From: Corynebacterium poyangense
Lineage (GTDB): Bacteria > Actinomycetota > Actinomycetes > Mycobacteriales > Mycobacteriaceae
DNA: 64,000 nucleotides
NCBI RefSeq assembly: GCF_014522205.1
Contig: NZ_CP046884.1
Location: 930,001-994,000, forward strand
Direction: 5' to 3'
Under the pieces are notes generated by a model, which was not told the DNA's origin, ran no database searches, and saw nothing but the letters and a program-made list of their open reading frames with translations. Within the stretch, counting starts at the first letter, position 1; every line of letters begins with the position of its first letter. Made by a program: the position numbers and the translations under genes. Of this stretch, positions 1 to 64,000 are shown one piece after another.

Positions 1-695
1 GCTAGCCCCAATGTGATGACGCTGATTCCACTGAGAATGACGGCATTCCAGCGAATATCTAGTTGAGAAAGCGGCGGATGAGTGTCGCTCTTCTTATCGG
101 CCGAGGAAGGTTTTTCTCGACCTATCCCAGCGACATCTTCAAACGCCCGTGCCGCCGGAAGTTGGAGGACAATAATCGCAGCCAGAGCGCAGAGTGCAGA
201 GAAAACAAAGACTGACCAGACAGGCCAGATGTAGAGCAACCCAGCAGAGACCATGGGGCCGAGGAGATTTCCTACTCGCATTGTTCCACCAAGAGCGGTC
301 ATTCCTCGGCCGAGGTCCTCGGGAGGAAGGACGGTGGCCACAAAAGCTTGTCTGGCGAGGTTCCATAGATCTTGGATCGGGGCTCGCAAAAATAAACCTA
401 AGGCGTACAGCGGTAGTGAGTGCAGCATCAGAGCCACGACGGTGATGCCGGTGACAACAATTGCGGCGAGAGAAGCAACCACCATGGCTCGGGCGTCACC
501 TACTCGGTCGATGAAGTTGCCGGCGGGGACGGTACAGATCAAAGATGCCACGCCCATGAGCGCAACGATTGCGGCGGCTGTGGGTTGGGAGCCCCCGGCT
601 TGGAGACCAGCGATAATGAGGATAGGGGTGGTTGTGCCAATGGCGATGGCAAAAAGAAGCGCGGGAACAATAACGGGCCACCAAATATCCTTCAT
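1..695 (-). CDS. MFS transporter, 5' part (runs off the window)
   Basis: The minus strand reads openly from an ATG at 695 to base 1, about 231 codons, with no stop. The translation has repeated hydrophobic segments and the MFS loop signature N-F-I-D-R-V-G-D-A-R between early membrane helices (around residue 60). A charged, Lys/Ser-rich loop near residues 200-215 fits the central cytoplasmic loop between the two six-helix halves, so the missing part is the second half. A start at 719 (in frame, 8 codons upstream) is also possible, since it has AAGG just before it while 695 has no clear ribosome site. The substrate cannot be told from sequence. Longer-looking frames on the plus strand here are shadows. 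Confidence 0.75.
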   Translation of the reverse strand, partial: MKDIWWPVIVPALLFAIAIGTTTPILIIAGLQAGGSQPTAAAIVALMGVASLICTVPAGNFIDRVGDARAMVVASLAAIVVTGITVVALMLHSLPLYALGLFLRAPIQDLWNLARQAFVATVLPPEDLGRGMTALGGTMRVGNLLGPMVSAGLLYIWPVWSVFVFSALCALAAIIVLQLPAARAFEDVAGIGREKPSSADKKSDTHPPLSQLDIRWNAVILSGISVITLGL

Positions 696-880
696 AGGGG
701 AATAGTGTAGAACCACCATGACCTTGTGATGCGGTTGGATGCGGTTTTGTGGGTGCGGTGGAAGGGAGGATCAGCGGAGACCGGAGCATAAAAACTATTC
801 CAGACAAAGTGAAAAAGTAGACAGTCTTTCTTTACGGGAATACCTTTATTTATTTGCTATTAAATGCCAGGATTGAGGAC

Positions 881-982
881 ATGATTAGCGATATTCTTTC
901 TCTGCTTTCTTCGTCCGACAATCTCTCCAGCGTGCTCGACTGGTTTGCTTACGCTCCTGGAATTCTGCCCGCCACCCCATAG
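881..982 (+). CDS. possible 33-residue small protein upstream of guaB1
   Basis: An ATG at 881 is preceded by GAGG at a good ribosome-site distance and opens a 33-codon frame ending in TAG 18 bases before guaB1. The product is rich in Leu, Ser and Ile in its first two thirds, with charged residues spaced so that an amphipathic helix is plausible, and ends in a Pro-rich tail. A stretch of AT-rich sequence (about 840-865) lies upstream and could hold a promoter. Corynebacteria have very small porin-type and membrane proteins, but I see no specific match. It could also be a translated leader of guaB1 or a chance frame. Confidence 0.35.
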   Translation: MISDILSLLSSSDNLSSVLDWFAYAPGILPATP

Positions 983-2440
<1,458 letters not shown>

Positions 2441-2488
2441 CTTTTCACCTTGTGGCTAGAACATCATTTCTTTTCTAGCCGTGAAAAG
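2441..2488 (+). terminator. two-part hairpin terminator after guaB1
   Basis: Two nested 8-bp stems are visible: CTTTTCAC (2441-2448) with GTGAAAAG (2481-2488), and GGCTAGAA (2454-2461) with TTCTAGCC (2473-2480). A 5-base bulge lies on the left side. The structure begins immediately after the guaB1 stop. It covers the GTG at 2481, which argues against that codon as the start of the formate dehydrogenase. Confidence 0.75.
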
Positions 2489-2510
2489 GAAAACTCCGCG
2501 AGCATTCATT

Positions 2511-2518
2511 GCTATGAT
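2511..2518 (+). promoter_or_regulatory. possible extended -10 for a leaderless fdh transcript
   Basis: TATGAT at 2513-2518 is preceded by GC and lies 7 bases before the ATG at 2526. Transcription would then begin at or next to that ATG. No purine-rich ribosome site precedes either candidate ATG (2514, 2526). Leaderless mRNAs are common in Corynebacterium. No good -35 is visible, so this is inference. Confidence 0.4.
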
Positions 2519-2525
2519 TTTGCCT

Positions 2526-5500
2526 ATGAGTCGCCTTAGCCCGCTTAATTGGCCAGTGCTGCGCCAGCTGCGCACTGGCGATGCTTTTGGGCGTGATACC
2601 AATACACGATCTGTGCGAACTGAGGAAATCTCCGCTCGTATTAGTGAGGCTGATCGCGTAGTGAAAAGTGTCTGCCCCTACTGTGCGGTTGGTTGTGGAC
2701 AACGTGTCTACGTCAAAGATGAGAAGGTCATTGGAATTGAGGGAGATCCTGATTCCCCGATCTCCCGTGGGCGGCTATGTCCTAAAGGGTCCGCTAGTGA
2801 GCAATTGGTGAACTCCTCTTCCCGGATCACCACCATTAAATATCGGGCTCCGGGGGCAACGGAATGGACTGAACTCGATCATGACACCGCCATGGACATG
2901 ATCACTGACCGTTTCTTGGCTGCGCGTCGGCGTGGATGGCAAGATACGGATGATCAAGGGCGACGTCTGAATCGCACCATGGGTATCGCCGGTTTAGGCG
3001 GCGCTACTTTGGATAATGAAGAAAATTATCTCATTAAAAAGCTTTTCACGGCAGCCGGTGCAATTCAGATCGAAAACCAGGCGCGAATATGACACTCTGC
3101 CACGGTCCCCAGTTTGGGGTCCTCCTTCGGCCGCGGTGGCGCAACTCAGCCGCTGCAGGATATGGCGAACGCTGATTGCATTGTTATCCAAGGGTCAAAT
3201 ATGGCCGAGTGTCACCCGGTTGGTTTCCAATGGGTTATGGAAGCGAAGAAGCGCGGTGCCCGGATTATCCACGTAGATCCCCGATTTACGCGAACATCGG
3301 CGGTGGCGCATCGTCACATTTCCATTCGTGGTGGAACTGATGTTGTTCTGCTTGGTGCTTTGATCCGCTACGTCATTGAAAATGACAAGTGGTTCCATGA
3401 CTATGTAGTCAATTACACCAATGCAGCCATGATCATTAACGATCATTTCGAGGACACCGAAGACCTCGATGGGCTGTTTTCTGGCTATGACCCCGAAACA
3501 GGGAAATACGACAATGAAAGTTGGGGCTACGAGCGCAGCCATAATGCCGAGGAAGGCGCACCCTCGTGGCATGTAGAATGCGATGACACCCTTCAGCATC
3601 CACGAAGCGTGTTCCAAATTCTCCGGCGTCATTATCAGCGCTATACCACGGAAATGGTGGAAACCGTCTGTGGTATATCTTCGGAAGATTTCCACTACCT
3701 TGCGGAAAGTATTTGCGCTAATTCCAACCGAGAACGCACTACCTGTTTTGCTTATGCGCTGGGATGGACCCAACATACCCTTGGGGCCCAGTTCATCCGC
3801 ACCTGCGCAATTCTGCAGCTGCTACTGGGCAATGTTGGGCGTCCCGGTTCAGGCATCATGGCGCTTCGCGGACATGCCTCCATTCAAGGTTCCACCGACA
3901 TCCCGACGCTATTCCATCTGCTTCCGGGATATCTCCCCATGCCTGCTGTCACCGAGCAAAATTGGGAGGAATATCTAGATAAGATCTCCAGCGCTGACCA
4001 AAAGGGTTTCTGGCAACGTCGCGACGCCTACGCAGTGAGCTTGATGAAGGCTTATTGGGGTGAGAACGCGACAGCCGAGAACAACTGGGGTCTGGACTTT
4101 ATGCCGAGACTCAGCGGTGCTCATTCCACCTACCACACCCTTCAAGCGATGATGCGTGATGAAGTAGATGGATATCTGGTGTTTGGACAAAACCCTGCTG
4201 TTGCCCAATCACATGGTCGGCTGCAAAGGCTTGGCCTTTCTCACCTGAAGTGGATGGTGGTTCGCGACTTCCAAGAAATGGAAACCGCAACATTCTGGAA
4301 AGACTCGCCAGAGGTGAAAACCGGGGAGCTCAAGACCGAGGACATCCAAACCGAGGTATTCCTCATGCCAGCGGCAACGCATGTGGAAAAGTGCGGTACC
4401 TTTACTCAAACTCAACGCATGGTGCAGTGGCGGTTCCAAGCTCTTCATCCACCTGGCGATGCCACTAGCGAATTGCAGTTCTTCTATGAGCTTGGACGAC
4501 GAATCAAGGAGAAGATTCAAGATTCTGATGATCCTCGTGATCTACCTTTGAAGTATTTGACCTGGGATTACCCGGTGGATGAGCACGGTGATCCCGATGC
4601 TGACGCTGTACTCAAGGAGATCAATGGCTACCACCTAAGTGGTGAAAAAGCCGGAGAGCTGCTCAGCAATTTCGGCGAGATGAAAGCAGATGGTTCCACT
4701 TCTGGCGGATGCTGGATTTATGCCGGTGTCTACGCTGGTGGGGTCAATCACGCTGCTAAGAAAACCCCAGGCCAGGAGCAAAATGAATTAGCTATGGATT
4801 GGGGCTGGGTCTGGCCGGCTAACCGTCGCCTCCTCTATAACCGGGCGTCGGCTGATCCAGATGGAAAGCCGTGGTCAGAGCGGAAGAAGTATATTTGGTG
4901 GGACGAGGACGCCGGCCGGTGGGTGGGCGATGACGTCCCCGACTTCCCGCCCACCTTAGCGCCTGGTCATCAACCTGATCCTGGAGCTGTTGGCCCTGCA
5001 GCGCTCTCCGGCAATGATGCTTTCATCATGCAACCAGATGGGAAAGGTTGGCTCTTTGCTCCGACCGGAATGGTTGATGGCCCATTGCCGACACACTATG
5101 AGCCGCATGAATCCCCGGTCCCGAATTTGCTGTACCACCAGCAGCAATCACCAACTCGGTTGATTTTCAAGAGTGTTGATAATCTTTCTGCTCCGAATGC
5201 CGGTGAACCGGGGTCCGAAGTGTACCCCTATCTATTCAATACTTACCGATTGACAGAGATGTACACCTCAGGTGCTATGACCCGGACTCTGCCTTATCTG
5301 GCTGAACTTCAACCTGAGTTATTCTGCGAGGTTTCTCCAGAACTGGCAGATCAGCTTGGTTTAGAACACGGCGGCTGGGCAACGATTATTTCTCCACGCT
5401 CTGCCATTGAGGCAAGAGTTCTTATCACCGACCGGATTGAAATGCTCACCGTCAACGGGAAGGATTTCCACCAGATAGGCTTGCCATACCACTATGGACA

Positions 5501-5876
5501 GTCCGATGCCGTGGGAGAAGTCCGCGGAGATAGCCCCAATGACCTCTTGGGAATCACATTGGACCCCAACGTCAATATTCAGGCCTCCAAGGTCAGTGCC
5601 TGCGCGGTCGTTGCTGGACGTCGTCCACGAGGAGCAGAACGAACAGCATTGGTGAAGGAATATCAACGTCGTGCTGGGCTCACACCCGACACCGGAAATG
5701 TTCGCGTGACGGCGTCCGAAAAAGCGGAAGCAGAATCAGCTTCTGTGGTAGGCAGGCATAATGCTCAAAGCGTAACTCCGCGCGGTAGCCAAGCAACCCC
5801 GTCCACCGAATCTCATCACGTTGAAGGCGGTCCAGCCGGTCAACGCCCCCAGGATCCGACCAAGAAAGAGGAGTAA
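2526..5876 (+). CDS. formate dehydrogenase catalytic subunit, selenocysteine-containing
   Basis: The gene encodes a 1116-residue FdnG/FdoG-type molybdopterin enzyme that oxidises formate to CO2. It reads through TGA at 3090-3092: the flanks A-R-I-(Sec)-H align with the N-Q-A-R-V-U-H site of E. coli FdnG, giving Sec189, the Mo ligand. An N-terminal 4Fe-4S motif uses Cys50, Cys53, Cys57 and Cys85. Colinearity with FdnG continues to the C-terminus, followed by about 75 extra Ser/Pro/Lys-rich residues. No twin-arginine signal or hydrophobic leader is visible, unlike E. coli FdnG. The start at 2526 is chosen because the upstream GTG at 2481 lies inside the terminator; ATG 2514 is an alternative. 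Downstream are the Fe-S and membrane subunits and the Sec machinery. A standard gene caller will split this gene at the UGA. Confidence 0.93.
3090..3122 (+). promoter_or_regulatory. UGA selenocysteine codon with SECIS-like hairpin
   Basis: Eleven bases after the in-frame TGA (3090-3092) a stem forms between GGTCCCC (3104-3110) and GGGGTCC (3116-3122) around the loop AGTTT. It is perfect except for one U-U mismatch, which puts an unpaired U in the stem, and the loop holds GU. Bacterial SECIS elements bind SelB through a bulged U and a GU in a small apical loop 15-25 bases after the UGA, so position and shape fit. Confidence 0.85.
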
Positions 5877-5878
5877 CT

Positions 5879-6970
5879 GTGGTGTTGCGCTTAAAAGAGT
5901 CCGAACACGATCCTGGCTATGACCCACGTCAACGCAAGGCGTTTTTCACCGATACCTCAGTATGCATCGGGTGTAAAGCTTGCGAGGTCGCCTGCAAAGA
6001 ATGGAACCGTAATCCCGAAGACGGCTATCAGCTAACTGGTATGTCCTATGACAACACCGGTACTTTGTCGGCAAACACCTGGCGGCACGTGGCCTTTGTC
6101 GAACAAACTCAAGAGCGGATCACTGAAGCGCGAGAAAGCGGTCGTCAACTCATTGACCTTGGGGTTCCTCAGATGCCGGGGCAAACTAGATCAGCCCAAC
6201 ACCCAGTAGGGGGAGATACTACTCCGCCGGATACTCCAGACTTCCGCTGGCTCATGGCCTCTGACGTCTGTAAACACTGCACTAATGCAGGGTGTTTAGA
6301 TGTGTGTCCTACCGGTGCATTATTTAGGACGGAGTTCGGGACAGTCGTGGTGCAGACGGATGTCTGTAATGGGTGCGGAACCTGCGTAGCCGGTTGTCCT
6401 TTTGGAGTCATCGAACGGCGCTCCGATGGGGTGGTAAAACTTCGGGAAGACCACGGATTCCGAGAAGGCCAAGATTGGGATGCGCCACTAGAAGACACCC
6501 GACAGCCTTTTGATATTCGACGCCTTCTTCCGCGGCGCCAACCCAAGGGAGAAGACTATACCCCTGGTCAGAAAGCTCCGATCCCCGATATTGGCGTCGC
6601 ACGAAAATGCACAATGTGCTATGACCGGTTGAAAGCGGGCGAACAACCGGCGTGCTCGAAGACCTGTCCCACAGAATCTATCCAATTTGGGACACGAGAA
6701 GAAATGCTCGCGAAGGCTCGGGCTCGGGTGGCTGAACTTCATGCCCAGGGGATGACTGAGGCACGTCTCTATGGTGCGAATGATGCCGATGGTGTTGGTG
6801 GAACGGGATCTATTTTCCTGCTGTTGGACGAACCTGAGGTTTATGGGCTCCCGCCAGATCCGCAGGTGCCTACTGAAGATCTTCCAGGGATGGCGAAGAA
6901 AGCTACTCTTGCGGCAGCGGGGATGATCGGGGCAGTGGCCGTCTCGTTCTTGCTAGGAGGAACAAAGTGA
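5879..6970 (+). CDS. formate dehydrogenase iron-sulfur (beta) subunit
   Basis: A 363-residue electron-transfer subunit like FdnH. Four Cys clusters are visible in order: C-I-G-C-K-A-C-E-V-A-C (about residue 31), C-K-H-C-T-N-A-G-C (about 130), C-N-G-C-G-T-C-V-A-G-C (about 160) and C-T-M-C (about 243) with later Cys residues, enough for four 4Fe-4S centres. A C-terminal hydrophobic stretch (about 340-362) could anchor it in the membrane, as in FdnH. It starts with GTG (5879, or 5882) two bases after the alpha-subunit stop, behind a strong AAGAAAGAGGAG ribosome site, and its stop overlaps the start of the membrane subunit. It should pass electrons from the Mo-Sec centre to the NrfD-type subunit. 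Confidence 0.93.
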   Translation: MVLRLKESEHDPGYDPRQRKAFFTDTSVCIGCKACEVACKEWNRNPEDGYQLTGMSYDNTGTLSANTWRHVAFVEQTQERITEARESGRQLIDLGVPQMPGQTRSAQHPVGGDTTPPDTPDFRWLMASDVCKHCTNAGCLDVCPTGALFRTEFGTVVVQTDVCNGCGTCVAGCPFGVIERRSDGVVKLREDHGFREGQDWDAPLEDTRQPFDIRRLLPRRQPKGEDYTPGQKAPIPDIGVARKCTMCYDRLKAGEQPACSKTCPTESIQFGTREEMLAKARARVAELHAQGMTEARLYGANDADGVGGTGSIFLLLDEPEVYGLPPDPQVPTEDLPGMAKKATLAAAGMIGAVAVSFLLGGTK

Positions 6971-8052
6971 CCAATCCTTTTGACTCCTACCGGCCGCCTA
7001 GTGGCCCACAATTAAGCCGGGCGGAACGTCGTGCTGCGCGGCGCTCAGGGGACGGTGGCAGAGAAGAAAAGATGGTGCCAAAAGTAGAGTTTGAGTCTTA
7101 CTATGGCACTCCGGTGGTGAAAGCTCCGCCGTGGGAATCCCCCATTGGAATTTATCTTTTCCTGGGCGGAGTAGCCGGAGGTTCGGCGCTTCTTGCCGCA
7201 GGTGCGCAGTTAAGCGGCAGAAAAGTTTTACGACGTAACTCTCGGCTTGCGGCGTTCGGGGCAGCGGGTGCTGGCTCTTTGGCGTTGATTGCTGACTTAG
7301 GAAGACCGGAACGTCTACTCAACATGTTCCGGGTGTTTAAACTTTCCTCCCCAATGAATATGGGTTCATGGATTTTGGGAGGGTTCGGTGCTACATCTGC
7401 TCTAGCTGCCGTAGCAGAGCTAGACACGATCAGTGGCGAAAAGCTACGCGTTCCGCGGTGGTTACGGAAGCTAGTTCACCAGCGTCTTGCCCCGGGTGCA
7501 GGGTTAGCTTCTGCGGCTTTGGGTGCTCCTCTGGCCGTGTACACCTCGGTTCTACTAGCTGACACCTCTAATCCGGTGTGGAATGAGCTGAAAAACACAC
7601 TGCCTTTTGTGTTTGTCTCCTCTGCCTCGCTTGCCTCCGGTGGCTTGGCTTTGGTCATTACACCGCCTGAGGAAGCTCAGCCAGCACGGATCTTAGCCTG
7701 CCTTGGGGCACTGTCCGACCTCTATGCCACAAAGCAGATGGAGCATCAGGTTGACCCCACTATTAGAGAAGCTTTAGGCGAGGGTAAAGGTGGAATACTC
7801 CTAAACCTCAGCGAGAAGTTTGTGGCCGCTGGTCTGCTCGGCGCCTTATTTGGGGCCGGGAAGCACCGGAAAATAGCCATGGCCTCCGGCATCTCCTTGA
7901 TGCTGGGTTCTGCCTTAACCCGATTTGGGATTTTGGAAACAGGTTTGCACTCGGTACATAACCCGAAGTACGTTATTGAACCTCAAAAGCGCCGATTAGC
8001 TCGACGCCAAGCTGAAGGTGCCATACACGACGGGATCAGTACCGCTGGCTAG
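6967..8052 (+). CDS. NrfD/PsrC-type membrane subunit of formate dehydrogenase
   Basis: This 361-residue polytopic protein starts at a GTG overlapping the beta-subunit stop. Its first membrane segment contains P-I-G-I-Y-L-F-L-G-G-V-A-G-G-S-A, typical of NrfD-family quinone-reactive subunits, and about eight hydrophobic helices follow. The first 45 residues are hydrophilic and cytosolic-looking. It replaces the haem b subunit (FdnI) of the E. coli enzyme and is expected to deliver electrons to menaquinone. The gene ends 24 bases from the convergent selD. Confidence 0.88.
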   Translation: MTNPFDSYRPPSGPQLSRAERRAARRSGDGGREEKMVPKVEFESYYGTPVVKAPPWESPIGIYLFLGGVAGGSALLAAGAQLSGRKVLRRNSRLAAFGAAGAGSLALIADLGRPERLLNMFRVFKLSSPMNMGSWILGGFGATSALAAVAELDTISGEKLRVPRWLRKLVHQRLAPGAGLASAALGAPLAVYTSVLLADTSNPVWNELKNTLPFVFVSSASLASGGLALVITPPEEAQPARILACLGALSDLYATKQMEHQVDPTIREALGEGKGGILLNLSEKFVAAGLLGALFGAGKHRKIAMASGISLMLGSALTRFGILETGLHSVHNPKYVIEPQKRRLARRQAEGAIHDGISTAG

Positions 8053-8075
8053 GAGGAACTCTCCTTGGTGCAGCG

Positions 8076-9098
8076 CTAAACCACCTCAATAGTTGGGGCG
8101 TCATGATCAGCCGGCAGGAATTCACCGATAGGTGCATATCCCTCGATTTCTCCGGCTAGCAACAACCCTCCTGAGGTTTGGGCATCCGCAAGGAGCAGAA
8201 GATCATCGTCGCCAATGCCAGAACCTGTAGAAATATGTGGCCGTACCCAGTCCAAATTGCGGCGGCTACCACCAGGGATAAAGCCATCAGCTAATGCGGT
8301 TAATGCTTCGGTGAGAACAGGAACATCGGCGCGATGAATACGAGCCCGTACTCCGGAAGCCCGGCACATTTTATATAAGTGACCAAGAAGCCCGAAGCCG
8401 GTGACGTCGGTGGCAGCTTTGACACCAGCCGCCACAGCTTTTTCTGAGGCTTCCTTGTTGAGCGTGGTCATGGTGTCAATTGCCGCGGGGAAAAACTCTC
8501 CGGTGGCCTTATGTCGATTATTTAACAGTCCCACTCCTATGGGCTTAGTCAAGCTCAAGGGAAGACCAGCGGTGGCAGCATCATTACGCATGAGATGCTG
8601 GGGATCTACGATGCCGGTTGCAGCCATACCATAAACAGGTTCCGGGCCGGTGATGGAATGTCCTCCAGTAACGGGTGCCCCAGCTGCAGAACATGCGTCC
8701 AAGCCGCCGCGCAAGACTTCGCGAAGAACATCTAAGGGCAAAACCTCTCGAGGCCAGGTGACTAAATTAATAGCTGTAACGGGCGTGCCCCCCATGGCAT
8801 AAACATCTGAGAGTGCATTGGTGGCGGCGATGCGTCCCCATTCGTAGGGGGAATCCACCACGGGAGTGAAGAAATCAGCGGTAGAAATAACGGCGAGATC
8901 CCCGCGGATTTGGATGGCGGCGGCATCATCGCCGTCATCAAGACCAACGAGTACTGAGGGAGCATCAATTCCGACTAAACCTTGAACCGCGTCTTCTAGT
9001 TCTCCCGGGGGAATTTTACAAGCGCAACCACCGCCGCTGGCTAAGGTTGTCAATCTAGGTAAGTTATCTGGGTAGGTAAAAGTTGTCGACATAAACAT
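8076..9098 (-). CDS. selD: selenide, water dikinase
   Basis: SelD makes selenophosphate from selenide and ATP, the Se donor for Sec-tRNA. The 340-residue product carries the N-terminal signature G-G-G-C-A-C-K-I: Cys25 and Lys28 correspond to Cys17 and Lys20 of E. coli SelD. The active site therefore uses Cys, and this SelD is not itself a selenoprotein. D-D-G-D-D-A-A and D-V-T-G-F-G-L-L-G-H motifs are conserved. The first ATG (9098) is chosen because GAAGGAT lies eight bases upstream; the second, two codons later, is spaced less well. It is divergent from the tRNA-Sec gene. Confidence 0.95.
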   Translation of the reverse strand: MFMSTTFTYPDNLPRLTTLASGGGCACKIPPGELEDAVQGLVGIDAPSVLVGLDDGDDAAAIQIRGDLAVISTADFFTPVVDSPYEWGRIAATNALSDVYAMGGTPVTAINLVTWPREVLPLDVLREVLRGGLDACSAAGAPVTGGHSITGPEPVYGMAATGIVDPQHLMRNDAATAGLPLSLTKPIGVGLLNNRHKATGEFFPAAIDTMTTLNKEASEKAVAAGVKAATDVTGFGLLGHLYKMCRASGVRARIHRADVPVLTEALTALADGFIPGGSRRNLDWVRPHISTGSGIGDDDLLLLADAQTSGGLLLAGEIEGYAPIGEFLPADHDAPTIEVV

Positions 9099-9145
9099 GA
9101 GGATAATCCTTCACGGCACAAGACGAGTTGCTAAAGTGTGCCGAT

Positions 9146-9240
9146 GGAGGCGTTTGTGTCCTGGTGGGCATCCCGGTCTTCAAAACCGGCGAGGTCGAGT
9201 AGCTCGGTCTGGCGGGTTCGATTCCCGTCCGTCTCCGCCA
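9146..9240 (+). tRNA. selC: tRNA-Sec (anticodon TCA)
   Basis: A 95-base tRNA with encoded CCA. The anticodon stem CCGGT/ACCGG (9173-9177, 9185-9189) encloses the loop CTTCAAA with anticodon TCA at 9180-9182, which reads UGA. The long D-stem (TGTCC/GGGCA), long variable arm (about 9190-9212) and extended acceptor (GGAGGCG with CGTCTCC, one G-U) are Sec-type features. The T-loop is TTCGATT with a terminal G-U pair as in E. coli selC, and the discriminator is G. It lies 25 bases before selA. Confidence 0.96.
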
Positions 9241-9265
9241 TATATCCCAGGTTATTGAGGTTGAG

Positions 9266-10609
9266 ATGGCTGAAGGAACAGATCCGCGGCGCAGCATCCC
9301 AGGAACCGACAAAATGTTGCAGCATCCGGAGATTAAAAAGTTTCACGATCGGGTGCGGTTAAGTGCGATCCGAGACTGTATCCACCAGGTCCAGCACCAG
9401 GCACGAGAGGGAAAAATTGCTGTTGACGACGTTTATGACGCGGTGATGAAAAAGCTCCGTGAGCAGGTTGATTTCCCCGGCGGTTTAGTTCCTGTTATCA
9501 ACGCCACCGGGGTGGTGGTACACACGAATTTGGGAAGAGCTCCATTAAGCCCTCGCGCTCAAGAAGCGGTGCGTCAAGCCAGTGGGTATGTGGACGTGGA
9601 AATGGATCTAGAATCTGGCCAAAGGTCTCAACATCGCGGTAGGGCAGCAACCGCAGCGTTGTGTGCAGCGTGCCCACCCGCAGAAGACGCCTTAGTGGTC
9701 AACAATGGTGCGAGTGCACTGTTGCTTACTACCGCAGCCTTGGCCGGACCGGGAGCGGAAATTCTTATTAGCCGCGGAGAACTGATCGAAATCGGCGCTG
9801 GTTTTCGTCTACCAGAACTAATTGAATCAACAGGGGTTAACCTCACTGAGGTTGGAGCCACAAATCGGACTCATCTTCATGATTATGTTCGAGAACTCGA
9901 CAGGCCAGGTAACCGCATTAAGGCTATTTTGAAAGTTCATCCCTCAAATTATCGGGTTGTGGGTTTTCATTCTGAGGTGTCAATCAAAGAATTGCATCAG
10001 GTTGCTCAGCAGTATCACGTTCCAGTGATCATGGACGTGGGGTCAGGGCTGTTGACCGCGGACTCAGTTTTAGCGGATGAACCGGATTGCGCTGGGGCGT
10101 TACGGCAAGGGGCGGATCTGGTGATCGCCAGCGGTGACAAATTGCTGGGAGGCCCACAGGCCGGAATCATCTTGGGGAGAAAATCGCTTATTCGCCAGTG
10201 TTCTCGTCATCCTTTAGCTCGAGCTGTGCGCGTGAATAAACTTACGCTGGCAGCGTTGGCGGCTACGGTCAATGATTGTGAAGATAATGTTCCCGTCAGA
10301 GCAGCTATTCATGCGGACCCAGATGAATTGAAGAAGAGATGCCTGGCCGTTTATGAAGCCCTCAGCCCGTTTCATCACTGTCAAGTAGTTGCTCATGATG
10401 GTCGAGTAGGGGGTGGGGGAGCTCCAGGTGTGCCTCTATCAGGTTGGGCATTGGAACTGCCAGAACACTTTGGGCGGGCTTTGCGACTACACCGACCAGT
10501 GATCATGACCCGAATCCATGATGGGCGTTGTTTAGTGGACCTGCGTTGTGTGCCAGAAAACCAAGATCATGACATTATCGCTGCTATCCGCACGATCGCA
10601 GAGGTGTAG
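9266..10609 (+). CDS. selA: L-seryl-tRNA(Sec) selenium transferase
   Basis: SelA converts Ser-tRNA(Sec) to Sec-tRNA(Sec) with selenophosphate. The 447-residue protein is close to the E. coli length (463). The PLP lysine is Lys292 in S-G-D-K-L-L-G-G-P-Q-A-G, matching Lys295 of E. coli SelA. V-I-N-A-T-G-V-V-V-H-T-N-L-G-R near residue 78 is the other family hallmark. It begins 25 bases after the mature tRNA-Sec end and is followed after 3 bases by selB, so the two form an operon. Confidence 0.96.
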   Translation: MAEGTDPRRSIPGTDKMLQHPEIKKFHDRVRLSAIRDCIHQVQHQAREGKIAVDDVYDAVMKKLREQVDFPGGLVPVINATGVVVHTNLGRAPLSPRAQEAVRQASGYVDVEMDLESGQRSQHRGRAATAALCAACPPAEDALVVNNGASALLLTTAALAGPGAEILISRGELIEIGAGFRLPELIESTGVNLTEVGATNRTHLHDYVRELDRPGNRIKAILKVHPSNYRVVGFHSEVSIKELHQVAQQYHVPVIMDVGSGLLTADSVLADEPDCAGALRQGADLVIASGDKLLGGPQAGIILGRKSLIRQCSRHPLARAVRVNKLTLAALAATVNDCEDNVPVRAAIHADPDELKKRCLAVYEALSPFHHCQVVAHDGRVGGGGAPGVPLSGWALELPEHFGRALRLHRPVIMTRIHDGRCLVDLRCVPENQDHDIIAAIRTIAEV

Positions 10610-10612
10610 GGA

Positions 10613-12427
10613 ATGACTGTTATTGCGACCGCCGGACACGTCGATCATGGGAAATCCACTTTAGTTAAAGCCCTTACCGGAATGGAGCCAGATCGTTGGG
10701 GTGAGGAAAAGCAACGCGGTTTGACTATTGACCTTGGGTTTGGGTGGACTCGTCTCCCCTCAGGAAGAGACCTCGCTTTTGTTGATGTTCCTGGTCATGA
10801 ACGTTTTTTGAGCAATATGCTGGCGGGGGTGGGGCCCATCTCCGTGGTGTGCTTAGTCATCGCCGCAGATGAAGGCTGGCAGGAGCAGACCACAGATCAT
10901 TGCGCTGCCTTAGAAGCATTAGGAATTCAACATGGGGTCATCGCCTTGACGCGATGTGATCGGGCCAGTCAGCCTCGCCAGAAAGAGGTGGTTCTTGAGG
11001 TTCGACGCCGGCTAGCGGGAACCTCGCTTGAGCACTTCCCCGTGGTTCCAGTGTCTGCCCAGGCCGGGGAGGGGTTGGATCAACTGCGTAGAGTGTTGGA
11101 TTTAGTGATTGACCAAGCCGAAGAGTTTACGCGAGATCGAAAATCCATTGACCGTGTTCGATTTTGGGTGGATAGGTCCTTTAGCATCACCGGCGCTGGA
11201 ACCGTCGTGACCGGGACGTTAACAGCTGGGAGTTTAAGCCTAGGTCAAGAACTTAGCTGGATAGACAGTGAGGGACGGCAGCAGCAACTCAGTATTCGTG
11301 GTCTGCATTCAGAGAATAAGGCTCAGCAGACCATCGTCCCGGAGACTCGCGCAGCTATTAATCTTCGCGGCGTAACCTCCACAGAAATTCACCGGGGTGA
11401 TGTGCTGTTGAGTCCAGGGCAATGGCATTTAAGCTCTCAGATTGATGTGCGATGGGAACCATGCAAGCTGGCGGTGGGAACAGATTTTGAGGACACCCCG
11501 GGGACAATTATTGCTCATTGTGGAACACGTAGCGTTGAAACCTGGGTGCGGCCTTTGAATAACCACTATGCGCGACTAACTTTCCCCCAGGTGTTTCCCT
11601 GGAGCATAGGAGACCGAATCATCCTGCGGCTACCTGGTAACCATGCGGTCTGGGCTGGGGTGTCGGTCTTAGACATTGCCCCACCGGAGCTGCATCGTCG
11701 CGGAGAAGCTAAAGCCCGTGCTCGGTTCTTAGAAAGCCTGCCGCAGCAACCGCGGATAGAAAACTACCTATCCGTACAGGGAATCATGGCATGTGAAGAC
11801 CTGAAGAAAATGGGTATTCATATTCCAGATCCGTTGCCGAGGGGTGTCGTTTCCTCAGGCGGGTATGTGCTTAGTGAACAAAAGATTGAGGAATGGGCAC
11901 AGACCCTCAAGGAGATGATAAAAACACTTCCTCCTCTTAGTCCGGGAATTACTTTGGCTGCCGCCAGACATGCCTTAAGCGCTCCGGAAGATTCACAGGT
12001 TTTAGTAGCTGCAGCAGCGGCCGGGTTGGAATACCACGACGGTGTGATGAGAGAGCCGGGTCAACAAGTAGATCTAGGAGACGCTGAAGAAAGTATCCTC
12101 ACTTTGGAACAATGGTTAACTCAGGATCCCTTTTTAGCGCCCGATGCCAAGGAACTAGCCGAACTCCGCCTGACTCCGAAGCATCTCGCGGCTGCAGAAA
12201 GAGCAGGAAGGATTATCAGACTCGGTGAGGATAAATCTGTCATCCTTCTGCCTACTGCTCCTGACCTTGCCGTGCGTAAATTGCGAGATTATGGTGAGAA
12301 GTTCACGCTTTCTCAGGCGCGCAGAATTTTGGATACTACCAGGCGGATAGCCGTTCCCCTATTGGAATACCTTGATTCACAAAAGCTCACCAGAAGGATT
12401 GATAATCAGCACCGAATAGTGTATTAG
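10613..12427 (+). CDS. selB: selenocysteine-specific elongation factor
   Basis: SelB carries Sec-tRNA to the ribosome at UGA codons marked by a SECIS. The N-terminal EF-Tu-like GTPase shows G-H-V-D-H-G-K-S-T (G1, residue 8 on), D-V-P-G-H-E (G3) and T-R-C-D at the G4 site, where T/N-K-x-D is usual, so Arg replaces Lys there. The C-terminal part (about 360-604) is the winged-helix region that binds the mRNA hairpin. Length is 604, against 614 in E. coli. Confidence 0.96.
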
Positions 12428-12464
12428 TGAGCTGGCGGGCGTCGGCCTTTTAGAATATGAAGAT

Positions 12465-12994
12465 ATGAAGGTGGAAGTTCAGCTAGGAGATATCACTTCT
12501 ATTAGCGTTGATGCCATTGTTAATGCAGCTAACCCGGGGTTATTGGGGGGTGGTGGAGTTGATGGGGCTATCCACCGCGCTGGAGGTCCGAAAATCCTGG
12601 AAGAATGTCAGCGTATTCGAGAGCACCGCTATCCGGAGGGGTTGCCTCGCGGCTTGGCAGTAACCACAACTGCGGGTGATCTTCCCGCGACGTGGGTTAT
12701 TCATACCGCCGGACCAATTTTTTCCCGGGGAGAAGATCGAAGCGCGATCCTGGCTAGTTGTTATCGGGAAAGTCTTAAGAAGCCGGTCGAGTTGGGGCGC
12801 GAACTATTGCTTTTCCAGCTATTTCCGCTGGGGTCTATGGCTGGCCTGTAGAAGACGCCACTGACATAGCGGTTCAGGCTGTGCTTCATTCACCGCCAGA
12901 CGTGCAGGAAAAGATCCAAAAGGTTATTCTGGTGGCTTTTTCGCCGGAGGTGGAAAACGCCTGGAAGCAGGCGTTAAAAAATTCCAAGAGTTAG
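12465..12994 (+). pseudogene. macro-domain (ADP-ribose-binding) protein, frameshifted
   Basis: The first frame gives an Appr-1-p-processing macro domain: I-V-N-A-A-N-P at residue 19 and [10 protein letters not shown]. Near 12794-12797 the expected continuation ([13 protein letters not shown]) moves to another frame and reads to a stop at 12992-12994. Adding one G to the GGGG run restores a full protein of about 176 residues. Without it the product stops at 12851 and loses the phosphate-binding loop. Such proteins hydrolyse O-acetyl-ADP-ribose or remove ADP-ribose. The 3' end overlaps the convergent neighbour by four bases. Confidence 0.8.
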
Positions 12995-14113
12995 AAACGA
13001 GAAAGAATAAACAGAGTTGAAGCGAGGAGAATGAGCACCAAAATAGCTAAGAGCCACCACCAGGATCGAGAAGAACCCGAAGCTGATGAATCAGGTTGTG
13101 GCTCGGGATGGTTGTCCCGCTGCTGATAAGAACCGACGCCTACGACAGGCTGTTGCTTGGGCTGTGCCTGAAACATCGTGGTGGCTTCGGATGGGGCGGA
13201 AGACTCTGGAAGGCTAGGGGATTTCACCCTGATTTTTTCTTTATGCTCCCGGATCTGTTCCGGAGTGGGGGCAAAGAATCTGCTTGAGGGTAACCTTAAG
13301 CTCCAATTACCCTCGCTGTCCGGGGAAGACGCACCACCGTGCTCTGCGGCGTTGCTTTCCGTCCCGGTTGCGGAACTTTGAGGATAAGGAAGATCGGTGG
13401 TAGGAATCGGAGATACCGGGGGCTCTAGGACTGCTTCTGATATCTCCTCAGGCGCTAGTAGTTCCGCTGTTGCTGCGGTTCCATCCTCAGAAACATAGCA
13501 GCGGATCACACTTACTAACCCTAGAGTTTCATAATGAGTAACCAGTTCATGTAGTTCCGGGGCAAGTCCCTCAATTTTGCCTAGATACTCGCCCTCACAC
13601 CACAAGGATAATGAGTGTGGATCGTCTCCACTGTGGGCTGGGCACAATATTTGGCGATCTGAATACGGGGCCAGTACGTCGGGGTTGGAAATGGATGGGA
13701 TAGGGGTGTGCCGAACCTTCTGTGACTAATGTCCATGGTTGATCTGGAGGGTTATTGGCCGGAATAAGGAGGGAATTGTCCGCAACAAAAACATAGGCTC
13801 GAACTTTCCCCTCATGAAATTCCAATTTAGCCTGAGTTTGAGGGTTTTTCCCGGAAGCTAAAATAGCGTCAATAGAGGGGAACTGGTGGCGAAATTCCGC
13901 CGAAAGTGAACCGATAATGCCGTAATCCCACTTCACCTTTAATCCGCCGGTCCGAAAATCAGCCAATAACACTACCGGCACCATGAGGCCACCGGCCGGA
14001 ACAATAGTGCGGTGAAGATGAGCAAATAAAACCGCCTGATGGGTATTGCTCAATTCCTCACTCATGGAGCGTTGACGAGCTTTAGCTGGGATGGGATAAG
14101 GGCTGATAGGCAT
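12991..14113 (-). pseudogene. unrecognised membrane-anchored protein, frameshifted
   Basis: Two overlapping frames form one gene. The first (14113 down to about 13700) encodes about 135 residues of soluble domain. The second continues with a Cys-containing region (D-R-Q-I-L-C-P-A-H-S-G-D), a Pro/Ser-rich linker and a C-terminal membrane helix rich in Trp, Leu and Ile before 12991, giving a tail-anchored layout. Removing one base from a G run on the plus strand (13703-13706 or 13681-13684) joins them into about 373 residues. I do not recognise the family. Confidence 0.55.
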
Positions 14114-14145
14114 GGTGACCTCAAGTAGTATTCAGGAGGGAAAGT

Positions 14146-15233
14146 TTAAGGTAAACGGTGAGTCCATTCTTCAGTCCCAAATTTAGTATCCACTAAATGC
14201 TGGGCTTCTTGAAGGTCGGATTCGGACAGCTCAACACTGCGAGCACTGTATCTTTCTTTGAAGGTATCAATCAACGTTGAAATAATGTCGGATCTTGTTG
14301 CCCCGGTTTGGCTACGCAGCGGATCCACGCGCTTTGAGGCGCTACGGATCCCTTTATCAGCAATCTTCACCTTGGCAATTCGCAGCACTTTCGTCATCAT
14401 CTCCGCATCAATGTCATAAGACATCGTGACATGGTGCAACACCGCCTTCCCCGCCTCTTCTGGGCAGCACCTCCAATCTTCCCAGCCGAGGAAGTGATGT
14501 CATTAATCGGCATATACCAAGCATGCACACCATGTTTAGCTAAAGCTGCTAAGACCCATCGATCCAAATACTCATAGGAGTCTTCATAACTTAATCCAGC
14601 GACCAAGCTATCCGGCGCATAGAGGGAGTAGGTAATGCAATTTCCTCCCTCCATAAACATTGCTCCGCCGCCAGAGATGCGACGCACCACAGTGACATTG
14701 TTTTCGCGTACACCATCAGGATCTAGTTCATTGACATAGGACTGATAAGAGCCAATAACAGCGGCACGATCATTCCATTCCCACAATCTAAGCGTAGGGC
14801 CGCGTTGCCCAGCTGCTACTTGATTGAGGATAAGTTCATCAAGGGCGACGTTCATCGGGGTAGGGAGCACAGGAGAATGGATAATCTCCCAGGAGTGATC
14901 ACTAAAATCCGTGGCATTATTAAGAGCTCGACGTACCACCTGGGCGATATCTCGGGTACTAAGTCCATGAAGTTCAACGTTGACTTTCGTTTCCGCGCTG
15001 ACGGTGGACAAGGCGGCGTCGAGCCTTTTGATGAGGGAAGTTGTATCCTCCTGAACAGAGGCTGCTTCTAAGGCAGGTCCTAGGGCTTCGAATGCTTCCT
15101 CAGGTTCGAGAAAGAAATCCCCAGAGATTTGCACTGACTGCAGGTGAGAGGAAGTGGCGGTCACATCGGCGACCACTAATTTGCCACCGGGAACCTTGAG
15201 CGCAGAATGATAATGAGAAATCTCTTCAGTCAT
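14146..15233 (-). pseudogene. lplA: lipoate-protein ligase family protein, frameshifted, domain order reversed
   Basis: The N-terminal 105 residues look like the small accessory domain usually found at the C-terminus of LplA (K-V-P-G-G-K-L, then I-S-G-D-F-F-L-E-P-E-E-A). The catalytic domain follows, with R-R-I-S-G-G-G-A-M-F near residue 190 and S-S-A-G-K-I-G-G-A-A-Q near 260. At plus-strand CCCC 14449-14452 the frame breaks; one extra C joins it to the next frame, which reads on to 14146 (about 362 residues in all). Such enzymes attach lipoate to E2 proteins; here the substrate would be the pyruvate/2-oxoglutarate dehydrogenase complex, whose odhA is also in this window. As written the last 90 or so residues are lost. 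Confidence 0.8.
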
Positions 15234-15242
15234 ATTTTGAGC

Positions 15243-16176
15243 TTAATCGTTGGTGGTGGTGGCCTTTGCGGGGCGCATCTTCTTGACAAGTGATACGGCT
15301 GCGGTAATGATAGCTCCCCACAGGGCGCCGACAATAAGACTAATAGCAGTTTCTCCGCACCATCCGAAAAACCCGCCACCGGCACCATGATGGGCCTGGA
15401 GAGCAAGGTTATGAGGAAAATGCCAACCAAATTCAGCTAATCCGTAATCATAATATGGCCGCCCACCCACAACATCGCTAGCGTGCCAATGATATTCAAC
15501 ACTTTTAATACCGAAGGCATGGCTTGCACTAGAGCGCGGCCAACTTTTTGGAGACCACCTTTATAGGTCCGAATGAGCCGGAGTCCATAGTCATCCATTT
15601 TCACTAAAATGCTGACTACGCCATACACGAGGGCAGTCATAATGATGGCAATAACAACCAAAATAAGGGCCCGGTAGAGCAGAGGTTGGTCCGTGATGTC
15701 ATTCAGCGAAATCACCATGATTTCAGCGGAGAGAATTAATCTGTCCGGATAGCCGAAGCTACTAATTGATCTTCAGATTCGACACCTTGGGAACTGGCCG
15801 GAATATGTTCTTCTCCACGGTGCTGAACCCAGTGAATAATTTTTTCAGCACCTTCAAAGCACAGATAACTCCCGCCCAGCATCAAAATGGGGGTCAGCGC
15901 CCAGGGTGCAATCCAGCTGAGAATCAACGCTACAGGAAGGATAATGAGCAATTTATTACGCAATGATCCTTTGGTAATCCGCCAAATCATCGGCAGCTCA
16001 CGTGCTGGTGAAATGCCGGAAACATATTGTGGAGTCACCGCAGTGTCATCAACAACTACCCCAACAGCCTTTAAACTGGTTTTCCCCGCTGCAGCGGAAA
16101 TATCGTCCACGCTGGACGCCGCAGTCCGGGCCAGGGCAGCCACGTCATCTAATAGCGCTGCAATTCCTCCGGGCAT
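15243..16176 (-). pseudogene. DUF808 (YedI-like) inner-membrane protein, two frameshifts
   Basis: Three consecutive frames together match the YedI/DUF808 layout: L-L-D-D-V-A-A-L-A near the start, V-S-G-I-S-P-A-R-E-L-P around residue 50, S-A-I-R-T-D, then V-K-M-D-D-Y-G-L and a last membrane helix with K-K-M-R-P. The first break is at 15736-15741, where one missing T in GATTAATTC makes a stop right after R-T-D. The second is at about 15441-15447, where again one missing T ends the frame at I-T-D. Restored length is about 311 residues, near that of E. coli YedI. Function of the family is not established. Confidence 0.78.
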
Positions 16177-16420
16177 AGCTGGGATCCTTTCCTGCTGCTG
16201 TGGTTAACTACATAGGGCCGGTATATTCACAGAAAATATCTAACAACCTTGTAATACTTTACCCAGCAATGTACGCCAAGGGAATTCTTCCGGTCATCTA
16301 GCTGCAAGGTATTAGGGCATCACTTTTTCCTGAACACCTATGTGTTCTGTGGCAGTGGAGATCGTTTTGAGGATAGGGGAGGCAACTGCGTGGGGATAGA
16401 ACTGTGGCACCATAGTCGCC

Positions 16421-17217
16421 ATGACTATTATTGCGGCGGCAGATGGCTCAGCACTTGGTAATCCGGGGCCAGCCGGTTGGGCGTGGTATATCGACGCTGA
16501 TACCTGGGCGGCAGGAGGCTGGCCCCAGGGAACTAATAATCAGGGAGAATTACAATCAGTGGCACATTTGCTGGAGTCCACTGCTGATGTTGAAGAAGAT
16601 CTTCTGATTTATTGCGATAGCCAATATGTGATTAATTCGGTGACGAAGTGGATGCCGGGGTGGAAGCGTAAAGGTTGGCGAAAAAAAGACGGAAAACCGG
16701 TTTTGAATGTGGAATTACTTCAAGCCATTGACTCAGCCTTACATAATCGTTCCGGAAAAGTGGAATTCCGTTGGGTCAAAGGCCATGCGGGTCATGAGCT
16801 CAATGAGATCGTTGACCAAAAGGCTCGTGCTGCGGCTACCGCGTATTCTCGGAATCAGGAACCAGATCGCGGACCTGGTTTCGGGCCCAATACTCATCGT
16901 CCCAACACCGTATCCAACGTTTCAGCGACCGCCACGGAACCTACGCTCTTTGATCTTCCGGAACAATCCCCTGAAGAGAAAGCCGAACGCCGGGAACGGG
17001 ACTTTCTTCAGGGGCAACCGCCATTACTCACCCGGATTACCAACTTATTGGACCTGCGCCGGACAATCCTCAGGTGATCGGAATAGAGGTCGTCTCCCCA
17101 GGGCCACGGACGCAACTTATTCGTACCCAGACAGATCGAGAGATCCGCACCTCGGTGTGGATTCTTCAGGGAAATAGATGGCTATTATGCCAGCACCAAG
17201 TTACGGGGCGGGAGTAA
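16421..17217 (+). pseudogene. rnhA: ribonuclease HI with C-terminal extension, frameshifted near the end
   Basis: The N-terminal 140 residues are an intact RNase HI domain: catalytic residues Asp8 (A-D-G-S), Glu43 (Q-G-E-L), Asp66 (Y-C-D-S) and Asp132, and G-H-A-G-H at 121. It cuts RNA in RNA-DNA hybrids. A low-complexity linker follows, then the frame ends early at 17077. One more C in CCC 17031-17033 keeps it open through a coding-like stretch (P-D-Y-Q-L-I-G-P-A-P-D-N-P-Q ... W-I-L-Q-G-N-R-W-L-L) to a TAA at 17215. That restored tail of about 60 residues is an unknown domain. The catalytic domain would work even if the shift is real. The restored end overlaps the convergent DUF402 gene. Confidence 0.75.
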
Positions 17218-17740
17218 GTTCGACGTCCTGAGCCCACTGCAAGGGCATCCCAAGACTAGCTAACCAACGCATGGGGTCATCGCCGGCGCGGCATATCCCT
17301 TCCACTGCGGTGAGCGTGGCTTCGGTCGCTAATTCGCTGTCTTCTGGACTGATTAACCCTGCGGCTGTCGCCGCAGCTAATTCATCAATGTCAAGAACAT
17401 CCAGTGGCTTATTACGATAGGTGACGATATCGACATAGAGATCTTTAGTTCTCCAGGTACTTTCGTCGAATTCTATTTTGGCTATATCAAAATAAAATAC
17501 TTGTTCCTCGGTGCCTTTTGTTTCTGGTCGGAAATGGAAAATATTAGCCCTTAGAGAAATTTTCGGTAACAGCCAGCTTTCTAAGTATCCAAATTGGGGA
17601 TGGTCAGCACCGCGGGCCATATAGAGCCCAAAATCCGTCCGTTGGTAAATATCAACCTGACGCTGAAAGCCTTTAGGGTCGATATTGATTTTGTCCTCAA
17701 TCCGGAATTTTTCTTTTTTAATGGGATGTACGTCAACCAT
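17201..17740 (-). CDS. DUF402 domain protein
   Basis: The 179-residue protein has the DUF402 region in the middle, with acidic and aromatic residues in F-Y-F-D-I-A-K-I-E and L-Y-V-D-I-V-T-Y (about 100-130). DUF402 members such as FomD and the nucleoside-phosphatase Ntdp are metal-dependent phosphohydrolases, so a nucleotide or phosphoester hydrolase role is possible but unproven. It lies 3 bases after the secreted-protein gene upstream of it, and the same pair is found near typA in mycobacteria as I recall. Confidence 0.8.
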   Translation of the reverse strand: MVDVHPIKKEKFRIEDKINIDPKGFQRQVDIYQRTDFGLYMARGADHPQFGYLESWLLPKISLRANIFHFRPETKGTEEQVFYFDIAKIEFDESTWRTKDLYVDIVTYRNKPLDVLDIDELAAATAAGLISPEDSELATEATLTAVEGICRAGDDPMRWLASLGMPLQWAQDVELTPAP

Positions 17741-17742
17741 TA

Positions 17743-18459
17743 TCAGCGACCATCAATAATTGCGGCAGTGGGTGAATAGTGACACTCGGCATCCTGAGTG
17801 AGAACCGAGCCGTCGAGGACTGCCAGGAGATAGCCGCGGCCAGTAGGTGCTACCCCCGAAACAGTTGCTGGTCCATTCGGGTTAATTCCGTGATTTGCCA
17901 GGGGAGTAGTGCCATAGTGCAAGGTATTGAGATTAATCCAATGAACCTTCATCGAATCCGCCTGGTTTGCCAAAGCAGCAGAAGTGCCTAAGGCAGTAAA
18001 GAGAAAGGCGGTGTCATGAGGCCCTGCTCCAGGGGCAGGAATATCGCTAGGTCCAACCACTGCCAACGCTGTTCCTAGGGAATCGGCCTGGCCGTTAATG
18101 CAATGCCCAGCTACCGACGGCCAACCAAATTGATGGATTACCGGACCTCCCGCCGGAATTTCTGGACCCCCACCCATGTTGCCAGAATAAAACGCCACTG
18201 CTGCGAGCATGGCGCTACGAAGCTGATCCGGAAGACCGGGAGTATTCGCCGCCTGAGAAATATGATTCAAGACATCAGGGGTGGGGCGTCCGAGGTGATC
18301 TACTGGAAGAACCACCTGTTGACTGTCGGACATGGTGATATGCTCAGGGGAGGTGAGGGAATTTTCCTCAGCTTGAGCAGAGCCAGTTCCACAGACAGCC
18401 CCGAAACACACCATGCCTATTCCTAGGGCGGTGGCGAGACGGCGAGCGGATCCAGGCAC
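17743..18459 (-). CDS. conserved secreted protein of unknown function
   Basis: A 238-residue protein with a Sec signal: positively charged start, hydrophobic core (L-G-I-G-M-V-C-F-G-A-V-C) and likely cleavage after A-Q-A about residue 30. The mature part is Gly/Pro/Ala-rich with two Cys (in A-G-H-C-I-N and D-A-E-C-H-Y) that may form a disulfide. It resembles the actinobacterial secreted proteins coded next to DUF402 and typA. No enzymatic motif is seen. It is cotranscribed with the DUF402 gene and divergent from typA. Confidence 0.72.
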   Translation of the reverse strand: MPGSARRLATALGIGMVCFGAVCGTGSAQAEENSLTSPEHITMSDSQQVVLPVDHLGRPTPDVLNHISQAANTPGLPDQLRSAMLAAVAFYSGNMGGGPEIPAGGPVIHQFGWPSVAGHCINGQADSLGTALAVVGPSDIPAPGAGPHDTAFLFTALGTSAALANQADSMKVHWINLNTLHYGTTPLANHGINPNGPATVSGVAPTGRGYLLAVLDGSVLTQDAECHYSPTAAIIDGR

Positions 18460-18625
18460 AGGGGACTCCTTTATCGGGATGTGGTTCAGGGTATAGGAGG
18501 ATATATGAGGATTAGTGTACCTGGCTTGAGTGCATCACGATACCTGGGATCAAGGTGCATAAAGTGGGTGCTGGGGAGTACTCTAGTAACGCTATATCGC
18601 TAAACAATCGAGGAGTTTCCATCTC

Positions 18626-20539
18626 GTGAGTACTCACCCCGAGTTTCGTAATGTTGCCATTGTTGCCCATGTGGACCATGGCAAAACCACACTTGTAAAT
18701 GCCATGCTGGAGCAATCTGGTGTGTTTAGCGAACATGAAGAAGTCGCTGATCGGATCATGGATTCCGGAGACTTGGAGAAAGAAAAAGGCATTACCATCT
18801 TGGCGAAGAACACCGCTATTCGGCGGCGTGGTGCCGGAAAAGATGGCAATGACTTGGTGATTAACGTTATTGATACCCCTGGTCACGCGGATTTTGGTGG
18901 CGAGGTGGAACGAGCTTTGTCCATGGTCGATGGGGTTGTGTTGCTGGTGGATGCCTCGGAAGGCCCACTACCTCAGACGCGTTTCGTGCTGGGGAAAGCC
19001 CTCGAAGCAAAAATGCCGGTCATTATCTGCGTGAATAAAACAGACCGTCCTGATGCGCGGATTGATGAGGTGGTGGAAGAATCCCAAGATTTACTTCTGG
19101 AATTAGCTTCGGCCCTTGATGATGCAGACGCAGCCGCTGCTGCGGAGCAACTATTGGATCTGCCAGTGCTTTATGCTTCCGGTCGTGAAGGGCGAGCAAG
19201 TACCACGAACCCGGGCAACGGCAGTGCTCCAGAAGCCGCTGATCTTCAGGAACTCTTTGACGTCTTATATGAAACGCTGCCAGAACCAACTGCCACCATT
19301 GACGCTCCACTCCAAGCTCATGTTACTAACTTGGACTCTTCGTCTTTCCTAGGCCGGATTGGTTTGGTGCGGGTACACTCCGGAGTGTTGCGCAAAGGCC
19401 AGCAAGTGGCTTGGATTCATTATGATGACGAAGGTAAAGAGCACGTCAAGATAGCAAAAATTGCAGAGTTGCTCTCGACCGTCGGGGTTACTCGGGTGCC
19501 GGCTCAGGAAATCATAGCCGGAGATATCGCAGCGGTGTCTGGAATTGACGACATTATGATCGGCGATACTTTAGCGGATCCAGAAAACCCGGTGGCTTTG
19601 CCTCGGATCACAGTTGATGAGCCGGCCATTTCTATGACCATTGGAGTTAATACCTCACCTCTGGCCGGTCGAGGAGGTGGAGACAAACTCACCGCTCGGA
19701 TGGTGAAGGCACGGCTAGATCAAGAACTCATTGGTAACGTCTCTTTGCGAGTACTTCCTACTGAGCGGCCAGATGCTTGGGAAGTTCAAGGCCGTGGTGA
19801 AATGGCGCTATCGGTGTTGGTGGAAACGATGCGACGTGAAGGTTTTGAACTGACCGTTGGAAAGCCGCAGGTAGTTACCCATGAGATCGACGGAAAAGTC
19901 CACGAGCCTTTTGAACATCTCGTCATTGATATTCCCGCCGAGTATCAAGGCGCAGTTACTCAGTTGATGGCTTCTCGGAAAGGTCAAATGCTGAGCATGG
20001 ATAATACCGGAGATAACTGGGTGCGGATGGAATATTCTGTTCCTGCACGTGGGTTGATCGGTTTCCGCACCACCTTCATGACTGAGACGCGCGGTACGGG
20101 TATAGCGAACCATTATTCCGAAGGTTTACAACCCTGGGCTGGAGAGATAAAGGATCGGGCTACCGGTTCGCTCGTCGCTGACCGGCCCGGTCAGATTACT
20201 GCCTATGCTTTGCAACAACTGGCTGACCGGGGGTCGTTCTTCGTGGAACCCGGTACAGAAGCCTATGAAGGCATGGTTGTGGGTGCAAATAACCGTGATG
20301 AAGATATTGATATCAATATCACCAGGGAAAAGAAGCTCACCAATATGCGCTCAGCAACGTCGGAAGCTACGGTCACGCTTGCTAAAGCTCGCACGCTTTC
20401 CCTTGATGAAGCGATGGAGTTTTGCGGCCAAGATGAGTGCGTAGAGGTCACGCCAGATATTCTGCGAGTAAGGAAAGTGATTCTATCTTCCACCGAGCGT
20501 GGTCGGGCTCGTGCCCGTGCCAAAGCGCGAAATAAATAA
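18626..20539 (+). CDS. typA: ribosome-associated GTPase TypA/BipA
   Basis: A 637-residue translational GTPase. G-box motifs are A-H-V-D-H-G-K-T-T (residue 14 on), D-T-P-G-H-A-D-F and N-K-T-D. EF-G-like domains 2, 3 and 5 follow, and the C-terminus is basic (R-A-R-A-R-A-K-A-R). TypA/BipA binds the 30S-50S interface and is needed for ribosome assembly and growth under stress. The GTG start has GAGGAG well placed upstream. Confidence 0.95.
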   Translation: MSTHPEFRNVAIVAHVDHGKTTLVNAMLEQSGVFSEHEEVADRIMDSGDLEKEKGITILAKNTAIRRRGAGKDGNDLVINVIDTPGHADFGGEVERALSMVDGVVLLVDASEGPLPQTRFVLGKALEAKMPVIICVNKTDRPDARIDEVVEESQDLLLELASALDDADAAAAAEQLLDLPVLYASGREGRASTTNPGNGSAPEAADLQELFDVLYETLPEPTATIDAPLQAHVTNLDSSSFLGRIGLVRVHSGVLRKGQQVAWIHYDDEGKEHVKIAKIAELLSTVGVTRVPAQEIIAGDIAAVSGIDDIMIGDTLADPENPVALPRITVDEPAISMTIGVNTSPLAGRGGGDKLTARMVKARLDQELIGNVSLRVLPTERPDAWEVQGRGEMALSVLVETMRREGFELTVGKPQVVTHEIDGKVHEPFEHLVIDIPAEYQGAVTQLMASRKGQMLSMDNTGDNWVRMEYSVPARGLIGFRTTFMTETRGTGIANHYSEGLQPWAGEIKDRATGSLVADRPGQITAYALQQLADRGSFFVEPGTEAYEGMVVGANNRDEDIDINITREKKLTNMRSATSEATVTLAKARTLSLDEAMEFCGQDECVEVTPDILRVRKVILSSTERGRARARAKARNK

Positions 20540-20561
20540 TCTCCACTAGGGGAGCAGTTCG

Positions 20562-22271
20562 ATGAGTAAAGTAGGGACCTTCCTGGGTACACGCCATATT
20601 ACGGGGGTGATACTCAGCGCTGCTCTGGTACTAGGCGGTTGTGTGGCTAACCCAGGGCCGCCGCCAGTCGTTGACCCCCAGGCTGGGGATGACGCGCCAG
20701 CCCAGGAACAACCTGCACAACAAGATGCCTCATCGGGAGAGTCGGCTCGGACTGAAATTAATGTTGGGGTTGATCCACTTCGGAATGGATTAAACCCGCA
20801 TCTCGTGGCTGATGAATCAGCGTTAGTGGAATCAGTTGCTGATTTGGTGTTGCCGAGCGCCTATGTCAATGGCCAGGTGAACTCTGATCTTTTGGCGTCA
20901 GTGACTGAGCAAACGCCTCCGGATGGAGTGTTAAAAACCTTGCGATACTCTATTCGTCCGGAAGCGCAATGGTCAGATGGTACCCCCATTACTGGGGCGG
21001 ATTTTCGCTATTTATGGTTGGCAGTGACCACCACACCTGGTTCGATTGATGCGGCCGGGTATCGGGCCATTCGTGATATTAGGGTTTCTGATAATGGCCG
21101 AAAAGTAGACGTTGACTTCAACTCCGGATTGGTCGACACTCCGCGGCTTTTTCAGTATTTACTTCCCAGTCATCTGCTCGGAAACCCAAGCGGGTTTCAT
21201 GATGCCTTGAAAACTAAAATTCCAGCTTCAGCAGGGCGTTTCCTGGTAGATAGCGTAGATCAACAGCGTGGCAGAATTATCCTGCATCGTAATGATCGCT
21301 TTTGGGGGCAAACTCCAGCGCAAGTTGAATGGCTCCGGCTCATCGAAATTAGAGACCAAGCCAGTGGAGTAGAGCAGTTACGCACCGGACAGATTTCTTA
21401 TCTTGATCTCACCCCTACAGAAACGCTCAAAGACGTCATAGGTTTAGTGCCAGGGGTTCAAAACGCAGTGGTGGAAACTCCGCGTCAGTTGCGTTTGGTG
21501 TTTAATGTACGAGCCCCCAAAGCCCAACTAGGGGTTAACCGAGCTACTCTTGCTTCTTTGCTTGACCCTAACTTAGTGGCGGAGATTTCCGCAGGGAGGA
21601 CCACGGAGCTTTCACTTCCACAAGGTAGGGAAGCAGCGAGTGTGACCACTGGTGTTACCTCTGAAGAGCGCGCCGCAGCTGAAAAAGCGTTGAAACAGCA
21701 ATCTCTCGATAGTCCGGTGATTATTGGTGCGGACCCAGCTGATACCGCCGCACTGGCGGCAGCGAGGGCAGTCGTCGATACTCTTAATAACAAGGGAATT
21801 GAAGCCCAAACTAAGACGACAACAATAAGTGACTTTGCCCAGAATCTTTTACCCCAAGGCAAAGTTGATGCGATTTTAAGTTGGCGGGAAGTAAACGGGG
21901 ATGCTATTGCCATTGCATCCCGATATCAGTGCCCCGAACAACTAAGTCCCACCGCTACCCAAGAGCAGAATCGCTCTAGCGCTAACCCAAGAATCAGTAA
22001 CCTATCTGGTTTTTGTGATCGAGATGTGCAAAAGGAATTAGACGCTCTTTTAGCGCAACCTACTACGCGAGAAGAAGCCGCAGAATGGGCGTTAAGTTTA
22101 GAAGAAAAAGAGCATCTGAGTATGCCGCTGTATCGAGAGCGCCGAGTGCGAGCTTTAGGGCAGGGTATGGTAGGCCCCAGTTCGGATTTGAGTCAGTGGC
22201 CGGCTGGATTATCGAGTGCGGCGACGTGGCGAAGTGTTTCAGAATCTCGGACGTCTCAGGAAGTTAAATAG
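20562..22271 (+). CDS. lpqW: LpqW-like lipoprotein, family 5 solute-binding fold
   Basis: A 569-residue lipoprotein: signal peptide then lipobox L-G-G-C with the lipid-bearing Cys near residue 27, a Pro/Gln/Ala-rich linker, and a peptide-binding-protein fold (S-I-R-P-E-A-Q-W-S-D-G-T near residue 130 is a family 5 hallmark). Its place straight after typA and before mshB matches lpqW, whose product regulates mannosylation of lipomannan/LAM-type glycolipids in mycobacteria and corynebacteria rather than transporting peptides. No ABC permease genes are nearby, which supports that reading. Confidence 0.82.
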   Translation: MSKVGTFLGTRHITGVILSAALVLGGCVANPGPPPVVDPQAGDDAPAQEQPAQQDASSGESARTEINVGVDPLRNGLNPHLVADESALVESVADLVLPSAYVNGQVNSDLLASVTEQTPPDGVLKTLRYSIRPEAQWSDGTPITGADFRYLWLAVTTTPGSIDAAGYRAIRDIRVSDNGRKVDVDFNSGLVDTPRLFQYLLPSHLLGNPSGFHDALKTKIPASAGRFLVDSVDQQRGRIILHRNDRFWGQTPAQVEWLRLIEIRDQASGVEQLRTGQISYLDLTPTETLKDVIGLVPGVQNAVVETPRQLRLVFNVRAPKAQLGVNRATLASLLDPNLVAEISAGRTTELSLPQGREAASVTTGVTSEERAAAEKALKQQSLDSPVIIGADPADTAALAAARAVVDTLNNKGIEAQTKTTTISDFAQNLLPQGKVDAILSWREVNGDAIAIASRYQCPEQLSPTATQEQNRSSANPRISNLSGFCDRDVQKELDALLAQPTTREEAAEWALSLEEKEHLSMPLYRERRVRALGQGMVGPSSDLSQWPAGLSSAATWRSVSESRTSQEVK

Positions 22272-22288
22272 TGAGGAATTAGGGAGCT

Positions 22289-23218
22289 ATGTCGGCTGAA
22301 AATCTACGCGGGTTGAGGGTCATGGCAGTCCACGCTCACCCCGATGATGAATCCATCACTATGGGCGGAACTCTGTCTCGCATGGCTCGCGCTGGGGCAG
22401 ACGTTACCGTGGTGACTTGCACTCTTGGAGAACAAGGGGAAGTCATTGGGGACATCTGGAACAACCTCATTGCAGAGCACGCCGATCAGCTCGGAGGTTA
22501 TCGGATAAGCGAGCTCAACCAGGCTTTAGCTGAGCTGGGAGTTCATGGGGAATTTCTCGGCGGTGCGGGACGCTACCGGGATTCTGGAATGGAGGGAGAC
22601 CCCGCTAATAACCACCCCCGAGCTTTTATCCATTCCAGCTCCTCCGCCTTGGCTGAGTTAAAGAAACTCATCACTCGTCTCCAGCCTCACCTATTTTTCA
22701 CCTATGGGCCAGAGGGAGGATACGGTCATCCCGACCACATCCAAGCCCATCAGCTTAGTGTTCGGGCTTTGGCGGACGTGGCCGAGGAAACTCAGTGGAA
22801 ACCTGATCGGGTGCTGTACACCTATGTTGATACCGAGACTCAGCTTGCTGGTTTAGAGTCCATTCGGGTCGTCCCAGAAGGATGGCGGCGCGGAGAACCA
22901 GCAGAGTTGCCGAGCAATAGTGGTATGCAGTGTTGTGTGCCGCTGAGTGACGAGGACTTTGGGGCTAAAATTCGTGCCATGAAAGCCCATGCCACCCAAA
23001 TCTGGATTGCCGATGGAGATAGCTCACGCACCAATCCACACCGGGCTTTTGCGGTGGTTGATGATTCCAGTTCCTGTGCGGCGGTATGGGCATTGTCCAA
23101 CCTTATTGCTCAACCTCTTGCGAAACGAGAATTTTTTCACGTGGCTCAGGGAATCACAATACTCGACGACCTTAGCTTGCCATGGGAAGGCCTGGAGTGG
23201 ACTAATGAAGACAACTGA
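22289..23218 (+). CDS. mshB: GlcNAc-Ins deacetylase (mycothiol synthesis)
   Basis: MshB removes the acetyl group from GlcNAc-inositol, the second enzymatic stage of mycothiol synthesis. The 309-residue protein has the Zn-binding motif H-A-H-P-D-D-E (His17, Asp20) and a later G-G-Y-G-H-P-D-H with the third Zn ligand. The family's usual length is about 300. The downstream membrane-protein gene starts inside its last codons (23205), so the two are translationally coupled. Confidence 0.93.
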   Translation: MSAENLRGLRVMAVHAHPDDESITMGGTLSRMARAGADVTVVTCTLGEQGEVIGDIWNNLIAEHADQLGGYRISELNQALAELGVHGEFLGGAGRYRDSGMEGDPANNHPRAFIHSSSSALAELKKLITRLQPHLFFTYGPEGGYGHPDHIQAHQLSVRALADVAEETQWKPDRVLYTYVDTETQLAGLESIRVVPEGWRRGEPAELPSNSGMQCCVPLSDEDFGAKIRAMKAHATQIWIADGDSSRTNPHRAFAVVDDSSSCAAVWALSNLIAQPLAKREFFHVAQGITILDDLSLPWEGLEWTNEDN

Positions 23219-23618
23219 TCCCCAGCCATCACCTCGGTTTTCTCGCGGCGAAGTTATTGTTGCCCTGCTGTGGCTATCAGCCGCAGCATTGATTTCGTTG
23301 ACCCTTGAAGTAGCCTATCTCTACGCAATTTTGCCCTTACCCGGTGGAATTCACCTGATTTTTCCCATCACGATTGTGCTGGCTGCACTATTTAACGGTG
23401 TGCTAACTAGAACCTCTCGATTATGGAGTCGTAACATGATAGTGGTTGCAACTCCGTTGATGGTGTGGGTTTTGGGGTACGCTTTGCTCACCATTTTCCC
23501 CACTTTCACGGGTAGTCAGCTTCTTGGCTCGACCCTGCGAAGTGTGTTGTTACTTCTAGCAGGAATAGCCGGGGGAGTGTGGCCCATACTGCGGCCTAGC
23601 TCTCCCACCCTCAACTAG
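23205..23618 (+). CDS. small membrane protein coupled to mshB
   Basis: A 137-residue protein with four predicted membrane helices (about 20-42, 48-68, 78-100 and 108-128). The ATG at 23205 overlaps the mshB end by 14 bases. The frame is open further upstream, but that part lies inside mshB and is not coding-like. A similar gene follows mshB in mycobacteria as I recall. Function unknown. Confidence 0.75.
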   Translation: MKTTDPQPSPRFSRGEVIVALLWLSAAALISLTLEVAYLYAILPLPGGIHLIFPITIVLAALFNGVLTRTSRLWSRNMIVVATPLMVWVLGYALLTIFPTFTGSQLLGSTLRSVLLLLAGIAGGVWPILRPSSPTLN

Positions 23619-23654
23619 ACATTTGGTACTTACTGGAGTTCTGAGAGATCTGGA

Positions 23655-23978
23655 ATGACCTACATTATTGCTCAGCCCTGTGTTGATGTGATGGACCGCT
23701 CCTGCGTGGAGGAATGTCCGGTCGATTGTATCTACGAAGGGAAGCGTTCCCTCTACATTCACCCCGATGAGTGTGTGGACTGTGGCGCGTGTGAACCCGC
23801 TTGTCCAGTGGAAGCAATTTTCTACGAAGATGATGTTCCCGACGAATGGGTAGATTATTACGACGCAAACGTCGCGTTTTTTGATACTTTGGGTTCACCC
23901 GGTGGCGCAGCACGCCTCGGGCCGCAAGACTTTGATCCGCCTTTCGTGGACGGACTACCCCCACAGAATCAGGACTAA
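23655..23978 (+). CDS. fdxC: seven-iron ferredoxin
   Basis: A 107-residue ferredoxin with one 3Fe-4S and one 4Fe-4S centre. Cys9, Cys17, Cys21 and Cys25 in the first half and Cys40, Cys43, Cys46 and Cys50 in [12 protein letters not shown] give the FdxC pattern, and the C-terminal tail is acidic. It is a soluble low-potential electron carrier for cytoplasmic redox enzymes. It lies three bases before dapC, an order conserved in Corynebacterium and Mycobacterium. Confidence 0.95.
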
Positions 23979-23981
23979 TTT

Positions 23982-25094
23982 ATGCCTCGACAGCCGCTTC
24001 TCCACTCCCTTCCCGATTTTCCTTGGGACACTCTGACAGAGGCTCGACGTACAGCCGAGCAACACCCAGACGGAATAATTAACTTGTCCATCGGTACTCC
24101 TGTTGATGAGGTTGCCCCTGGGTTGCAGTTAGCCTTAAGTGAAGCAGCGGCAGAACCTGGTTATCCAGCAACCTCTGGCACGCTGGAATTGCGTGAGGCG
24201 CTAGCCGAGTCCTTAGCTCGGCGCTACGGGATAAGTGGTGTTGCGGAATCGGCAATCCTACCGGTGATTGGAACTAAAGAAGCTATCGCTTGGCTACCCA
24301 CCTTGTTGGGGCTGGGGGCAGGCGATACCGTCGTTATTCCAGAATTGGCCTACCCAACCTATGAGGTAGGAGCACTACTAGCAGGCTGCCAGGTGCGTCG
24401 CACTGATGCGTTATTCAATCTGGGCCCTGAAACCCCGAGTTTGGTGTTTATCAACTCGCCCAGTAACCCGACCGGAAAAGTGTTGGGCATTGACCATCTC
24501 CGGAAAGTGGTGGAGTTTGCCCGGGAGCGTGACGTCATTATTGTGTCAGATGAGTGTTACCTGGGTCTTGGCTGGAATGATGAAGAACACCCGCCAATTT
24601 CTATATTGGACCCTCGAGTCTGTGAGGGAGATCATCGCAATCTGCTCGCGATCCACTCTTTTTCTAAGACGTCAAATCTGGCTGGTTACCGTTCCGGTTT
24701 CTTAGCTGGTGATCATGACCTAATTAGCGAGCTACTGGAGGTTCGTAAACACGCCGGCCTCATGATGCCCACCCCGGTGCAACATGCCACTCGTGCAGCC
24801 GCAGAAGATGATGCTCAAGAACAGCTCCAGAAATTGCGATACGCCGAGCGACGGGCACAGCTTCTTCCGGCGTTGATCAAGGCTGGTTTCCGCGTGGATG
24901 ACTCCGACGCCGGATTGTACTTGTGGTCAACACGTCACGAAGACTGCTGGGACACCGTTAACTGGTTAGCACAACGCGGTATCTTAGTAGCACCCGGGGC
25001 TTTTTATGGCCCACGCGGTAAGCAGCATGTCCGGATTGCTTTAACCGGCACGGACAATGCCATAGCTGAAGCCGTTCAACGGCTACAATCATAG
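23982..25094 (+). CDS. dapC: succinyldiaminopimelate aminotransferase
   Basis: A 370-residue class I/II PLP aminotransferase. The PLP lysine sits in S-F-S-K-T-S-N-L-A-G-Y-R-S-G, N-S-P-S-N-P-T-G-K binds the cofactor region, and the C-terminal Arg that binds the substrate carboxylate is in V-R-I-A-L-T. In this setting (fdxC upstream, dapD and dapE downstream) it transaminates N-succinyl-2-amino-6-ketopimelate in lysine/DAP synthesis. Confidence 0.92.
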   Translation: MPRQPLLHSLPDFPWDTLTEARRTAEQHPDGIINLSIGTPVDEVAPGLQLALSEAAAEPGYPATSGTLELREALAESLARRYGISGVAESAILPVIGTKEAIAWLPTLLGLGAGDTVVIPELAYPTYEVGALLAGCQVRRTDALFNLGPETPSLVFINSPSNPTGKVLGIDHLRKVVEFARERDVIIVSDECYLGLGWNDEEHPPISILDPRVCEGDHRNLLAIHSFSKTSNLAGYRSGFLAGDHDLISELLEVRKHAGLMMPTPVQHATRAAAEDDAQEQLQKLRYAERRAQLLPALIKAGFRVDDSDAGLYLWSTRHEDCWDTVNWLAQRGILVAPGAFYGPRGKQHVRIALTGTDNAIAEAVQRLQS

Positions 25095-25134
25095 GGTTGC
25101 TTATACGCCAAAGGATGAGGAAGAGGCAAAGTAC

Positions 25135-25701
25135 GTGTCTGCATCAGCCGCGGTCACTCGGGCCCGGGCCCGCGATAATCTGCAGCAGTTTATCAAGTTT
25201 GGCATTGTTGGCGGTTCCGGAACTCTAGTAAATATCGCGACGTTTGTGGTAGCGAAGAAAAGCTTTGGTTCTCTGGTAGGGATTTTTGCCGAAGACCCAT
25301 TTCTTAACTTATTTGGCTCCCAATTCCATATTCGTTGGTACCACGTTTTTATGACGATTGCTTTCTTAGTCGCTAACCTGTGGAATTATCAGCTGAATCG
25401 TTGGTGGACTTTTCGTTCTCGTTATCGTCCATCATGGCTCAAAGGCTTTTTTGCCTTCCTCATGACTGGGATCGGGGCCTTCTTAGTGAGCTTGGTCGTA
25501 GCAACGCTCCTGATGAATCCCGAGTCCCCGCTAGCTCTTTCCCCTCGTATTTTTGATAATTCAACTGGTTTGCGAACTCCCTCGTACTGGGCAAATATTA
25601 TTTCTATCGTGGTCGCTATGCCAGTAAATTTCATTCTCAATAAGCTCTGGGCATTTCGTAAACCAAAAGTTGCGGTTATTAGTAGCCAGGATCCACAATA
25701 A
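25135..25701 (+). CDS. GtrA-family membrane protein
   Basis: A 188-residue protein starting with GTG, with four membrane segments and the family motif F-G-I-V-G-G-S-G-T-L-V-N near residue 23, then N-Y-x-L-N-R-x-W-T-F-R. GtrA-type proteins are thought to move polyprenyl-linked sugars or otherwise serve cell-surface glycan synthesis. A strong hairpin ends the gene. Confidence 0.85.
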   Translation: MSASAAVTRARARDNLQQFIKFGIVGGSGTLVNIATFVVAKKSFGSLVGIFAEDPFLNLFGSQFHIRWYHVFMTIAFLVANLWNYQLNRWWTFRSRYRPSWLKGFFAFLMTGIGAFLVSLVVATLLMNPESPLALSPRIFDNSTGLRTPSYWANIISIVVAMPVNFILNKLWAFRKPKVAVISSQDPQ

Positions 25702-25741
25702 AGGCCTAATCTCCAGGGAATCAGCCCTCGAGATTAGGCCT
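25702..25741. terminator. bidirectional terminator between gtrA-like gene and dapD
   Basis: A perfect 12-bp stem: AGGCCTAATCTC (25702-25713) pairs with GAGATTAGGCCT (25730-25741) around a 16-base loop. It lies between convergent genes and can act in both directions. Confidence 0.8.
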
Positions 25742-25764
25742 AAAATTAGCCAATCATTGTCACA

Positions 25765-26742
25765 TTAATTTGCGTGCAAGACGGCGTTGAGTTCCACAGC
25801 TTCAGTTTTCCACGGCACAGCCTCAACTGCTCCGGTGGTGGAATTGCGGCGATACAAAACGCCGCTAGCGCCAGATAGCTCTTTAGCTTTAATGGCAGAG
25901 CCGGATTCAACGTCCAAAGCTTCTGCCACGGCGTCGAGCACAGTGACTTTAGTTCCGGCGGTGACGTATAAACCAGCTTCTACGACGGAGTCATCTCCTA
26001 AAGAGATTCCTACCCCGGAGTTGGCTCCTAATAGACACCGCTTGCCAATACTGATAACAACTTTGCCTCCGCCGGACAGAGTCCCCATGATGGAAGCTCC
26101 GCCACCAATGTCTGAGCCATCGGCAACGACTACTCCCGCCGTAATACGACCTTCTACCATGGAGCTTCCCAGAGTTCCCGCATTGAAGTTCACAAATCCT
26201 TCATGCATAACCGTGGTGCCTTCTGCGAGATGGGCGCCTAAGCGGACGCGGTCAGCATCACCGATGCGTACTCCGCTGGGAGAAACATAATCGACCATGC
26301 GGGGGAATTTATCGATGGAGTAGACGGTCACGGGGCCGCGCTGTTGTAATTTCATGCGGGTGCGCTCAAATCCTTCTACTGCGCAGGGGCCGTGATTAGT
26401 CCACACAACATTGGTGAGCTTTCCGAAAATGCCGTCCATGTTGGCGTCGTGAGGCTTGATTATCCGCCAAGAGAGCAGATGGAGGCGCAAATAGGCGTCA
26501 TAAGCATCGTGAGCTTTTTCCGAAAGATCAGAAATCACCGTTTCTATGGCAATACGTTCGACACCGCGGGCGTCATCTTTTCCGAGTAGTTGAGCAAGAT
26601 CCTCCGGTAGGTCCTCTGCTGCGCGTCGGGATGTTCCAGATTCCACCGGCTCGTCAACGCGTTCTGGGTGAGGGAACCAAGCATCAAGGACGGTTCCTTC
26701 ATCAGTGATTGTTGCTAATCCTAAGCCACGATAAGAAGTCAT
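25765..26742 (-). CDS. dapD: tetrahydrodipicolinate N-succinyltransferase
   Basis: A 325-residue actinobacterial DapD. The C-terminal two thirds form a left-handed beta helix with many G-x-G and hexapeptide repeats ([14 protein letters not shown] region). M-V-D-Y-V-x-P and R-V-R-L-G-A-H-L are family marks. It transfers succinyl from succinyl-CoA to tetrahydrodipicolinate in the DAP/lysine route. A paralogue lies two genes upstream on the same strand. Confidence 0.9.
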
Positions 26743-26760
26743 GCGCTTGAGATTACCCGA

Positions 26761-28137
26761 TTAGCTGACGGCTTTAGCTTTGGACCGAGACAAGAACGAC
26801 AATCCAACCAAGACCACCAGGATGACCGCAACAGAAGTGATTTCTGATCGGGCACTGTTGTCAAAGAGCATTAACACCACCAGGGAGCCCAGCATGACTA
26901 AAGAGAGGATGGGGATGAGCGGGAATGCAGGCAGATTGACAGTGGAAATTTCTCCAGTGCGTTGCAATTCTGGATGCAGCTTCAGATAACTCGTAGCGAT
27001 AACGATCCAGATCACCACGAGACAGCCGCCGACTGCGTTGAGAAGGAAATCCAGCAGACCGGTAGGATTCCACCACTGCAGACCCACCGACACAAAAGCA
27101 AAAATCATGGACAGTAAGACGGCATTAGTGGGAACGCCGTGCCGGTTGGTGACTGCGAAAACTCGAGGGGAGTCGCCTTCAAGAGCGAGGGAGTGACACA
27201 GCCGGGAGGTGGCATAGATTTGCGCGTTGAAGGCAGAAAGAAGCGCCAAAACAATGACTGCTTCCATGAATCCCACGACGCCGGGAATGTTTGCCATGCC
27301 TAAGACGATGGTGAAGGGAGATTCTGCGGCGCTATCCGCCCCACCAATGGTGTCGTAGGGCATGAGGAAAGTAATGATGAGGACTGCGCCTAGATAAAAG
27401 ACGGCGATGCGCCAGATGACTGACCGCACCGCGGTACGGATAGCTGCCGAGGGGTTCTCGGATTCCGCAGCAGCGATGGTGACGATTTCAATGCCGCCAA
27501 AAGCAAAGGCTACAGCTAATAAACCGGTGGCAACTCCGGAAAGTCCGTTGGGCATAAATCCCTGAGAGAGGAAGTTGGAAGTTCCGACGAAGGGGTGGCC
27601 GGGTAAAAGACCAAAAATGAGGAGTACGCCGATGATTAAGAAGAGCAGAATCACAGCGACTTTGATGAAGGCAAACCAAAACTCAAACTCTCCGAAACCC
27701 CGGACTTGGGCGAAATTGACGACTGCGAAGAAGATCACGCATACCAGGGCGGGAATCCACTGAGGGACGTTAAACCACGCTCCCATAATGGCGGCTGCGC
27801 CGGTCATTTCCGCACCGAGCACCATGATGAGCATGAACCAGTACAACCAGCCAAGGGTAAAGCCAGCCCAGTGCCCGTGTGCCTGACGAGCGTAGGTAGC
27901 AAATGACCCGGAGGCTGGGCGTGCTGCGGCAAGTTCTCCCAGCATTTGCATAACTAAAACCACAATGATGCCGGCAATAAGATATGCCACTAACACGGCA
28001 GGACCTGCGGCTCGAATACCAACCCCCGTGCCTAAGAACAGTCCGGCGCCAATGGCGGAGCCGAGACCCATCATGGTGAGGTGACGAGTTTTAAGACCGC
28101 GCCCTAGCTGGCCAGTCTGTTCCACTGAATGATTCAT
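26761..28137 (-). CDS. AroP-like amino-acid permease (APC superfamily)
   Basis: The true start is most likely ATG 28137: it has AGGG about eight bases upstream, and the 22 upstream codons open from TTG 28203 overlap the neighbouring dapD paralogue. That gives 458 residues and twelve membrane helices. The first helix carries G-L-G-S-A-I-G-A-G-L-F, the substrate-binding loop of the amino acid transporter family, and E-L-A-A-A-R-P-A-S-G-S-F follows in helix 3. Its place between the two dapD-like genes matches the aromatic amino-acid permease aroP of C. glutamicum, but the exact substrate cannot be read from sequence. Confidence 0.85.
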   Translation of the reverse strand: MNHSVEQTGQLGRGLKTRHLTMMGLGSAIGAGLFLGTGVGIRAAGPAVLVAYLIAGIIVVLVMQMLGELAAARPASGSFATYARQAHGHWAGFTLGWLYWFMLIMVLGAEMTGAAAIMGAWFNVPQWIPALVCVIFFAVVNFAQVRGFGEFEFWFAFIKVAVILLFLIIGVLLIFGLLPGHPFVGTSNFLSQGFMPNGLSGVATGLLAVAFAFGGIEIVTIAAAESENPSAAIRTAVRSVIWRIAVFYLGAVLIITFLMPYDTIGGADSAAESPFTIVLGMANIPGVVGFMEAVIVLALLSAFNAQIYATSRLCHSLALEGDSPRVFAVTNRHGVPTNAVLLSMIFAFVSVGLQWWNPTGLLDFLLNAVGGCLVVIWIVIATSYLKLHPELQRTGEISTVNLPAFPLIPILSLVMLGSLVVLMLFDNSARSEITSVAVILVVLVGLSFLSRSKAKAVS

Positions 28138-28183
28138 GAGAAATACCCTAGTCGGTACTGGGGTTATTTCTCTCCTAAATTGC

Positions 28184-29131
28184 TTAAGAAAGTCCTCGAA
28201 CAACTGGTTCCGGATGCTCAGCTTCGGTATTAAGACTCCACCCCGAACGATTTTCCAGTTGAGAGCCGGGAATCAGCTGATCTCGCTCAACATCATAGAT
28301 AGTTAAGTCTTTCTCAAGAATTACCTTAGTGCCGATGTGGCAGTCGTCGCCCACATTCATCCCAATGAGTCCAGAAGATACCCCAAAGGTGCAGTCTCTC
28401 CCCACCTGTAAGGGGCGCCGGGATCCATCTGCTTGTCGTTCCGCCATGATGATGGCGGATAAACCAACTTGGCAACCTTCTCCCAGGGTCACACCGGAGG
28501 ATAACCGACCCTCAATTTTGCAGGGTCCTAGGGAACCTGAATTATGTGAGACGAAACCTTCTCGTTGAACAGTGGTGCCAGGCGCTAAGTGCGCACCCAG
28601 GCGGACACGTTCAGCCTCGGCTATTCGGACGTGATCGGGAACCACATAATCCACCATTCGGGGCAACCGATCAATCGCGTAGACGTGGATTAAACCTCGA
28701 GTGCGAAGCCGAGCTCGGACTAGTTCAAAGTTTTGTGGAGTAGAGGGGCCCTTATTAGTCCAGACCACGTCGGATAGAAGAGACATCGCCTGGCTCATAT
28801 TAATCTGCCCCGGGGCGACGAGCCGGTGAGAAATTAAGTGGAGGCGCAGATAGACATCGTGGGCGTCGAGTGGGGGCGCCTGGAGATCTGCGATGCGCGT
28901 ACGAACGGCAACCTGTTCGACCATCCGATCCTCATCTAGGGAGATCAGAGCAATCATCCGGGCAGACAATTCCCGACCCCAGAGACGTCGGGTGCCGTTA
29001 TCAGGTTGCTTGTGATCCACCGAATCCGTCGTCGAATCAATTAACTGGGGGGCAGGGAACCACGTATCTAAAACGGTTCCATCCATGGCGATATTGGCAA
29101 TGCCAGTAGCAACAGCTCCAAGGGTCGTCAC
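28184..29131 (-). CDS. second DapD-like succinyltransferase
   Basis: A 315-residue paralogue of the DapD at 25765. Matching segments include [23 protein letters not shown] and [14 protein letters not shown], with the same left-handed beta-helix region. The last 40 residues diverge. It may be a second tetrahydrodipicolinate succinyltransferase or use another acceptor. Corynebacteria often have such a second copy next to dapE. Confidence 0.8.
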   Translation of the reverse strand: MTTLGAVATGIANIAMDGTVLDTWFPAPQLIDSTTDSVDHKQPDNGTRRLWGRELSARMIALISLDEDRMVEQVAVRTRIADLQAPPLDAHDVYLRLHLISHRLVAPGQINMSQAMSLLSDVVWTNKGPSTPQNFELVRARLRTRGLIHVYAIDRLPRMVDYVVPDHVRIAEAERVRLGAHLAPGTTVQREGFVSHNSGSLGPCKIEGRLSSGVTLGEGCQVGLSAIIMAERQADGSRRPLQVGRDCTFGVSSGLIGMNVGDDCHIGTKVILEKDLTIYDVERDQLIPGSQLENRSGWSLNTEAEHPEPVVRGLS

Positions 29132-29211
29132 GTAGGACTATTGTACGTCCTCAGTTTGCAGGCTCTCACGTTAGCCAGCCTAAACGGTCACAGTTCAGTA
29201 GGGTATGAAGA

Positions 29212-30321
29212 ATGACAGGCGCAAAGAAGACCCTCAACCTAGAAACTGATCCAATTACCTTGACGGAAGAACTCGTTGATATTGCTAGCCCTTCCCATCA
29301 CGAAAAAGATATTGCTGATGCAATTGAAGCGGCGTTAAAGCAGGTCGACGGGGTAGAGGTATGGCGCTTTAATAACAACGTCCTGGCGCGAACACAACGT
29401 GGATTAGGGCAGCGGGTGATTTTAGCCGGACACATGGACACCGTTCCGATTGCCGACAATGTTCCTTCGCACCGGGCTCAAGACAAAGACGGGCAGGACA
29501 CCCTCTTCGGGTGTGGCAGTGTAGATATGAAATCTGGCTTAGCGGTGTATCTCCACGCCTTCGCAGTGTGTGCTAATGACCCCGCTCTTAAACGTGACAT
29601 CACTCTGGTGGCTTATGAGGGAGAGGAGGTAGCCTCCGAATTCAATGGTTTAGGACACATTCAAGAGCAGCATCCCGAGTGGCTAGAAGGTGAAGTAGCC
29701 CTATTAGGAGAACCCTCGGGTGGAATCATTGAAGCTGGCTGTCAAGGTTCAATCCGGATCAAAGTCATTGCTGAAGGTGTTCGGGCGCACTCTGCCCGCT
29801 CGTGGCTGGGAATAAACGCCATGCACCGTTTAGCGCCAGTCTTAACTCGGATCATCGACTACCAACCGCGTGGGGTAGATATTGATGGTTGTGAATACCG
29901 GGAGGGCCTTAATGTGGTCCATGTTGAATCTGGGGTAGCCACCAACACTATTCCCGATGAAGCGTGGATGTTCGTGAATTTCAGATTCGCCCCTGACCGG
30001 AGCATTGATGAAGCAATAACCCATGTGCTCGACGTTCTCAACCTTGAAGATGATGAAGGGGTGAGCTACGAAGTTGATGATGCAGTGCCCGGCGCGCTTC
30101 CTGGTTTATCCCGACCCGCTGCAGCTGAATTAGTAGCTGCTACTGGAGGGAAATTCCGGGCAAAATATGGCTGGACCGATGTTTCTCGGTTTTCGGCTAC
30201 AGGGATCCCCGCGGTGAACTTTGGGCCAGGAGACCCCTCTTTTGCGCATAAACGTGACGAGCAATGCCCGGTGTGGATGATTACTGAGGTAGCTAGCACA
30301 TTGATCAATTGGCTTCGTTAA
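29212..30321 (+). CDS. dapE: succinyl-diaminopimelate desuccinylase
   Basis: A 369-residue M20-family metallopeptidase. The first Zn ligand lies in A-G-H-M-D-T-V-P (near residue 78), the bridging Asp in G-C-G-S-V-D-M-K-S-G, and the general base Glu in A-Y-E-G-E-E-V. The C-terminal H-K-R-D-E motif is present. It releases L,L-diaminopimelate from its succinyl form, the step before epimerisation to meso-DAP for peptidoglycan and lysine. It is divergent from the second dapD. Confidence 0.93.
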   Translation: MTGAKKTLNLETDPITLTEELVDIASPSHHEKDIADAIEAALKQVDGVEVWRFNNNVLARTQRGLGQRVILAGHMDTVPIADNVPSHRAQDKDGQDTLFGCGSVDMKSGLAVYLHAFAVCANDPALKRDITLVAYEGEEVASEFNGLGHIQEQHPEWLEGEVALLGEPSGGIIEAGCQGSIRIKVIAEGVRAHSARSWLGINAMHRLAPVLTRIIDYQPRGVDIDGCEYREGLNVVHVESGVATNTIPDEAWMFVNFRFAPDRSIDEAITHVLDVLNLEDDEGVSYEVDDAVPGALPGLSRPAAAELVAATGGKFRAKYGWTDVSRFSATGIPAVNFGPGDPSFAHKRDEQCPVWMITEVASTLINWLR

Positions 30322-30364
30322 GCTTTCCTCAGCACGGCAGCAGGAATAACAAGAAAGGATTGCG

Positions 30365-31126
30365 GTGGCTGATACGCCAGGTAAGAAGAAACAGCGGATG
30401 TTGCGGGGACCGTTACTTCTCAGAAGCGATGAGCAGTCCCAGCAGCGCCAACGCTCGACGTATGACCAGCGTCTTTTTGAACTAGGATCCGACCATGATT
30501 GGCTGCATGCTGACCCTTGGCGAATACTGCGAATTCAGTCAGAATTTGTCACGGGATTTGACGCTTTAGCTAACCTCCCGGAAGCAGTCACTGTTTTTGG
30601 TTCTGCCCGAGTAACCCCTGACAACCCCTGGTATCAGAAGGGTATGCACCTGGGGCGGAGCTTAGCCGATGCTGGCTACGCAGTGGTGACCGGCGGGGGG
30701 CCGGGGTTGATGGAGGCGCCTAATCGTGGCGCTAGCGAAGCCGGCGGGCTATCGGTTGGTTTAGGTATTGAACTTCCCTTTGAGCAAAAGCTCAATCAGT
30801 GGGTAGATTTGGGGCTAAATTTCCGTTATTTCTTTGCCCGAAAAACAATGTTCTTGAAGTACTCTGAAGCCTTTGTGTGTCTACCCGGGGGCTTTGGTAC
30901 TCTCGACGAACTTTTCGAGGTGCTCTGCATGGTGCAGACCGGAAAGGTCACTGATTTTCCTATTGTTTTACTCGGCGTAGAGTTTTGGGACGGTCTGGTT
31001 CGGTGGGTTAAGGAACGTCTGGTTAGTGAGGGGATGATTTCACCGGAGGATCCGGACTTATTCTTGCTCACTGATTCCGTAGAAGAGGCGGTAGACCACA
31101 TTTTGATTCGGCGTGGGAAGTCATAG
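30365..31126 (+). CDS. TIGR00730 / LOG-type nucleotide phosphoribohydrolase
   Basis: A 253-residue Rossmann-like protein with the LOG motifs P-G-G-F-G-T-L-D-E and G-G-G-P-G-L-M-E-A-P-N-R-G. Plant LOG proteins release active cytokinins from nucleotides, and many bacterial ones are annotated as lysine decarboxylases by mistake; no decarboxylase chemistry is expected here. It starts at GTG 30365 behind AAGAAAGGA, and its stop overlaps the folP2 start by one base. Confidence 0.88.
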   Translation: MADTPGKKKQRMLRGPLLLRSDEQSQQRQRSTYDQRLFELGSDHDWLHADPWRILRIQSEFVTGFDALANLPEAVTVFGSARVTPDNPWYQKGMHLGRSLADAGYAVVTGGGPGLMEAPNRGASEAGGLSVGLGIELPFEQKLNQWVDLGLNFRYFFARKTMFLKYSEAFVCLPGGFGTLDELFEVLCMVQTGKVTDFPIVLLGVEFWDGLVRWVKERLVSEGMISPEDPDLFLLTDSVEEAVDHILIRRGKS

Positions 31127-31992
31127 TGACAAAGAATAACTCCGGATTGCATCCGCTATTTAGCCCAGAACCTGCGGTGATGGCTATTGTGAACCGCACC
31201 CCGGACTCCTTTTATGACCAAGGCGCAACCTATGCTGAAGACGCTGCGGTGCGTCGTGCCCACCAGGTTATTGCTGAGGGGGCTCGAATTGTCGATATTG
31301 GTGGGGTCAAAGCCGGGCCCGGACCTGTGGTGGATATTGCTGAAGAAATTGACCGCGTTGTTCCCACGATCAGCGCCATTCATCAGCAATTTCCGGATGT
31401 CCTCATTTCGGTAGATACGTGGCGAGCGCCCGTTGCTGAAGCCGCCATCAAAGCGGGTGCGGGATTAGTCAATGACACGTGGGCTGGTTATGATCCGGAG
31501 CTTCTTGAGGTTGCTGGTCAGCATCGAGTGGGTTATGTGTGCTCTCATACCGGTGGGGTTGTCCCTCGCACCCGCCCACACCGGGTTCATTTTGATGACG
31601 TGGTTGAGGATGTCATTGCAGAGACAGTGTCTTTGGCGGAAAAGGCTATTTCGTGTGGATGTCCGGAAGAGTTGGTTCTTATTGACCCCACTCATGATTT
31701 CGGGAAAAACACTTTTCACGGATTAGAGTTGCTGCGCAGGGTAGATGAGATTGTTGCGACGGGGTGGCCGGTGTTGATGGCTTTGTCTAATAAGGACTTT
31801 ATCGGGGAAACCTTGGATCGTGCGGTAGGTCAGCGGGTGTGGGGTACGTTGGCTGCAACAGCGTGGGCGACGGCCCATGGGGTGGCTGCTTTTCGCAGCC
31901 ATGAGGTGGCCGAAACTGTGGATACCATTCGAATGATCTGTGCTATTTCAGGACAGATTCCGCCACTGAACACTGTGCGAGGTTTAGCGTGA
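31126..31992 (+). CDS. folP2: FolP2-type dihydropteroate synthase homologue
   Basis: A 288-residue TIM-barrel protein with DHPS motifs V-N-R-T-P-D-S-F-Y-D at the start, I-S-V-D-T-W-R-A, and I-D-P-T-H-D-F-G-K. The mycobacterial FolP2 in the same position (between a LOG gene and gpgS) does not replace folP1 and appears to lack ordinary DHPS activity. The same caution applies here. It overlaps both neighbours, so it is one operon from LOG to gpgS. Confidence 0.85.
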   Translation: MTKNNSGLHPLFSPEPAVMAIVNRTPDSFYDQGATYAEDAAVRRAHQVIAEGARIVDIGGVKAGPGPVVDIAEEIDRVVPTISAIHQQFPDVLISVDTWRAPVAEAAIKAGAGLVNDTWAGYDPELLEVAGQHRVGYVCSHTGGVVPRTRPHRVHFDDVVEDVIAETVSLAEKAISCGCPEELVLIDPTHDFGKNTFHGLELLRRVDEIVATGWPVLMALSNKDFIGETLDRAVGQRVWGTLAATAWATAHGVAAFRSHEVAETVDTIRMICAISGQIPPLNTVRGLA

Positions 31993-32744
31993 GCAGTCAT
32001 CGGTGTGCGAACGTGAGCGTCGTTATTCCAGCGTTAAATGAAGAACAAACTGTCGCTGGGGTGGTGGCGGCTGTGGCGGCTGATGAGCCGGGAGAAATCT
32101 TGGTTATTGATGCAGATTCGACGGATGCCACTGCGAAGGTGGCAGGTCAAGCTGGAGCGACGGTACTGAATTGGCGAGAGATTTTGCCGCAAATTCCGCC
32201 TCATCCCGGAAAAGGAGAATCGCTGTGGCGGGGGCTAGCTGCCGCCACCCACGAACTGGTGGTCTTCGTTGATGCAGATCTATTTTCGCCTTCGCCCGGT
32301 ATGGTGTCTGCCTTGTCCGAACCTTTTCATGACTCATGCACTCAACTGGTCAAGGCACAGTATCGTCGTACCTTCCAGGGGAAACCGGAAGGTGGCGGTA
32401 GAGTCACCGAGTTATGTGCTAAACCAATTTTAAAGACGTGCTTTCCAGAGCTTGCTGCTATTCCTCAACCGCTCGCTGGGGAATACGCCTTGCGGCGGGA
32501 AACAGCGCTGCATCTCCCCTTCGTTTCAGGATATGGGGTAGAGGCTGGCTTATTGGTGGATATTTATCGACGCTTTGGGCTGCGCGCAATTCAGAGTGTG
32601 GATATAGGGACTAGAGCGCACCGGAACCGTCCTTTAGCGGACTTGGCTCCGATGGCCGATATTGTGGCTGCGACCTTGCTGGCCCGGGATACAGTTTCCC
32701 AGCGGCCACCCTTGGTTGAGGTGTTAGGAAAACAAACATGCTGA
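31989..32744 (+). CDS. gpgS: glucosyl-3-phosphoglycerate synthase
   Basis: A 251-residue GT-A glycosyltransferase (GT81): V-V-I-P-A-L-N-E-E near residue 11 and the metal-binding V-D-A-D near residue 94. G-K-G-E-S-L-W-R-G is the 3-phosphoglycerate-side motif. It makes glucosyl-3-phosphoglycerate, precursor of glucosylglycerate and, in mycobacteria, of methylglucose lipopolysaccharide. It is shorter than the M. tuberculosis enzyme (about 324) at the N-terminus. The product start overlaps folP2 by four bases. Confidence 0.88.
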   Translation: MSSHRCANVSVVIPALNEEQTVAGVVAAVAADEPGEILVIDADSTDATAKVAGQAGATVLNWREILPQIPPHPGKGESLWRGLAAATHELVVFVDADLFSPSPGMVSALSEPFHDSCTQLVKAQYRRTFQGKPEGGGRVTELCAKPILKTCFPELAAIPQPLAGEYALRRETALHLPFVSGYGVEAGLLVDIYRRFGLRAIQSVDIGTRAHRNRPLADLAPMADIVAATLLARDTVSQRPPLVEVLGKQTC

Positions 32745-33022
32745 GTTGGATAATCTTAATTATTTCCCTGGCTCTTTTCGCGATGTTATTCATCTGGTTA
32801 ATGGGCTCTGTCCTAGGACGGGGAGAACCTGAACCTCCGGATGATCCAGAACAAGTGATGGAGCGAAACTCGGAGGCTATCCGGGAGTGCCGGGTAGCGG
32901 ACTTATCATTTGATCTGGCGTTTCGAGGGTATCGTGCAGATCAGGTAGATGCGGTGATTGTGCAGCTGCTAGAAAGAGTGGAGGAATTAGAAAGACGCCA
33001 GCAGACGCTCCAAAAACCGTAA
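32738..33022 (+). CDS. small membrane protein with DivIVA-like segment
   Basis: A 94-residue protein: one N-terminal membrane helix (residues 3-24), an acidic linker, then F-D-L-A-F-R-G-Y-R-A-D-Q-V-D, which is the DivIVA-type motif, and a short coiled coil (E-R-V-E-E-L-E-R-R). Such proteins can sit at curved membrane at poles or septa. Overlaps gpgS by seven bases. Confidence 0.75.
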   Translation: MLSWIILIISLALFAMLFIWLMGSVLGRGEPEPPDDPEQVMERNSEAIRECRVADLSFDLAFRGYRADQVDAVIVQLLERVEELERRQQTLQKP

Positions 33023-33078
33023 GAGGGACTAAACTTAATCAAAGAAACTTGTTTTTTGACGTGAGGAGCCTGGTTCAA

Positions 33079-33249
33079 ATGGCAGCAATGAAGCCGCGTA
33101 CTGGTAGCGGACCTATGGAAGCGGTTGTGGAGAATCGCAAAATTGTGATGAGAATTCCTTCTGATGGGGGCGGGCGATTAGTCGTCGAGCTCAGCCATGA
33201 AGAAGCTGCCGAGTTAGGGGCTAAGCTCAGCGAAGCTGCCGAACAATAA
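33079..33249 (+). CDS. DUF3117 small protein
   Basis: A 56-residue protein with the DUF3117 signature M-K-P-R-T-G-S-G-P-M-E and L-S-x-x-E-A-A-E-L-G. GAGGAG lies about twelve bases before ATG 33079. It is widely conserved in actinobacteria and is in the same place (after gpgS, before glgA) in mycobacteria as I recall. Function unknown. Confidence 0.85.
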   Translation: MAAMKPRTGSGPMEAVVENRKIVMRIPSDGGGRLVVELSHEEAAELGAKLSEAAEQ

Positions 33250-33362
33250 CGAGCAACATTTTTCTTGTGCTTGCTGGCTAAGCGGGGACGTATAACGCAA
33301 AACCACATTGAGCACCTAGTAGCATGGGGGCTATTCCTAATTACGAGAGGACGGGTGCGTAC

Positions 33363-34232
33363 GTGCTCAGTGACATGATTGCGGTTTTGGCTGATCCGGA
33401 AGATGGCTCCCCGCTTCACAAAAGTGATGATCCATCGAGGTTGATCTCAGAGACAGGTCACCAGTTCAGCATTGACTCTTCCGGTTTTATCAATCTCACT
33501 GGCCAAGATAACCCCAGCGGTCATGGCGATGATCCAGCGATGATCGCCTCCCGGGAGGCATTCTTATCGGGAGGGTATTTTGCGCCCTTTGTTGAAGCAG
33601 TTACTGCCGCGGTATACGAGGCTTTGGATGACGCTGGAGTTCCTGATGAAGCCTCACCACTGATCTGCGAAGTGGGTGCGGGTACGGGCTATTATTTGGC
33701 ACATTCTCTGGATGCAGTTGCCGGCTCACAAGGGGTGGGAATCGACGTTTCAACAGCGGCAGCCCAACACTTAGCCCAATGTCACCCCCGGGCAGTGGCG
33801 TTATTAGCCGACGCATGTTCTCGACTTCCTCTCCAAGATGAGTCCGTCGATGTTCTTAGCGTGGTGTTTGCGCCACGAAACGTCGCCGAATTTGCTCGGG
33901 TTCTAAAGCCGGGGGGACAGGTCGTTGTTTTAACCGCCGATACCGGGCATTTGGCGGAGCTCCGAGCCCCGCTAGGTATCCGTGATGTAGAACGTGGAAA
34001 AGTAGAGCAGCTCATCCAGCAATCACAAGGGCTCCTTCGTCCGGTGGGGCAGCCGCATTGCGTAGAATTTTCCATGCGCTTGGACCAGGAAGCAATTGCC
34101 GCCCAGATTGGGATGAGCCCCTCAGCGCAGCACATTGATCCCGATGACTTAGCCGAGCGGATTGAACTCCTGCCGGATTCTTTGAATGTCACTGCGCGTG
34201 CGGTTATTACCAGGTTGGGTTTGGCACAATGA
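33363..34232 (+). CDS. RlmA-like rRNA methyltransferase lacking the zinc-finger cysteines
   Basis: An SAM-dependent methyltransferase of about 289 residues. G-H-Q-F-S-I-D-S-S-G-F-I-N-L and A-S-R-E-A-F-L match RlmA/TlrB 23S rRNA guanine-N1 methyltransferases, and E-V-G-A-G-T-G-Y-Y is the SAM motif. The four Zn-binding Cys/His of E. coli RlmA's N-terminus are not present (L-A-D-P-E-D-G-S-P-L instead of C-P-L-C-type), except the His of G-H-Q-F. Start GTG 33363 is chosen for the GAGAGGA eleven bases upstream; an upstream ATG at 33324 is in frame. Confidence 0.75.
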   Translation: MLSDMIAVLADPEDGSPLHKSDDPSRLISETGHQFSIDSSGFINLTGQDNPSGHGDDPAMIASREAFLSGGYFAPFVEAVTAAVYEALDDAGVPDEASPLICEVGAGTGYYLAHSLDAVAGSQGVGIDVSTAAAQHLAQCHPRAVALLADACSRLPLQDESVDVLSVVFAPRNVAEFARVLKPGGQVVVLTADTGHLAELRAPLGIRDVERGKVEQLIQQSQGLLRPVGQPHCVEFSMRLDQEAIAAQIGMSPSAQHIDPDDLAERIELLPDSLNVTARAVITRLGLAQ

Positions 34233-34911
34233 GACTACAGTATGGAAGAAGGTGGGTTCCTTATCCACGACAGCAAAAGCACTGCTGGGTATTAACGGTT
34301 TGCTGCTTGTCGTTGTCTCGGTGGGCACGGGGGTGGTGCTTGGGTCAAAAAGTGCCCAGCAGAACAAAGCTCAAGAAACCCCCACCACTACGATGCACAG
34401 CACCGAGCGAGATGTTGAGTCTATTTCCACTACTAGTGAGGAAACATCGAGTGATACCCCTACGTCTACCTCGGCCGAACTCCACTGTGGTACGGATCTA
34501 GACGCTGAGGAGGTTCATCGGGCAGCAAACGAGGCAAGCAAAAAGTACGCCATTGAATTTGGGTGGATTTATTCCGGGCAGGGCAATTATGACCCCTGTA
34601 GGGATGTGAGTTATGTCCTTTTGGAGCAAAACTACAAGGGGAATAGTCAATTTCTTACCCTGACCCTGTTATTCCATAAGAGAGAGTATGTCGGGGTTGA
34701 TTCGGACCGGCCGCAGCAGGTGCAGAAAGCTACTGCGGATCAGGATACTTTAACTATCACCTATCGGGATTGGGAATCCGGGATGGCTGATGGTGTTCCC
34801 AACGCTGGAATGGCTGCTTATACCAGCACCGTCACCTATTACTGGGATGGTAATAAAATTGCCCACCACGGCACTATTCCCAATGCTGGTTTGTCTCGGG
34901 TGGGGTCCTAG
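34186..34911 (+). CDS. LppP/LprE-family membrane-anchored protein
   Basis: An N-terminal membrane helix (A-L-L-G-I-N-G-L-L-L-V-V-V-S), a Thr/Ser/Glu-rich linker and a C-terminal domain with Y-S-G-Q-G-N-Y-D-P-C and T-Y-Y-W-D-G-N-K-I, the marks of the LppP/LprE family. Two Cys flank the domain. The anchor has no lipobox Cys, so it is an uncleaved helix rather than a lipoprotein. The true start is unsure: 34186 (ATG, overlapping the methyltransferase) or GTG 34252. Function of the family is unknown, although mycobacterial LprE/LppP are virulence-linked. Confidence 0.7.
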   Translation: MSLRVRLLPGWVWHNETTVWKKVGSLSTTAKALLGINGLLLVVVSVGTGVVLGSKSAQQNKAQETPTTTMHSTERDVESISTTSEETSSDTPTSTSAELHCGTDLDAEEVHRAANEASKKYAIEFGWIYSGQGNYDPCRDVSYVLLEQNYKGNSQFLTLTLLFHKREYVGVDSDRPQQVQKATADQDTLTITYRDWESGMADGVPNAGMAAYTSTVTYYWDGNKIAHHGTIPNAGLSRVGS

Positions 34912-34935
34912 GCTTCCTGATCAAGGAAGCCTAGG
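34907..34935. terminator. bidirectional terminator overlapping the LppP-like stop
   Basis: An 11-bp stem, CCTAGGCTTCC (34907-34917) with GGAAGCCTAGG (34925-34935), and a seven-base loop. It covers the TAG stop of the preceding gene and separates it from the convergent GH32-like gene. Confidence 0.8.
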
Positions 34936-34951
34936 CATTGTTGGGGATGGA

Positions 34952-36484
34952 TTAGCGAACTAGGCCTTCGTCAATAGAATCATCTTCCCCCCACACATCT
35001 TCGTCTTCTGCCCAGAGATCCTCGATCGCAAAATCAGTGTCATCGAGATGAGCGAAAGCCTCCGAATAGTGATTTCGGGAACGACGTTCATAGGAGCGAC
35101 GCAGTTCAGCATCGCCAGCCGTCGAAACCATGAACCCTGAGGCGCCTCCGTCGAAGTACACCCGACTACTGAGTGTAGCTACACCACCATCGGCAAAAAC
35201 TTCTACCGTGGAGCCATCCACAATAATGGTTAAGGCGTCGGTGTCGCCTTCAATAAGTGGGGCTGAGGCCTGTGGATCACCCTTATGATGAGGATTCATT
35301 GAGCGGTCTAGCACCACGGAGTCCCCATGATGACTAATTCGGGCAGCTGGACGACCTTCACCGTCGAGGATATCTATCTGTAACTGTCCTCCGACGGGAA
35401 TATCCGCAAGGCCTGTCCATGCTGCTGCAGAATCTGATTCTGCAATAGCGTCAATAAGACCTGCGGTGGGGGTTTGGTACAACACACCGCCTTGGAGTGT
35501 GACAACGCGCGGCAAACTTAAGCAATTTGCCCAGCCTTCTTCCTGCCAAGATAGGTGCTCTTCTGGTTTGTCCTGTCTTCCTGAACCATTCATCAAGCCA
35601 ATGAGCACTGCCTGGTTGTAGCGCTCAGGATCAGCAAGAGTGCCAGGGGTGATGTTGGTATTACGCGGCCGGGTGAAATCATGGCCATAATCTAAGCGAG
35701 TAAACGGTGAAGTCACCCGGAACGTGGCGCCGTGAAGTTCACCCACGAGGTAGCCGGCAATTTCCTGGTCTTTCTGCTCAATGGTTACCAGTAAAATATC
35801 TCTGATTTCTTCATCAACTTCATCATGGAGGCGAATAATCCGGGGACTAACTACCGGTGTATCAGCGGGTAAACCGGTGGGGTTTTCAAAGGTTAGAGGT
35901 CCGAGGAGATGCCAATCCTGACCATCCGGCGAGGTCAATACCACCATGGTGGGGGTTTCGACTGGGCCAGTCAGAGCAAGCATCAGCCAGCCTTCATGAC
36001 CTCCGGAGCGGTCTTCCTCGGTAAGCCACCCCGGGACGACACAGGGCGACCGGAAATCATGGAATTCTTCGGAGGCAGGCACGATTCGCCCAATCCTTTT
36101 GACCCCAGGATCGATAGTCGAACCTTCTTCGTCTACCTCAGTCATGCTCTCAAGGAGATTATTGAGTCTCGCTAGCTGAATTGTTGTTCCAGCATCTGTG
36201 ACGGAGGTGAAATAAAGGTGGGCACCTGCACCGTGGGAGGTTACTGATCCGGCGCGAACTTTGAGTTCGCCGGCGCGAGGGGCAATGACATCATTGCAAA
36301 TCTCCCAGTGAAAGGGGGTATGTTCCGCAATAACGTGAGCCCAGCGGGCAGGCTGATCCAATTTGGTCTGGAATTGATGGAATAGATGCCAATCCGACCC
36401 GTCGAGCAAGATTCCGGCTGGAGCGTTTAAAACCCCGATTTCGGCGGTGAGGTGAAGCTCAGGTCGATGGGTGGAAGTGGTCAT
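34952..36484 (-). CDS. GH32-like protein without the catalytic acids (probable pseudoenzyme)
   Basis: The 510-residue protein has the five-bladed beta-propeller and C-terminal beta-sandwich layout of glycoside hydrolase 32 (invertase/levanase): R-P-E-L-H-L at the start, H-L-F-H-Q-F, F-H-W-E, L-D-Y-G-H-D-F, and the C-terminal V-D-G-S-T-V-E-V-F-A. The three catalytic motifs are changed. N-D-P-N-G is N-A-P-A-G (residues 20-24), R-D-P is R-S-P (145-147), and E-C-P reads V-S-P (212-214). Hydrolysis by the family mechanism is therefore unlikely, and a sugar-binding role is possible. The last 40 residues are very acidic. It is on the same strand as glgA, 112 bases apart. Confidence 0.8.
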   Translation of the reverse strand: MTTSTHRPELHLTAEIGVLNAPAGILLDGSDWHLFHQFQTKLDQPARWAHVIAEHTPFHWEICNDVIAPRAGELKVRAGSVTSHGAGAHLYFTSVTDAGTTIQLARLNNLLESMTEVDEEGSTIDPGVKRIGRIVPASEEFHDFRSPCVVPGWLTEEDRSGGHEGWLMLALTGPVETPTMVVLTSPDGQDWHLLGPLTFENPTGLPADTPVVSPRIIRLHDEVDEEIRDILLVTIEQKDQEIAGYLVGELHGATFRVTSPFTRLDYGHDFTRPRNTNITPGTLADPERYNQAVLIGLMNGSGRQDKPEEHLSWQEEGWANCLSLPRVVTLQGGVLYQTPTAGLIDAIAESDSAAAWTGLADIPVGGQLQIDILDGEGRPAARISHHGDSVVLDRSMNPHHKGDPQASAPLIEGDTDALTIIVDGSTVEVFADGGVATLSSRVYFDGGASGFMVSTAGDAELRRSYERRSRNHYSEAFAHLDDTDFAIEDLWAEDEDVWGEDDSIDEGLVR

Positions 36485-36596
36485 AAACCGTGTCCTTTAC
36501 TTGAAGATTCTTAACGGATTTCGCCCTAAATGACAGCCAGGATAGCGCTAACCCCCGGGTAGTGCAGTAGCTACACCCCGGAGGTGGTTGCCGACC

Positions 36597-37769
36597 TTAG
36601 ATCAAAGAGCGGTAGACATCGACGGTTTCTTGGGCGATGCGTTCCCAGGAGAATTTCTCTTTAGCGCGGGTCAATCCTGCCGCCCCGAAGCCTCGGGCGC
36701 GTTGCTGATCTGTCGCGATCTGATTCACCGCAGAGGCAAGATCATGCTGAAAACTAGCTTCATCATGTTCATCCCAGTGCACTAATATGCCGGTTTCTCC
36801 ATCAACCACAACCTCCGGGATGCCGCCCACATCAGAAGCAACTACCGCGGTAGAACACGCCATGGCCTCAAGATTCACAATGCCTAAGGGCTCATAAATG
36901 GAGGGGCACACAAACACATCGGCAGCACTTAGGATCTCTTGAAGTTTAGGCTTGGGCAACATTTCCTGAACCCAGTAAACCCCTTCACGCTCGGCTTGAA
37001 GTTCCTTGACTAAAGTACTGATTCGATCAGCAATAGCCGGGGTATCAGGAGCGCCGGCACACAGGACCAGCTGCACCCCATCATCAAATTCATGGGCGGC
37101 TTTCACTAAATGCTCTACCCCCTTTTGGTGGGTGATCCGTCCAACAAAGGCAACAATGGGCCGGTCTGGATCGACTCCAAGTTCGCAGAGCACTGAATTC
37201 TCAGCCTCCTCAAACGTGGGGCGAGGCTGCCAAAGCTCAGTATCTATGCCATTAAGAACGACGTGAATCCGGTTTTCGTCGATCCTGGGATACGCATCCA
37301 GAATGGCTTCTTTCATTTTTGCCGACACCGCGATGACTCCGTCGGCATACTCCATGGCATTTTTTTCCGACCACGAGGAAATGTCATACCCCCCGCCTAA
37401 TTGCTCCCGCTTCCAGGGGCGGTGCGGTTCTAGTGAATGCGCTGTCGCTACATGGGGAATACCATGCAACCGGGCAGCTAGATGTCCACCTAACCCGGCG
37501 TACCAGGTGTGAGAGTGAACAACATCGACGTTGTTAGCGGCCTCAGCCATGCGAAGACCAGTAGAAAGAGTCTTGATTGCCGGATTGGCTTTTTCTAGGG
37601 CTGGGTCAACCCCATGAACAAAAACTCCTTCCTCATCTCTCGGAGCGCCCATGCAATGAACGTCAACCTCGACGATATTGCGCATAAAGCGCGTTAGCTC
37701 GGTAACGTGCACCCCAGCGCCGCCGTACACCTCTGGTGGATACTCTCTAGTCATCATTCCGACTCTCAT
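36597..37769 (-). CDS. glgA: glycogen synthase / alpha-1,4-glucosyltransferase (GT4 type)
   Basis: A 390-residue protein of the actinobacterial GT4-type GlgA (GlgM) group: M-M-T-R-E-Y-P-P-E-V-Y-G-G-A-G at the start, V-V-A-S-D-V-G-G-I-P-E-V in the C-terminal nucleotide-sugar domain. In mycobacteria the equivalent makes maltose-1-phosphate from ADP-glucose; here glycogen or maltose-1-phosphate synthesis is inferred. The start at ATG 37769 is chosen because the upstream extension (to 37823) lacks conservation. It is divergent from glgC. Confidence 0.85.
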   Translation of the reverse strand: MRVGMMTREYPPEVYGGAGVHVTELTRFMRNIVEVDVHCMGAPRDEEGVFVHGVDPALEKANPAIKTLSTGLRMAEAANNVDVVHSHTWYAGLGGHLAARLHGIPHVATAHSLEPHRPWKREQLGGGYDISSWSEKNAMEYADGVIAVSAKMKEAILDAYPRIDENRIHVVLNGIDTELWQPRPTFEEAENSVLCELGVDPDRPIVAFVGRITHQKGVEHLVKAAHEFDDGVQLVLCAGAPDTPAIADRISTLVKELQAEREGVYWVQEMLPKPKLQEILSAADVFVCPSIYEPLGIVNLEAMACSTAVVASDVGGIPEVVVDGETGILVHWDEHDEASFQHDLASAVNQIATDQQRARGFGAAGLTRAKEKFSWERIAQETVDVYRSLI

Positions 37770-37864
37770 AATCACGAGCCTAATCAGGTGTCCGCGAGGC
37801 TGCAGAGACGTGGTAAAGAACACCTTTGAAGCGCACAGTGAATTTTTCTAATAAGTTTGTATTT

Positions 37865-39085
37865 GTGAGGAGCCAACGCAACGTCCTAGCAATTGTTCTC
37901 GCCGGCGGCGAAGGAAAGCGGTTGTATCCACTCACCGCGGACCGTGCTAAGCCGGCCGTCCCTTTTGGCGGCACATATCGTCTGATTGACTTTGTGCTGT
38001 CAAACCTGGTCAATGCCGGATTCTTAAAAATTGCGGTATTGACTCAGTACAAGTCTCATTCCCTTGACCGGCATATTTCCCAAGCGTGGCAGCTATCTGG
38101 TCCAATTAGCCAATACATTGCCTCGGTACCTGCACAGCAGCGTCTGGGGAAGAGGTGGTTTACCGGTTCTGCCGATGCAATTTTGCAATCGATGAATCTC
38201 ATCGACGATGAGAAACCAGAGTTTGTCATCGTCTTTGGCGCCGATCACGTCTATCGGATGGATCCGGGCCAGATGCTGGCTGAGCATATTGCCTCCGGGA
38301 AGAATTGTTCAGTCGCCGGAATTCGGGTTCCGCGCGAAGAAGCTACTGCTTTTGGGTGTATCCAAGCCAATGAGGATGGCACCATCACTGAATTCTTGGA
38401 GAAGCCAGCAGATCCACCCGGTACCCCGGATGATCCAAGTATGACCTATGCCAGCATGGGTAACTATATTTTCACTACTCAAGCATTGATTGATGCTTTG
38501 CGGGAAGATGAAGATGATGAGGATTCCAATCACGACATGGGCGGAGATATTATTCCCGCATTCGTAGCCAAGAACGATGCCCATGTCTATGACTTCACCA
38601 AGAATGAGGTTCCTGGGTCCACCGAGCGCGACCACGCCTATTGGCGCGACGTGGGTACGATTGATGCCTTCTATGAGGCACACATGGACCTGATTAGCGT
38701 GCACCCTGTGTTTAACCTGTACAACCATCGCTGGCCCATCCACTCCACTGACACCATGAATTTGCCACCCGCTAAGTTCGTTCAAGGCGGTATAGCGCAA
38801 TCTTCCATGGTGGCAACCGGATGTATTATCTCTGGCGGAACGGTCCGAAATTCGGTGCTGTCTTCGGATGTTCATGTGGCTGAAGGCGCAACCGTCGAGG
38901 GTTCAGTGATTATGCCTGGGGTTCGGATCGGTAAGGGCGCGGTGGTTCGCCACGCCATCGTGGATAAGAACGTCAGAATCGGCGAAGAACAAATTATCGG
39001 AGTCGACCGCAGTAGAGATGAAGAACGGTTCACAGTTTCAGACGGTGGGGTAGTAGTTATTGGGAAGAACGCCGTGGTGGAATAG
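37865..39085 (+). CDS. glgC: glucose-1-phosphate adenylyltransferase
   Basis: GlgC makes ADP-glucose from glucose-1-phosphate and ATP, the donor for GlgA. The 406-residue protein has the nucleotide-binding G-G-E-G-K-R-L near residue 14, [10 protein letters not shown] and F-L-E-K-P. A left-handed beta-helix tail ([12 protein letters not shown]) ends it. The GTG at 37865 starts the conserved R-S-Q-R-N-V-L-A-I; an in-frame ATG at 37826 is less likely. Confidence 0.92.
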
Positions 39086-39120
39086 TCCCGACGCTGACAC
39101 TGAAGTTCCACTGTCATAAC

Positions 39121-39149
39121 CGAAAACCCAGAGCTGGATCGGGTTTTCG
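39121..39149. terminator. terminator between glgC and the O-methyltransferase gene
   Basis: CGAAAACCC (39121-39129) pairs with GGGTTTTCG (39141-39149) around an eleven-base loop. It lies between convergent genes. Confidence 0.75.
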
Positions 39150-39167
39150 TGACTAAGCACCTAAGTC

Positions 39168-39821
39168 CTAACGTCGGGTAAGCAGCATCATTCCCGCGCC
39201 TAGGGGAAGTCGCGTAACTAGGGCTTGGTCATCTTCTTGAACACGTTCCCACAACTGCCGAGCTGCTTGCGTCGCCCGATCTTTTCGAGACTCATCAGCA
39301 ACTGTTCCGTCAAGGAGGGCGTCGGCGAAAATCAAGACCCCACCGGTACTAAGGAGCGGCCACGCTGCTTCATAAATCGCAGGCAGATCTTCGGCCGGAA
39401 CATCAGCATAAATTAGGTGATAGCTGCCAGTTGCCAGGCGCTTCATGACATCAAGGGGGCGGGCTGTCAAAAACCGGGCTTTGGTGCTGGAATACCCGGC
39501 GGCTCGAAAAGCATCGCGCGCCATTTTTTGGTGTTCCACCTCGGGGTCTATGCAGGTGAGAGTTTCCTTTTCGGACAACCCTCGCAAAATATGAAGCCCC
39601 ACTGGTCCGAGGGCCGGGGTAATAGCCACCGCTCCGCCACCGCGTTCCTGGGTAGTTCGTGGTCCCAGGGAAGCAAGGGTTCCCAGGAGTTGGCCAGTTG
39701 CCTCATCGGGGGTATTTAAGCCATATTCTTCGGCGCCGCGCAACGCTTCACGCAACGCCGGCTGAGCCGGGGTGGATTCGGCAATATAGGCGCTCAAGGC
39801 ATCAAATGCAGTATCACTCAC
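39168..39821 (-). CDS. SAM-dependent O-methyltransferase
   Basis: A 217-residue class I methyltransferase of the type coded next to sigE in mycobacteria and corynebacteria. The SAM region carries L-T-C-I-D-P-E around residue 85 and H-L-I-Y-A-D-V-P with the metal-binding-like Asp near 138. The usual G-x-G-x-G reads A-L-G-P-V-G-L. Substrate unknown. It is divergent from sigE, sharing a 100-base promoter region. Confidence 0.8.
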   Translation of the reverse strand: MSDTAFDALSAYIAESTPAQPALREALRGAEEYGLNTPDEATGQLLGTLASLGPRTTQERGGGAVAITPALGPVGLHILRGLSEKETLTCIDPEVEHQKMARDAFRAAGYSSTKARFLTARPLDVMKRLATGSYHLIYADVPAEDLPAIYEAAWPLLSTGGVLIFADALLDGTVADESRKDRATQAARQLWERVQEDDQALVTRLPLGAGMMLLTRR

Positions 39822-39922
39822 ACCGACTAGTGTACGTATCTCCCCAACCTTGGCGGGATTGACAGCATATTCTCAGCTTGACGGTTGGCTATTCGTCAGG
39901 CAAGCAGGGCACAATAACATTC

Positions 39923-40561
39923 ATGATTTCCAGCGTGCCCGACCCGGAATCCACCAGGGACCTCGCCTCCTCGACGCCATACCCGACTGCAGGCACTGCC
40001 GCTTTTGATGCGGGAGAAGGCGAGATGCCAGAATGGGGAGATCTCGTCGCAGAACACGCTGATAGTGTTTATCGCCTGGCCTATCGCCTTTCCGGTAACC
40101 AACATGATGCCGAGGATTTAACCCAAGAGACGTTCATGCGGGTCTTTCGTTCGCTAAAAACCTACCGCCCCGGTTCCTTCAAAGGATGGCTGCACCGTAT
40201 TACCACTAACCTCTTTTTGGACATGGTTCGGCACCGCAACCGCATCCGCATGGAAGCGCTGCCTGAAGATCAAGACCGTATCGCTGGCCGAACAGCTACC
40301 CCAGAAGAGGTGTACGACGACACTACGCTTGATCCCGCGTTGCAGTACGCATTAGATCACCTTGCTCCGGATTTCCGGGCAGCAGTAGTACTTTGCGATG
40401 TCATGGGATATTCCTATGAAGAGATTGCCAGCACCCTGGGCGTGAAAATGGGAACGGTGCGCTCTCGAATTCACCGCGGAAGAAGCCAAATCAGAGCGTG
40501 CCTAGAGGCTCGAGCCGAAGAAGATTCAGCTGCTCGTAGACTTATACCCGCCAGCTCCTAA
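39923..40561 (+). CDS. sigE: ECF sigma factor SigE
   Basis: A 212-residue group 4 sigma factor: region 2 with [10 protein letters not shown] near residue 60 and region 4 with [20 protein letters not shown]. It directs the envelope-stress response. The next gene codes a zinc-type anti-sigma factor, then tatB follows, as in C. glutamicum sigE-cseE-tatB. Start ATG 39923 is taken; a longer frame from 39878 is possible. Confidence 0.9.
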
Positions 40562-40647
40562 AACTCTGGAGTATTCTAGGCCAGGTAAATTTTACTGTGA
40601 CGAGTTTTTGCCTATTGATGCGGGTTGATGCGGGAGGCGGTGATGAT

Positions 40648-41040
40648 ATGGGATCACCCGGTAAACGGAGAGAATTTGCTTCAGTAGAGCACTTGGGTCC
40701 TGAGGCAATTGCCGCCTACGTTGATGGGGAAATGACTCCAGCCGCTAACCGGCGGGCAGAGTCTCATCTACGGCAATGCCCTGAGTGTCGGGCTGAGGTC
40801 CAGCAGCATCGTGGTACAGCGCATCGGGTGCGATGCAGTTCTGGGATGGGTGATGTTCATATCCCGCAGGCCTTGGTAGAGCGTCTCAACGATATCGCTG
40901 CGTGGTGTGCGCCGGGGCCGTCAGCTGAAGATACCCCGCATTGTCGGCCCGGGATTTGGGAACGGATTGACATGCTGCGCCGAGGTGCCTTGGGGAACGA
41001 AAACTCATCACAACAAATCAGCGGAACTCGGAGTCATTAG
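40648..41040 (+). CDS. cseE: zinc-finger anti-sigma factor for SigE
   Basis: A 130-residue protein with the ZAS motif H-L-R-Q-C-P-E-C and an upstream A-Y-V-D-G-E-M, which bind the ECF sigma. Zinc loss or oxidation normally frees the sigma factor. No membrane helix follows, so it is a cytosolic anti-sigma. The start is ATG 40648 (GGAGG eleven bases upstream) or ATG 40618. Its stop is 9 bases before tatB. Confidence 0.85.
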   Translation: MGSPGKRREFASVEHLGPEAIAAYVDGEMTPAANRRAESHLRQCPECRAEVQQHRGTAHRVRCSSGMGDVHIPQALVERLNDIAAWCAPGPSAEDTPHCRPGIWERIDMLRRGALGNENSSQQISGTRSH

Positions 41041-41049
41041 GCGAATCTC

Positions 41050-41490
41050 GTGTTTTCAATTGGCTCGATGGAAATTATCACCCTGCTGGTGCTGGGGCTT
41101 ATCGTCATTGGTCCTGAGCGGTTACCCGGGGTTATTACTGATGTTCGAGCAGCAATCTATGCCGCCCGGAAAGCGATCAATAATGCTAAAGCCGAACTAG
41201 ATGGAGAATTCCAAGGTATTGGGGAAGAATTCGAAGAATTTCGACAGCCTTTATCTCAGATCGCCCGGATTCAACGGATGGGGCCTAAAGCGGCAATTAC
41301 GCGTGCTCTTTTTGAAGATGATGAGAATTTCTTGGATTCCTTTGATCCTAAGAAGGTGATGAAAGGCGAAACTCAGGGAGAGGCTTTCCGAAAACAACAA
41401 TCCCCGACGCCGGAATCTGAGCAACGCCCCGTCAGAGATAGCGAAAAACCACCTCGGACGGGTGGTTTTTCGTGGGATGATATTACTTAG
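41050..41490 (+). CDS. tatB: twin-arginine translocase subunit TatB
   Basis: A 146-residue TatB: short N-terminus, hydrophobic helix (L-V-L-G-L-I-V-I-G-P-E-R-L-P) with the conserved P-E-R-L-P hinge, then an amphipathic helix and a polar tail. It recognises Tat signal peptides together with TatC. It starts at GTG 41050. Its 3' end overlaps mrp by 4 bases on the other strand, and a terminator-like stem lies within the coding end. Confidence 0.9.
   Translation: MFSIGSMEIITLLVLGLIVIGPERLPGVITDVRAAIYAARKAINNAKAELDGEFQGIGEEFEEFRQPLSQIARIQRMGPKAAITRALFEDDENFLDSFDPKKVMKGETQGEAFRKQQSPTPESEQRPVRDSEKPPRTGGFSWDDIT
41444..41470. terminator. terminator-like hairpin inside the end of tatB
   Basis: AAAAACCACC (41444-41453) and GGTGGTTTTT (41461-41470) form a perfect 10-bp stem with a seven-base loop, followed on the plus strand by U-rich sequence from the stem itself. 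It encodes the last part of TatB. It can end sigE-operon transcripts and those of the convergent mrp operon. Confidence 0.7.
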
Positions 41491-42617
41491 GATCCATGTA
41501 CTCCCAGGTTAAGGCTGCGACCCAGTAAAGAGTCACGACGGACTTTAAGTTTGTGGGCAAGGTCTCGAACAGCGCGTCCAGCCGGGGACTCTGGCTCTGA
41601 AATTGCCACCGGTGTACCTTGATCCCCATGGATCCTCAGAGCTGGATCAAGTGGAATACTTCCCAGGAGAGATACATCATCCCCACTGAGCAGTCTTAGC
41701 CTTTCTACCACGTGTTCACCGCCTCCGGATCCGAAAATATCCATGGTGCTGCCGTCGGGCATAACCATGGCTGACATGTTTTCAATCACCCCAGCAATTC
41801 TTTGCTGAGTTTGTTGTGCAATTGAACCAGCGCGTTCAGCAACTTCAGCAGCAGCAGCTTGGGGGGTGGTCACAATTAACAACTCCGCATTGGGAACCAG
41901 TTGGGCCACGGAGATAGCAACATCTCCGGTTCCGGGAGGGAGATCAAGTAAAAGGACATCTAGATCTCCCCAGAAGACGTCAACGAGGAATTGCTGGATT
42001 GCTCGATGAAGCATGGGGCCACGCCACATGACTGGGGCATTGCCCTCAATAAAATGCCCTATCGATATGATCTTCACCCCGTGAGCAATCGGCGGCAGGA
42101 TCATATCGTCCACCTGAGTGGGGCGGTCCTGGGAACCCATCATGTGGGGAATTGAGTGCCCATAAATATCGGCATCAATGATGCCCACCTTGAGTCCACT
42201 AGCAGCCAAGGCAGTAGCTAAATTAACGGTAACAGATGATTTCCCCACCCCGCCTTTACCGGAGGCCACCGCGAAAACGCGGGTAGTGGACTCTGGTTGA
42301 GCAAAGGGGATAGTAGGCTCTGCGTGGCTCCCACGGAGTTTATTCCTCAATTCTCGACGCTGGTCAGCGCTCATAACATCGAAAGTGACACTGACCTCAC
42401 CGACACCGTCAATATCTTCCACTGCGGCTTTAGTGTTGTTCAGGAGAGTGCTTTTCATCGGGCACCCGGCAATGGTCAGATATATCTCCACCGCTACATC
42501 GGTGCCGGAAATGTCAATGGATTTAACCATCCCAAGCTCAGTAATAGGACGGCCGAGTTCAGGATCTTCGACTCGGGAAAGTGCTTCGTTAACGAGTGAT
42601 TTATCAAGAGTAGACAT
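41487..42617 (-). CDS. mrp: Mrp/ApbC-type iron-sulfur cluster carrier ATPase
   Basis: A 376-residue protein with an N-terminal MIP18/DUF59 domain (about 1-90, T-I-A-G-C-P near residue 50) and a P-loop ATPase with A-S-G-K-G-G-V-G-K-S-S near residue 117. Members bind and deliver Fe-S clusters. The usual C-x-x-C at the C-terminal half is not obvious. Six bases separate it from the upstream DUF1003 gene, so it is the last gene of an mgtE-like / DUF1003 / mrp operon. Confidence 0.9.
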   Translation of the reverse strand: MSTLDKSLVNEALSRVEDPELGRPITELGMVKSIDISGTDVAVEIYLTIAGCPMKSTLLNNTKAAVEDIDGVGEVSVTFDVMSADQRRELRNKLRGSHAEPTIPFAQPESTTRVFAVASGKGGVGKSSVTVNLATALAASGLKVGIIDADIYGHSIPHMMGSQDRPTQVDDMILPPIAHGVKIISIGHFIEGNAPVMWRGPMLHRAIQQFLVDVFWGDLDVLLLDLPPGTGDVAISVAQLVPNAELLIVTTPQAAAAEVAERAGSIAQQTQQRIAGVIENMSAMVMPDGSTMDIFGSGGGEHVVERLRLLSGDDVSLLGSIPLDPALRIHGDQGTPVAISEPESPAGRAVRDLAHKLKVRRDSLLGRSLNLGVHGS

Positions 42618-42623
42618 CGCGGA

Positions 42624-43220
42624 CTATCTTAACTCTCCAGGATTGAGGTGGTTGTGACCTGGAGTTGATGATTCTCCAATGACATCGCCTTGGGTGGGCT
42701 CACTGAGATGATGGTGGGCGTCTTGTTGGTCCGCAGAAACATCATCGAGTCGGGCTTCAATACGTTCCAACACGTTGTGGAGATCCTCAAGCTCATGTCG
42801 CAAATAATCACGTGACACCATGTCTCCAATGGCTAAGCGGACACCGGCAAGCTCTCGGGCGAGGAATTCAGTATCTGCCTTGGTTTGTTCTGAGCGATGC
42901 CGATCTTGCTGGAGGGCTAGTTTATCGCGATCTTCTTGACGGTTCTGGGCTAACAAAATTAACGGCGCCGCATAGGCTGCCTGGGTCGAGAAAGCCAGGT
43001 TGAGGAGGATGAAGGGGTAGGGGTCCCAATTCCATTTGTAACCACCGACGTTGAGGGCAATCCAGGCCACCACGATGACGGTTTGCCACATCAAATAGCT
43101 GCCCGTGCCGAAGAACCGGGCGACCTTTTCTGCGGCTGCTCCTACGGACTCATCGTCGATTTTGAATAGTCGACGCCGGGAGGCGGTTACCGGGGTGTCG
43201 AGATCATAAGAGTTAACCAT
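42624..43220 (-). CDS. DUF1003 membrane protein
   Basis: A 198-residue protein with two adjacent membrane helices (V-I-V-V-A-W-I-A-L-N-V-G and F-I-L-L-N-L-A-F-S-T-Q-A-A-Y) and the DUF1003 pattern, then Q-D-R-D-K-L and a coiled coil. Its function is unknown. Its place beside the MgtE-type regulator domain protein suggests a link to cation homeostasis, though this is only context. Confidence 0.85.
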   Translation of the reverse strand: MVNSYDLDTPVTASRRRLFKIDDESVGAAAEKVARFFGTGSYLMWQTVIVVAWIALNVGGYKWNWDPYPFILLNLAFSTQAAYAAPLILLAQNRQEDRDKLALQQDRHRSEQTKADTEFLARELAGVRLAIGDMVSRDYLRHELEDLHNVLERIEARLDDVSADQQDAHHHLSEPTQGDVIGESSTPGHNHLNPGELR

Positions 43221-43223
43221 GGG

Positions 43224-44552
43224 TTATGCCTCCGCTGTAGGGGTAGTGGATACCGACTCAAGGGTGGTGGCTCCGGGCTCCGGTTCTAGTCGCCAATCAT
43301 CTTCGCGCCAGCCTTCCGGCAGGAGATGATCAAGAAGGTCGTCGATAGCAACAGCGCCTAATAAATGCTTGTCCTCATCAAGGACGGGACCACAGACCAG
43401 GTTATAGGTGGCGAAATATCGAGCTGCGGTTTCTTGAGAATCCGTGGCATAGAGTGGGGGAAGGTCAGGATCTAAAACTCCTGCCACTAGACTTGCGGGA
43501 GGTTCTCTTAACAGGCGTTGCAGATGGACGCATCCAAGATAACGGCCGGTGGGTGTAGCAGTGGGGGGTCGAACCACAAACACCATTGAAGACAATGAAG
43601 TAGGCAGATCAGGATCACGTGCTAAAGCCAGGGCTTCAGCAACCGTTGTTTGAGGCGTCAGAATCAAAGGCTCTGTGGTCATCAGCGCACCCACGGTATC
43701 TGGAGAGAAGCTCATGAGACGTCGAACGGGAGCCGATTCCTCTGGATCCATGAGACCGAGAAGTACCTCTGCGCGGGGCTCAGGAAGTTCGGCCAGGAGG
43801 TCAGCAGCGTCGTCAGGATCCATTTCTTCGAGGACGTCTGCGGCACGTTCGATCCCCAATGATTCTAACAACGCTGTTTGTTCATCTTCGGGCAACTCTT
43901 GGAGAATATCTGCTAGCCGTTGATCATTGAGTTCACGGGCTACTTGTTCCCGAGTTTGTTTCGGCAAATCAGACAAAATATTGGCGACGTCTGCAGGACG
44001 CAAATCATCAAATCCTGCGATCATTTCTACCGTGGCATTGGAGACGTCGTGGATCTCTGGGGCGATACCGTGAATATGCTGGAACGGGATAGTGGATAAT
44101 GAGGGGGTACGGCCAAATTTAGGGCGCTCGCTGAAAACCGCGACGCGGCTGATGATCCAATCCCGAGAGCGAGTGCGTTCTAACTCAACGTCTGCGATTT
44201 CGAGGGGGCGGTCGTGCAAATCGGGAGAGTCTGGATCATCGGTGTGAACTTTGGTGCCAATAATATCGCCCAAAATTGTTGCTTCACCGGCTCGCGGGAC
44301 AAAGGTGCGAAGGGACACCGACCCGGTGGTGAGGGTGATGTCACCTGGCTCGATAGAGGCGATACGGAGCATCGGGAGAAAAATTCGTCGTTTTGTGTTG
44401 AGTTCAACAACTAGACCAAGGGCGCGGGAGACGTGCCCTTGTGGTCTTAAGCCAGAAACAACATCACGTACCCGCCCAAAAGGCTCGCCGTCCGGGGTAT
44501 GGATCACCATCCCTCGGAGACGACCAGCATAAACGCGGTTAATCAAACTCAT
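43224..44552 (-). CDS. MgtE N-terminal + CBS domain protein without transport helices
   Basis: A 442-residue soluble protein. The N-terminus has PRC-barrel-like segments (G-R-V-R-D-V-V-S-G-L); around 190-285 is the MgtE helical domain (L-L-E-S-L-G-I-E-R-A-A-D-V-L-E-E-M and D-D-A-A-D-L-L), followed by two CBS motifs. The five-helix Mg channel of real MgtE is missing. It may be a Mg sensor that acts with another membrane protein such as its DUF1003 neighbour. Confidence 0.85.
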   Translation of the reverse strand: MSLINRVYAGRLRGMVIHTPDGEPFGRVRDVVSGLRPQGHVSRALGLVVELNTKRRIFLPMLRIASIEPGDITLTTGSVSLRTFVPRAGEATILGDIIGTKVHTDDPDSPDLHDRPLEIADVELERTRSRDWIISRVAVFSERPKFGRTPSLSTIPFQHIHGIAPEIHDVSNATVEMIAGFDDLRPADVANILSDLPKQTREQVARELNDQRLADILQELPEDEQTALLESLGIERAADVLEEMDPDDAADLLAELPEPRAEVLLGLMDPEESAPVRRLMSFSPDTVGALMTTEPLILTPQTTVAEALALARDPDLPTSLSSMVFVVRPPTATPTGRYLGCVHLQRLLREPPASLVAGVLDPDLPPLYATDSQETAARYFATYNLVCGPVLDEDKHLLGAVAIDDLLDHLLPEGWREDDWRLEPEPGATTLESVSTTPTAEA

Positions 44553-44581
44553 ACTTTGAGAGTTTAAAAGATGAGTATGAG
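44548..44581. repeat. inverted repeat at the divergent start region
   Basis: CTCATAC (44548-44554) and GTATGAG (44575-44581) face each other across 20 bases, over the start codon of the MgtE-like gene. It could be an operator or a transcript hairpin; no matching regulator site is recognised. Confidence 0.35.
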
Positions 44582-44683
44582 GGAACCTAACTACAAGAAG
44601 GGCGATTCTTGGAACAAAAAGGGATGCTTATGCGTTATGTACACAGTGATGGTTATCCGCCAGGGAGAGGATGGAGAACAACG

Positions 44684-45211
44684 ATGGTTCAGCCGGATCC
44701 ACAACGTCGAAATAGTGCAGTGTTGCGGGAGCGGCGACGGCCCTCGGGATGGCCAGTAGGAAGCTTTAGTACCTATGAACAGGCCCAAGCTGCCGTAGAT
44801 ATGCTGTCCGATAAAGAATTCCCAGTCAATGAAATCAGCATTGTCGGGGTGGACTTGATTGAAGTGGAAAATGTTACCGGACGTTTGACGTGGGCTAAGG
44901 TTCTGCTCTCTGGAGCCGCCAGCGGTGCCTGGATGGGGGTGTTTATTGGTCTACTCCTGGGGATCTTTGGCGAAGGCTGGTTATCACCACTTCTCACCGG
45001 CATACTCATGGGCGTAATTTTTGGCACTATCATGGCTGCAGTACCTTATGCGGCATCCCAAGGGCGTCGAGACTTTACTTCCTCGACCACCATAGTTGCT
45101 GGTCGATATGATGTTATTTGCACTCCTCAGAGGGCTCGAGAGGCTCGGGATTTAATTGCGGCAAGCGGCATAGCTACCGCTCGTCATTTCACTGGTGAGG
45201 AAGGCGCATAA
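44684..45211 (+). CDS. general stress protein 17M-like membrane protein
   Basis: A 175-residue protein. After a polar start comes V-G-S-F-S-T-Y-E-Q-A-Q-A-A-V-D, the YflT/general stress protein 17M fold, then two membrane helices rich in Gly (about 90-140), and a C-terminal part repeating the alpha-beta pattern (V-A-G-R-Y-D-V-I-C). ATG 44684 has GGAGA upstream and begins the conserved part. Function unknown. Confidence 0.75.
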   Translation: MVQPDPQRRNSAVLRERRRPSGWPVGSFSTYEQAQAAVDMLSDKEFPVNEISIVGVDLIEVENVTGRLTWAKVLLSGAASGAWMGVFIGLLLGIFGEGWLSPLLTGILMGVIFGTIMAAVPYAASQGRRDFTSSTTIVAGRYDVICTPQRAREARDLIAASGIATARHFTGEEGA

Positions 45212-45213
45212 CG

Positions 45214-45972
45214 ATGCTTAACGGACAGCCATCTCCGGCTAAGGCCGTCATGCTTTCTGTGACGGTGGTGAGCATAGGGGCCGTGTTAGGGGCATGTGCC
45301 AAGGCTGAGCCTGGGGCCGCTCCGATTCAAGACGAGGATCAAGCCGTCGTTATTGGGGTTAACGTCAGCTCTATGGAAGAAATGCTCCTCGGGGAGCTGT
45401 TCAAACAAGCATTAGATGCCGAAGGTATCAAAGCCACCGTTCAGGTTGATAGTTCCTCTACTAATCAAACTCCGATAGCACTATTGAACAAAGGCCATGT
45501 GGATATGGCCTTTGGGTGTACCGGTGAGCTATTGGAGAGACTCCACCCCAGCGCTGTGGCGGACATTTCTCAGAAGGTCAGCGGCAAGGATGGGGGTGAG
45601 GCTCAGGCTAAAGCTCAAGAGGAAGTGTATAAAGCCGTGGCGGCAGCACTGCCTGCAATGTATTCTCTTACTGATCCTTCCACCGCTCAAGGATGTAGCG
45701 GAGAAGCACAGCAGACAGATGTGGATCAAAAGCTGCCGGAAAATATTGTTCTGGTCTTTAGAAAAACCTCGGTTAATCGCCGCACCTATGAAGTGATGAA
45801 TACTGTGAATCGAACGATCACCACCGATGATCTTGAAGACATGCTCAAGGATGCGAAGCGTAACACCTCGATTTCGGAAACCGTGAGTGAATACTTGGCT
45901 ACCCACAATTTAGGGGGTGGAGAAGACACCGGGAGATCAATCAAGAGCAAGGATGAGATGACCGACATATAA
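45214..45972 (+). CDS. putative substrate-binding lipoprotein (OpuAC/GbpC-like)
   Basis: A 252-residue lipoprotein: signal peptide and lipobox L-G-A-C with Cys near residue 28. The mature part (V-V-I-G-V-N-V-S-S-M-E-E-M-L-L-G, later G-H-V-D-M-A-F-G) resembles glycine-betaine/OpuAC-type periplasmic binding domains. No permease or ATPase gene is nearby, so it may be an orphan. Two Cys in the mature part could form a disulfide. It begins three bases after the preceding gene. Confidence 0.7.
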   Translation: MLNGQPSPAKAVMLSVTVVSIGAVLGACAKAEPGAAPIQDEDQAVVIGVNVSSMEEMLLGELFKQALDAEGIKATVQVDSSSTNQTPIALLNKGHVDMAFGCTGELLERLHPSAVADISQKVSGKDGGEAQAKAQEEVYKAVAAALPAMYSLTDPSTAQGCSGEAQQTDVDQKLPENIVLVFRKTSVNRRTYEVMNTVNRTITTDDLEDMLKDAKRNTSISETVSEYLATHNLGGGEDTGRSIKSKDEMTDI

Positions 45973-46229
45973 CTTAACGTCAGCCCAACGTTTAGTGCCG
46001 AGCATTGGGCCATTTTATCGGGAAGCATTCGCGTTGCGGACATAAGAACTATGGTCTGGCCCTACGGGGGGGCGACGAACAGGGTTTTTACTATCTAATG
46101 AAAAACAGAGCACTGTCGGGATGTGCAAGGTTATGACTGCGGCGTCATTCACTATCGGGCCCGACGGCGTAAGGGAAAGGGGAGGGAACATTGTACAGGA
46201 TGAAAAGCGCCTAAAAATATCTATACAGA

Positions 46230-46241
46230 TGTTCGTGAACA
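46230..46241. promoter_or_regulatory. short palindrome upstream of the island promoter
   Basis: TGTTC and GAACA flank a GT centre, placed about 28 bases before the putative -10. It could bind a dimeric repressor or activator. The half-sites face the wrong way for an actinobacterial LexA box. Low confidence. Confidence 0.25.
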
Positions 46242-46266
46242 TGATTAACTAAAACAGTTATGAAAT

Positions 46267-46275
46267 TGCTATATT
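46267..46275 (+). promoter_or_regulatory. possible extended -10 promoter of the polysaccharide operon
   Basis: TGCTATATT is an extended -10 match about 60 bases before the GTG at 46337. The region around -35 has no TTGACA-like element. Confidence 0.4.
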
Positions 46276-46336
46276 CTTCTACCGTCTAAGGAATAGATGT
46301 TAGAACTGACTCATGGCTGTACGTTAAGAGGTTCAT

Positions 46337-48094
46337 GTGAATACCGGTGTGCAACACTACAAAGTTCCGCAACCAATCTCAGATGCGGTATTGTGGCTTA
46401 TTGCGGGTGCGATTGCGGGAACCTTGCAGTTCAGCCTCGGCGACGAGCCCCAACGCTGGATGAGTGCCTTGTTGTTTGGGGCGGTAGCCGCGGGATTTCA
46501 TACACTCTTTAGTCTTAGCTTAAGGAAGCGTCGACATTCCTGCCTTGAAGGGTCATTTGAAGACTCTTTATTCATGTTGCTGATTGTTTGGGGCGGTGCA
46601 TCGGCTAGCGTCTTCGTGGTCATCGCTCTTATACATATAAGGAGTCTTCCCACCTGGGAAATGCTTCTCAGTACGCCGCTTATGGCGGGACTATTAATGT
46701 TGGGATTAACAGCGTGGGAAAGATCTAAATATAACGATAGACACCATCCCGCCGGCGTTAAAGGCACAAAGGTACTTGTTGTTGGTGCAGGTGAAGCCGG
46801 TTATTGGTTGGTCCGTTCGCTAAGTGATATCCACGCCAGCCCGTATCAGGTGGTGGGGCTCATTGATGACGACCCTAAAAAACTGGGGACCCGACTGGGC
46901 GGGGCTGTGAAAGTGCTGGGTGGGCGTGAAGAGCTAGGCAACCTAGCTAAACGTCTTCACGTTGATACTGTTCTTTTTGCTATTCACAATATCTCTGATG
47001 AAGGGATTAGAGATTACGCGAAAACTTGCACTCAGCATGGATTGAAAATGCTGATTCTGCCGAGTATTGAGCAAATGTTTCACAGAGAACTTAATGTTCA
47101 CCGAATTCGAGAAATCAAAATCGAAGATCTATTGGGGCGTCGTCAAATTACCACGGACCTTAGCCAGATCTCCGACTATATTTCGCAGCGGCGAGTACTA
47201 GTTACGGGAGCAGGTGGCTCAATTGGATCTGAAATCTGCCGGCAAGTACATCTATTGGAGCCTTCGGAACTTATAATGTTGGATCGCGATGAAAATGCGC
47301 TCCATGCGATCCAATTGGATATATATGGACAAGCACTTTTAAATACACCGGATATGGTGTTATGTGATATTAGGGACCAAGAAGCGTTATCCAAAATATT
47401 TAAAAAACATAAACCGCAGGTAATATTCCACGCTGCCGCTTTAAAACATCTACCTATGTTGGAATTATATCCAGAAGAAGGCTGGAAAACTAACACCCTG
47501 GGCAGTTATAACCTACTCAGATTAGCAGTAGAATATGGCGTTGAATGTTTTGTTAATATATCAACTGATAAAGCAGCCGATCCTACATCAACATTAGGAA
47601 GAACAAAAAGATTAGCGGAACAGCTGACTGCATATTTTGCGAAAATAACTAATAAGCCGTACGTATCAGTCAGATTTGGAAATGTATTAGGCTCCCAAGG
47701 ATCAGTATTTCATACCTTCAAGCATCAAATTGAACATGGAGGACCGATAACTGTTACCCATCGAGACGTGGAAAGATATTTCATGACAATTCCAGAAGCT
47801 TGTCAATTAGTGATTCAAGCTGGGGCTATCGGGCGGCCGGGAGAAGTCATGGTACTTGATATGGGCGAGCCGGTAAAGATTTATGAAATGGCCAAGCGAA
47901 TGATTGATATGAGCAAAAAAGATGTAGAAATAATTATCACCGGATTAAGACCAGGTGAGAAAATGAGCGAAATATTACTGTCAGCTACAGAGGATGCGGA
48001 TAGACCGTACCACCCACTAATCTCGCATGTGCCGGTTACACCTGTAGACGCTGAAAAAATTTATGAAAAAAGAACATATGCAATAGCTGGATAG
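46337..48094 (+). CDS. membrane-bound nucleotide-sugar 4,6-dehydratase (WbpM/CapD type)
   Basis: A 585-residue polysaccharide-biosynthesis protein. Four N-terminal membrane helices (to about 135) lead to a CoA-binding-like Rossmann domain (V-L-V-V-G-A-G-E-A-G-Y near 148) and a C-terminal short-chain dehydrogenase domain with V-T-G-A-G-G-S-I-G-S-E near 288 and N-I-S-T-D-K-A-A-D-P. Relatives convert UDP-GlcNAc into a 4-keto-6-deoxy sugar. The first part of the gene is GC-richer, like the host, and the part from about 47.3 kb on is visibly AT-richer. Start is GTG 46337. The next gene codes the aminotransferase expected to use the keto product. Confidence 0.88.
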   Translation: MNTGVQHYKVPQPISDAVLWLIAGAIAGTLQFSLGDEPQRWMSALLFGAVAAGFHTLFSLSLRKRRHSCLEGSFEDSLFMLLIVWGGASASVFVVIALIHIRSLPTWEMLLSTPLMAGLLMLGLTAWERSKYNDRHHPAGVKGTKVLVVGAGEAGYWLVRSLSDIHASPYQVVGLIDDDPKKLGTRLGGAVKVLGGREELGNLAKRLHVDTVLFAIHNISDEGIRDYAKTCTQHGLKMLILPSIEQMFHRELNVHRIREIKIEDLLGRRQITTDLSQISDYISQRRVLVTGAGGSIGSEICRQVHLLEPSELIMLDRDENALHAIQLDIYGQALLNTPDMVLCDIRDQEALSKIFKKHKPQVIFHAAALKHLPMLELYPEEGWKTNTLGSYNLLRLAVEYGVECFVNISTDKAADPTSTLGRTKRLAEQLTAYFAKITNKPYVSVRFGNVLGSQGSVFHTFKHQIEHGGPITVTHRDVERYFMTIPEACQLVIQAGAIGRPGEVMVLDMGEPVKIYEMAKRMIDMSKKDVEIIITGLRPGEKMSEILLSATEDADRPYHPLISHVPVTPVDAEKIYEKRTYAIAG

Positions 48095-48132
48095 ACGAGT
48101 TAATAACAAAAATTAAGATTAAAGGCAAGATT

Positions 48133-49296
48133 ATGAGTAGAATTCCTTTTGCTAAGCCTGATATCACCGAAAAGGAAGTGCAAGCAGCTGCAGATGCAAT
48201 TCGATCAGGTTGGGTTACGACAGGAGAAAATGCGGAGAAATTTGAAACAGAATTTGCACAATATCTTGGCAGTTCGGAATTACAATGTGTTGCAGTAAAC
48301 TCCGCGACCGCTGCGTTGCATCTAGCGGTAGAGGCCTTAGGAATTGGCCCTGGGGATGAGGTGTTAGTACCAACATGGACTTTCACATCAACAGCTGAAG
48401 TAGTCCGCTATGTAGGGGCAGATCCAGTCTTAGTGGATAGCAATCCAAATACGTATTTAATGTCTCTTGAGGATGCGGAAACCAAGGTCAGTCCGATGAC
48501 AAAAGCGATAATACCGGTCCATTTTGCAGGCCTACCGGTCAATCGTGACGCGCTTAATAAATTCGCTCATTCGCATCAACTAAAAGTCATTGAGGATGCC
48601 GCACATAGCCTACCAACGATGAGTGGTGGAAGAATGATTGGCGATATCCAGCCAGAAGATGCCACGGAAGCAGTGTGCTTCTCTTTCTATGCCACAAAAA
48701 CTATGACTACCGGAGAAGGTGGCATGCTAGTCACGCGAAATAAGGCGCTGGCGCGACGGGCAAAGACCATGCGTTTGCATGGAATTTCCAGAGATGTTTT
48801 TGACCGATATTCATCGCTGGACGCTTCGTGGTTTTATGAGGTTATAGCTCCAGGATTTAAATATAATCTCGGCGATATCGCGGCTGCTATTGGCCGAGTT
48901 CAGCTAGGACGTCTTGATGAAATGACTGCTAGAAGAACGGAAATTGCTCGACGGCTGACAGTAGAATTAGATGGACTTCCAATAAAATTACCAGTACAAG
49001 AAAGCGAAGCAAGGGGACATAGCTGGCATCTTTATGCCATACAAATATTGTCAGATTCTAGAGTGGATCGTGACACTTTCATCCAGGTGATGCGGGAAAA
49101 TGAAATAGGTTGCTCGGTCCACTTTATTCCTTTGCACAAGCATCCTTATTATAAACAACAATATAGTTATAAACCCGAGGAATTTCCTGTTGCGGAAGAA
49201 TGTTTCCGTAAAACTGTTTCGTTGCCGATCTACAGCTCACTATCTGATGATGAGGTAACTCGTATCATTGAAACGATAAAAAAAATTGTTGTTTGA
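48133..49296 (+). CDS. DegT/DnrJ/EryC1-family sugar aminotransferase
   Basis: A 387-residue PLP enzyme. The cofactor lysine is in Y-A-T-K-T-M-T-T-G-E-G-G near residue 196, and the start I-P-F-A-K-P-D-I-T-E-K-E-V resembles PglE/WbpE-type enzymes that aminate UDP-4-keto sugars. With the dehydratase upstream, a UDP-4-amino-4,6-dideoxy-GlcNAc-type sugar is the expected product. No sugar acetyltransferase (PglD-like) is seen in the cluster. Confidence 0.9.
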   Translation: MSRIPFAKPDITEKEVQAAADAIRSGWVTTGENAEKFETEFAQYLGSSELQCVAVNSATAALHLAVEALGIGPGDEVLVPTWTFTSTAEVVRYVGADPVLVDSNPNTYLMSLEDAETKVSPMTKAIIPVHFAGLPVNRDALNKFAHSHQLKVIEDAAHSLPTMSGGRMIGDIQPEDATEAVCFSFYATKTMTTGEGGMLVTRNKALARRAKTMRLHGISRDVFDRYSSLDASWFYEVIAPGFKYNLGDIAAAIGRVQLGRLDEMTARRTEIARRLTVELDGLPIKLPVQESEARGHSWHLYAIQILSDSRVDRDTFIQVMRENEIGCSVHFIPLHKHPYYKQQYSYKPEEFPVAEECFRKTVSLPIYSSLSDDEVTRIIETIKKIVV

Positions 49297-49329
49297 AAAT
49301 CGCGATACAAGAAAATTCTGAAATTTGCT

Positions 49330-50286
49330 ATGAACAGAAAATATGTTACCGCCTTATTGGCGATAATGCTATTAATTACATTAATAATATCGGTGATATT
49401 CAGTTATAGCTATATGAAGATCAACCGGCAAATTACACGGATTGATGTAGGAACAGTCGAAGATACCGGGCGTCCAGAAATTAATCAAAATTCAATGAAC
49501 TTTTTGATTCTTGGAACAGATGCGCGCAATAGCGATCCGAATATATCCGAATGGGAGGAGAGAGGCCAACGCAGTGATACAATAATGATAATTCAAGTAG
49601 AAAAGATATCGCACAAAATAAATGTATTAGAATTGCAACGCGATACTTGGGTAGATATTCCAGGATACGGAAAGGGAAAACTTAATTGGGCATATAGTTA
49701 TGGAGGAATGCCCTTAGCGATAAGAACCGTAGAGAATTTCAGCGGTATAAGAATTGATCATTGTGCAGTAGCTAACTTCAACGGATTTGTAAAACTTACT
49801 GATGCTGTAGGCGGCGTGGATATGAGCACGACCACTGAAGGTACAAAGCATTACGATGGAAAATCTGCATTGAATTTCGTGCGAGAACGATATCAATTGC
49901 CTAATGGGAACTTTGATCGGACACGGCGTCAAATGCTATGGATTCAAGCAATATATCAAACAATTCAAGAACAAGGAATTCTTAAAAACGCAGCCAAAAT
50001 AAACAGTTTCATCGATATTTTATCAGAATCTATCGTCGTAGATAGAAATTTTGAATTTTCAGATGTCCGCCAATTAATGAAAAGCTTTTATAACATGGCT
50101 GATGATGATTTACTTTTTATATCAATGCCAAATAAGGGTGTGGGCACCGAAGGTGATCAATCTATTGTCATTGCTGACCCAGAAGCTATGAATCAGTTAG
50201 CTGATGCATGGCGTACCGATCAAGTGTCTCAATTTGTTCGCGATAATCCGAAGATATTAACTTTAGATAAAGGACAGGTTTTTTAA
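49330..50286 (+). CDS. LytR-CpsA-Psr (LCP) family cell-wall ligase
   Basis: A 318-residue protein with one N-terminal membrane helix (residues 8-28) and an outside LCP domain: F-L-I-L-G-T-D-A-R near 57, Q-R-D-T-W-V-D near 105 and R-E-R-Y-Q-L-P-N-G-N-F-D-R-T-R-R near 184 with the Arg residues that grip pyrophosphate. LCP enzymes move lipid-linked polymers to the cell wall. Its stop overlaps the next start (TAATG). It lies inside the island and is AT-rich, so it is probably dedicated to this polymer. Confidence 0.92.
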   Translation: MNRKYVTALLAIMLLITLIISVIFSYSYMKINRQITRIDVGTVEDTGRPEINQNSMNFLILGTDARNSDPNISEWEERGQRSDTIMIIQVEKISHKINVLELQRDTWVDIPGYGKGKLNWAYSYGGMPLAIRTVENFSGIRIDHCAVANFNGFVKLTDAVGGVDMSTTTEGTKHYDGKSALNFVRERYQLPNGNFDRTRRQMLWIQAIYQTIQEQGILKNAAKINSFIDILSESIVVDRNFEFSDVRQLMKSFYNMADDDLLFISMPNKGVGTEGDQSIVIADPEAMNQLADAWRTDQVSQFVRDNPKILTLDKGQVF

Positions 50287-50897
50287 TGCGTGGTGTGAAG
50301 AATAAAGATTGCAGTTACATTTTAATAAAAAATACTTTAGATTTATTATGCGCAATTTTATTGTTTCCCACATTGGTATTGACACTCATTATAGTTGGCC
50401 CTGCAATTTATTTAACTAGCGGTGGTCCCATAATTTATCGCTCTCTAAGAAGAGGGATGAATGGGCAGACGTTTGTTATATATAAATTCAGGACGATGAT
50501 TAATAATGCTCCTGATATAAGGAAGCCGGATTACTCTACCGTCAATGGTGTGGAGGATCCACGAGTAACTAAAATAGGCGGCATATTAAGAAAAACCTCC
50601 ATTGATGAGCTGCCTCAGCTTATTAATGTTCTCAAGGGGAATATGTCAATAATTGGTCCTAGGCCTGATATGTCGACAAGAAGTTATAAAGATTTGGGTG
50701 ATCTAGAAAAGAAGCGGTTAGTAGTGAAACCTGGAATTACCGGTTTTACTCAAGCATATTACCGTAATTCCATTCCTGCGAGTGAAAAATATATCAAGGA
50801 CTGTTATTATGTGGATAATATGAGTGTTTATCTTGACTTTAAAATATTGGTCCGAACTTTACTAGCAGTCGTATCAGCTAAGAATATCGTGAGTTAA
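50286..50897 (+). CDS. PglC-like monotopic phosphoglycosyl transferase
   Basis: A 203-residue bacterial sugar transferase, about the size of minimal PglC. One N-terminal re-entrant hydrophobic segment (about 15-38) is followed by Y-K-F-R-T-M, the catalytic dyad D-E in S-I-D-E-L-P-Q, and I-G-P-R-P. These enzymes move phospho-sugar from UDP-sugar to undecaprenyl phosphate and start the repeat unit. The likely sugar is the 4-amino sugar made by the two enzymes above. Confidence 0.92.
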   Translation: MRGVKNKDCSYILIKNTLDLLCAILLFPTLVLTLIIVGPAIYLTSGGPIIYRSLRRGMNGQTFVIYKFRTMINNAPDIRKPDYSTVNGVEDPRVTKIGGILRKTSIDELPQLINVLKGNMSIIGPRPDMSTRSYKDLGDLEKKRLVVKPGITGFTQAYYRNSIPASEKYIKDCYYVDNMSVYLDFKILVRTLLAVVSAKNIVS

Positions 50898-50908
50898 TAG
50901 GCCGGTAT

Positions 50909-52150
50909 GTGGATATGCGAGAGAGTATTATTATATTAGGCGCATCTGTTCTTCAAATTCCATTAATTAAAAAAGCCGCAGATTTGGGTTACCGGACAGT
51001 CGTCTTAGATCGTAATTCCAACGCTGACGGTAGGTTTCTCTGTGATGAGTTCTTTGAGATATCGACTGTCGATAGGGTTGGGGTAGAGAAAGTAGCAGAA
51101 CGAATTGATCCTGTTGCAATTATTACTGCAGCAACTGATTTACCGATTAACGTTATATCTTCTGTCTCTAAGAAACTTGGCCTGAAGTCAATTGGGCCCG
51201 ATTGTGCGCGTCGGTGCACGAATAAAGCGGAGATGATGGGGGCGCTGAAAAGTGTAGATTTAGCGATACCACGATATACAGTCGTTAGTAGTTACGATGA
51301 TTTTAGATCTGCGGCTTTTGAACTAGCTAGTATAGACTCATCATCCGACCTTGCTTCGATGAATGAATGCAAAGCAGCTTTTGATCCAGATATTTTGATT
51401 AAACCTGTGGATTGTTCTGGTTCTCGTGGGGTTGTGAAGATCGCTTCATTGAAAGATCAAGATCTGCGATTTGCATGGAAATACTCGACTGCAGCGTCGA
51501 CCTATGGGAAATTTATTGTATCTGAATTCATGCATGGTCCAGAAGTGTCGGTTGAGATGTTCATGGAAGGCGGTCGGGTACGGTTTGCTGAGATCACAGA
51601 CAAAGCTACGACTGGTTCTCCAGAATTCGTAGAAATTGGTCATAGTCAGCCTTGCATGCTTGCAGCAGATATTCAAGAAAATATTTTAACTTTAGCCGAG
51701 GACGCGGTTGATGTTCTTGGAATAGATGAAGGACCAGCGCATGTAGAGATTATTGTTGATAGAGAAGAAACTCCAAGAATTGTAGAAGTAGGTGCTCGGC
51801 TAGGTGGCGACTTTATAACGTCCCATCTTGTACCACTGTCTACTGGAGTCGATTTGTTGGCCGCCACAATTAACCACGCCTGTGGCAAGCGCGCAGATTT
51901 TCGCAGAACAAAGCAACAGGGAACAGCTATTCGGTACATTTTACCGTACTTTAATTCCGACAGATTTGCTAAGTGCGGAAACCACGTAGTTAAAGGCGTT
52001 GTCCATGCGCATTTGCCTGAGACCATTTCGGCTTTATCGGAAGGAAAATTGGATTCAGCTTCACGAATTGGTGAAGTGATATGTACTGGTAAAGATGTTA
52101 ATGAGGCCCGTCAACGGTGTCTTCAATGGAGTGGGGAGAAAATATGGTGA
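50909..52150 (+). CDS. ATP-grasp ligase 1 of the polysaccharide island
   Basis: A 413-residue ATP-grasp enzyme like carboxylate-amine ligases: N-terminal Rossmann-like I-I-I-L-G-A-S-V-L-Q, ATP-binding D-I-L-I-K-P-V-D-C-S-G-S-R-G-V, F-I-V-S-E-F, and metal-binding E-I in R-I-V-E-V-G-A-R-L-G-G-D. It joins a carboxylate to an amine by way of an acyl-phosphate. The start is GTG 50909 or ATG 50915. It overlaps the next ATP-grasp gene by seven bases. Substrate unknown; candidates are amino acids joined to the amino sugar. Confidence 0.85.
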   Translation: MDMRESIIILGASVLQIPLIKKAADLGYRTVVLDRNSNADGRFLCDEFFEISTVDRVGVEKVAERIDPVAIITAATDLPINVISSVSKKLGLKSIGPDCARRCTNKAEMMGALKSVDLAIPRYTVVSSYDDFRSAAFELASIDSSSDLASMNECKAAFDPDILIKPVDCSGSRGVVKIASLKDQDLRFAWKYSTAASTYGKFIVSEFMHGPEVSVEMFMEGGRVRFAEITDKATTGSPEFVEIGHSQPCMLAADIQENILTLAEDAVDVLGIDEGPAHVEIIVDREETPRIVEVGARLGGDFITSHLVPLSTGVDLLAATINHACGKRADFRRTKQQGTAIRYILPYFNSDRFAKCGNHVVKGVVHAHLPETISALSEGKLDSASRIGEVICTGKDVNEARQRCLQWSGEKIW

Positions 52151-53370
52151 ACATCGAAGGCATTACCTTAAGAAATCACTCGATCGGTTCAGGATCTGGT
52201 CGTTATAAATTAGCCTTGTTGGGTGCAGGTCGCGCCAATCTAGGCCTAGCAAAATGCGCTAAACGAATGGGTATTCAGTTGAGTGTCTTGACTGAATACC
52301 GGGATGAAAAATACCCGTGCTTACTATATGCGGATAAGATCATAGAGTGTGATATAACTGACATTAATTGGGTCTTATCTTCCTTGCGGAAATATGATAT
52401 AGACGGCGTGGTAAGTACCTGCTCTGATACTCCACTGCTGGCACAAGCGTATCTCGTAACCGAAAAAAATCTTATCGGGCCGTCTGTTTTTACTGCTGAA
52501 GCTTGCGTTTCTAAAAAACTATTAAAAGAAAAATTAAATGATCAGAAGGTAAATACGCCAAAAGCATTCATTATTGATGAAAATTCAACAGATCAGGACA
52601 TAGTGAACAATTTGCAATTGCCGGTAATCGCTAAACCGATTGTTGGACAAGGGTCCGCCGGGGTTGAAATCTTAGACACGGTAGAAGAAATTAGCAATTG
52701 GAGGAATACGCACCCGTCTGAAAAATGGGTAGTGGAAGAATATTTAGACATATCCTATGAATTTGGGGCACAAGCATTTTTGGCTGACGGAGAGATAATA
52801 TTTATTGAATTCCATAATGATGAGGTTCTCTCCAAGAATAATCCCATCCCTGTACTGCACAGTTTTCCATTTAAACATACAAGTATTATGGAAGATGCTA
52901 GAATCCAAGCAGTAAATGCGATTAATGCCCTAAAAATCACGACAGGAGCAGTAAATATCGATTTTGCCTATAGTAAAGGTGAGATTTATGTAATTGAGAT
53001 CACAAATCGCGCCGGGGCTAACGGACTGGTCGAAAGTATCTCGAGTCGTTTTGGGATTGATTATAATGAACTAATTATCCGAGAAGCATTGGGGTTGGGT
53101 GTCGAGGAGTTATGGCGAAATAGGTGTGATCCTCAACCGGCAATAGCAGTCAGAATGTTGTATTCAAATGACAGGAAAAAAATAACTCGTGTCAGAGTAA
53201 CTGGTGAAACGCCAAATTCTAATCTCACTTCCTTTCTTACAACCATGACGACAGTGTCAGCACCAACATCATCAAATGATTACGTTGGGCAACTTTTAGT
53301 GCATGGAGACACGCTAGAGGAAGTAGAAGCGGAATTGCAAGTGTTACTAGAAAAGGTTGAATACGAGTAG
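52144..53370 (+). CDS. ATP-grasp ligase 2 of the polysaccharide island
   Basis: A 408-residue ATP-grasp enzyme, related to the first but diverged: L-A-L-L-G-A-G-R-A-N-L near residue 22, P-V-I-A-K-P-I-V-G-Q-G-S-A-G-V and E-I-T-N-R-A-G-A-N-G. The start ATG 52144 has GGGGAG seven bases upstream and overlaps the first ligase end. The in-frame ATG at 52117 is less likely. Two such ligases in tandem suggest two successive acylations, or acylation with two different groups. Confidence 0.85.
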   Translation: MVNIEGITLRNHSIGSGSGRYKLALLGAGRANLGLAKCAKRMGIQLSVLTEYRDEKYPCLLYADKIIECDITDINWVLSSLRKYDIDGVVSTCSDTPLLAQAYLVTEKNLIGPSVFTAEACVSKKLLKEKLNDQKVNTPKAFIIDENSTDQDIVNNLQLPVIAKPIVGQGSAGVEILDTVEEISNWRNTHPSEKWVVEEYLDISYEFGAQAFLADGEIIFIEFHNDEVLSKNNPIPVLHSFPFKHTSIMEDARIQAVNAINALKITTGAVNIDFAYSKGEIYVIEITNRAGANGLVESISSRFGIDYNELIIREALGLGVEELWRNRCDPQPAIAVRMLYSNDRKKITRVRVTGETPNSNLTSFLTTMTTVSAPTSSNDYVGQLLVHGDTLEEVEAELQVLLEKVEYE

Positions 53371-53381
53371 CGGATCTACCA

Positions 53382-54656
53382 ATGAGAAAAATGATCATAT
53401 TGGCAAACGCCTTTCCTTATGGAACATGGGAACCTTATCTGGCTACTGAACTGCGCTATTTGGTTCGTAAATATGATATCTATATCTATTCACTGATGCT
53501 CCGAAAAGAGCAACTCCGAACGTGCAGAACTATAGATCCTGGAATAAAGGTCGGCAAAATATTTCAGCGACATCCTGCCGTATATTTTTTGTGGATAATC
53601 AGGGTCCTTTTAGATGTACACTTTTATGAAGAAGTGATATATCTTTCACATGCCGGTAATCTCAATATGACCACGGTAAAGAACCTGTGTAAATTTCTGT
53701 CACGGGCACATTATGAAAAGCATCAGATTCTCAAAGATGTAAAAAAATCATGGCATCCAACTATTGATGAAGAATTAGTAATATATGCATATCGATCAGA
53801 ATATCAACCATACGTCGCTAGAATGGTGGCAAACAAGTTTCCGAATAATAATATAAAAGTAATTTCCAGGGCGCATAGCAAAGATCTATATGAATATCGA
53901 AATCCAAAAAATTATTTGCCATGTCGTAAATTAACCTTTCAATCCGTAGATAGAGTATATTGCGTGTCAGACCACGGCTACCAATATTTGACCAATCGAT
54001 TTTCGAAACACAAGAATAAATTTGTCGTAAGCCGTTTAGGGGTGAATAGGTCAGGTTATAATAATAGCCGATCCAGATCTAAAAACAGTCAACTCAAGAT
54101 AGCCACATGTTCAGCACTGATTCCGGAAAAAAGAATTGAATTATTAGTTCAAGCATTAAAGCTTATTAAAAATATTGATATTGATTGCACTATTTTTGGT
54201 AGCGGTCCAGAAGCCCGAAATATCATAGCTGAAGTATCCCTATTGGGAAAAAATATTAATGTCCATGTTATGGGGAATACTGCTTGGGAAAAGATAATGA
54301 AATGGTATTCATCGGAAAGTTGTGACTTATTGGTCAATGTATCTACAATAGAAGGTGTTCCGGTTTCAATTATGGAGGCATTGAGTTTTGGGGTACCGGT
54401 TATGGCGACTGCTGTGGGCGGGAATGTAGAGATTGTAAATGATGATAACGGAATTTTGCTTCCAGCTAATCCAGGTCCTTCCCTAATAGCCGATGCATTA
54501 GAGAAATTTGCGTCATTAAATCATAAGGGAAAGGATTCTTACAGACGCAACGCTCTTAATTCCTGGGAAAAAAATTGGAATGCCGAGGTCAATTACTCAA
54601 AGTTTATATTAAATATTGAGGAATTGTTCGTGCAATCTCCGGGCATTTCAGTTTAA
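53382..54656 (+). CDS. GT4-family glycosyltransferase
   Basis: A 424-residue GT-B glycosyltransferase. The C-terminal domain carries the family 1/GT4 pattern: A-T-C-S-A-L-I-P-E-K-R near 247, N-V-S-T-I-E-G-V-P-V-S-I-M-E-A near 326, and G-G-N-V-E-I. It is the only recognised sugar transferase besides the PglC-like enzyme, so the lipid-linked unit may be a disaccharide unless other transferases lie elsewhere. Confidence 0.88.
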   Translation: MRKMIILANAFPYGTWEPYLATELRYLVRKYDIYIYSLMLRKEQLRTCRTIDPGIKVGKIFQRHPAVYFLWIIRVLLDVHFYEEVIYLSHAGNLNMTTVKNLCKFLSRAHYEKHQILKDVKKSWHPTIDEELVIYAYRSEYQPYVARMVANKFPNNNIKVISRAHSKDLYEYRNPKNYLPCRKLTFQSVDRVYCVSDHGYQYLTNRFSKHKNKFVVSRLGVNRSGYNNSRSRSKNSQLKIATCSALIPEKRIELLVQALKLIKNIDIDCTIFGSGPEARNIIAEVSLLGKNINVHVMGNTAWEKIMKWYSSESCDLLVNVSTIEGVPVSIMEALSFGVPVMATAVGGNVEIVNDDNGILLPANPGPSLIADALEKFASLNHKGKDSYRRNALNSWEKNWNAEVNYSKFILNIEELFVQSPGISV

Positions 54657-54671
54657 CTGAGTGGGTAAAAT

Positions 54672-57584
54672 ATGGTTTGCTATCTAAAACTATCTAATAA
54701 AGTTGATTTGCCATTGCGTATACGGCTAATTGCTTTTATAGTGGCATTCTCCGTCCTATTTTTATTTTTAGCGTTCAACAGTGATGCGTTAATATTTGGT
54801 TTTGTGCTGGCCATATGGATTTCCTGGCTTGGGTATCTTATTAGTCTTGGTAAATCGGGTATGGTCTCTGTAATTTTCTACCTGTTTTTTGGCGCAGTAT
54901 TATTGGGTAGGGAAACTATAGATCTTACCTTTAACTTACGTATAAATGATTTTCCTCAGCATGTAAATAAATGGGTTTATGTTGAGCTTGCAAGTTGCTT
55001 AATTGCGATGATTTTTTCCTACTCAATTTTGCAATACGCTGGTAAGGAAAAGCGAAAAGGTGGAAATTGTTATCATATAGTCCATGATTTCTTACGCTTC
55101 CGCAATAGAGATTTTGCAAGGTTTGAATTAAATTTAGGAAGGCTGAAGTATTTGTATCAGCTTGATATTAGATCATCCTTAGTTTATCTCTTTATTTTTT
55201 TGTTGATGGTATCCTACCTTAAAAAGAGTTATGAAATTAGCTATGTTTTACAAAATGGATACCTATCATTATATACGGAGTTTGCAAAGTCCTCCGCGGA
55301 TCAACCTTGGCTGATTCTATTGACAAAATGTGAACAGATGTTGCAGCTAAGCTTCAGCAGTATTCTAGCGTTTAGCAAAGTCAATAAGAAATCTCTCTTA
55401 TTAATTGGTGGTTATGTAATTTACTTAGCGTTAACCTTGTTAACGGGACAAAGGTTTAATGCGACTGTTGGGCTACTAATTCTAGTAATATTTTTTATAT
55501 TGAAGTGTAACCATGTAATCATCAAATTTTTCCAACAGCGGACTTTTACTGCATGCTCACTGCTTGTGCTGGGGATTATTTCAGCTATACTGATCTTGGA
55601 GTTTGTTGAACACTCTAGGGGAACAGGACGTGATACCTTCACCTCACCTGTCCTAAATTTATTGTATCAGCAGGGTGTTTCTATTATGGTACTGAAGCGT
55701 GAGCTTTTGTATCATGACCATTTAAACCAGGATATCTATTATTCACTTTCATTTTTATACTATGGAATTTTTGCCCGGTTTCGTGGAATTCCAGTCCTGC
55801 ATGGTAATACTGTAGAAAACGCTCTTAATGGCGCCAGCCTAAGCAGAGCGTTGACGTATGCCTTGGATAAACCTTTATATTTACGTGGGGGTGGCTACGG
55901 AAGCTCTTTTATAGCCGAAGCACATGCTGATTTTGGGCTAATTGGAGTCATAATCATCGCGTTTCTCTATGGAGCCTTATTATATTGGTTGGATGGTATA
56001 GGATGTTCGGCCCGGCAGGATATCCTACGTTATCTTTTAATTCCTCTAATTATCTGGGCCCCTCGAGGTGAAGCGACAGGATTCGTGACTACCTTATTTC
56101 AACCCGCGAATTTGCTTTTCATCGCGTTATTATTAGCTTTCGCTTTGGTGTCTAAGGTATCGCAATGGTTCACTTCGTTCATAGGTGCCACTATGAAAAA
56201 GCTACTTCTCTCAGTGGCTGTGAATTTTATCAGTTTGGTCACTATGGGATTGCTAACACTGGTACTCCCCGGAATTCTCGGGCATACGGAGTATTCATGG
56301 TGGCAGGTATATGTCATGTGGTCAATATATGGCGGTTATCTAACACTTGGCCTGACTGATGGAGCTTATCTTATGTACGGCGGTTTTTCCCAGGAGAACG
56401 TTCCTTCAAAGCTTATCAGTGTTCAACTGAAATCTCTTATTGGCTTCCACCTCATATTTTCGATTTTTGCTATTGCGATTATGATCTGGTGGAAGCCGTT
56501 AGATACGTGGTATTGGCTGGTTATATGTGTCGTATTTTCAAATTTATTTTATGTACCCAGATTGTTACTTACGGCAATGATGCAAACTACATCCAGTATT
56601 GTCGACTTTTCTAAAATTATTATCCTTGAAAAATTGGTTTACTTATTTGGGGCCGCGGCAATCCTAACTACGGGATATCGCGGGTTTATTGGCATAATAT
56701 TTATGGACCTATTCTCGAAAGCAGTGGGCTTTAGTTATTCTCTTTATCTTTCTAAAGAGTTCCTATCTTGGTCTGATGTTTCTTTTAGTGAATTGAAAAG
56801 CGAGATATTCAAGTCCATGAGCATTGGCCTGTATGTGGTAGTAGCTAATTTCTGTTCATTATTAATCAATGGCATTGTTCGCATGGTGATTCATTATCAC
56901 TGGGGGTTAGCAGCGTTTGGATATATTTCTTTTTCATTTACTATCGCGAATTTAGTTATTACTTTCGGCCAGGCAATATCAATTGTTATTTTCCCTTATC
57001 TTAAACGGTTTGATATTGAGAGTTATAGTCTTATCTATAATAAAATATCCGCTCCTTTGACTTTATTCCTTACCCTTTCGCTGCTTTGCTATTTCCCCTT
57101 GTCTTTATTTATTGGTTTGTATTTGCCGGAATATAAGTTTCCCGTTATAGTTTTAGGAATTCTTTTCCCAATGATGTTGTTTGAGGCTAGATACCGAGTC
57201 TTAGATATGACTTATTTAAAGGCTCTCAGGATGGAGAGATTTCTTATGGTTAATAATATTTTATCGGTTCTTATAGCATTGGCATTATCAACGTCTATCG
57301 CCTATTACTTTAATAATATAGTTTATACCGTCTTGGTGATTACAATAGTTACCGCCTGGCGTTGTCTTAGTTCGGAAATCGCTTTGAGGAGTAGGATAGA
57401 CATTTATCCATACCGGGATTTGTTCATTAGTGTAATTGGATCCTCGCTTATGTGTATTGTGGTTTTGAAATTTCATTTCATTTCGGGTGGACTCCTAATG
57501 CTTTTGTATGTTATTGTAGTTCTTTTAATTCGTCCACGTATTGATGTTTCAAGGCCTTTGTTGATTTTTTCAAAAGGTGCTTAA
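54672..57584 (+). CDS. fused O-antigen-type polymerase (Wzy) and flippase (Wzx)
   Basis: One 970-residue, almost wholly hydrophobic protein. Residues 1 to about 495 look like an O-antigen/capsule polymerase: many membrane helices and T-G-Q-R-F-N-A-T-V-G (near 259) and G-G-G-Y-G-S-S-F-I-A-E-A (near 413) with D-F-G-L-I-G-V. From about 508 (an internal M-K-K-L-L-L-S-V) to the end it resembles a Wzx/MATE-type flippase with 12-14 helices. The link is only about twelve residues. An AGGTG sits five bases before the internal ATG at 56193, so separate translation of the flippase is possible. Roles: moving the lipid-linked repeat across the membrane and joining repeats. Confidence 0.75.
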   Translation: MVCYLKLSNKVDLPLRIRLIAFIVAFSVLFLFLAFNSDALIFGFVLAIWISWLGYLISLGKSGMVSVIFYLFFGAVLLGRETIDLTFNLRINDFPQHVNKWVYVELASCLIAMIFSYSILQYAGKEKRKGGNCYHIVHDFLRFRNRDFARFELNLGRLKYLYQLDIRSSLVYLFIFLLMVSYLKKSYEISYVLQNGYLSLYTEFAKSSADQPWLILLTKCEQMLQLSFSSILAFSKVNKKSLLLIGGYVIYLALTLLTGQRFNATVGLLILVIFFILKCNHVIIKFFQQRTFTACSLLVLGIISAILILEFVEHSRGTGRDTFTSPVLNLLYQQGVSIMVLKRELLYHDHLNQDIYYSLSFLYYGIFARFRGIPVLHGNTVENALNGASLSRALTYALDKPLYLRGGGYGSSFIAEAHADFGLIGVIIIAFLYGALLYWLDGIGCSARQDILRYLLIPLIIWAPRGEATGFVTTLFQPANLLFIALLLAFALVSKVSQWFTSFIGATMKKLLLSVAVNFISLVTMGLLTLVLPGILGHTEYSWWQVYVMWSIYGGYLTLGLTDGAYLMYGGFSQENVPSKLISVQLKSLIGFHLIFSIFAIAIMIWWKPLDTWYWLVICVVFSNLFYVPRLLLTAMMQTTSSIVDFSKIIILEKLVYLFGAAAILTTGYRGFIGIIFMDLFSKAVGFSYSLYLSKEFLSWSDVSFSELKSEIFKSMSIGLYVVVANFCSLLINGIVRMVIHYHWGLAAFGYISFSFTIANLVITFGQAISIVIFPYLKRFDIESYSLIYNKISAPLTLFLTLSLLCYFPLSLFIGLYLPEYKFPVIVLGILFPMMLFEARYRVLDMTYLKALRMERFLMVNNILSVLIALALSTSIAYYFNNIVYTVLVITIVTAWRCLSSEIALRSRIDIYPYRDLFISVIGSSLMCIVVLKFHFISGGLLMLLYVIVVLLIRPRIDVSRPLLIFSKGA

Positions 57585-58916
57585 ATGTATAGTCAAAATA
57601 TATCTGAAAATATAGAAGTTGGTAGGGACGTTTCTCCAGATGAAATAATGGCTGGAAGATTTAAATCCACCAAGGTGTGCTTATTTTTCCAATCTCGCTT
57701 CAATCGAGTTTTGCTTTTAGGCTTGGTGCTAGTTATTTGTTTATTTGCTTGGTCTACTCGAGGATATCTGTGGGATAAGGTGGGTGAGGTATCTGTTTCC
57801 TCGCCTGCGTATCGATCTTTTCTTGGTCGCTGGACTGATGTGGTCGGTGATGATTCGCCTTCTGGAATTAATTTAGGTGATCATAAATTAAAAAATCCGC
57901 ATTTTGATTCTGTTCAAAATTTTATTGTAGATGGCAATCGGGTTTTTAGCGTTAAAGATTATCACGTGATTTTTAAGGGCTTCATTCTTCCTCCTGTTTC
58001 AGCCTCGGACAATCTAGTTAATGTTTTTGACGGCGTGGCAATGTATTCGTCCGGTAATAATGGCTATTTTGTTGACCTCAGTACTCGTAAAGTTTTTGCT
58101 TTACCCGAAGGGTTTAAGGCTATTCGTCCCTTGGGAATCTTTAGTAACAATTTAGTTGTAGGAACTGGTCTTGATACAGAGTCCGGATTGACGAAAACTA
58201 TTGGTTTTGATTCAAATGGAAATATGAAATGGTCACATGATAGTACTTGTAAGGGTGGGATACAAAATGAGTCCCAATTGGTGTTGGTTGAGAATTGCGC
58301 TTCTTATGACGGTGAGCATGATAGTCGATTGCTGAGGAGAACTTTAGATGTCAAATCCGGTGTAGTTGCGGAGTTTCAGCTTTCGGCTAATGAATATCTT
58401 GACGTTATTGGTGATGATAGATATGTTATCGATGCAGTGTCCGGTGGAATTCGTAGGTTTGATGAGCATATGGCTCTGATTCCGGAAAAGACGGTCTCAA
58501 CGAAGGCTTTAGGTGGTGCGAAAATTTCCTATAATGGTTATCATGTTATTTTCCGCACGTACGATTTATTTGAACGGACTCGTGGCCTAGAGCGTGTCGA
58601 TGAAATGATTTCAAATGACCCTTATTCAACCAATACTTTTATGGTCTTGAATGGTGGTATGGCCGTCAGTATTGATTCTGATTTCCAGTGTTCAGATCCA
58701 GTCTTTATAGAAAATAATCAAAGATATATTTGTGGATTTGGTGAGCGCAATGGCTTACCGTTTTCCGCTGGGGCATACTCAGTGTATGACACGGAGTCTA
58801 GGCAATTGATTAATAGTGGTGTAGCAGAAGGGTTACTTATCCGCTTCAATGGTGGCTTGGCGTCGTTTTTGTTTAGGGAAAACGGTATTGGAAGTCAGTT
58901 ATTTTTAGTCAGCTAA
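57585..58916 (+). CDS. unrecognised membrane-anchored extracytoplasmic protein
   Basis: A 443-residue protein starting at an ATG immediately after the preceding stop. One membrane helix (about 46-66, L-L-L-G-L-V-L-V-I-C-L-F) is followed by a large outside part of short strands with repeated D-G/N-G turns and several Cys (S-T-C-K-G-G, V-E-N-C, F-Q-C-S-D, Y-I-C-G-F). The pattern resembles a beta-propeller (repeats such as V-D-L-S-T-R-K-V-F-A-L-P-E-G), but I recognise no family. Being last in the operon, it may modify, bind or export the polymer. Codon use is T-rich and unlike the core genes. Confidence 0.6.
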   Translation: MYSQNISENIEVGRDVSPDEIMAGRFKSTKVCLFFQSRFNRVLLLGLVLVICLFAWSTRGYLWDKVGEVSVSSPAYRSFLGRWTDVVGDDSPSGINLGDHKLKNPHFDSVQNFIVDGNRVFSVKDYHVIFKGFILPPVSASDNLVNVFDGVAMYSSGNNGYFVDLSTRKVFALPEGFKAIRPLGIFSNNLVVGTGLDTESGLTKTIGFDSNGNMKWSHDSTCKGGIQNESQLVLVENCASYDGEHDSRLLRRTLDVKSGVVAEFQLSANEYLDVIGDDRYVIDAVSGGIRRFDEHMALIPEKTVSTKALGGAKISYNGYHVIFRTYDLFERTRGLERVDEMISNDPYSTNTFMVLNGGMAVSIDSDFQCSDPVFIENNQRYICGFGERNGLPFSAGAYSVYDTESRQLINSGVAEGLLIRFNGGLASFLFRENGIGSQLFLVS

Positions 58917-58931
58917 CTCGCCGATTATATA

Positions 58932-58977
58932 AGAAAGGCTAGTGACTACTCTTTAATTTGCGGTCATTAGCCTTTCT
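58932..58977. terminator. bidirectional terminator between the island and odhA
   Basis: AGAAAGGCTAGTGAC (58932-58946) pairs with GTCATTAGCCTTTCT (58963-58977): 15 bp with one G-T pair, loop 16 bases. The two operons are convergent here. Confidence 0.8.
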
Positions 58978-59015
58978 TCTGCTAGGAAAGCTCTGGCATC
59001 CCGAGCTTCACGAAG

Positions 59016-62000
59016 CTATGAAAATGCTTCTTCTAGTAGCTGAGTTTGCTCAGCTTGGTGGACTTTCGCGATACCCGTGGAGGTAGAAGACTGCGAACGT
59101 CGAGAGATACGACGCAATGGCAACATATCTGGGATTAGGTTGGGAAGGTGCTCGTTATAGAACGGCCACGGTCCTTGATTGGCCGGTTCATCCTGTACAA
59201 AACGAATTTCCTCGGCATTCGGGAAGGCATCGAAGGCTTCCTTGAGGCGGTTGAAAGGAATAGGATGCAGCATCTCTACCCGGATGATAGCAACGTCATC
59301 ACGCTTATCCTTAGCCCGCTTCTTTTCTAGGTCATAGTAAATCTTGCCGGAGCACAGCATGATGGTCTTTACTTTATCCACGTCGCCAACTACCTCATGG
59401 TGAGCGTTGACGAGGCGTGGATCGTTGATGACAGCCTGGAACTTCTTGGTTTCAGTGAAGTCCTCCACGCTGGACACAGCGGCTTTATTACGCAGCATGG
59501 ACTTTGGAGTAAACACCACCAAGGGGCGACGAAGCCCACCAAGTGCATGACGGCGCAAGAGATGAAAGTGATTAGCAGGGGTGGAGGGCTGAGCTACGGT
59601 CATAGAACCTTCAGCGCATAGCTGTAAGAAACGCTCGATTCGGGCTGAAGAGTGGTCCGGCCCTTGGCCCTCATAACCATGAGGTAAGAGCAATATAACC
59701 GAGGACAGTTGTCCCCACTTAGCTTCACCGGAAGAGACATATTCATCAATGATGGTCTGCCCACCATTGGCAAAATCACCGAACTGAGCTTCCCACGCCA
59801 CGACGGCATCAGGGTTTCCTACCGAATAGCCATACTCAAATCCCATACCAGCAAACTCCGTGAGAGCGGAGTTATAGACCAGGAATTTGCCCTCACCCTT
59901 GGATTGGGCAAGTTCGTGAAGGGCGTTGAATTCTTCACCAGTCTGGGGGTCATAAACCACAGCGTGTCGTTGAGTAAAGGTGCCGCGCCGGGAATCTTCG
60001 CCAGCTAGACGGACAAGTTTTCCAGCGTTAGCCAAGGAACCGAAGGCGATGAGCTCACCCCAGCCCCAATCAATTCCCCCTTCCGTGACTGACGCGAGGC
60101 GTTTCTTAGCTACTGGTTTGACTCGCGAGTGGAATTCGAAACCTTCTGGAAGGTTGGAATAAGCATTTCCAATCTCTACCAGTTCTTCTCGAGTGATATT
60201 GGTTTCTAAACCATGCGGAAGATCCTGAGAGCTGGTGATGCCCGTTTGCTCCTGGGGACCTTTCTTCTCCGCTTCTTTCACCTCGTTGAAGACGCTTTCC
60301 ATCTGGTCATGGAAGTCGCGAGCAGCTTTTTCAGCATCCTCATTAGAAAGATCACCGCGTCCAACAAGATCCTCAGTGTAATGAGCACGAACCGATTCAC
60401 GGTGGTTAATCAATTCATACATCTTTGGCTGAGTCATGGAGGGATCATCAGCTTCGTTATGTCCGCGTCGACGATAACAAACCAGGTCAATGAAGACATC
60501 TTTACCGAAGCGACGACGGTACTCAGTAGCTAGCTGGCCTACCCACACTACGGCTTCCGGATCATCACCATTGACGTGGAAGACTGGGCAACCGTAGGCC
60601 TTAGCAAGGTCGGTAGCGTAGTGGCAGGACCGTCCGGAATCTGGGGTAGTGGTAAAACCAATCTGGTTGTTGACGACGATGTGTACTGTTCCACCGACCG
60701 TGTAACCGCGAAGTTGAGCCAGATTGAGTGTTTCTTGAACTACTCCCAGGCCAGCGAAAGAGGCATCTCCATGCAGCATGAGCGGCATGACGGTGTAGCC
60801 TTCTTGACCTTTATCCAGAATGTCTTGGCGAGCACGAGCCAGACCCACCATCACCGGATCAACGGCTTCTAGGTGCGAGGGGTTCGCGGTCAAACTGACT
60901 TTAATTTCCCCGTCACCAAACATCTGAATGTGTTGACCTTCAGCGCCAAGGTGATATTTTACGTCGCCCGAACCGCCGGTCTGGGCTTGCTCCATGTTGC
61001 CTTCAAACTCGTTGAAGATGGTGGCCAGCGGTTTACCGACGATATTAAAGAGCACGTTGAGGCGCCCGCGGTGCGGCATCCCGATAACTACTTCGTCAAG
61101 ACCTTGGCCCGCAGCGGTATCAATGGCGGAGTCCATCAGCGGGATGAGAGATTCGGCACCTTCCAGCGAGAAACGCTTTTGGCCAACATACTTGGTCTGG
61201 AGGAAGTTCTCAAAGGCCTCGGCTGCATTGAGCTTTTGAAGAATATACTTCTGCTCGGCATTGGTGGGCTTAGGCATCCCAGCTTCTAACCGGTCTTGGA
61301 GCCAAAGCCGTTCATCGCGATCCAGAATGTGGGAATATTCGCTTCCTACCTTCAGCGTGTAGGCGGAGCGCAGCCGGCTCAAAACCTCACGCAAAGTCAT
61401 GGTTTCTTTACCGCCGAATCCACCCACGTTAAAGGTGCGGTCCAGATCCCAGAGACTTAGGCCGTGAGTGGCGATATCGAGATCGCGGTGATCGGGGATC
61501 GGAAGCCCTGGCTGATGCCAATTCAATGGGTTGGTGTCAGCAATGAGGTGACCCCGAGAACGATAGGCCTCAATGAGCTGCATGACCCTGGTGTTTTTAT
61601 CGACACCAGTATTAGGAATGTCCTGAGCCCAACGCATCGGCGTATAAGGAACCTTCATGCATTCGAAGATTTCGTCCCAGAAGGCGTCATCAATGAGCAG
61701 TTGGCTCATGGTGCGCAGGAAGTCACCGGATTCGGCACCTTGAATGATGCGGTGGTCATACGTCGAGGTAATAGTGACAAGCTTTCCGACGCCTAGTTCA
61801 GCGAGACGGTCAGCAGAGGCACCGGCAAATTCAGCCGGGTAATCCATAGAACCGACACCAATAATCGTGCCCTGTCCCTTGGTAAGTCGGGGAACGGAAT
61901 GTCGGGTACCTATTCCACCGGGGTTAGTTAGGGAAATAGTGACTCCCTGATAATCCTCCAGTGTGAGTTTTCCTACCCTAGAGCGGTTAACTATGTCTTC

Positions 62001-62807
62001 ATAAGCGTCAACGAATTCAGAGAAATTCTTGGTTTCGCACTCTTTAATAGCGGCGACGACCAAGGCCCGAGTTCCGTCTTTTTGGGGAAGGTCAATTGCT
62101 AAACCGAGGTTGATATGCTCCGGCGTAACTACGGTAGGTTTCCCATCAATAACCTCGTAGCGCAGATTCATATCCGGGTGGGCCATAACGGCTTTGACCA
62201 GGGCATAACCAATAATATGGGTGAACGAGATTTTGCCGCCGCGGGTGCGCTTGAGTTGGTCATTAATCATGGCCCGGTTTTCAAACATCAACCGGGCAGG
62301 CATATCGCGCACTGAAGTAGCCGTCGGAATCTCTAAAGACTCATCCATGTTCTTTGCGATGGCTTTAAAAAGACCCTTGAGCGGTTTCTTTCCAGCCGAG
62401 GGCTGTTCCTTAACTTTATTTAACGGAGAATTCTCTCGTTTCTTTTGGGTGGCTTCCTTGCGGGCCTGCTCAACTTCGCGGGGGTTCGGAGCAGCCTGAC
62501 GCGCCTTCTCAGCTATTTTCTCCGGTGGAGTGTCCTTAGCTTCAACCCCAAGTCCGGCGTCCGCCTTGCTCGTCTTGGCAGACTTGGTGTTCTTCTTAGT
62601 TGCTCCGGAAGCCGAAGCAGCGGCTGCGGAATCGGCTAATTTTTCTCCGGACTCGAATAGTTCCCGCCATTCCGGATCAACCGACTTCGGGTCATCCTGG
62701 AACTGCTGGTACATCATATCTACCAGCCACTGGTTCTGGCCGAATGTACTCGCGCTGCTCACAGCAGGTGCTCGCCTCACTTCTATAGTTGGTTTTATTG
62801 CTGCCAC
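59016..62807 (-). CDS. odhA: 2-oxoglutarate dehydrogenase E1, with fused E2 domain (OdhA)
   Basis: A 1263-residue protein typical of Corynebacteriales. The N-terminal E1-type start ([10 protein letters not shown]) is followed by an Ala/Lys-rich linker, a succinyltransferase catalytic domain ([15 protein letters not shown] near 350) without a lipoyl domain, and the thiamine-dependent E1 ([16 protein letters not shown]). It works with AceF, whose lipoyl groups it uses. OdhI would regulate it in C. glutamicum. The start is 62807 or GTG 62762, which gives the [10 protein letters not shown] start used in C. glutamicum. Confidence 0.93.
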
Positions 62808-62909
62808 GGAGGTGACAGAAGTCTCTTCCAGGTACAGCGTACGCGTAGGAGTATGTGAGCGACACGTCGAGGGTCACTATTCACCCCCGTGTGTGTAAGA
62901 TTTCCACTT

Positions 62910-63749
62910 TTAGTCCGAGATCGCTTTTTCCACGGACTCTAATTCCGGCTCAGTTACCTCCTCTTTTGATGGCGCTGGTTGCTCAAATTGGGCAGGCAGC
63001 ACCCCGAGAGACTCACGGGAATTTTCAATGAATTTCTTAGCTAAACGGCGGTTGGTAATGAGGCCAATAACTGCACCAATTCCCAGCGGCATGACCTTTG
63101 CGATCCACGCCGCGCTCAATCGTTTACGAACCTGTTTTAGTGCGACGCGCAGCAGACGGTTATTAACCGTTTGCACCTTCGGTGCTGAAAGCCGGGCGAG
63201 CGAGGCAGCAGAAGGCAAACCGGCGAAGCCAGCAGTATCCCCGATGACCGTATCAACAATCGCGGTTCCTTGAGAACCTAAAAGCGCAAGAAGAATAAGT
63301 CCGCGCCGTTTTTCTGCATTGTGGATATCAACGCCGCGGATTTTCGCTGAAGCCATGACGTAGAAGGCTGCGGCATCGAGAAATAACATGGATTCCGCAC
63401 TAATGGCGATAGCGCCGGTGATAAAACCAATCCCCGGCAGCGCGGCTGCGGCTCCGGCCGTTCCGCCAGAACCAGTGACGAGAGTCAGGAAATGCTTATC
63501 CAGCATTTTCTGAAGGTCAGAGGGGGTGGCTTCGGGATGGCGAGACCGCAGAAAATCTACATAGCGATTGATCGAACTGGATTGAATATCGGCTGCTCGA
63601 TCCAGCGCCTTGATTAAGATTTTCCCAGCCGGACTCGCGTTTTTTTCTAGAGCTGCTGGGTCAGAACCCTGCCCATCAGTAACTGACTCGGGTACGGGCT
63701 CTCCAGATTGACGCGATTTCTTGCCGCGGAGCAGGCTTAATAACCCCAC
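62910..63749 (-). CDS. conserved hypothetical membrane protein
   Basis: A 279-residue protein. A polar N-terminus is followed by Gly/Ala-rich hydrophobic segments (about 92-135; G-G-T-A-G-A-A-A-A-L-P-G-I-G-F-I-T-G) and another at about 220-235, with acidic ends. Similar proteins occur next to odhA in other corynebacteria as I recall. I see no enzymatic motif; an EcsC-like membership is possible. Confidence 0.65.
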   Translation of the reverse strand: MGLLSLLRGKKSRQSGEPVPESVTDGQGSDPAALEKNASPAGKILIKALDRAADIQSSSINRYVDFLRSRHPEATPSDLQKMLDKHFLTLVTGSGGTAGAAAALPGIGFITGAIAISAESMLFLDAAAFYVMASAKIRGVDIHNAEKRRGLILLALLGSQGTAIVDTVIGDTAGFAGLPSAASLARLSAPKVQTVNNRLLRVALKQVRKRLSAAWIAKVMPLGIGAVIGLITNRRLAKKFIENSRESLGVLPAQFEQPAPSKEEVTEPELESVEKAISD

Positions 63750-63797
63750 TGAATATCCTTCCGGTAGATAATTGAATATTTATAAGAATAGTAGAGT

Positions 63798-64000
63798 CTA
63801 GAGGCCAGTAGATGCGAATTCCTCGGCAGCCTGGATGTGTTCAGGAGAAAGCTCTACCCCGGTATAAAGCCGGAATTGTTCAGCTGCCTGACGAGAAATA
63901 ACTTCGCCACCAGTAATAACGTGCTTATTTAAAGCTAGGGCGGTGTGGATGAGGGGAGTGTGGACCGGGTCTGCCACCACGTCAAAAACTATGGTGGCTC
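63798..64000 (-). CDS. aroE: shikimate dehydrogenase, 3' end
   Basis: The last 67 codons of a gene running off the window. V-F-D-V-V-A-D-P-V-H-T-P-L and V-I-T-G-G-E-V-I-S-R-Q-A-A-E-Q-F are the conserved C-terminal segments of AroE-type shikimate dehydrogenases (N-P-x-x-T-P-L and Q-A-x-x-Q-F). The frame is open to base 64000; a start called at 63980 is only a frame artefact. Confidence 0.85.
   Translation of the reverse strand, partial: ATIVFDVVADPVHTPLIHTALALNKHVITGGEVISRQAAEQFRLYTGVELSPEHIQAAEEFASTGL

Follow-up and report, generated by a model that had tools for sequence, protein, structure and literature searches.

Two different ATP-grasp ligases beside a phosphoglycosyl transferase in a predicted wall-polymer operon of Corynebacterium poyangense

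The window, the whole stretch of 64,000 nucleotides of Corynebacterium poyangense DNA analyzed here, carries an operon in which the gene for a small phosphoglycosyl transferase (PGT) is followed by genes for two different ATP-grasp ligases, LIG1 and LIG2. The three genes occur together in loci of Actinomycetota, Bacillota, and Bacteroidota. On balance we favor the proposal that the product of the operon is a Wzy-type polymer attached to the wall, with a 4-N-acylated 2-acetamido-2,4,6-trideoxyhexose as its first sugar, a reading based on gene content and on parallels with described systems. Acylated 4-amino sugars occur in many bacterial surface glycans, and gene clusters rarely reveal the acid. 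The PGT-LIG1-LIG2 set, with its fusions, would serve as a genetic marker by which such sugars could be recognized in the surface polymers of Gram-positive bacteria and Bacteroidota, and it allows a direct test for a wall-attached polymer, possibly aminoacylated, in a Corynebacterium-like genome.

Operon layout and genomic island

The operon comprises nine genes of the same strand (46337-58916), which slightly overlap or are separated by 38 nt at most:

46337..48094, + strand: NDP-sugar 4,6-dehydratase, long form, 585 aa (PF02719, 339.7 bits)
48133..49296, + strand: DegT/PseC/ArnB-like sugar aminotransferase, 387 aa (PF01041, 404 bits)
49330..50286, + strand: LCP-family glycopolymer transferase, 318 aa (PF03816, 117 bits; TIGR00350 above cut-off)
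50286..50897, + strand: small monotopic PGT (Bac_transf), 203 aa (PF02397, 187 bits)
50915..52150, + strand: LIG1, ATP-grasp ligase of the clade adjoining or fused to PGT, 411 aa
52144..53370, + strand: LIG2, second ATP-grasp ligase, 408 aa
53382..54656, + strand: GT4-type glycosyltransferase, 424 aa (PF00534, 88.8 bits)
54672..57584, + strand: Wzy polymerase (residues 18-492) and flippase-like membrane half (about 518-953) in a single frame, 970 aa
57585..58916, + strand: ORF9, 443 aa, probably membrane-anchored, beginning directly 3' of the Wzy gene

With a PGT (PF02397), a glycosyltransferase (PF00534), a Wzy polymerase (PF14296), and an attachment enzyme (PF03816), the operon holds the set of a Wzx/Wzy wall or capsule locus. 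PF14296 matches the N half of the Wzy gene only, and the Pfam scan returned no match for the C half. This C half resembles stand-alone ORFs of 481 and 487 aa in Actinomyces loci (29.5%, E 2e-57), which are of flippase-like size, and it appears to be flippase-like itself; a crude scan of the whole product gave 22 hydrophobic peaks. ORF9 had no match in Pfam or NCBIfam, its hydrophobicity is maximal near residue 48, and its place in the system is uncertain. The dehydratase, which we take to be of the FlaA1/WbpM/PglF-like type, matches dehydratases from six actinobacterial cassettes at 45-48% and the NCBIfam models PseB and FnlA only below their cut-offs. The aminotransferase scored 349.3 bits with PseC and 348.0 bits with PRK11658, both under cut-off.

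The host genome is a single contig of 2.62 Mb, in which the operon adjoins odhA. GC content is 36-45% per 1-kb step from 47000 to 58999 and 48.7% in the step at 46000, compared to 50-55% in the flanks (1-kb steps, 40000-45999 and 59000-63999). Eight of 18 other genomes of the genus yielded the corresponding locus through a neighboring DUF gene. In six of these eight loci odhA lies within the same 3.4-3.5 kb and the island is absent, and in the remaining two odhA falls outside the stretch retrieved. Given the low GC and the island-free loci, the island was most likely acquired. Five of the six island-free loci contain a counterpart of the lipoprotein-like gene at 45214.

Two ligases of the ATP-grasp superfamily

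The original prediction, made from the letters of this DNA alone, placed two different and overlapping ATP-grasp genes between the PGT and the glycosyltransferase, and the two ORFs (50909-52150 and 52117-53370) agree with it. Both products score above the Pfam cut-offs (PF13535, 66.9 bits for LIG1 and 30.8 bits for LIG2; PF02655, 38.7 and 38.6 bits), BLASTP of one against the other gave short matches only (E 0.58 or worse), and their nearest relatives differ. Judged by their sequences, LIG1 and LIG2 are clearly different enzymes. The overlap itself also stood, though its extent had to be corrected. LIG2 likely starts at ATG 52144, which is preceded by GGGGAGA and gives the same length as the database copy (408 aa), GTG 52117 being less probable; the genes therefore overlap by 7 nt and not by 34. 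The start of LIG1 is probably ATG 50915 and not GTG 50909, in agreement with a database copy of 411 aa.

Residues K104, K163, E278, E291, and R295 are invariant in LIG1 (21 sequences), as are K124, K164, D273, E285, and R289 in LIG2 (nine sequences), and we take these to be the nucleotide- and Mg-binding residues of ATP-grasp enzymes. The E..E..R residues of BacD, presumably catalytic, align with E278, E291, and R295 of LIG1. By domain matches and residues both proteins are members of the ATP-grasp superfamily of the ADP-forming carboxylate-amine ligase type, ligation itself being predicted. The LAL_C2 domain (PF18603) went unmatched in LIG1 and reached 23.7 bits in LIG2, under the cut-off of 29.4 bits; the relatives in locus L024 exceed this cut-off (56.4 bits for LIG1, 31.0 bits for LIG2).

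L-amino-acid ligases are among the closest solved structures of both enzymes, with PurT and PurK folds scoring only slightly lower. BL00235 (3vot), RizA (4wd3), and BacD (3vmm, 3wnz, 3wo1) have the fold and main motifs in common with LIG1 and LIG2 but differ from them in sequence, with 15-22% identity in structural alignments. Their products are dipeptides or bacilysin, and to our knowledge none is linked to a PGT.

Recurrence of the three-gene set

Scanning one genome per species with a LIG2 alignment yielded 178 confirmed relatives; the best 80 of these were analyzed as loci, on contigs that are often cut. This search of gene neighborhoods, which the original prediction had proposed, recovered PGT, LIG1, and LIG2 together in 19 of the 80 loci (best 80 of 178). 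A PGT lies within 4.5 kb of LIG2 in 20 loci, and LIG1 is near LIG2 in 19 of these 20 against 8 of the 60 without PGT, a co-occurrence for which the Fisher p value (~3e-11) is indicative only, the species being related. L015 is the one PGT-bearing locus of the 20 in which LIG1 was not recognized. In the same best 80 of 178, Wzy was matched in 9/20 PGT-bearing loci and 0/60 others, and LCP in 3/20 and 5/60. A glycosyltransferase of the window type is present in nine of the 20, always directly 3' of LIG2, and in none of the 60 others. Across the other 20 loci with a PGT, that enzyme matches the window PGT at 43-55%.

Carriers include Actinomyces, Tessaracoccus, a Ruaniaceae genome, Bacillus, Cytobacillus, Anaerococcus, Prevotellaceae, and Bacteroides. 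In the Ruaniaceae locus the genes run LCP, dehydratase, aminotransferase, PGT, LIG1, LIG2, glycosyltransferase, Wzy, and flippase. Trees of both ligases, likewise proposed at the outset, showed that genes with a PGT nearby cluster together: the label changes 4 times on the LIG2 tree (86 rows; shuffled mean 18.7) and twice on the LIG1 tree (47 rows; shuffled mean 13.8), where support is given by SH-aLRT only and several long branches meet, that of the window LIG2 among them.

The set is not a feature of the genus. LIG2 was found in 1 of 201 genomes of the genus; at E 1e-20, LIG1 was found in three of these genomes, two of them remote (33-34%). A genus-wide trait was consequently rejected: the two-ligase set is rare in the genus yet occupies loci of three phyla. 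Across the class the LIG2 profile matched 2 of 394 genomes, and across the phylum the LIG1 profile matched 10 of 396. The other nine of these ten genomes have 11 LIG1 loci, with no PGT in the roughly 1.5 kb retrieved per side. LIG1 and LIG2 families also serve loci that have no PGT. One LIG1 locus (L118) has an aminotransferase within about 1.5 kb, with no PGT there.

Two PGT-LIG1 fusions (P0002 and P0010) were present among the 120 relatives listed. Full-length LIG1-LIG2 fusions were found in eight database proteins (P0130-P0136 and P0138) and in Tessaracoccus (L029); P0137, with its LIG1 part cut, and P0139, in which the LIG1 domain was not found, were not counted. When P0010 was compared to a phage collection, four records matched, in the PGT part only. 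The co-occurrence counts, the fusions, and the clean open frames led us to reject chance or artifact.

A Parabacteroides distasonis record carries genes for Wzy, flippase, glycosyltransferase, LIG1, PGT, LIG2, and aminotransferase. It is labeled as a plasmid but contains ileS, which makes the label doubtful. The cps plasmid of Enterococcus hirae carries LCP, Wzz, CpsD, CpsB, a dehydratase, an aminotransferase, an epimerase-type SDR, PGT, and LIG1, along with two glycosyltransferases, an O-antigen polymerase, an acyltransferase, and a flippase; no second ATP-grasp gene was found in the stretch retrieved. LIG1 can thus accompany PGT in the absence of LIG2, which has the look of something added to a PGT-LIG1 core.

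Proposed acylation of a 4-amino sugar

Dehydratases of the FlaA1/WbpM-like type and PseC-like aminotransferases together give UDP-2-acetamido-4-amino-2,4,6-trideoxyhexose. From their families, the dehydratase and aminotransferase of the operon, both anticipated by the original prediction and recovered with Pfam, would convert UDP-GlcNAc into the UDP-4-amino sugar. LIG1 would convert a small carboxylic acid (an amino acid most likely) into an acyl phosphate and transfer the acyl group to the 4-amine, a step suggested by its fold, the PGT fusions, and the Neisseria enzyme PglB2. LIG2 might add a second residue to the LIG1 product to form a short aminoacyl or dipeptide-like arm, the weakest step of the series, to which fusion and co-occurrence point. 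PGT would then load undecaprenyl phosphate with the decorated sugar-1-phosphate, the GT4 enzyme would add one further sugar, the fused flippase/Wzy protein would export and polymerize the product, and the LCP enzyme would attach the chain to the wall.

A 4-amino sugar is a plausible acceptor given that, among the best 80 of 178, the dehydratase is matched in 13/20 PGT-bearing loci against 3/60 others and the aminotransferase in 20/20 against 29/60 (14/20 against 17/60 when limited to the same strand and to 6 kb). Since 29 of the 60 PGT-free controls have it, the aminotransferase alone is not specific, and its presence was weakened as proof. Ten aminotransferases, from nine PGT loci and from L053, all have PseC as their top NCBIfam model, all below cut-off. 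The window aminotransferase is closest to those of PGT-free Paenibacillaceae loci (50% for L053, which has a LIG2-like ATP-grasp gene; 40-42% for L061, L075, and L083) and matches most cassette aminotransferases at 29-40%, so its sugar may differ from that of other cassettes.

The original prediction had also pointed to the lack of a sugar acetyltransferase. No acetyltransferase family was matched by Pfam in the nine island ORFs, two of whose segments (ORF9 and the Wzy C half) are without matches altogether. This absence is not diagnostic and was dropped as proof: six hexapeptide-repeat ORFs occur in five other cassette loci (L015, L020, L028, L031, and L032) among the selected neighbors scanned. 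Some other cassettes carry in addition a TupA-like ATP-grasp, and other acylations are therefore possible.

Known systems and the identity of the acid

According to two reports on Neisseria, PglC and PglD feed either PglB (acetyltransferase/PGT) or PglB2 (ATP-grasp/PGT), and PglB2 gives rise to GATDH, a 4-glyceramido first sugar, in O-linked protein glycosylation (PMC6959607, PMC11130364). The window resembles that system, as so described, in having a 4,6-dehydratase and a sugar aminotransferase in the same locus and a PGT adjacent to an ATP-grasp gene, the two being fused in P0002 and P0010. The Neisseria system has one ligase, adds a glyceramido group, and delivers an oligosaccharide to proteins, whereas the window carries a second ligase together with Wzy and LCP genes. 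The parallel between LIG1 and PglB2 was drawn from architecture and description. Acylation of a 4-amino sugar by a single ligase is already known from PglC/PglD/PglB2, and the claim that no corynebacterial system of this type had been described was to that extent too strong. The apparently new element is a conserved partnership with a second ligase, in combination with a wall polymer of the Wzy/LCP kind. A wording-sensitive search of open-licence literature recognized, among the entries listed, no description of the LIG1-LIG2-PGT set, a weak negative given that PMC11130364 spells the PGT/ATP-grasp enzyme otherwise.

Because LIG1 adjoins or is fused to PGT and PglB2 provides a precedent, LIG1 most likely acylates the 4-amine before lipid loading, and we regard its action on the amino sugar as quite probable. 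Context thus favors the acylation first predicted, and the amino acid named with it is not established. The donor might equally be an amino acid or else glycerate or another acid; the L-amino-acid ligases among the nearest solved enzymes argue for the amino acid, as does the finding that no donor-making gene naming the acid was recognized among the selected neighbors scanned. The glyceramido product of PglB2 makes a hydroxy acid possible.

The strongest alternative, which we consider unlikely, follows from that product. LIG1 would acylate the 4-amine with glycerate or a different hydroxy acid, as PglB2 does with the same kind of precursor, and LIG2 would act elsewhere, for example in making the acid or an amide on a different sugar of the repeat. 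The PGT-LIG1 fusions have the architecture of PglB2, and the E. hirae locus manages with LIG1. On the other hand, the LIG1-LIG2 fusions and the tight pairing of the two genes suggest consecutive steps on one substrate, and the resemblance to L-amino-acid ligases speaks for another donor.

In the favored scheme, that LIG2 works after LIG1 on the same arm has, in our judgment, about an even claim. More tentatively, the two ligases could constitute a "two-step grasp" module that, ahead of Wzy polymerization, equips a nucleotide- or lipid-linked 4-amino sugar with a peptide-like arm of two residues, in a Mur-like manner and in at least three phyla; if so, the Corynebacterium-like host would carry a glycopeptide polymer on its wall.

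The reverse order seems improbable; here LIG2 would first make a small dipeptide or amide, and LIG1 would attach it intact to the amino sugar. Ligases that form free dipeptides (3vot, 4wd3, and BacD) are indeed among the structural neighbors of LIG2, and the LIG1-LIG2 fusion is compatible with either order. The E. hirae locus suggests, however, that LIG1 is independent of LIG2, and only 1 of 20 loci (best 80 of 178) has LIG2 near PGT with LIG1 unrecognized.

A slightly more remote prospect is that the 4-amine stays free, giving a zwitterionic polymer, and that the ligases amidate a uronic acid or other sugar of the repeat. In Campylobacter, the ATP-grasp domain Cj1438C is described as forming an amide on the GlcA residue of the capsule, an activity on a surface polysaccharide comparable to that predicted here. 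Seven of the 20 PGT-bearing loci (best 80 of 178) share a cluster whose representative appears by eye to be nucleotide-sugar dehydrogenase-like. Cj1438C is TupA-like, however, a different type of ATP-grasp from LIG1 and LIG2 that joins a sugar carboxylate and an amine and for which we know of no PGT partnership. Furthermore, Pfam recognized no uronate-making gene in the window operon, and the PGT fusions point to the first sugar of the chain.

Housekeeping-type enzymes of purine or peptide metabolism that sit in the island by chance are a hardly credible reading of the two ligases: the title of PDB 4DIM from Anaerococcus prevotii ("phosphoribosylglycinamide synthetase") would point there, but the sugar-operon context recurs in three phyla and 4DIM matches the LIG2 of an A. 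hydrogenalis cassette over its full length (E 4e-236). 4DIM belongs to the same family as the window LIG2, although its title names another reaction, and in Anaerococcus a LIG2 of this type adjoins PGT and LIG1. This full-length match to the LIG2 of a LIG1-PGT-LIG2 locus renders the title of 4DIM doubtful, and the recurring set suggests that it is wrong.

ATP-grasp relatives at other loci

The LIG2 ligase of the polysaccharide cassette at L024:9959-11185 is a very close relative of the PDB crystal structure 4DIM of Anaerococcus prevotii, and because of this kinship with a polysaccharide-cassette enzyme, the title of that entry, 'phosphoribosylglycinamide synthetase', is doubtful. Two Bacteroidota loci carry a third ATP-grasp gene, which is TupA-like and lies directly after LIG2:

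L019:11170-12114, TupA-like ATP-grasp gene
L021:11173-12141, TupA-like ATP-grasp gene

The BLASTP cluster of these genes has members in four further loci. The gene at L122:7950-9149 is the one LIG2-like ATP-grasp gene noted in a plasmid sugar cluster of Brachyspira hyodysenteriae, which also holds two genes annotated as ATP-grasp fold amidoligase. Domain fusion was observed in the database proteins P0141 and P0142, each of which joins a PF00291 (cysteine-synthase type) domain and a LIG1-like ATP-grasp domain.

Polymerase gene and edges of the island

A single open frame of 970 aa (54672-57584) encodes a Wzy polymerase together with a flippase-like membrane half, the relatives of which are stand-alone ORFs in Actinomyces loci. 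In the Ruaniaceae locus (L018), a GT2 domain takes the place of this half inside the Wzy frame. Three other features were recorded in the window:

57585-58916, ORF9 (443 aa), last gene of the operon
45214-45972, lipoprotein-like gene, left edge of the island
9146-9240, selenocysteine tRNA gene

ORF9 matched neither Pfam nor NCBIfam when both were searched, and has a hydrophobic stretch near residue 48. In five same-genus loci the lipoprotein-like gene has counterparts that match it at only 27-30%, although its neighbours match at 52-80%.
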